From a virus, in IMG/VR virus record IMGVR_UViG_3300042691_027808, positions 1 through 20,149 of that record: 20,149 nt of DNA. One strand, 5' to 3'. Positions 1 to 20,149 of the stretch are shown one piece after another. The notes under the pieces were generated by a model. The model saw only the letters and a list, made by a program, of their open reading frames with translations. It made no database searches and was not told where the DNA came from. The first letter of the stretch is position 1. The number at the start of each line of letters is the position of its first letter. Position numbers and translations under genes: made by a program.

Positions 1-8
1 GGTAAAAG

Positions 9-197
9 ATGCAAGATCCAACAAAGACAATCGCTGAAGCGTACACAAGACAAGCACTGTTCGAGCAATATGCTATGAACAATGTTAGTAATTTGGTAGA
101 AGCAATTGAAAAATATGAAGAAAAAAACGATGTTGAATTGTCTGAACAACAGATTAAATACATCGTAGAAAAATTTTTAATCGAACTACACGGATGA
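9..197 (+). CDS. small helical hypothetical protein
   Basis: This 62-residue protein is not one I recognise. It is charged and predicted almost wholly helical by eye, with an acidic and glutamine-rich second half (the stretch around EAIEKYEEKND and SEQQIKYIVEKF) and no Cys, signal peptide or membrane segment. The start is the ATG at 9; only 8 bases precede it, with a weak purine run (ggtaaaag), so a start further left cannot be excluded. Its stop overlaps the next ATG by 4 nt (ATGA), so it is probably translationally coupled to the lysozyme-like gene. It may be a chaperone or small structural accessory of that protein, but this rests on position only. Confidence 0.6.
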   Translation: MQDPTKTIAEAYTRQALFEQYAMNNVSNLVEAIEKYEEKNDVELSEQQIKYIVEKFLIELHG

Positions 198-1600
198 GAT
201 CATTTCGTCAACATATAAGCGGTGGATATGTACCACCATCTGCTGAGGATCGTGCGGAGTTGGCAAGACTCCGCGCTGATCAATTTGAGAGAAAAATCGC
301 CGGAAGCAAGATGTCCGGGTTTGATCGTGGTCAATACACCGAGATCGGTCATGCTGCTACAACTGGCGGAATCGGTAGCAATGCCGATACAGAACTCTGG
401 GTACACCACGACGATAAGATAATGAAAAAGAGATTACCAGAGTGGCGTCCACACGGAGCGCACCATGATGTATTTGGCATGGGCGAATTGAACTATCCAG
501 AAGGCGGTCCTCGCAAACCAGCGGGTAGAATAGACCATGCATTGAAGGCCATTTCCTTGCAATACGATCCAAAGACTCCTTCTCACCATGTTGAGAGGGT
601 TGTTCAACAATTACGGAAAGCACATCCAGATTATGTCATCCGTGATTATGAACAAAACAAGTATGTTCACGAAGGCGTGGCAAAAGATATTGCAAAAGTG
701 CTAGGTACAGCGGCAGTTGCGGGGGCAGTCGCTTTTGGAGCCGGTAAATCCGTCAAGCAACAGTTTCCAAGTAAACCAGAAGCGCCAATAGCAAAAGCAT
801 TTGCTGGATCAAAACCAGTTGAAAAACCAACATCAACACTTAAAGTGCCAGCAGATGTTAAAGCCAAAATGCCTGCACCTCCCAAGGTCAAGGAACCAGA
901 TGGGCATAAACAATTTCACGAAAGATTACAGAAACATTTTGGGGAAGAGTATCCAATTATAATGACTGCGGCGAAGAGAAATGGTATTGCCGAAACAGAT
1001 CATGATAATTTGGCTACATTGTTTGCCATACGCAAGGCGGAAAACGGAAAACCAGGAAAAGAATTTGGTGTGCTTCATCCAAAAGCAAAAGGACAAAAGG
1101 GGGAATCTAGAGAGAAAACTCTGGATAGACAAGCCGGTTGGGCAGCCGCAACAATAATCAGCAAGCGTCGCTCCCATGAAGCATCAAAAGAAGGTGGTGA
1201 CTTTGTTCAATATTTGGGATCAAAATATGCACCGGTTGGCGCAGAAAACGATCCAAGCAACCTTAATAAAAATTGGCACAAAAATGTTTCTGGTTGGCGA
1301 GATGTGTTTCATGGCAAGAAAGCCAGCATAAACGAAGATTCTAAACCCAAGATTTTAACTAGACTTACGAATCAACTACGATCCAAAGGTGTTGAGAATG
1401 CCGCGGGAGTTGCAATAGGCAAACTTCGACAATTTGGCTTAATGCAAAAAGATTCTTTGACGCTCACAGACAAAGGGGCCATTAGAAACAAAATGTCACC
1501 TGGCGCAAGAGCAAAGAGTAGAGCTGCCAGATATAGTGGTGGATCGCCAAAAGATTATACATATGATAGCAAAACAAATAAAGCCACAAAAAAGGACTAA
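194..1600 (+). CDS. modular virion protein with C-terminal lysozyme-like (peptidoglycan hydrolase) domain
   Basis: 468 residues in at least four parts. Residues ~45-150 form an N-terminal domain of unknown function with an IGH...ELWVHHDD pattern and many His. Residues ~162-185 are Ala/Gly-rich and hydrophobic, possibly membrane-associated. Residues ~190-235 are a Pro/Lys linker. Residues ~240-370 resemble phage lysozyme-like/glucosaminidase-like modules: a candidate catalytic Glu in AIRKAENG (E283), then GWAAATI, FVQYLGSKYAPVGAENDP (337-354) and NKNWHKNV (358-365). The family would cleave cell-wall glycan chains. The modular layout and position among virion genes suggest a structural murein hydrolase used at entry rather than a free endolysin, though no separate endolysin is in the window. 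The C-terminal ~90 residues are basic and of unknown role. The start overlaps the previous stop (ATGA). Enzyme class is inferred from motif pattern only. Confidence 0.65.
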   Translation: MRSFRQHISGGYVPPSAEDRAELARLRADQFERKIAGSKMSGFDRGQYTEIGHAATTGGIGSNADTELWVHHDDKIMKKRLPEWRPHGAHHDVFGMGELNYPEGGPRKPAGRIDHALKAISLQYDPKTPSHHVERVVQQLRKAHPDYVIRDYEQNKYVHEGVAKDIAKVLGTAAVAGAVAFGAGKSVKQQFPSKPEAPIAKAFAGSKPVEKPTSTLKVPADVKAKMPAPPKVKEPDGHKQFHERLQKHFGEEYPIIMTAAKRNGIAETDHDNLATLFAIRKAENGKPGKEFGVLHPKAKGQKGESREKTLDRQAGWAAATIISKRRSHEASKEGGDFVQYLGSKYAPVGAENDPSNLNKNWHKNVSGWRDVFHGKKASINEDSKPKILTRLTNQLRSKGVENAAGVAIGKLRQFGLMQKDSLTLTDKGAIRNKMSPGARAKSRAARYSGGSPKDYTYDSKTNKATKKD

Positions 1601-1602
1601 TT

Positions 1603-2541
1603 ATGACATCTGACTCAGATTGGATCAAAGAAGTATCTAAAACTTACCTTGAAGAAGCCAAAAAAACCACAGGCGTCCCTGCTGGTGCAACCGAGGACAA
1701 GTTTGATGCGGCCCGGGAAGAAATAAAAAAGGCAGGACACAAGGCTAAACTTGGTAAAGGTGTTCCTGCGGGCGAAGTAAAAGAAAATTCGCAAGAATGT
1801 GGCGAATGCGTTCAAGAGCAAGCACTTGTTGAATCTGTTAGTTTGTTGACAGAAGAACAACAAGAACTTTTTGTTCTTTCTTTCGTAGACGATCTACTTG
1901 AAAGTCTAACTGTCGAAGAAATAGAAGCACTAACAGAGGAACAACTTGAAGAAGGCTTGATGGCTAAACTCAAGGGTTATGCTGGTGGTGCTCTCGCGGC
2001 TGCAAAGTCTGCTCCACTTTCTCAATTTATTTCTAAAGCAAAACAATATGGTGCAGAGAGAACTGAGCGTCTGGAAAAAAAGGAAGCAGAAACATCACAC
2101 GCAAAGGAAATAGAAAAAGCAAGAGGAGAAGCAAAGGGTGGAGTCCGCAAGGCTACTGATGCCGAACTTCATGCTATAGTTGGTAAACTTGGAAGTGCCA
2201 AGGGAGCAACAAACAAGGCAATACTAGCAAAAGCCCAAGAAACTCTCGGAAAGAGAGCAGAAACGGCTGCTGGTAAGGGATTAGGTGGTTTAGTAGCCAA
2301 AACAAGAGGGTTGCTCGGTAACAAGGCGGCTATGCGTGACAGGGTAACAAAGATGGCAGAGCGTTCAAAGGCTGAAGCCGGTAAAGTAAAAGTTGATGCT
2401 TCAAAGGTTGTTGATCAAGCACGTGGCGGTTACAAGAAGCAAACTATTTCAAAAATACAAGCATTACGCGCCAAGGGTAAAGAGTCTGCGGGTGAAATAA
2501 AGAAACTGCAAAAAACACTTCCTACAAAGAAAAAGAAGTAA
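1603..2541 (+). CDS. acidic-to-basic Lys/Ala/Glu-rich protein, possible capsid-internal or core protein
   Basis: 312 residues, family not recognised. The N-terminus (WIKEVSKTYLEEAKK, residues 7-21) ends in E-A like a capsid-targeting/prohead-protease site. GVPAG occurs twice (24-28, 53-57), and a CGEC pair lies at 66-69. Residues 78-118 are strongly acidic and Leu-rich helix. From about 120 to the end the protein is Lys/Ala/Gly-rich, basic and low-complexity, finishing in KKKKK-like residues, reminiscent of histone-H1-like tails. It starts at ATG 1603, 2 nt after the upstream stop, with AAAGGA at 1591-1596, and is followed directly by a hairpin terminator, so it ends this transcription unit. 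A scaffold, prohead core or DNA-binding internal protein is plausible; none is shown. Confidence 0.6.
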   Translation: MTSDSDWIKEVSKTYLEEAKKTTGVPAGATEDKFDAAREEIKKAGHKAKLGKGVPAGEVKENSQECGECVQEQALVESVSLLTEEQQELFVLSFVDDLLESLTVEEIEALTEEQLEEGLMAKLKGYAGGALAAAKSAPLSQFISKAKQYGAERTERLEKKEAETSHAKEIEKARGEAKGGVRKATDAELHAIVGKLGSAKGATNKAILAKAQETLGKRAETAAGKGLGGLVAKTRGLLGNKAAMRDRVTKMAERSKAEAGKVKVDASKVVDQARGGYKKQTISKIQALRAKGKESAGEIKKLQKTLPTKKKK

Positions 2542-2542
2542 A

Positions 2543-2570
2543 CAAAACCCCCAGAAATGGGGGTTTTTTG
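2543..2570 (+). terminator. Rho-independent terminator
   Basis: Directly after the stop at 2541 lies a perfect inverted repeat, CAAAACCCCC (2543-2552) with GGGGGTTTTTTG (2559-2570) around a 6-nt loop. The CCCCC/GGGGG stem is followed by six T. This is a textbook intrinsic terminator for the left transcription unit and separates it from the unit starting at 2601. Confidence 0.85.
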
Positions 2571-2573
2571 TTG

Positions 2574-2582
2574 GATAAATAC
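2574..2582 (+). promoter_or_regulatory. T4-late-like promoter element GATAAATAC
   Basis: GATAAATAC sits just after the terminator and 18 nt before the ATG at 2601. It differs from the T4 late consensus TATAAATA by one base. A start about 6 nt downstream would give a leader of about a dozen bases that still contains the GGAG ribosome site at 2591-2594. Position between a terminator and a start supports a promoter; function is inferred. Confidence 0.55.
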
Positions 2583-2600
2583 TTTCATATGGAGTATCCT

Positions 2601-3494
2601 ATGGAACGCGCAGAACTATTATCACAAATTAAACAAATAATTGAAAAACAAGGCGCAAAACGCAAACTAATGCAGAAAGTAAAGGCAGACTCTATTGCTA
2701 CTGCAAGTAGTTTAATTAATCTAACGGTGCCTGCACAAAATATGCCATCTATACACGAAGAAGCAATTATAAAACAATATTCTGTACAAGCAGTTGGTCG
2801 TAAAAGAAACACGATGGTAAATGCCATGCAACTGAACGATGCAGAGTTTTTAAATTGGGTACAAGATAGACTTTATAGATTGGCACACGAAAACGAAAGA
2901 GCGGTTGCTGAGTTTAGTATAAAAGACATAACAAGCGGTTTACAACAATGGGAGAACTTATTTTCTGCACAAGACAAAGAATGGGGCAAATACCGCGATT
3001 CTTTTATGAAGTATAAGGATCGTTTTATAAAAGCGGCAACAGTTATTTTAAATACAGGACAGGCTGCTGGTTCATTAAACGATACTCCAAGTCAAGCAGC
3101 ACCAAATAATGTAGATGGTTCTCCTGCTACTCCAACAATGTTGAAACACCAATCATCAGATGGAAGAAGCGAACCACAAGCCCAAGGATCAACAGGTGGT
3201 GGACAACCCGAACAAGAACCACAACAATATGGTCCAAACGAATATTTTCAATACTTTCAACAACTTTTACAAATGGATGATGCATCTTTTGCAGACTTTG
3301 TTCAAGATAAGTTGTTGGAAGGTGAAACCGATCCGTCGAAGATAAATCCAAAATACATCAAGAAGATGTTAGATAAAGACGAAAAAGAAATAGATAAGAT
3401 CTTTAAAAAGTTTACGAAGGAGATACACAAACTGTACAAAGAATATGCAAAAAGATTCTTATCTACTGTTGAGAGTATGACTAGTGAGGATTGA
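2601..3494 (+). CDS. hypothetical virion protein with internal duplicated motif
   Basis: 297 residues from ATG 2601, chosen over upstream TTG 2568 and ATG 2589 because GGAG (2591-2594) sits 6 nt before it and the promoter-like element would overlap the longer reading. No family recognised. Two helical halves are joined by a Pro/Gln/Gly/Ser-rich linker (about 155-210). Each half carries the same short motif, LNDAEFLNWVQDRL at 78-91 and MDDASFADFVQDKL at 225-238, suggesting an internal duplication. The C-terminal ~45 residues are highly charged helix (KKMLDKDEKEIDKIFKKF). The N-terminus is a basic amphipathic helix. The context of structural and nucleic-acid genes suggests a virion component; no enzyme motif is visible. 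Confidence 0.65.
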   Translation: MERAELLSQIKQIIEKQGAKRKLMQKVKADSIATASSLINLTVPAQNMPSIHEEAIIKQYSVQAVGRKRNTMVNAMQLNDAEFLNWVQDRLYRLAHENERAVAEFSIKDITSGLQQWENLFSAQDKEWGKYRDSFMKYKDRFIKAATVILNTGQAAGSLNDTPSQAAPNNVDGSPATPTMLKHQSSDGRSEPQAQGSTGGGQPEQEPQQYGPNEYFQYFQQLLQMDDASFADFVQDKLLEGETDPSKINPKYIKKMLDKDEKEIDKIFKKFTKEIHKLYKEYAKRFLSTVESMTSED

Positions 3495-3499
3495 ACATT

Positions 3500-4021
3500 A
3501 TGAATAAAGATGTACTTTTATTGAATGCGTCTGAAGAAGTTATAAGTGTGATAGATTGGACTAAAGCGGTTAAATTAATGATGGCTGGTAAAGCGATCAA
3601 ACCGTATAATTACGAAGATTATCACGAAATATTAACAAGTAGTGGTGTATTTAAACTACCAACTGCTATAGTTTTAATTGAATATGTAAGAATACCATAC
3701 CGCAAGTGCAAATTGAATAAAAAGAATTTGTTCAATAGAGATCATGGTATGTGTCAATATTGTGCAAAAAAGTTAACAAAAAGCACACTAACAGTTGATC
3801 ACGTTTTCCCAAAGAGTCGTGGCGGCAAAAATACTTGGGACAATATGGTTTCTTGTTGTAGGGCATGCAATGTTAAGAAGAAAAACCGCACTCCAAGCGA
3901 AGCCAACATGAAACTACTCTCTGTTCCTGGGTTGCCTCATAAGGATTTTGTTCTAATTAAGGTATACGACGGAAATCATAATAAGTTATGGGAGAGATGG
4001 ATTAGTATAAATAATAAGTAA
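3500..4021 (+). CDS. HNH endonuclease
   Basis: 173 residues of the common HNH family that begins with VLLLNAS..(V/I)I.W.KAV. Visible elements are zinc-type pairs CQYC (85-88) and CRAC (120-123), the DH of the first HNH element (VDHVFPKSRGG, D100-H101), N115 and N124, and the NRTP end. The fold cuts one or both DNA strands with a metal ion in the H-N-H pocket. Start ATG 3500 is preceded by GAGGA (3486-3490) and restores the usual family N-terminus; the in-frame TTG at 3491 has no spacer. It lies between structural genes, which fits a free-standing homing endonuclease or a packaging-associated nicking enzyme. Its last codons contain a perfect TATAAATA element serving the next gene. Confidence 0.9.
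   Translation: MNKDVLLLNASEEVISVIDWTKAVKLMMAGKAIKPYNYEDYHEILTSSGVFKLPTAIVLIEYVRIPYRKCKLNKKNLFNRDHGMCQYCAKKLTKSTLTVDHVFPKSRGGKNTWDNMVSCCRACNVKKKNRTPSEANMKLLSVPGLPHKDFVLIKVYDGNHNKLWERWISINNK
4006..4013 (+). promoter_or_regulatory. perfect T4-late promoter octamer TATAAATA
   Basis: TATAAATA lies over the last codons of the HNH gene, 27 nt before ATG 4041, with AAGGAG (4026-4031) between. It equals the T4 late (sigma gp55) consensus exactly. It probably drives the small beta-rich protein and the genes after it. Overlap with the end of a coding region is normal in compact phage genomes. Confidence 0.6.
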
Positions 4022-4040
4022 CTTTAAGGAGAATATACAA

Positions 4041-4334
4041 ATGAGAAGCGCAGATCCAGCAGCATATGATCAATTTGTTGAAATAACAACAAATACAGCA
4101 GACAATAATAAATTTAGCACAGGATTCAGAGCATTGATGTTAACCCACAGCGCAACGGCCGCTGTAACATTTAATGTACAACAACTTGTAAATGGAACAC
4201 TGGCTACAGCAAAAACCATAACAGTAAATACGGGCGGTACAGCAGTTGCAGGCACTGTAATCTTACCACTATCTGGCGAAACAGTATATGTTACAAGTTT
4301 AACCGCCGGTGCAAAGGTTTATGCACTTATTTGA
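4041..4334 (+). CDS. small Thr/Ala/Val-rich beta-structured protein, probable virion component
   Basis: 97 residues, not assigned to a family. The sequence alternates Thr/Val/Ala with Gly turns (TVNTGGTAVAGTVILPL, VYVTSLTAGAKVYALI), typical of a small beta-sandwich such as a capsid decoration or tail accessory protein. There are no Cys, charged clusters or membrane segments. It has the clearest expression signals of the left half: TATAAATA at 4006-4013 and AAGGAG at 4026-4031, 9 nt before ATG, suggesting high late expression. Its 3' end overlaps the next gene by 14 nt. The structural role is inferred from composition and signals. Confidence 0.65.
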   Translation: MRSADPAAYDQFVEITTNTADNNKFSTGFRALMLTHSATAAVTFNVQQLVNGTLATAKTITVNTGGTAVAGTVILPLSGETVYVTSLTAGAKVYALI

Positions 4335-5640
4335 ATTTACACAATTTTTGACTGAACAAAAAGAGGAAACGGCTGGACCAAACATCCATTTGGAACATGC
4401 CGAAGATGCTCTGTTTGATGAAGGACATGAAGGCGGCAGATCGGCTGCTCATTATATCCATTCACTGGCAAATGGTCTTCGTGGAAAGCATGGTCCGGAC
4501 TTTAAAGTTACAACAAAATATGATGGCGCTCCAGCAGTTATATTTGGAGTACATCCAGTTACAGGTAAATTCTTTGTGGGTACAAAATCTGTATTTGCAA
4601 AGAAACCAAAAATTAATTATTCACTCAAGGACATAGAAAACAATCACGGCGACTCACCCGGTCTTGTAGCAAAACTACAAGCCGCTTTTACACATTTGCG
4701 TAAATTAAATTTGCCACATGGTGAAGTTTATCAGGGCGATATGATGTATACGCCTGATGATTTAAAAATGGAAAATATTGAAGGCAAAGAGCACCTTACT
4801 TTTACACCAAATACTTTAACATACGCAGTGCCACATAATAGTGAAGACGCAAAAAGAATTGCCGCGTCTAAAATGGGCATAATAGTTCATACTGGTTACA
4901 GAAATTTTGGTACAAAAGAAATGTCAACGGAATTTTCACCAGATCTTGGACACATTGAACCACATCAAGATGTTTGGATGAAAGATGCCCAATTAAGCAG
5001 AGGAGATGGTGAAAAACAACTATCTGCTCAAGATCACAAAAAAATAGTAGAACATTTAAAAGCAGCACACAAACATTTGGACGATAGCAAAGATTTCTTA
5101 AATGGTGTAGCGGGACACGGTTCACTGCGTCCATTGATGAAAATGTTTGTAAATGACATGGTTAAGCGTGGAATTGAAAAACCAACAAGACAACATGTTA
5201 TGGATTTTATAACAACAAGACATAATGCCGAAGCAGATAAATTAAAAACACAAGCAGGAAAAGATAGAGTTCATGCGAGAAGAACTGAACTAACCAGTCA
5301 TTTGCTGCAAAACACGCAACACATCGACAATATGCTTGCAGCGCACCACAATATTGCTGCTGCAAAGCATGTATTGATTGGTGGCTTGAAAAAAACAAAA
5401 GGAATTGCAACATATTCCAGAACCCAAAAAGTACACCCAGAGACAAAAGAAATTACAGATCATTTAGAACCAGTTGCACCGGAGGGCTTTGTAATGATTG
5501 ATACTGGTACTGGTAGGGCGTTAAAAGCAGTAAATCGTTCAGAGTTTTCAAGAATGAACTTTGAACGCGGCAAAATGGGTCAAATGAAAAAAGAAAAACA
5601 ACAAAAAACTCCAGAAGGAGAGGAGGAAGAAAATGGCTAA
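4321..5640 (+). CDS. DUF6267-like protein with nucleotidyltransferase/ligase-type motifs
   Basis: 439 residues. The opening (MHLFEFTQFLTEQ, then NIHLEHAEDALFDEG) and the KYDGAPAVIFG segment match, as I recall it, the phage family DUF6267. The motifs also fit the covalent nucleotidyltransferase (DNA/RNA ligase) superfamily in order: motif I KYDG (K66), FFVGTKSVF (84-92), motif III-like GEVYQGDMMY (134-143), motif IV-like EGFVM (388-392) and motif V-like LKAV (K402). Between III and IV lies a ~230-residue His/Lys-rich helical insertion. K66 would take AMP from ATP. Start ATG 4321 fits the family N-terminus better than GTG 4309; AAAGG at 4313-4317 is close. It overlaps the upstream gene by 14 nt and the micro-gene by 8. 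Nick sealing, RNA ligation or capping are all possible; the substrate is unknown. Confidence 0.7.
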   Translation: MHLFEFTQFLTEQKEETAGPNIHLEHAEDALFDEGHEGGRSAAHYIHSLANGLRGKHGPDFKVTTKYDGAPAVIFGVHPVTGKFFVGTKSVFAKKPKINYSLKDIENNHGDSPGLVAKLQAAFTHLRKLNLPHGEVYQGDMMYTPDDLKMENIEGKEHLTFTPNTLTYAVPHNSEDAKRIAASKMGIIVHTGYRNFGTKEMSTEFSPDLGHIEPHQDVWMKDAQLSRGDGEKQLSAQDHKKIVEHLKAAHKHLDDSKDFLNGVAGHGSLRPLMKMFVNDMVKRGIEKPTRQHVMDFITTRHNAEADKLKTQAGKDRVHARRTELTSHLLQNTQHIDNMLAAHHNIAAAKHVLIGGLKKTKGIATYSRTQKVHPETKEITDHLEPVAPEGFVMIDTGTGRALKAVNRSEFSRMNFERGKMGQMKKEKQQKTPEGEEEENG

Positions 5641-5689
5641 AAAAGGATGTGGCTGTGGTGGTCCAAAAACAGGGAATGGTGGTAAATAA
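5633..5689 (+). CDS. 18-residue Cys/Gly/Lys micro-protein
   Basis: A very short ORF, MAKKGCGCGGPKTGNGGK, starts at ATG 5633 and ends with TAA at 5687-5689. It has the best Shine-Dalgarno in the window: AGGAGG at 5621-5626 with a 6-nt spacer. It overlaps the end of the ligase-like gene (different frame), and its TAA shares a base with the next ATG (TAATG), so it links the two genes by coupled translation. The CGCGG core could bind a metal or form a redox pair. It could instead be a leader that merely couples translation, but the strong ribosome site and clean ends argue for real translation. Confidence 0.6.
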   Translation: MAKKGCGCGGPKTGNGGK

Positions 5690-5985
5690 TGTTAAAAGAA
5701 AAACTAATGAACACCTTTAAAGGTATGTTTGGTGGTAACTATAGCAAAGAAAATGGTAAAGTTTTTTGGTCCAAAGACGGTGTAAAAAAATTGGTAACAA
5801 CCAGTTTCTTAAAACACTTTATTGGAAATAAAAAAGATCCATCATCCAACGATGCAAGTATCGTGGTTTCTAAAGTTGTAAGTAAAGCTGTAGGCGCAGA
5901 AGCATCTACAACAAAACCACCAAGTAAAAAGGCAAAGAAAAATGCAAAAGATACATCAAATAATAAAGTATCTGAAGGAAGCTAA
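5689..5985 (+). CDS. small basic hypothetical protein
   Basis: 98 residues, unrecognised. The N-terminal half (LKEKLMNTFKGMFGG, then KVFWSKDGVKKLVTTSFLKHFIG) is amphipathic and aromatic. The C-terminal third is a Lys/Ser/Ala tail (KPPSKKAKKNAK) that looks disordered and nucleic-acid or capsid binding. The ATG is shared with the stop of the 18-residue micro-gene (TAATG), and the 3' end overlaps the following gene by 44 nt in another frame. A minor internal virion protein would fit size and charge. Confidence 0.55.
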   Translation: MLKEKLMNTFKGMFGGNYSKENGKVFWSKDGVKKLVTTSFLKHFIGNKKDPSSNDASIVVSKVVSKAVGAEASTTKPPSKKAKKNAKDTSNNKVSEGS

Positions 5986-7060
5986 ATCCGTAGGATCTGC
6001 TTTTTTAGTTACTGGTGCTTTTGGTCCTTACACAAGAGGACACGAAGAAATGGCTAGAGCAGCAGCAGAACATGCCGCTTCTACAGGTCATACGCATTTT
6101 TATCATGGTATTGGTGCATCTGAATTAAAACCAGATGCTCCTCTGACACATGAACAAAAATCAGAAATTGTTTCTGGTTCACATAAGCATATCGCGGGTA
6201 GTATGTCAAAAGAACACCGGGGTAAACTTGGGTTTGGTGTTATACCAAAAGAACACTCTATAACTCCATTTCATCAAATTGGGCATCTAATAAGCAAGGG
6301 ACATAAAAACATCACCATTGCTGTTGGTTCTGATCAATTGAAAAAAGGTGGATTAAAAGACAGAATACTGCAACACATGGAACGTCATGGTGGTTTTGTT
6401 GGAGCAGACAAACAAGTTCACGATGTTAACATAAACTTTCATCAACTTGGTAAAGAAAGAGTAGAAGGTGAAATACCAAGAGAAAAGTTTTTAAAGCAAT
6501 TGCGCGGTGGAGATTATAGTGGTGTAAAAGGTGGAAAATTGCGTAGTGCCGTTGCAAGTGGCGATGAAGAATTGGCACATGAACTTATGCCACACTCGGT
6601 AAAAGATAAAGCAGGATACTTTAAATTAATACGAGGACAAATGGATGCAGTTCAAAGAGGAATCGAATCCAAACGAGCCGAAAAAGAAGCGAAAAAAGCA
6701 GCCAAGACTAAGGCGAAGCCAAAAACCAAACCTAAAAAGAAGAAACTAAAAGAAGCATTTACACAAATAATGACTTTTATAGAAGCCGCCAAAGATCCTA
6801 CCCGAAAGGAAAGAGATCACAGAATGTATGGATGGGGTAAAGAGAACCCAACACCAAGGCAATTGGCTAACCGCAAAAAGAAGGATAAGAGGACAGTAGC
6901 ACGCAGACAAGCAAATGCTTCCGGTCGTACCCGCAAAGGTGACGAATCTGTTGAATTAGATCACAAAAATGGTAATGCCAATGACAATAGTTCAGATAAT
7001 TTAAGAGTTATTTCTAGAAAAACAAACCGTTCTAGGAATAATAACAAATGGCGTAAATGA
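5942..7060 (+). CDS. cytidylyltransferase-like domain fused to an HNH-type nuclease domain
   Basis: 372 residues with two enzyme modules. Residues ~17-205 look like the nucleotidylyltransferase alpha/beta fold of the NMNAT/cytidylyltransferase class: LVTGAFGPYTRGHEEMA holds a TRGH variant of the HxGH signature (31-34), AVGSDQLKKG follows at 127-136, and YSGVKGGKLRSAV (192-204) resembles the second SxTxxR-type signature. These enzymes join an NTP to a phosphorylated partner, releasing pyrophosphate. Residues ~240-272 are a Lys/Ala linker. FTQIMTFIEAAKD (273-285) looks like an internal copy of the N-terminal tag. Residues ~287-372 are basic and contain an HNH-like core, VELDHKNGNANDNSSDNLR (337-355). 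The N-terminus (IIKYLKEA) is tag-like too. An internal ATG at 6770 could express the HNH part alone. The fusion is clear; substrates are unknown. Confidence 0.75.
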   Translation: MQKIHQIIKYLKEAKSVGSAFLVTGAFGPYTRGHEEMARAAAEHAASTGHTHFYHGIGASELKPDAPLTHEQKSEIVSGSHKHIAGSMSKEHRGKLGFGVIPKEHSITPFHQIGHLISKGHKNITIAVGSDQLKKGGLKDRILQHMERHGGFVGADKQVHDVNINFHQLGKERVEGEIPREKFLKQLRGGDYSGVKGGKLRSAVASGDEELAHELMPHSVKDKAGYFKLIRGQMDAVQRGIESKRAEKEAKKAAKTKAKPKTKPKKKKLKEAFTQIMTFIEAAKDPTRKERDHRMYGWGKENPTPRQLANRKKKDKRTVARRQANASGRTRKGDESVELDHKNGNANDNSSDNLRVISRKTNRSRNNNKWRK

Positions 7061-7066
7061 TAAATA
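7059..7066 (+). promoter_or_regulatory. T4-late-like promoter element GATAAATA
   Basis: GATAAATA overlaps the stop of the NTase-HNH gene and ends 17 nt before ATG 7084, with GGAG (7071-7074) in between. Spacing is nearly the same as for the elements before 2601, 9270 and the - strand gene starting at 18738. Confidence 0.5.
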
Positions 7067-7083
7067 GTACGGAGATCAATCAC

Positions 7084-7407
7084 ATGGATTTTTTTAAATT
7101 ACGTCAAATTATAAAAGAAGCAAGCAAAGATAGTATGCCTTGCAACAAACCCCGTCGTTCGACCAGTGCTGGAAAGAAAATGATGGTTAAGGCGTGCGAA
7201 GGTGGCAAAGAAAAGATTGTACATTTTGGCGCCAAAGGATATGGACATAATTATAGTCCTGCTGCAAGAAAATCATTCCGCGCAAGACATAAGTGTGGTG
7301 AAAAGAAATCAAAACTAGGAGCGCAATATTGGGCATGCCGTAAATTGTGGTCTGGCCCTAAAGGTTCAAAGAAATCGTGCCCACCAGGCAGAAAGTGCAA
7401 GTACTGA
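7084..7407 (+). CDS. small, very basic Cys-containing protein of marine T4-like phage type
   Basis: 107 residues from ATG 7084; the ATG at 7057 overlaps the previous stop and has no ribosome site, whereas GGAG (7071-7074) stands 9 nt before 7084. About a third of the residues are Lys/Arg, with six Cys (20, 38, 71, 85, 99, 105) and His at 47, 55 and 69. Segments such as KKMMVKACEGG, HFGAKGYGHNY, RKSFRARHKCGEKKSK and YWACRKLW resemble a family I recall from marine T4-like phages, without known function. The N-terminus FFKLRQIIKEASKD resembles a capsid-targeting tag. Zinc or disulfide bonding and DNA binding are likely from composition. A 1-nt gap separates it from the next gene. Confidence 0.7.
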   Translation: MDFFKLRQIIKEASKDSMPCNKPRRSTSAGKKMMVKACEGGKEKIVHFGAKGYGHNYSPAARKSFRARHKCGEKKSKLGAQYWACRKLWSGPKGSKKSCPPGRKCKY

Positions 7408-7408
7408 T

Positions 7409-8083
7409 ATGAAATTCAAACAACTCAGAAGATTAATAGAACAATACGAAGTCGTAAATGAAGGAGGTAAAGGAATGATGGTTCCTGGCCTCAACAGTCA
7501 ACAAGCATCGGATGGTAGTGTAAGTCTACACGACATCACCGAACCCGAAATGATTGAAAGAATCAATGCTGGTATTGCAGCATTTGTTTCTAACGTACCG
7601 TCTTCGGGTGTTGTTGATCCTAGAGATCTTTTAGTTCGTCTTCGTGTCGAGTTAAATAAATTTGGTTTTGATTTTAAATATGATGGAAAAACATATCCAC
7701 AAGAAAACATGAGTTTTGCTTTAACTCAATTTGGTGGACGCACTGGTGTAGATGAAAAAGGCAAACAACTAAATGATGATGGTATTACCCACCGTTTGGG
7801 TGGACCGCTTAAATTGGTAATGCAAATGAAGCACCCACCAGAGGTTGGTTTCCATTCAATACAAGCCAAGGTAGAAAAAGGAGCAGGAGCAGCAGAAGAA
7901 CCAAAAGAAGGTGGTTCCGAAGCAGCAGCCACTCTTAAAAAAAAAGTGAATGAAGAAAAAGACGCTTGCTATCATAAGGTAAAGTCAAGATATGATGTAT
8001 GGCCATCTGCTTACGCATCCGGTGCATTGAGCAAGTGTAGAAAAGTGGGAGCAAAGAATTGGGGAAATAAGAGCAAGGATTAA
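7409..8083 (+). CDS. two-domain phage protein with C-terminal ACYHKVKSRY...SKCRK module
   Basis: 224 residues. The N-terminus MKFKQLRRLIEQYEVVNEG is tag-like. Residues ~35-150 form a mixed alpha/beta domain I do not recognise (includes PRDLLVRLRVELNKFGFDF and MSFALTQFGGRTG). Residues ~155-180 are an Ala/Glu/Lys linker. Residues 184-224 form a compact basic module, DACYHKVKSRYDVWPSAY then SGALSKCRKVGAKNWGNKS, with Cys at 187 and 210. I recall this module at the C-termini of several unrelated marine T4-like phage proteins, so it is probably a shared localisation or DNA-binding tag. It follows the preceding gene by 1 nt and shares its basic, Cys- and Trp-containing style, so both are probably made together and may act in the same particle. 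Confidence 0.65.
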   Translation: MKFKQLRRLIEQYEVVNEGGKGMMVPGLNSQQASDGSVSLHDITEPEMIERINAGIAAFVSNVPSSGVVDPRDLLVRLRVELNKFGFDFKYDGKTYPQENMSFALTQFGGRTGVDEKGKQLNDDGITHRLGGPLKLVMQMKHPPEVGFHSIQAKVEKGAGAAEEPKEGGSEAAATLKKKVNEEKDACYHKVKSRYDVWPSAYASGALSKCRKVGAKNWGNKSKD

Positions 8084-8087
8084 CATA

Positions 8088-8483
8088 ATGGAACTTTTAA
8101 TCATGGATGTGTATAAACTGAATGATGACAATTTTTTGATGTATGCGATGAAGAACTACAGAAATCCTCAATGCAAAAACATTGAAGAATTTCATGAAGA
8201 CATGAACAGAATCAAATACTTAAAAAGATTATTCAGAAAATATAAAACATCCGGGTTATTAAGAGAGAGATTGATCTTAAATCACATAATAATATTTACC
8301 AATGTTTTTGGTGTAGAAGCAGCAGCAAGATTGCTTTTTTCAAGAATTGAAGACGATTTACACATATATTTAAAAACTTTTTTGGTATTTTTAAATAGTT
8401 TACCGGAAAATATACCAGAAGTTGATTTGATTGCTATACCGCTCGACAGACGAATTATAACAAAATTAAGAGAAATTAAATGA
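8088..8483 (+). CDS. conserved helical phage protein of unknown function
   Basis: 131 residues, all-helical by eye. The pattern YAMKNYRNPQCKNIEEFHEDMNR, then RIKYLKRLFRKYKTSGLLRERLILNHIIIFTNVFG, then HIYLKTFLVFLNSLPE recalls a short protein conserved among T4-like and jumbo phages whose role is unknown to me; the residues around NPQCKNIEEF are the most family-like. There is no signal peptide; the hydrophobic runs are amphipathic helices rather than membrane spans. Start ATG 8088 has AAGGA at 8075-8079 upstream; ATG 8103 is an alternative. The stop overlaps the next ATG (ATGA). Confidence 0.7.
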   Translation: MELLIMDVYKLNDDNFLMYAMKNYRNPQCKNIEEFHEDMNRIKYLKRLFRKYKTSGLLRERLILNHIIIFTNVFGVEAAARLLFSRIEDDLHIYLKTFLVFLNSLPENIPEVDLIAIPLDRRIITKLREIK

Positions 8484-9280
8484 ATTCACAACCAGTATAT
8501 CTTCTAGAGGATCTTAGAAGGTGGTTCAGAGAAAAATGGACCGCTCAAGATGGTTCTCCATGTGGAGCATACAGGGGTAGAGGAAGAGTTAAGTGTCGTC
8601 CATCTAAAAAAGTATCATCCAAGACTGCAAAGACCTGGGGTGAAATGGACAAAAAAGAAAAAAGAAAAGCAATACGATTGAAGCAAAAGGCTCATCGTAA
8701 AGGACATCAATTCAGTAGACACGATACTGGAAAAACTTGGCGTGGTGGTGGTAAATACGAACCAAAAAAGAATGTAACGGAAGCCGTTGATAAGAAAGAA
8801 ATGAAACAAATTCTATCTTATTTAAAAGGTTCCATCAACAATCCAAATAGATTTTATTATTTGATGTTGATGTCTGGAATGAGTGGAACCAAAGCAAACA
8901 GTTTATTGTTTGACTTAAAAAATCCAATGCTCAGAACAGGTAGTCCAGTTTATCGCAAAAGAATGATGGGTTTACTGAAAAGCATAATTGACGCAATAAC
9001 CAAAGATCAATTGCTATACAATCGCGTGAGATCTATGGCTCTTAGCGGAAATTTATCATTGCACGAAGAAGACGGTGGTGGAGCACCGGCAGGAGGTGAT
9101 GGTGGTGGTATGAGTGTGGGTGGGGGATTTATTGAAGGTATGCCTGATGCTACACCGGCAACACAAACTTCTGGTCCTGTATGGGGTACGGAAATACCGC
9201 AAAAGAAAAAAGAAAGAAAACGCAGGGTTGCAATGATACAGCGTTTAAATAATTTATATAGGAGAAAAGATGCCAACTGA
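8480..9280 (+). CDS. DUF5872-like basic domain fused to a helical domain and Gly-rich tail
   Basis: 266 residues. Residues ~9-75 (DLRRWFREKW, GSPCGAYRGRGRVKCRPSKK, TWGEMDKKEKRKAIRLKQ) match what I recall of the DUF5872 pattern: a short basic domain with two Cys (28, 39) found in viruses and bacteria, function unknown. It is followed by a His/Gly/Lys patch, then NVTEAVDKKEMKQIL, which has the tag-like E-A again, and a helical domain (~105-195) with LMLMSGMSGTKANSLLFDL. A Gly-rich linker (198-218) and a basic end (KKKERKRR, 242-249) complete it. It overlaps the previous stop by 4 nt and the holin start by 11 nt. Likely a nucleic-acid-binding virion protein; only the N-terminal domain assignment is reasonably firm. 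Confidence 0.65.
   Translation: MNSQPVYLLEDLRRWFREKWTAQDGSPCGAYRGRGRVKCRPSKKVSSKTAKTWGEMDKKEKRKAIRLKQKAHRKGHQFSRHDTGKTWRGGGKYEPKKNVTEAVDKKEMKQILSYLKGSINNPNRFYYLMLMSGMSGTKANSLLFDLKNPMLRTGSPVYRKRMMGLLKSIIDAITKDQLLYNRVRSMALSGNLSLHEEDGGGAPAGGDGGGMSVGGGFIEGMPDATPATQTSGPVWGTEIPQKKKERKRRVAMIQRLNNLYRRKDAN
9244..9251 (+). promoter_or_regulatory. weak late-promoter-like element TTTAAATA
   Basis: TTTAAATA lies in the end of the DUF5872-like gene, 18 nt before the holin ATG (9270), the same geometry as the better elements before 2601, 7084 and the - strand gene at 18738. Two bases differ from the T4 consensus and the region is AT-rich, so it could be chance. Confidence 0.3.
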
Positions 9281-9704
9281 ATTAATTTCGCTTTTGGGTG
9301 GCGGCGTCACTGGATTTCTATTTCGTTTTTGGGCTCAGCGCGCTCAAGATCAAAAAGAAATGTTTAATAGATTAATTGAAGCCAACACACAAACAACCAA
9401 CAATCAAGATAAAGCAGCGCAAAGAGTTCCAATTGATTTTGGTAAAGGGGTAAGACAATTAATTGTGCTTGCATGTTTATTTGCGGTTGTTGCGGCTCCA
9501 TTTGTGTTACCATTCTTTGGGATTCCAACATTTGCGGAATACACCCAAAAACAACCAGAGGGATTGTTTGGAATCATTCCAGAAACCTCCCGTAAATACT
9601 TTGTAGAAATACCCGGATACTTGTTTGCCGAAGAGAATCGTCAAGTTCTGTTGGCAGTCGTTGGGTTTTACTTTGGTTCTGCCGCCGGAGGAAATAAAAC
9701 ATGA
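9270..9704 (+). CDS. holin-like three-segment membrane protein
   Basis: 144 residues with hydrophobic segments at ~5-20 (ISLLGGGVTGFLFRFWA), 62-84 (RQLIVLACLFAVVAAPFVL) and 125-140 (QVLLAVVGFYFGSAAGG), separated by a charged loop (RAQDQKEMFNRLIEANTQ...DKAAQR) and a ~40-residue loop. The pattern GGGVxGFL..F.A......F......AA.R......R..I..A and the ending LLAVVGFYFGS match a protein repeatedly annotated as holin or 3-TM holin in myoviruses. A holin would open the cytoplasmic membrane at lysis time. GGAG at 9261-9264 gives a 5-nt spacer. It is followed by a 4-nt overlapping lipoprotein gene, supporting a lysis cassette. No endolysin adjoins it, so lysis function is inferred. Confidence 0.7.
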   Translation: MPTELISLLGGGVTGFLFRFWAQRAQDQKEMFNRLIEANTQTTNNQDKAAQRVPIDFGKGVRQLIVLACLFAVVAAPFVLPFFGIPTFAEYTQKQPEGLFGIIPETSRKYFVEIPGYLFAEENRQVLLAVVGFYFGSAAGGNKT

Positions 9705-9970
9705 AATACTTAACGTTTTTAACACTCATTCTTTTTGCCGGTTGCACCAATCCACAGTTGGTTTACATGACAGATAAAAATGGTCAAATTATTCACAGTG
9801 TGCAAAAAGAACCATTTTTCAATAGTCCAGACAAAACATCGGAATGGTTATTCTGGTACACTCCAATATTCTTGTTTGCTTCATGGTTTATCTGGAGAGA
9901 AGCAAAGTCGATATATTACGATTGTAAGAAAGTAAAGAATCCCGAAGAACAAGAAGTTAACAATCCTTGA
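9701..9970 (+). CDS. small lipoprotein with C-terminal membrane segment, spanin-like candidate
   Basis: 89 residues. The N-terminus MKYLTFLTLILFAGC is a lipoprotein signal with lipobox LFAGC (Cys15 would be lipidated after cleavage). About 33 residues follow (NPQLVYMTDKNGQIIH, then PDKTSEW), then a strongly hydrophobic segment, WLFWYTPIFLFASWFIW (49-65), and a charged tail. N-terminal lipid plus C-terminal membrane span is the layout of unimolecular spanins, which fuse inner and outer membranes in Gram-negative lysis, and the gene overlaps the holin by 4 nt. However, the segment between lipid and membrane span is very short for crossing the periplasm, so an inner-membrane lipoprotein that tunes the holin is an alternative. 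Its end overlaps the convergent resolvase gene by 14 nt. Confidence 0.65.
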   Translation: MKYLTFLTLILFAGCTNPQLVYMTDKNGQIIHSVQKEPFFNSPDKTSEWLFWYTPIFLFASWFIWREAKSIYYDCKKVKNPEEQEVNNP

Positions 9971-10511
9971 CTTTTTCATAAAGCATCTTGCAAATATAAT
10001 AAGAATCAACAATATCTGACACCGGACTAGTAATATCTTTCTTGTCCGGTGTTATTATTGATTTGAGAAGCATATTGTTTTCTTCAACAAATGCGTCATA
10101 CATTTTTTCTTTATCCGCGTTTCCTTTTCCTGTTGCGTATTTTTTAACTTCAGTTGGAGGAAGAATAGTAAGCGGTATTCCTCTTTGGTATATTTTGTAT
10201 TTAAGAACGCCGGTGTTTTCAGCAATGTGAAAAACTTTACCTTTTGCACCATACGCATATCCTTCAAGTGCTACAGCAGAGCAACCAACTAAAACTTCCA
10301 TTGCCCAATCTGCGATTGTTTCATATCTTTCGATATCACAATCCCAATCCAGGAATGTTTCTCCTATGATGTTGCTTAAGTAATTGTTAGCGTACTTTTT
10401 GGTGTCTGTTAGGAAGTAAAACGAACACTTGTTGAACGCAAAGGTTCCTGTTCCGTTGAACACACAAATTGCGGGCCCAGTCAATGAATAGTCTATACCA
10501 GCGATTATCAT
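9957..10511 (-). CDS. RuvC-like Holliday-junction resolvase / RNase H-fold nuclease
   Basis: 184 residues of the RuvC/RNase H-like superfamily. Visible acidic positions in order: D7 in IAGIDYSLTGPAI, E83 in AVALEGYAYGAKG, and D166/D169 in SPVSDIVDSYYIC near the C-terminus; a Lys/Gly segment (TGKGNADKEK, 127-136) lies where RuvC has its basic motif. The fold binds two metal ions and cuts branched DNA, here most likely recombination or replication intermediates before packaging, the job endonuclease VII does in T4. Length is close to RuvC (about 170). The ATG at 10511 is 6 nt after the protease stop; no Shine-Dalgarno is visible, but AATAAATA lies 7 nt upstream. The 3' end overlaps the opposite-strand lipoprotein gene. 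Confidence 0.8.
   Translation of the reverse strand: MIIAGIDYSLTGPAICVFNGTGTFAFNKCSFYFLTDTKKYANNYLSNIIGETFLDWDCDIERYETIADWAMEVLVGCSAVALEGYAYGAKGKVFHIAENTGVLKYKIYQRGIPLTILPPTEVKKYATGKGNADKEKMYDAFVEENNMLLKSIITPDKKDITSPVSDIVDSYYICKMLYEKVKDC
10019..10052. repeat. GC-rich inverted repeat inside the resolvase gene at the strand switch
   Basis: ACACCGGAC (10019-10027) and GTCCGGTGT (10044-10052) are perfect 9-bp arms around a 16-nt loop, 49 nt past the last + strand stop (9970) and followed by the AT-rich TATTATTGATTTG. It could terminate + strand transcription arriving from the lysis genes. The long loop and lack of a clean T-run make that uncertain. Confidence 0.4.
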
Positions 10512-10517
10512 ACAACA

Positions 10518-11288
10518 TTATTTATTCTCCTGTATTACGGCGTTTATCCAATCTAAGTAAATTATTACATGAGTGGCAGAATTTTCTATTAAATGGCCTT
10601 GGTATATTGCAAAAGAGCAAAGAATACCGGCAAGTTTGCCACCATCTTCGAACAAAGCGCCACCAGAATCACCAAACCAGACAGTTCCATTTAATGGCAA
10701 AAATTTTATATGTGAAGGATCTTCTAAAATTGTACCATAATAAAAAAATGTTTGAGGTTTGCTGATTTTCTTTTTGCAAAAACTATAACCAACAGTGGTG
10801 AGGGATTCCAGTCTGTTTAAATCCTCTAATGTGGTTAAAAGAGTCGCTGGTGTTTTACTGGATGACGTTTCCAATACAAATAAACCAATGTCATTTAAAG
10901 TACTCTGAGTTTGATAGTCTTTGTGCGGTAAGCATTTCGTAATGCGTATGCGTTCACAGTCATTGGTTTCAAACCAATATGCTTCTCTATCTTCTAAACA
11001 ATGAGCAGCAGTAAGAACCACTCGTGGAGATACGAGGACGCAACTACCAATCAAATCCCCGTTCTCCTTTAATACTTTCCCCACACAACCAAATGGATCT
11101 TGTTGCCCCTCTTCGATGACTGTGAATCCTCGGGTTACGAACTCGGGCAGTTCTTGAATGGGCTGCTCAACCGCTTCGGGTATTGCTTCCTTTGGTTGTG
11201 TGGGGTTGTTTGAAGCGGCAGTAACACCTTTGCAGGCGTTTAACGTCGCAAGGGAAGTTACTAGGATGGTTACTAGTACCCTTGTCAT
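10518..11288 (-). CDS. secreted/lipoprotein trypsin-like serine protease
   Basis: 256 residues from ATG 11288. Catalytic triad of the chymotrypsin (S1) family: His96 in VLTAAHC, Asp133 in NDIGLFVL, Ser208 in GDSGGAL. Cys83 and Cys97 (SCVLVSPRVVLTAAHC) match the conserved disulfide around the catalytic His, implying an oxidising compartment. The N-terminus MTRVLVTILVTSLATLNAC is a signal sequence with a lipobox-like LNAC (Cys19), followed by a Pro/Glu/Gln linker (27-50), so the enzyme is probably exported and perhaps lipid-anchored. The ATG was chosen over an upstream TTG (11315) because it starts the signal peptide. No Shine-Dalgarno is visible; GCATAAATAC lies 7 nt upstream. The substrate is unknown; host surface or competing-phage receptor proteins are possibilities. 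A trypsin-like exported protease is unusual in a phage. Confidence 0.85.
   Translation of the reverse strand: MTRVLVTILVTSLATLNACKGVTAASNNPTQPKEAIPEAVEQPIQELPEFVTRGFTVIEEGQQDPFGCVGKVLKENGDLIGSCVLVSPRVVLTAAHCLEDREAYWFETNDCERIRITKCLPHKDYQTQSTLNDIGLFVLETSSSKTPATLLTTLEDLNRLESLTTVGYSFCKKKISKPQTFFYYGTILEDPSHIKFLPLNGTVWFGDSGGALFEDGGKLAGILCSFAIYQGHLIENSATHVIIYLDWINAVIQENK
10519..10526 (-). promoter_or_regulatory. late-promoter-like AATAAATA close to the resolvase start
   Basis: On the - strand AATAAATA overlaps the protease stop and ends 7 nt before the resolvase ATG. If it acts like a T4 late promoter, transcription would begin within 2-3 nt of the ATG, matching the lack of a ribosome site. AT-rich coding ends produce such strings by chance, so confidence is low. 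Confidence 0.3.
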
Positions 11289-11295
11289 AACAATA

Positions 11296-11305
11296 GTATT
11301 TATGC
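11296..11305 (-). promoter_or_regulatory. late-promoter-like GCATAAATAC before the protease gene
   Basis: GCATAAATAC (- strand) lies 7 nt before ATG 11288 and just after a terminator, where a new transcription unit would be expected to begin. One base differs from TATAAATA within the core octamer. The predicted leader would be only about 3 nt. Confidence 0.45.
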
Positions 11306-11319
11306 CAATTCCCAAATAA

Positions 11320-11347
11320 AAAATCCCAATTTTTACATTGGGATTTT
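11320..11347 (-). terminator. Rho-independent terminator after the RNR-methyltransferase operon
   Basis: AAAATCCCAAT (11320-11330) and ATTGGGATTTT (11337-11347) form a perfect 11-bp stem with a 6-nt loop. Read on the - strand it is followed by a run of T (six), right after the coiled-coil gene (stop at 11362). It ends the RNR operon and insulates the protease gene. Confidence 0.8.
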
Positions 11348-11361
11348 CGTTATTATAATTT

Positions 11362-11652
11362 TTACTTAACTCTTTTTAAATGTGCTTCAATTTTGTCTTC
11401 AATTGCAAGAAGTCTGCGGTAAATTGCATCCACTTCTTTATCCATCATTTCTTGAGTGTTGTCTACTCGTCGGCCCATTTCCTGTGCTTCATTTTCGATT
11501 TGACGATAGATTGTGTCAAACCGATCATTCTCTGTTTGTTCTGCAATCTGTCTCTTCAACTTCTTGACTTCCGTTTCTGCTAAAACAAACAGAACACCCA
11601 TCAAAACAAAACCACCCATAATAATCCACAAATAAACCATTGCGTTACTCAT
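11362..11652 (-). CDS. membrane-anchored coiled-coil protein
   Basis: 96 residues from ATG 11652, preceded by AAAGGAG (11658-11664) and overlapping the methyltransferase stop by 4 nt (ATGA). One N-terminal membrane segment, MVYLWIIMGGFVLMGVLFVLA (5-25), is followed by a charged, heptad-like helix to the end (KKLKRQIAEQTENDRFDTIYRQ, IEDKIEAHLKRVK), probably a coiled coil. This is the layout of an inner-membrane i-spanin or a membrane scaffold, but no lipoprotein partner overlaps it and it belongs to the early-type RNR/methyltransferase operon, which argues for a role during infection such as membrane tethering or exclusion. No family recognised. Confidence 0.65.
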   Translation of the reverse strand: MSNAMVYLWIIMGGFVLMGVLFVLAETEVKKLKRQIAEQTENDRFDTIYRQIENEAQEMGRRVDNTQEMMDKEVDAIYRRLLAIEDKIEAHLKRVK

Positions 11653-12590
11653 AATTGCTCCTTTGTAATTCTTTTTATGCGTTTTGCTACCCATTCAGCC
11701 ACATTAACTGTGACTGCATTGCCCATTTGACAGTACCTAGCACGATCCGACAAACCTTCTGTCCATCCATCGGGGAATCCCTGCAATCTTTCCCACTCTA
11801 ATGGGGTAAGATATCGCACTACATTCGGATTCTCCAACACCAATACACTTGATCTTTGACCAACATCAAACAGATTTAGTGTATTAGAATATTCTGTTTC
11901 CACCCAAGTTTCAAAGTCTTTGTTGCTTTGTGCTTTTCTAGACTTTCTTATTGGTTGTGGATAATGTTCAACATATTCATCAAACAGCGGGTTAAATGTG
12001 GATACAGAGTTCTTCCCTGTCGTTGTCCTCGCTCTAGTATCCCTTCGCATGTCGGTTTTGAGATCCAATACTTCTGAGGCGCGTTCTCCTCTAAGATCTG
12101 CGACAACGAACACTCGTTCTCTTCTTTGGGGAACGCCGAAGAATCTACTGTCCAACAATCTCCATGCAATAGATTTAGGGCTCCACTGTTTGACCATTTC
12201 ATTGAGAACGATTCCGAAATCTCTCCCGTTATTGCTTGTGAGCATTCCGGGGACATTTTCGACCACCACGAAGGATGGTCTGGTTGGCATGTCTCTGACG
12301 ATTCGAATAAACTCATAAAATAATCCTGAGCGTTCTCCCGCTAGTCCTTTCCTCTGTCCACCTGTAGATAGATCCTGACAAGGGAATCCGCCAATTACAA
12401 CATCAACTGGACTTGCCGTGAGAGGATCTATCGTCTTCACATCTTCATATATTGTAGCACTTGGAAAATGCTTTGCAAGTACTTTCCTGCAACTTCTCTC
12501 CTTGTCGCACGCCCAGGAAATGGAGAAACCCTGACGCTCGAATCCGAGATCAAGGCCTCCAACTCCTGAAAACAGTGAACCTACTTTCAT
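11649..12590 (-). CDS. C5-cytosine DNA methyltransferase (Dcm type)
   Basis: 313 residues with the full motif series: I FSGVGGLDLGF (7-17, S-adenosylmethionine binding), IV GGFPCQDLS (67-75, catalytic Cys71), VI ENV (111-113), VIII QRRERVF (155-161), IX-region RYLTPLEWERLQGFPDGW (259-276) and X GNAVTVNVAEWVAKRI (290-305). It transfers a methyl group to carbon 5 of cytosine in a short target; the target domain (~165-255) is small, and the site cannot be predicted by eye. No cognate restriction enzyme is nearby, so it is an orphan enzyme, probably protecting phage DNA from host restriction. It is joined to RNR by a 4-nt overlap upstream and to the coiled-coil gene downstream. Confidence 0.95.
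   Translation of the reverse strand: MKVGSLFSGVGGLDLGFERQGFSISWACDKERSCRKVLAKHFPSATIYEDVKTIDPLTASPVDVVIGGFPCQDLSTGGQRKGLAGERSGLFYEFIRIVRDMPTRPSFVVVENVPGMLTSNNGRDFGIVLNEMVKQWSPKSIAWRLLDSRFFGVPQRRERVFVVADLRGERASEVLDLKTDMRRDTRARTTTGKNSVSTFNPLFDEYVEHYPQPIRKSRKAQSNKDFETWVETEYSNTLNLFDVGQRSSVLVLENPNVVRYLTPLEWERLQGFPDGWTEGLSDRARYCQMGNAVTVNVAEWVAKRIKRITKEQL
11948..12316 (-). other. alternate-frame ORF inside the methyltransferase gene with a recurring phage pattern
   Basis: A 122-codon ATG-started ORF runs in the +1 frame of the methyltransferase on the same strand, over the region coding motifs VI to VIII. Its protein has the pattern CWTVDSSAFP, CSLSQILEENAPQKYWIS, then CEGILERGQRQGRTL. I recall many lambdoid-phage hypothetical proteins with CSLSDxLE...QR(F/Y)xLSxxACxGILRRAEKRGK. 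Much of that similarity arises because the +1 frame of the conserved FGVPQRRxRVF motif yields such residues. It is either a real overlapping gene or a shadow that databases annotate repeatedly; I think the shadow more likely. Confidence 0.25.
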
Positions 12591-14527
12591 TTAGTCAAAT
12601 CTACAATTTCACATTTGTCACCGCTGCAAGCATAGGTTTGTGTACCGGCGGTGTTGTCTTCCTTCTCGTACTTCTTGAGTTGACTCCAATCAACATTCTT
12701 TGGCATCTTTGCAAGCATATCTTCGTATTGCTCTTTTGTGCAATCTTGATATGGTGCTTGACGATATGTGTGATCTGAATGTGGCAAGAATGAAATGCCA
12801 CTAATCTCATCAAAGTGCTTGTATACCCATGCGCCAACTTCCATCCACTCATGTTCCTTCACGGTAATTGTAACAGATGGCTTGTGTTCGCACCAGTGGC
12901 GTTGATAGACTAGCCAAAGTTCTAGTTGCTCCAAAGCAGTCATATCATTGCGTGTAACCGATCCCTCTGCTTTCATTGGGAACGAGAATACCATTGTGTG
13001 CTCCGGCTTCATTACGCATGGTTCGTGTGGGAAACCAAGATCCACCATTAGTTTGCAGATTGGATCTTTTTGATCGGCACGGACTGTGCGGATATAATAT
13101 TCCGCATGACGAGCATGGATACCTGAAGCAGCATCTACCAACTGAGAAACCGTGCCTGAGGGTTTTACACAGGTTATAGCAGCGGCTGGATTGATACCCA
13201 TGCGCTTTGCCCATTGCTTGTTTGTCGCAACAGCATCATTCTTCAAGGACTCCAACAATACTTGAAGTTCCCCTCGTATTGCACCAGCCACACCTTTATG
13301 TGATCTTGTGTAAAAATTATCCATGATGCCAGTCAATGACACACCAAGCAATGCTTCTTCTTCGCAGTTCTTTTTCCAATCACCGGATAGGTATGGGAAG
13401 TTTGTCAAAGATGCTTGCCAAGTTCCAAGAGTGGCGGCAAGACGGACTTTCCGCGACAAGGATTCGGGTGTATCATCGGCACGAACTACGACTTCCGTTA
13501 AGTTGCAGAACTCACGATCACGCAGAATAATTTCACTACATGGGTTTGTACCGAAATCAAAGTTTGGATCACGACGATCACCCAAACGAGCAACAGTCTT
13601 TTTGGTTGCATCACGGTTGAAGATACCGCGCTCACCACTCTTGCTGTTATAGAGTGACAACCATTCTTCCATGAACACACCAATTTCTGGTCGTTCTGTA
13701 TACACGGCAGAGTTGTTTGCTAGTGCTCGTTGCGGATTTGCCTCCCACCATGCTCCGGTTTTTGCATTACGCATCCGGTCATCCGTGAGATTTGATAGGC
13801 TAATAAGAGCAGATCTACGGACTCCTCCGACGACGACAATTTCCGCAATTTTGCATACGATATCGTGACACTCAATTGAGGTAAGTTTGCGCCCTGCCGC
13901 TCTCTTAAAAGTATCACAGGTGAATTGGAAAAGATCCTCAAGAGGCTTTGGTCCGGATGCTCTCCCTCCAAAGGTCTTAAGTCTCGCCCCAGCAGGACGT
14001 ACTTTAGATACGTCCCATTTTGGTATTTGACCTCCAATGAGTAAGGAGACAAGTTCTTTATAAGCCTTAGCCCAACCAGCCTTACTGTCTTGAACCATAA
14101 TGGTAGTGTCTGAGTCTGTAAATTCTTCAGCAATTGTCGGCAACTTATCGACAAACTGTTTCTCGACGCTAAAACCCACACCAGTACCGCACATAAGAAT
14201 ATATAAAATTTCATCGAATGCCCTCACACGATTTACTGCCACATAAGAGCAATTATAACCGGCGGTATTGTCGCGCAACAATGCCTCACCCGCGGTCATC
14301 AATGATCTCATGCTAGGCATAATTTCAAGATTTAAAACGGCTTGTCTCAGTTCTTCACGTTCTTCTTTAGAAACTTTTACTTTCATTTCCTTGAGGTGTT
14401 CATCAAAGAAATTAAAATAACGATTTACCGTTTCTTCCCAAGTTTCTCTGCGTCCTTCTTCCTCAAGCCAGCGCGAGTAACGAGAAAGATGGATAAAGTC
14501 TTGATACAGAGTTGGTAAGTTTTTCAT
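12587..14527 (-). CDS. nrdJ: class II (adenosylcobalamin-dependent) ribonucleotide reductase, monomeric RTPR type
   Basis: 646 residues. It reduces ribonucleotides to deoxyribonucleotides with a B12-generated thiyl radical, needing neither oxygen nor a second subunit. Visible: the N-terminal redox Cys in GYNCSYV (C93), the radical site NPCSEIIL (C330, E332), the partner Cys in FCNLTEV (C341), CGTGVGFSVE (113-122), GVRRSAL (235-241), PSGTVSQL (456-463), and the C-terminal electron-relay pair in YACSGDKCE (C634, C639). NCSYV plus the CSGDKCE end fits the Lactobacillus leichmannii RTPR branch; at 646 it is somewhat shorter than that 739-residue enzyme. ATG 14527 has AGGAG (14537-14541) at 9 nt and a sigma-70 promoter upstream. 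It heads an operon with the methyltransferase and coiled-coil gene. The host must supply cobalamin. Confidence 0.95.
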   Translation of the reverse strand: MKNLPTLYQDFIHLSRYSRWLEEEGRRETWEETVNRYFNFFDEHLKEMKVKVSKEEREELRQAVLNLEIMPSMRSLMTAGEALLRDNTAGYNCSYVAVNRVRAFDEILYILMCGTGVGFSVEKQFVDKLPTIAEEFTDSDTTIMVQDSKAGWAKAYKELVSLLIGGQIPKWDVSKVRPAGARLKTFGGRASGPKPLEDLFQFTCDTFKRAAGRKLTSIECHDIVCKIAEIVVVGGVRRSALISLSNLTDDRMRNAKTGAWWEANPQRALANNSAVYTERPEIGVFMEEWLSLYNSKSGERGIFNRDATKKTVARLGDRRDPNFDFGTNPCSEIILRDREFCNLTEVVVRADDTPESLSRKVRLAATLGTWQASLTNFPYLSGDWKKNCEEEALLGVSLTGIMDNFYTRSHKGVAGAIRGELQVLLESLKNDAVATNKQWAKRMGINPAAAITCVKPSGTVSQLVDAASGIHARHAEYYIRTVRADQKDPICKLMVDLGFPHEPCVMKPEHTMVFSFPMKAEGSVTRNDMTALEQLELWLVYQRHWCEHKPSVTITVKEHEWMEVGAWVYKHFDEISGISFLPHSDHTYRQAPYQDCTKEQYEDMLAKMPKNVDWSQLKKYEKEDNTAGTQTYACSGDKCEIVDLTK

Positions 14528-14550
14528 ATGGTAAATCTCCTATGGGTAAT

Positions 14551-14578
14551 AGTATAGAACAAAACTTAAGTTTGTCAA
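14551..14578 (-). promoter_or_regulatory. sigma-70-type promoter for the RNR operon
   Basis: On the - strand TTGACA (14573-14578) and TATACT (14551-14556) are 16 nt apart, close to the bacterial consensus, 23 nt ahead of the RNR ATG with AGGAG between. This suggests early transcription by unmodified host polymerase, unlike the late-type elements elsewhere. Confidence 0.75.
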
Positions 14579-14591
14579 TCAGTTTAGTACG

Positions 14592-14600
14592 GTATTTAGT
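14592..14600 (-). promoter_or_regulatory. late-promoter-like ACTAAATAC before the RNR promoter
   Basis: ACTAAATAC on the - strand is identical to the 9-mer before the 713-residue spike gene (18757-18765). It follows the stop of the 658-residue spike (14610) and precedes the sigma-70 promoter, 64 nt from the RNR ATG, so RNR may be transcribed at two times. No ribosome site lies at the usual distance from it. Confidence 0.35.
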
Positions 14601-14609
14601 CGTTCGAAA

Positions 14610-16586
14610 TTAGCCAAAAATATACAAGGTAAATACTCTTCCACTACCCAGTCTATTTGTTAATTTAATTTCTCCGGTTGTGGTATCAACCCAAACGCTA
14701 ACTTTACTTGCTGTTCCCGGATCAGAAGTGCTGCCATTTTGTATGTCTGCACCGGCAGATATTGACGTAATTCCAGAAGAATTAAAAGTAAACATGAAAT
14801 TGGTGGTTTCTGTACCGTCAGAAACAAGTAATCCAAGTTTACCGGAAACAACCGATTGTCCCCTAAATGCAAAGGTATGACTTGCTCCAGAAGCAACAGA
14901 TGCACTTTGCAAATCCAAAATACCACCATTGCTGCTGTTACTATCACCAATTGTATTCAGTCTTGGGATAAAAGAAGTTGCTGAATTTTTTGTCAAATTA
15001 GCACTTAATCCGATATTTGAATTATTAAATGCAGATATATTGGCTTCCAAAACTGTTGGAGAAGCACTCATAGTTGTGTAATGTCTGACGGGTGAACCGG
15101 CGTGTCGATTTCCGTGTATGGACATTATTGTTAAATCGAAACTCGTTCTTCCGTTGTTTCCAATAAACGATCTTTCTATACGCTCCACCATGTTGTCTGT
15201 GATAGTGCAATATAATGGTGCTGTATCTGGAGTTCCGCGACCTGCAATTGTGGCAAAATGGAAACAAGATCCAACACCCACTGCTTTATTTCCCTTGATG
15301 CTGATGAATCCCGGAGTTGTATATGTGTCGTCGGAAACCGTTGCATCTATGTAACGGTAAATTACACCAACAGATGGTGGAACATTGTTAAAGAAATGAT
15401 TGTCACATACGGTTATCGCTTTACTTCTGAAATCAGCATCTCCATCATAAAAACTAATAACCATACCATTTGTCGGAGTAACGTCGCCATTGCTATGGAA
15501 TGGACTCTTTGCTACACCACCCACATCAACTGGATCAAAGTGGAAAACGTTGTTGCTGATTATACCAGAAGTAATTTGACAATTAAATCTAACAGGTGAT
15601 AGATTTTTTGGCAAAGTATTTAAGTAACTCGTATTGTTTTGAATTATTGTTTGATCATTTTGAATTTTTATGTCTCTGCCGCCGCAGTTTACAAAGTGAT
15701 TACCAAACACAGAAACCTGTGTTCTTGGGTAATTTGGTCCAGTTTCTATTCCGGATTCTGGACTAAAATCGGTACTAGTATCAAATCCAAATATTTGTAT
15801 ACCATCACAATCACCATTGTCTGCACTCAAATTTGGTATTTCACTTGTTATGTTTTCAATATAACAATTACTGACGCTGATTGTTCTGCTATGATCGTTT
15901 AAACCAACAGATTGTGATATAGGAGTAATAACTATACCCATTGATCCGCCTTGGTTTCCGGGAACATCCGCTCTTGAAACGTTTTTTACGGTGCATTTAT
16001 CTACTGTTACATTTGACCATTGACCTTGCAAAACCAAACCAGTTGCAATACTGTAAAAAGTAGGACTACCAGAATAATACATGTTCGTAAAGGAACAATT
16101 CGTTACTCTAACCCAAGAAGTTTGTCTTACTTGTTCTCTGAGGAACAAACCAACCACCGATTTGTTATCACCATTAAAACTCAAACCATCAATGTGGACA
16201 TTTTTGCCATTTGTGTCTATAAACATTATGTAAGACAGGTTGTTGCCAAGTCCTTGCGCTGCCAACGACGCGGTTGCATCGCATTTTAATGTTGCATTGT
16301 CACCATATATTTTTATGTTTTGTTGTAGATTGACATAACAACCCATTGTTGATCCAGATGGATTTGTTTTGCTACCAATTCTGTATGTGCCTTGTGGGAA
16401 ATACAAAGATCTGCCATTTGCATTTGTTCCACCAACATATTTTAATGCAGCATCTATGGCTGGAGCATCATCAGTAACACCATCTCCTTTTGCACCAAAG
16501 TCTTTGACAGAAATTGTGTCAAAAAGTTTATCACCGACCGTTCTTGTTACTGAACCATGTTGTGTAATTGGTTGATTAGCGCCCAT
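14610..16586 (-). CDS. tail spike/fibre protein, pectate-lyase (beta-helix) fold, paralogue A
   Basis: 658 residues. After a short lead (GSVTRTVGDKLFDT, 11-24) comes the phage Pectate_lyase_3 signature ISVKDFGAKGDGVTDD (25-40), then repeated Asn/Gly/Ile rungs of a right-handed beta-helix (GNHFVNCGGRDIKI, IIQNNTSYLN, GIISNNVFHFD). Such proteins form trimeric spikes that bind or degrade host surface polysaccharide. The last ~130 residues (HTFAFRGQSVVSG to FTLYIFG) are probably a beta-rich trimerisation or receptor domain. It is clearly paralogous to the next gene upstream on this strand, 10 nt away, and has AAAGGA before its ATG. Catalytic residues cannot be assigned by eye; binding without cleavage is possible. 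Confidence 0.85.
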   Translation of the reverse strand: MGANQPITQHGSVTRTVGDKLFDTISVKDFGAKGDGVTDDAPAIDAALKYVGGTNANGRSLYFPQGTYRIGSKTNPSGSTMGCYVNLQQNIKIYGDNATLKCDATASLAAQGLGNNLSYIMFIDTNGKNVHIDGLSFNGDNKSVVGLFLREQVRQTSWVRVTNCSFTNMYYSGSPTFYSIATGLVLQGQWSNVTVDKCTVKNVSRADVPGNQGGSMGIVITPISQSVGLNDHSRTISVSNCYIENITSEIPNLSADNGDCDGIQIFGFDTSTDFSPESGIETGPNYPRTQVSVFGNHFVNCGGRDIKIQNDQTIIQNNTSYLNTLPKNLSPVRFNCQITSGIISNNVFHFDPVDVGGVAKSPFHSNGDVTPTNGMVISFYDGDADFRSKAITVCDNHFFNNVPPSVGVIYRYIDATVSDDTYTTPGFISIKGNKAVGVGSCFHFATIAGRGTPDTAPLYCTITDNMVERIERSFIGNNGRTSFDLTIMSIHGNRHAGSPVRHYTTMSASPTVLEANISAFNNSNIGLSANLTKNSATSFIPRLNTIGDSNSSNGGILDLQSASVASGASHTFAFRGQSVVSGKLGLLVSDGTETTNFMFTFNSSGITSISAGADIQNGSTSDPGTASKVSVWVDTTTGEIKLTNRLGSGRVFTLYIFG

Positions 16587-16596
16587 TGTTTTTCCT

Positions 16597-18738
16597 TTAA
16601 CCGAATGTAAATAACGTATAATTTGTAGAAGAAGAAGTTGTTTTCATATTTATCGAACCATCACCATTAGACCACAATTTTACAGAACCACTGGGTTCTG
16701 TTGTGTCTCCGCTTACTGCTACACCGGAACTCGCAAAAATTGGTACAATAGTACTAATTCCGGATCTAAAAACAACTACATTATTTGTTACAGCATTACT
16801 CAAAAATATGTGAATTTTTCCTGCTGATGGGGATTCACCACTAGAAAATGTTTGTACTGTGTTAGCAGCAGGTCTAACTGTTTGTATTGCTATACCCCCA
16901 CCCAGACCAGAAGAAAAATCGGGGTTTCCTATGTATCTAAATTTTGGCGTAAACGTTCTTGGTTCATTTGTGCCTAAGGGATTGCTAGGATTGCTCTGAT
17001 TTGCATCTTTTAATCCGATATTTTTGTTGTTTATTGCAAATGTATTTGATGAATACAGTTGATATGGTCCAGGCGGCGCGGCAGAGGGCGGTTGATCCCA
17101 ACTTGCAACAAAGTGTTTGACATTTGGACCTGCGTGTATATTTCCTATTGCGGATATTTTAACATTGTCATATGCTCCATTACCATTTGAAGCCAAAAAT
17201 GCTGTTTCCAAATTTGAAACCATGTTGTCTTCAAAGGTATAATACATCACAGAGTTAGCAACTCTTGTTCCTATTTCTGCAAAAAATACCATTCTTCCTT
17301 GACCCACTATTTTATTTCCTCTGACTGTAATAAATCCTGGTTGATTCCAAACATTTTGACAAGTACAACCTGGAGCCGGTGTTGCGCCGCCAGTGCAACC
17401 AATTGGTTGTCCACCCACACCTTCACAACAAGAAGCATTACACTTAGATCCAGTTGCAGTGAAATCAACAAAACGTCTAAATCTTCCAATCGAAGGTGGC
17501 ACATTTAAATAAACATGATTATTTTCTATGTTTACTGTTCTTGCTCTATTATCCAACTCGCCGTCATAAAAACTAATAACACAACCCTGTCCTAAAGTTC
17601 CGCCGGTGTCAGCAGTGGAAACAAAAGAACTGGTTCCTGTTGAAGTGAGATCAAATTGAAAAACATTATTACTGACTATACCGCTAGTAATTTGGACATT
17701 TATTCTGCACCCCCCTAATTGCATAGGAGGTGTATTCATATAACTGGTATTGTTTTGTATTGTAACTTCTTCTATTTGTATTTTAATGTCTCTACCTTTA
17801 CAATTTACAAAATGATTTCCATAAATTGTGGCACTGGTCTCAGTATAATTAGAGGATTCTCCGGTGCCAGCCGAACCAAAAACTTTTAAACCATCACAGT
17901 CAACATTTAAACTTCCGTTTGGAGCATCGTTGTTTAAAATATTTTCTATATGACAATTTGTAATTGTCGTGCTTTTTGGTGGTATGAATATTCCACTAGA
18001 ATAATTGAAAGCAGTAACAGTAATACCACAAGAACCAAAAAACAACGGTAAACCTGCACTTGTTGCTCTTGATATGTTTTTTACAAAGCACCCATCAACA
18101 ACTACGTTTGCCCAGGCACCATACAAAAGTAAACCGGTTGCTTCTCTGAAGCCAGCAACTCCACCGCGATCTGACCCGCTTGTTGGCCAATCATCTGTAG
18201 TGTCTGAACTCGTATCTACCCAAGGTCTGGGTGAAAACATATTAATAAAACTGCAATTTTCAATTTTTACGTTTGCTTGTCTAATTCCACCTTCTCTGCA
18301 AACCAATCCGGTAACGGCTTTATTGTCACCATTAAAATTCAATCCGGATATGTAAACATTATTATTTGTTTCACTGTACAGTTCCATCATTGCACCGGCC
18401 GCACAGGGTGTAGTTTGCCCTGCTGTATTTGTATTGCAGTTGCCACTAATAGCACATTTTAAAGTAGCATTATGACCAATAATTTTAATATCATCCGTTA
18501 GATCAACGTAAACTTGTCTACCAAAACGATCCTGTGTTTTTAACAAATAAGTGCCGTGCGGAAACAACAATGATTTACCACAAGCATATGCAATCGCATC
18601 TTTTATTGCTTGTGTATCATCTGCCACACCATCTCCCTTTGCACCAAAATCCTTTACAGAAATTATGTCTAAAAGTTTGGAAGCAAGACTTCTGGTATTG
18701 CAGCAAGTGTGATCTATTATTGGTTCTTCTATTCCCAT
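16597..18738 (-). CDS. tail spike/fibre protein, pectate-lyase (beta-helix) fold, paralogue B with Cys-rich insert
   Basis: 713 residues sharing the ISVKDFGAKGDGV.DD signature (26-41) and the same rung order as paralogue A (NHFVNCKGRDIKIQ, VTIQNNTSYMNTPP, ITSGIVSNNVFQFD, CVISFYDGELDNRA). It differs by insertions: residues ~430-461 hold six Cys within about 30 residues (KCNASCC, IGCTGG, GCTCQ), absent from A, and more Cys near the N-terminus (TCC at 11-13, CAISGNC). These may form disulfides or a metal site in an exposed loop. The ATG at 18738 has AGGA nearby and ACTAAATAC upstream, so it probably starts the spike transcript, with paralogue A following. The C-terminus ends NYTLFTFG, like A. 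Confidence 0.85.
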   Translation of the reverse strand: MGIEEPIIDHTCCNTRSLASKLLDIISVKDFGAKGDGVADDTQAIKDAIAYACGKSLLFPHGTYLLKTQDRFGRQVYVDLTDDIKIIGHNATLKCAISGNCNTNTAGQTTPCAAGAMMELYSETNNNVYISGLNFNGDNKAVTGLVCREGGIRQANVKIENCSFINMFSPRPWVDTSSDTTDDWPTSGSDRGGVAGFREATGLLLYGAWANVVVDGCFVKNISRATSAGLPLFFGSCGITVTAFNYSSGIFIPPKSTTITNCHIENILNNDAPNGSLNVDCDGLKVFGSAGTGESSNYTETSATIYGNHFVNCKGRDIKIQIEEVTIQNNTSYMNTPPMQLGGCRINVQITSGIVSNNVFQFDLTSTGTSSFVSTADTGGTLGQGCVISFYDGELDNRARTVNIENNHVYLNVPPSIGRFRRFVDFTATGSKCNASCCEGVGGQPIGCTGGATPAPGCTCQNVWNQPGFITVRGNKIVGQGRMVFFAEIGTRVANSVMYYTFEDNMVSNLETAFLASNGNGAYDNVKISAIGNIHAGPNVKHFVASWDQPPSAAPPGPYQLYSSNTFAINNKNIGLKDANQSNPSNPLGTNEPRTFTPKFRYIGNPDFSSGLGGGIAIQTVRPAANTVQTFSSGESPSAGKIHIFLSNAVTNNVVVFRSGISTIVPIFASSGVAVSGDTTEPSGSVKLWSNGDGSINMKTTSSSTNYTLFTFG

Positions 18739-18756
18739 ACTTGTCCTGTTGTTTTA

Positions 18757-18765
18757 GTATTTAGT
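18757..18765 (-). promoter_or_regulatory. T4-late-like promoter element ACTAAATAC
   Basis: ACTAAATAC on the - strand sits in the 29-nt gap between the collagen-like fibre stop (18768) and the spike ATG (18738), 18 nt ahead of the ATG, matching the + strand element at 2574-2582 in spacing and in TAAATAC. An identical copy lies before RNR. Confidence 0.5.
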
Positions 18766-18767
18766 AG

Positions 18768-20149
18768 TCAAAAATTACCACCGTCCAGGCTCTCACTGTT
18801 TACCCAATTTGTGCCATTATAAATTAATATTTGATTATTTGAAAGATTTGACAAACTTACGTCCGTCAAATCATTTAATGATTGAGCACCTGAAACGGAC
18901 GAAGTAGTTATGTTTATTTTATTTCCTCTTCCCGTTTTAGTAACAGTAAATCCAGCACCAAAATCTATGCTTCTTAAATTTTTTATTGTTTTTTGTCCAT
19001 TGACATACACATCAACATTTCCACCGCCGCTACTTTGTGCGGCGCTGCTATTACTTGCTTGATCTGCAATTTGTGTTAAATAATTTTGATCCAGAGAAAT
19101 TGTTTTATCTTCTAATTTTAATGGATAAGATGCTGTTATAATTGCAGCATTTCCAGGTTCACCCTTGTCTCCCTTATCACCTTTTGGACCAATTGGACCT
19201 GCAGCACCATTTGCCCCCGCAGGTCCTGCTGGACCTATATCACCTTTTGATCCCTGAGGGCCCTGTATTCCCTGATCGCCGCGTTCTCCTTTATCACCAG
19301 GCGGGCCCGCTTCTCCCTTATCACCTGTCGCTCCTCGTTCTCCTTTAGCACCGCGAGGACCACGCGGACCGGGTGGACCAGATGGCCCAACAAGCCCTTG
19401 GGGACCAATATCTCCTTTTTCACCTTTCGCTCCTGTAGGTCCAACAGGACCAATTGGTCCCTGATCTCCAGTATCTCCCTTATCGCCTTTAGGACCAACT
19501 TCTCCCTGTAATCCATCAGCACCCCTTTCTCCGGGATCGCCCTTTGGACCTTGAGGTCCGGTTGCTCCGGTATCGCCTTTTTCGCCTTTTTCACCGCGTT
19601 CACCGATGAAACCACGTTCACCACGATCACCTTTATCGCCTTTTTCACCAACAGGACCAGCAACCATAACAGGGGTAAGTGAAGGTAATTGAGGAACACG
19701 TTCTTCCACAATTTCTGCACTGGTATCTACTATGACACCTTCACTTGCAAGAACAAACAATTTATCAATAGTATTATCTTTACCGTTACTGTATTTATCA
19801 TTTCCGCCAATAATTTTGAATATTTGGTTAGTACCTTCTTGCATGAAGTAATACTCGCCAATACCATTCAATTTAACAGTATATGGACGAACATCCTCTG
19901 CCAAAAACGCAAATGTTTCTGGCAATACCAATACATAAACCATATCCGCTTTCATCTCCCCCAGATCCTTCGTTAAAAGGAATCTGTTATCTCGGAGAGT
20001 TGGTCCGGTTCCGTCCCATCTAGACAACTTGGCGTAGTTTATAGTGGGTTCTGGTGCGTTATATGAGGAAAAGGATGGTAGCATATCTGTATTTATTTGC
20101 CAGTTAAAGCCCCCCAAGATACAGGATATAGGGGTTGCACGATGTCGTA
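18768..20149 (-). CDS. collagen-like tail fibre protein (5' end beyond the window)
   Basis: At least 449 residues. The frame stays open to the right edge and the only candidate start, TTG 20117, has no ribosome site, so the gene probably begins outside. Counting from that TTG: residues 1-150 are a mixed N-terminal domain (virion attachment?), 154-324 are 57 unbroken Gly-X-Y triplets rich in GDKGEKG and GPxGPx, and 325-449 are a C-terminal region with [14 protein letters not shown] and the fibre-type [15 protein letters not shown]...YNGTNWVN ending. The triplet domain should form a collagen triple helix as a stiff trimeric shaft. It precedes two spike genes on the same strand, so all three belong to the adsorption apparatus. 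Phage collagens of this type are known from many tailed phages. Confidence 0.9.
19146..19658 (-). repeat. Gly-X-Y collagen repeat, 57 triplets
   Basis: This 513-base coding repeat encodes 57 consecutive Gly-X-Y triplets without interruption (GPVGEK start, GEPGNA end). Degenerate 9- and 18-base repeats (such as those encoding GDKGDK and GERGEK) make it prone to slippage and recombination, so repeat number may vary between relatives. Confidence 0.95.

Follow-up and report, generated by a model that had tools for sequence, protein, structure and literature searches.

Candidate T4-type capsid-targeting sequences on a cluster of enzymes in a T4-like aquatic phage

In bacteriophage T4, the capsid-targeting sequence of the internal proteins IPI, IPII and IPIII is an experimentally defined packaging signal (Mullaney and Black 1996, reviewed in PMC9026906); in the T4 record, IPII and IPIII carry MKTYQEFIAEA, the kind of tag that a preliminary description of the present locus had attributed to T4 Alt and internal proteins. 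In cyanophages, cytidylyltransferase/NMNAT has been detected in virions of S-CREM2, S-SZBM1, S-SCSM1 and S-SM1 by mass spectrometry (PMC10665884, PMC9146016, PMC9602691, PMC3037559), and the passages on these virions leave the entry route of the enzymes unexplained. More generally, as far as the relevant passages go, a kinase, a SAM hydrolase or cytidylyltransferase/NMNAT turns up repeatedly in papers on cyanophage virions, which do not decide between cargo and contaminant. A readable N-terminal address matching the T4 capsid-targeting sequence would provide a mechanism for such virion enzymes; in the open-licence literature searched, we found no paper applying this idea to these phages.

Tag-like N-termini in the window

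The window, that is, the whole stretch of viral DNA analysed here (20,149 nucleotides), encodes proteins starting at 4321, 5942, 7084, 7409 and 1603 for which short amphipathic N-terminal segments had been described, together with a further copy inside the 5942 product. All the quoted segments are real, in frame and correctly positioned. The features are as follows.

194..1600, plus strand: protein with the degenerate tag MRSFRQHISGG, with no Glu; missed by the preliminary description
1603..2541, plus strand: 312-aa protein with the variant N-terminus DWIKEVSKTYLEEA; similar starts occur on other proteins
2601..3494, plus strand: protein with the variant start MERAELLSQIKQIIE; likewise missed
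3500..4021, plus strand: HNH endonuclease (orf3491; Pfam HNH_5, E=1e-18), untagged, breaking the run
4321..5640, plus strand: DUF6267/phrog_455 protein, 439 aa (Pfam E=1e-99, PHROGs E=8e-84), with the ligase-like motifs KxDG, EGxV and KxV
4321..4356, plus strand: canonical T4-type tag MHLFEFTQFLTE (T4 IP motif), predicted cut after E12
5942..7060, plus strand: adenylyl/cytidylyltransferase domain and C-terminal HNH domain, 372 aa (phrog_395, E=7e-10; weak HNH_3)
5942..5980, plus strand: relaxed tag MQKIHQIIKYLKE (contains IHQIIKYLKEA), position kept and letters changed, predicted cut after E13
6758..6793, plus strand: internal tag FTQIMTFIEAAK, residues 273-284, between the two domains of orf5942 (alignment of relatives)
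7084..7407, plus strand: basic Cys-rich protein, DUF5754-like, phrog_7595 (Pfam and PHROGs searches)
7084..7119, plus strand: relaxed tag MDFFKLRQIIKE (contains FFKLRQIIKEA), predicted cut after E12 (distant homologs)
7409..8083, plus strand: protein with the variant tag MKFKQLRRLIE (LxxLIE) and a C-terminal phrog_727 module (PHROGs E=2e-22)

When compared with a motif taken from the T4 internal proteins, [FY]xx[FY][IL]xE, and with its relaxed, hydrophobic version, the segments proved to be of one type only in part: among the listed tags orf4321 alone fits the T4 motif, 5942 and 7084 fit the relaxed form, and 7409 and 1603 are variants, with orfs 7409, 1603 and 2601 all departing from the T4 pattern (E-6, E-3, E-2, Glu). 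Similarly, the supposed consecutive run to 9280 stands as a tagged cluster but not as a continuous one, since orf5689 (between 4321 and 5942), 8088 and 8480 have no tag; nor has orf4041, upstream of 4321. Three N-termini in the window match the broad motif against 0.31 expected (p 0.004), and across 80 related loci the T4 motif begins 53 of 932 proteins, against 0.98 expected from internal positions. Its bearers in these loci include unrelated enzymes (adenylate kinase, NMNAT, P-loop kinase and HAD-type phosphatase), and homologous enzymes have the tag in some relatives and lack it in others, indicating gain and loss. Homologs at 24-40% identity retain the tag with changed letters, and in predicted models the tag regions are of low confidence and detached from the folded body. 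By inspection, a signal peptide or membrane anchor was put aside, the segments being short, amphipathic and charged.

The tag of orf4321, FEFTQFLTE, equals the capsid-targeting sequence of T4 IPII/IPIII at every residue important in published T4 work. Comparison across related phages, as earlier proposed, shows that it recurs, with a T4-motif tag in 38/79 DUF6267 homologs versus 0/86 neighbouring replication proteins; many cyanophage DUF6267 proteins are without it. Residues 1-18 of the orf4321 model have pLDDT <50. The protein contains ligase motif I (KxDG), motif IV (EGxV) and the motif V Lys, and K66, D68, G69, E388, G389, V391 and K402 are invariant in 49 DUF6267 sequences. The ligase-like label previously given to it is thus borne out by sequence motifs but not by a confident structural match (nothing below E=0.3 in a structure search against the PDB, where T4 DNA ligase and mRNA capping enzymes match weakly), and we regard orf4321 as a putative ligase-like enzyme judged by motifs only. 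DUF6267, a family of unknown function, occurs in 466 phage records; Pfam, PHROGs, PADLOC and a PDB sequence search gave no function beyond the family name, and the open-licence literature searched does not mention it. The tag gives this family a likely place of action.

The product of orf5942 matches phosphopantetheine adenylyltransferase (PPAT) with a Foldseek probability of 1.0 (E=1.3e-3), and NMNAT and ATP sulfurylase were also matched; its TxGH motif reads TRGH, and 11 sequences share both T31 and H34 without exception, so that fold and motif both place it among the HIGH-type adenylyl/cytidylyltransferases. The place of its N-terminal tag is conserved down to ~36% identity, and pLDDT is low at residues 6-15. 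At the internal tag, all 12 aligned relatives have a hydrophobic segment and an acidic residue within a variable Lys-rich linker, and residues 259-286 of the model have pLDDT <50. The internal tag is therefore a possible inter-domain cleavage site, and its location between the two domains suggests that orf5942 is a precursor split within the head. Distant homologs of orf7084 begin MLSFNQFLSEA or MLSFNQFISEA.

As for the variants, near relatives of orf7409 keep its tag (FKQLRRLIEQ), and more distant homologs start MKKNIKENYS, with no tag. The segment quoted for orf1603, WIKEVSKTYLEEA, is a variant (SKTYLEE). Sister contig G001 encodes an unrelated 66-aa protein with a start of this kind (MTDSRWLNELTKTYVQES), and the virion protein S-SCSM1_92 has one too (LNDISKVYMEKV). 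The tag-like start of orf2601, AELLSQIKQIIEK, is replaced by MKSFFNLSEKLNEA or MKSFFDLQSTLNEA in distant homologs, and a relative of orf194 (L023) begins MKSFGQFSES. For orfs 194, 1603 and 2601, searches of Pfam, PHROGs and PADLOC suggested no function.

Virion proteomes, prohead protease and the proposed route

The cytidylyltransferases found in the virions of the four cyanophages are homologous to orf5942 and are all tagged (MKKFSAFLNEA, MKSFLQFLKEA, MKNFSSFLTEA and MRFRQFIIEA). Two other virion proteins of S-CREM2, the SAM lyase and the kinase, are tagged as well; all three T4-motif proteins of this phage are on its virion list, and outside the structural block detection tracks the tag (3/13 vs 0/134, p=5.5e-4), the T4-IP-derived motif, like the 'strict' motif, having been applied after the S-CREM2 N-termini had been seen. 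We relied on the T4-IP-derived motif because the 'strict' one was itself composed after that look; it also took the place of a profile built from the tags of DUF6267 and cytidylyltransferase proteins, which was over-tight and ranked the S-CREM2 proteins only moderately. Two cyanophages each have one small tagged protein undetected in virions, and HTVC008M has no N-terminus matching the strict motif. The virion presence of tagged orf5942 homologs, in data from four cyanophages other than the phage studied here, supports packaging.

The window is a 20-kb fragment in which no head genes and no S77 prohead protease were found, and the first fragments of its lineage, being without the head module, yielded neither the protease nor gp23. 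The search for the protease gene elsewhere, suggested by the preliminary description, was settled for the lineage by a 94.8-kb sister contig (G023), which carries a T4-type S77 prohead protease and a head module; the protease is also present in 9/9 complete relatives examined.

We consider it quite probable that the N-terminal segments are T4-type capsid-targeting sequences and that the enzymes are docked, cut by gp21 and ejected with the DNA; packaging by a T4-like tag, as originally claimed, is supported by the motif statistics, the gain and loss of tags, the virion proteomes of relatives and the prohead protease of a close sister phage. As the prohead assembles, the enzyme would be docked onto the scaffold core by its short amphipathic segment, and the S77 prohead protease (gp21) would cut after Glu, freeing the enzyme within the head. 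DNA would then be packaged around the enzyme, which would exit with it at infection and might act early to protect, repair or modify nucleic acid or the pools of nucleotides. The most likely cargo is 4321 (DUF6267, ligase-like), the 5942 fusion (perhaps cut in two) and the Cys-rich 7084 protein; 7409, 1603 and 2601 are weaker candidates. Because tagged related enzymes occur in purified particles of relatives, it is probable that a small kit of enzymes travels with the DNA of these phages. The proposed mechanism is the one known from T4, with a cargo of enzymes, and has apparently gone unrecognised here until now; the tag would let sequence alone predict which proteins are delivered with the DNA in the abundant T4-like aquatic phages. 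More tentatively, and with doubts that outweigh our confidence, we speculate that the capsid-targeting sequence serves the whole group of T4-like aquatic phages as a general address for enzymes. Their virions would deliver, ready-made, a set acting on nucleic acids and nucleotides that comprises a ligase-like enzyme, an adenylyl/cytidylyltransferase, an HNH nuclease, a P-loop kinase, a HAD-type phosphatase, an adenylate kinase and a SAM lyase, and in this lineage the prohead protease would split a two-enzyme precursor at an internal second tag inside the capsid.

Other explanations for the segments

The tagged proteins could instead be prohead-core components, such as scaffold fillers or size-determining or DNA-organising proteins, which are docked by the tag and packaged but act in assembly rather than as an injected kit of enzymes. 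T4 packages and cleaves its core proteins gp67, gp68 and gp22, none of which is an effector (PMC9026906), orf7084 has a second family match, to phrog_220 ('minor head protein and DNA pilot'), and similar N-termini occur on small proteins beside gp21 (e.g., MRTFKELREAK in C48C1). However, the tagged proteins of known family are mostly enzymes (SAM lyase, kinase, adenylate kinase and nucleotidyltransferase), and the same enzymes are untagged in some relatives and thus not obligatory core parts; we consider this explanation unlikely.

Less probable still is that the segment forms a helix for docking onto some other partner (the replisome, a membrane or another phage protein) and that the virion matches are co-purified abundant enzymes. 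The tagged genes do adjoin replication genes; the S-CREM2 and S-SCSM1 proteome papers, in the passages concerned, themselves raise carry-over of abundant proteins and leave cargo status open; and RegA, also marked as a virion protein in S-SCSM1, looks like carry-over. Nevertheless, the neighbouring replication proteins are devoid of the motif, S-CREM2 detection tracks the tag, and the motif is the same as the packaging signal established by experiment in T4.

Chance resemblance among common amphipathic N-terminal helices, although the relaxed motif also matches the UvsX start MSDFLKNIIKE (4/23), plainly a false positive, and orfs 7409, 1603 and 2601 would fail the formal motif, is highly improbable overall, being contradicted for the canonical tags by the excess over expectation, the conservation to 24% identity and the virion-proteome association, and is possible for 7409 and 2601.

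Comparison with known packaged proteins

The enzyme packaging proposed here can be likened to that of the giant phage SPN3US, whose head contains much packaged protein and in which a gp21-like protease cuts propeptides during head maturation, according to the relevant passages (PMC5694885, PMC7411985); SPN3US differs in being a giant phage that does not belong to the T4 group. A further parallel is T4 Alt, an ADP-ribosyltransferase carried in the head with a short propeptide that is cut by gp21 before ejection (PMC9026906), although the enzymes here are others and a whole cluster of genes is tagged rather than one. Unlike the T4 internal proteins, the cargo here consists mostly of enzymes of known families in Kyanoviridae-type phages, loss of the tag has occurred on the DUF6267 proteins of some relatives, and orf5942 bears an additional, internal one. 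As in T4 IPI, IPII and IPIII, the address is an N-terminal segment ~10 residues long in which positions E-6 and E-3 are aromatic or hydrophobic and E-2 is Ile or Leu, an S77 prohead protease is encoded in the genome, and diverse proteins have only the tag in common.

Probable capsid-targeting tags in the window

Each segment quoted in the preliminary description was found in frame in the window, and the T4 record agrees that internal proteins carry such a tag, IPII and IPIII both starting with MKTYQEFIAEA. In this T4 capsid-targeting sequence (CTS), residues 4 and 7 serve targeting and residues 8 and 10 processing (PMC9026906); the motif was therefore set as [FY]xx[FY][IL]xE. The start of orf4321 (genes are named by start position), FEFTQFLTE, fits exactly; those of orf5942 (nucleotidyltransferase-HNH) and orf7084 (basic, Cys-rich) fit with different hydrophobic residues, and those of orf7409, orf1603 and orf2601 are variants. 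The proposed run of tagged proteins is interrupted by orf5689; its N-terminus, like those of orf3491 (HNH), orf4041, orf8088 and orf8480, bears no tag.

According to Pfam and PHROGs, orf4321 is a DUF6267/phrog_455 protein, a family with members in 466 phage records, almost all of them from T4-like cyanobacterial phages and also including phages of Pelagibacter, Methylophilales and Stenotrophomonas. Its invariant KxDG, EGxV and Lys suggest a putative ligase-type nucleotidyltransferase; a fold search returned weak matches and no confident assignment. The orf4321 model (pLDDT 87) falls below 50 at residues 1-18, with a short helix at 7-14, and that of orf5942, whose body matches adenylyltransferases structurally, does so at residues 6-15 and 259-286, both tag positions. 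A variable Lys-rich linker separates the nucleotidyltransferase of orf5942 from its HNH domain, and in 12 of 12 aligned sequences it ends in a hydrophobic segment and an acidic residue directly ahead of D(P/A)TR (FTQIMTFIEAAK, LQRIASFMEAA, FLKIMAFLESA and LLLEKEK, for example). This internal segment may alternatively be the helix opening the HNH domain; the simplest reading of the alignment is that orf5942 is a fusion of two formerly separately tagged proteins that would still be split inside the prohead.

The window, which is the entire virus record (20,149 bases), is a fragment; in its relatives the same gene run is adjoined by T4-type replication genes (DNA polymerase, UvsX, gp41 and gp61), identified through similarity to annotated phages. 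The C-terminal module of orf7409 (7931-8083; CYHKVKSRYDVWPSAYASGALSKCRKVGAKNWGNK) matches phrog_727, 38880 and 3477, families otherwise differing in length, and looks like a movable module. The product of 194-1600 has 468 aa against 641 aa in sister contig L003; about 170 internal residues are absent, because residues 1-384 and 372-468 align to opposite ends of the L003 protein (86% and 81%). Other window genes are:

9957-10511: resolvase-like gene, on one flank of the next
10518-11315, minus strand: trypsin-like serine protease with a lipoprotein-like N-terminus (phrog_9683); its other flank encodes a small membrane-type protein
14610-18738, minus strand: two paralogous tail-spike-like proteins, side by side (658 and 713 aa)
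18768-20117: collagen-like tail fibre protein, adjoining that pair

Conservation and enrichment of the tag

Alignment of N-termini across related phages bore out the expected conservation, the tag persisting in homologs of ~24-40% identity. Near relatives keep the tags and vary the linkers behind them; at ~24-40% identity, DUF6267 homologs retain the tag with changed letters (MIYKPFTKFLKEE and MFYSPFKRFIVEE) and a nucleotidyltransferase homolog retains it as MKSFFNLIKEQ. DUF6267 starts with INFSKYITED in phage Melnitz, MKFTQFLAES in DLP_6 and LDFKNFITEQ in C48C1, and in several sister contigs FDFSQF is kept with an insertion ahead of the acidic residue. In loci L011 and L014 the homolog of the Cys-rich protein (79% identical) begins MLSFNQFISEA and MLSFNQFLSEA, respectively. 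Homologous cytidylyltransferases occur with a tagged (MKTYQRFMTERKGDTAVFTFGRFNPP) or an untagged (MKTAVFVFGRFNPP) start, which is the behaviour of a movable address.

Across 80 metagenomic loci chosen by DUF6267, 932 genes were called; 53 of them have the motif at the N-terminus, where internal positions predict 0.98. Because the sequences are related, p-values for these loci overstate independence. It is present in 38 of 79 DUF6267 proteins, 7 of 29 cytidylyltransferases and none of 86 neighbouring gp41, UvsX, 2OG oxygenase, phrog_407, NrdA and MazG proteins. Beyond the two called sets, 14 proteins are tagged, among them a zeta/polynucleotide-kinase-like P-loop protein, an NMNAT-like enzyme, a large cytidyltransferase fusion and HAD-type phosphatases (weak matches; FDIDDTLF motif). 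Also among the 14 is:

L109 1261-1863: phage adenylate kinase (PF00406, E=3e-41); an N-terminal extension of ~17 residues, bearing the tag MKRFKSYIKEE, precedes the normal start

A second kind of N-terminus (SKTYLEEA, TKTYVQES, SKVYMEKV), sometimes preceded by SRW..W, recurs on unrelated proteins and may be another head-targeting signal:

Window 1621-1659
G001 (sister contig) 23664-23864
L164 6162-7724
L156 11422-11973
L068 7704-10313

S-SCSM1_92 and S-CREM2 gp12, linked to this set, are virion proteins.

Tagged proteins in cyanophage virions

S-CREM2 has 219 genes, and 52 of its proteins were detected in virions (PMC10665884). The motif occurs on three S-CREM2 proteins, all three of them detected:

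SAM lyase (PF23780), MKDFDSFLEE
Kinase, MKRFDAFLTEE
Cytidylyltransferase, MKNFSSFLTEA

Without the structural block, the motif is carried by 3 of 13 detected proteins versus 0 of 134 undetected ones (p=5.5e-4). S-CREM2 gp12 (OR473000; L068 7704-10313, minus strand), a virion protein annotated as Cas9-like, has no Pfam match, and that annotation looks doubtful; a displaced tag copy, LRFASFMAEA, lies 18 residues inside its annotated start. One of two tagged genes is virion-detected in S-SZBM1 (a cytidylyltransferase) and in S-SCSM1 (an NMNAT), and the virion cytidylyltransferase of S-SM1 starts MKKFSAFLNEA. The annotated S-CRM01 kinase (MISFDQFLSEKK) sits in a tagged-gene run with the cytidylyltransferase of that phage, and PMC10665884 cites a kinase detected in S-CRM01 virions.

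When the three lists are pooled, detection reaches 7 of 10 for relaxed-tag proteins versus a background of 127/719 (p=4e-4), the three others having 55, 105 and 106 residues; the untagged DUF6267 of S-SZBM1 was not detected. Carry-over is named as an alternative for virion enzymes in the S-CREM2 and S-SCSM1 papers (PMC10665884, PMC9602691). A small tagged protein of 105-106 aa near the terminase genes (MKSFKSFLSES, S-SZBM1 122311-122628; MKTFKQFMSES, S-SCSM1 44215-44535) is unreported in the virion lists. The virion-detected proteins SSZBM1_139 (457 aa, L067 8989-10362) and SSCSM1_90 (444 aa, L164 3559-4893), whose genes adjoin the cytidylyltransferase gene, have no recognisable tag; either their annotated starts are wrong or they take another route into the particle.

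Prohead protease and comparison with T4

Complete relatives, 4/4 and 5/5, all encode the T4 gp21-type prohead protease (Peptidase S77). The anticipation of such a gene elsewhere in the genome was supported by sister contig G023 but not by the fragments of this lineage that were examined first, from which S77 and gp23, and with them the head module, are absent. G023 (94.8 kb) is 96-99% identical to G001 over ~22 kb and 81-85% identical to the window in their overlap, and it encodes:

G023 45718-46158: S77 protease, between genes read as gp20, gp22 and gp23

These neighbours are assigned by order, size and N-terminal resemblance, and gp17-gp19 are probably nearby. The protease N-termini, in G023 (MKLITETRQQDIQYVSEAA) and in relatives (VKYITEA, VKVLTEE), have the same type of site as the tags.

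By analogy with T4, the tags would most likely dock the enzymes onto the prohead core, the protease would then remove them, and the enzymes would travel along with the DNA. The activities in this cargo (ligase-like, nucleotidyl transfer, nuclease, SAM lyase and kinase) would suit an early function in which nucleic acid is protected, repaired or modified. CTS use with enzyme cargo across Kyanoviridae-type phages was not found in the open-licence literature; the mechanism itself is already known from T4, where the CTS is the sole common feature of diverse internal proteins (PMC3012670), three of which inhibit type IV restriction enzymes (PMC12373910). Unlike that of the T4 internal proteins, the proposed cargo in Kyanoviridae-type phages consists mostly of enzymes.
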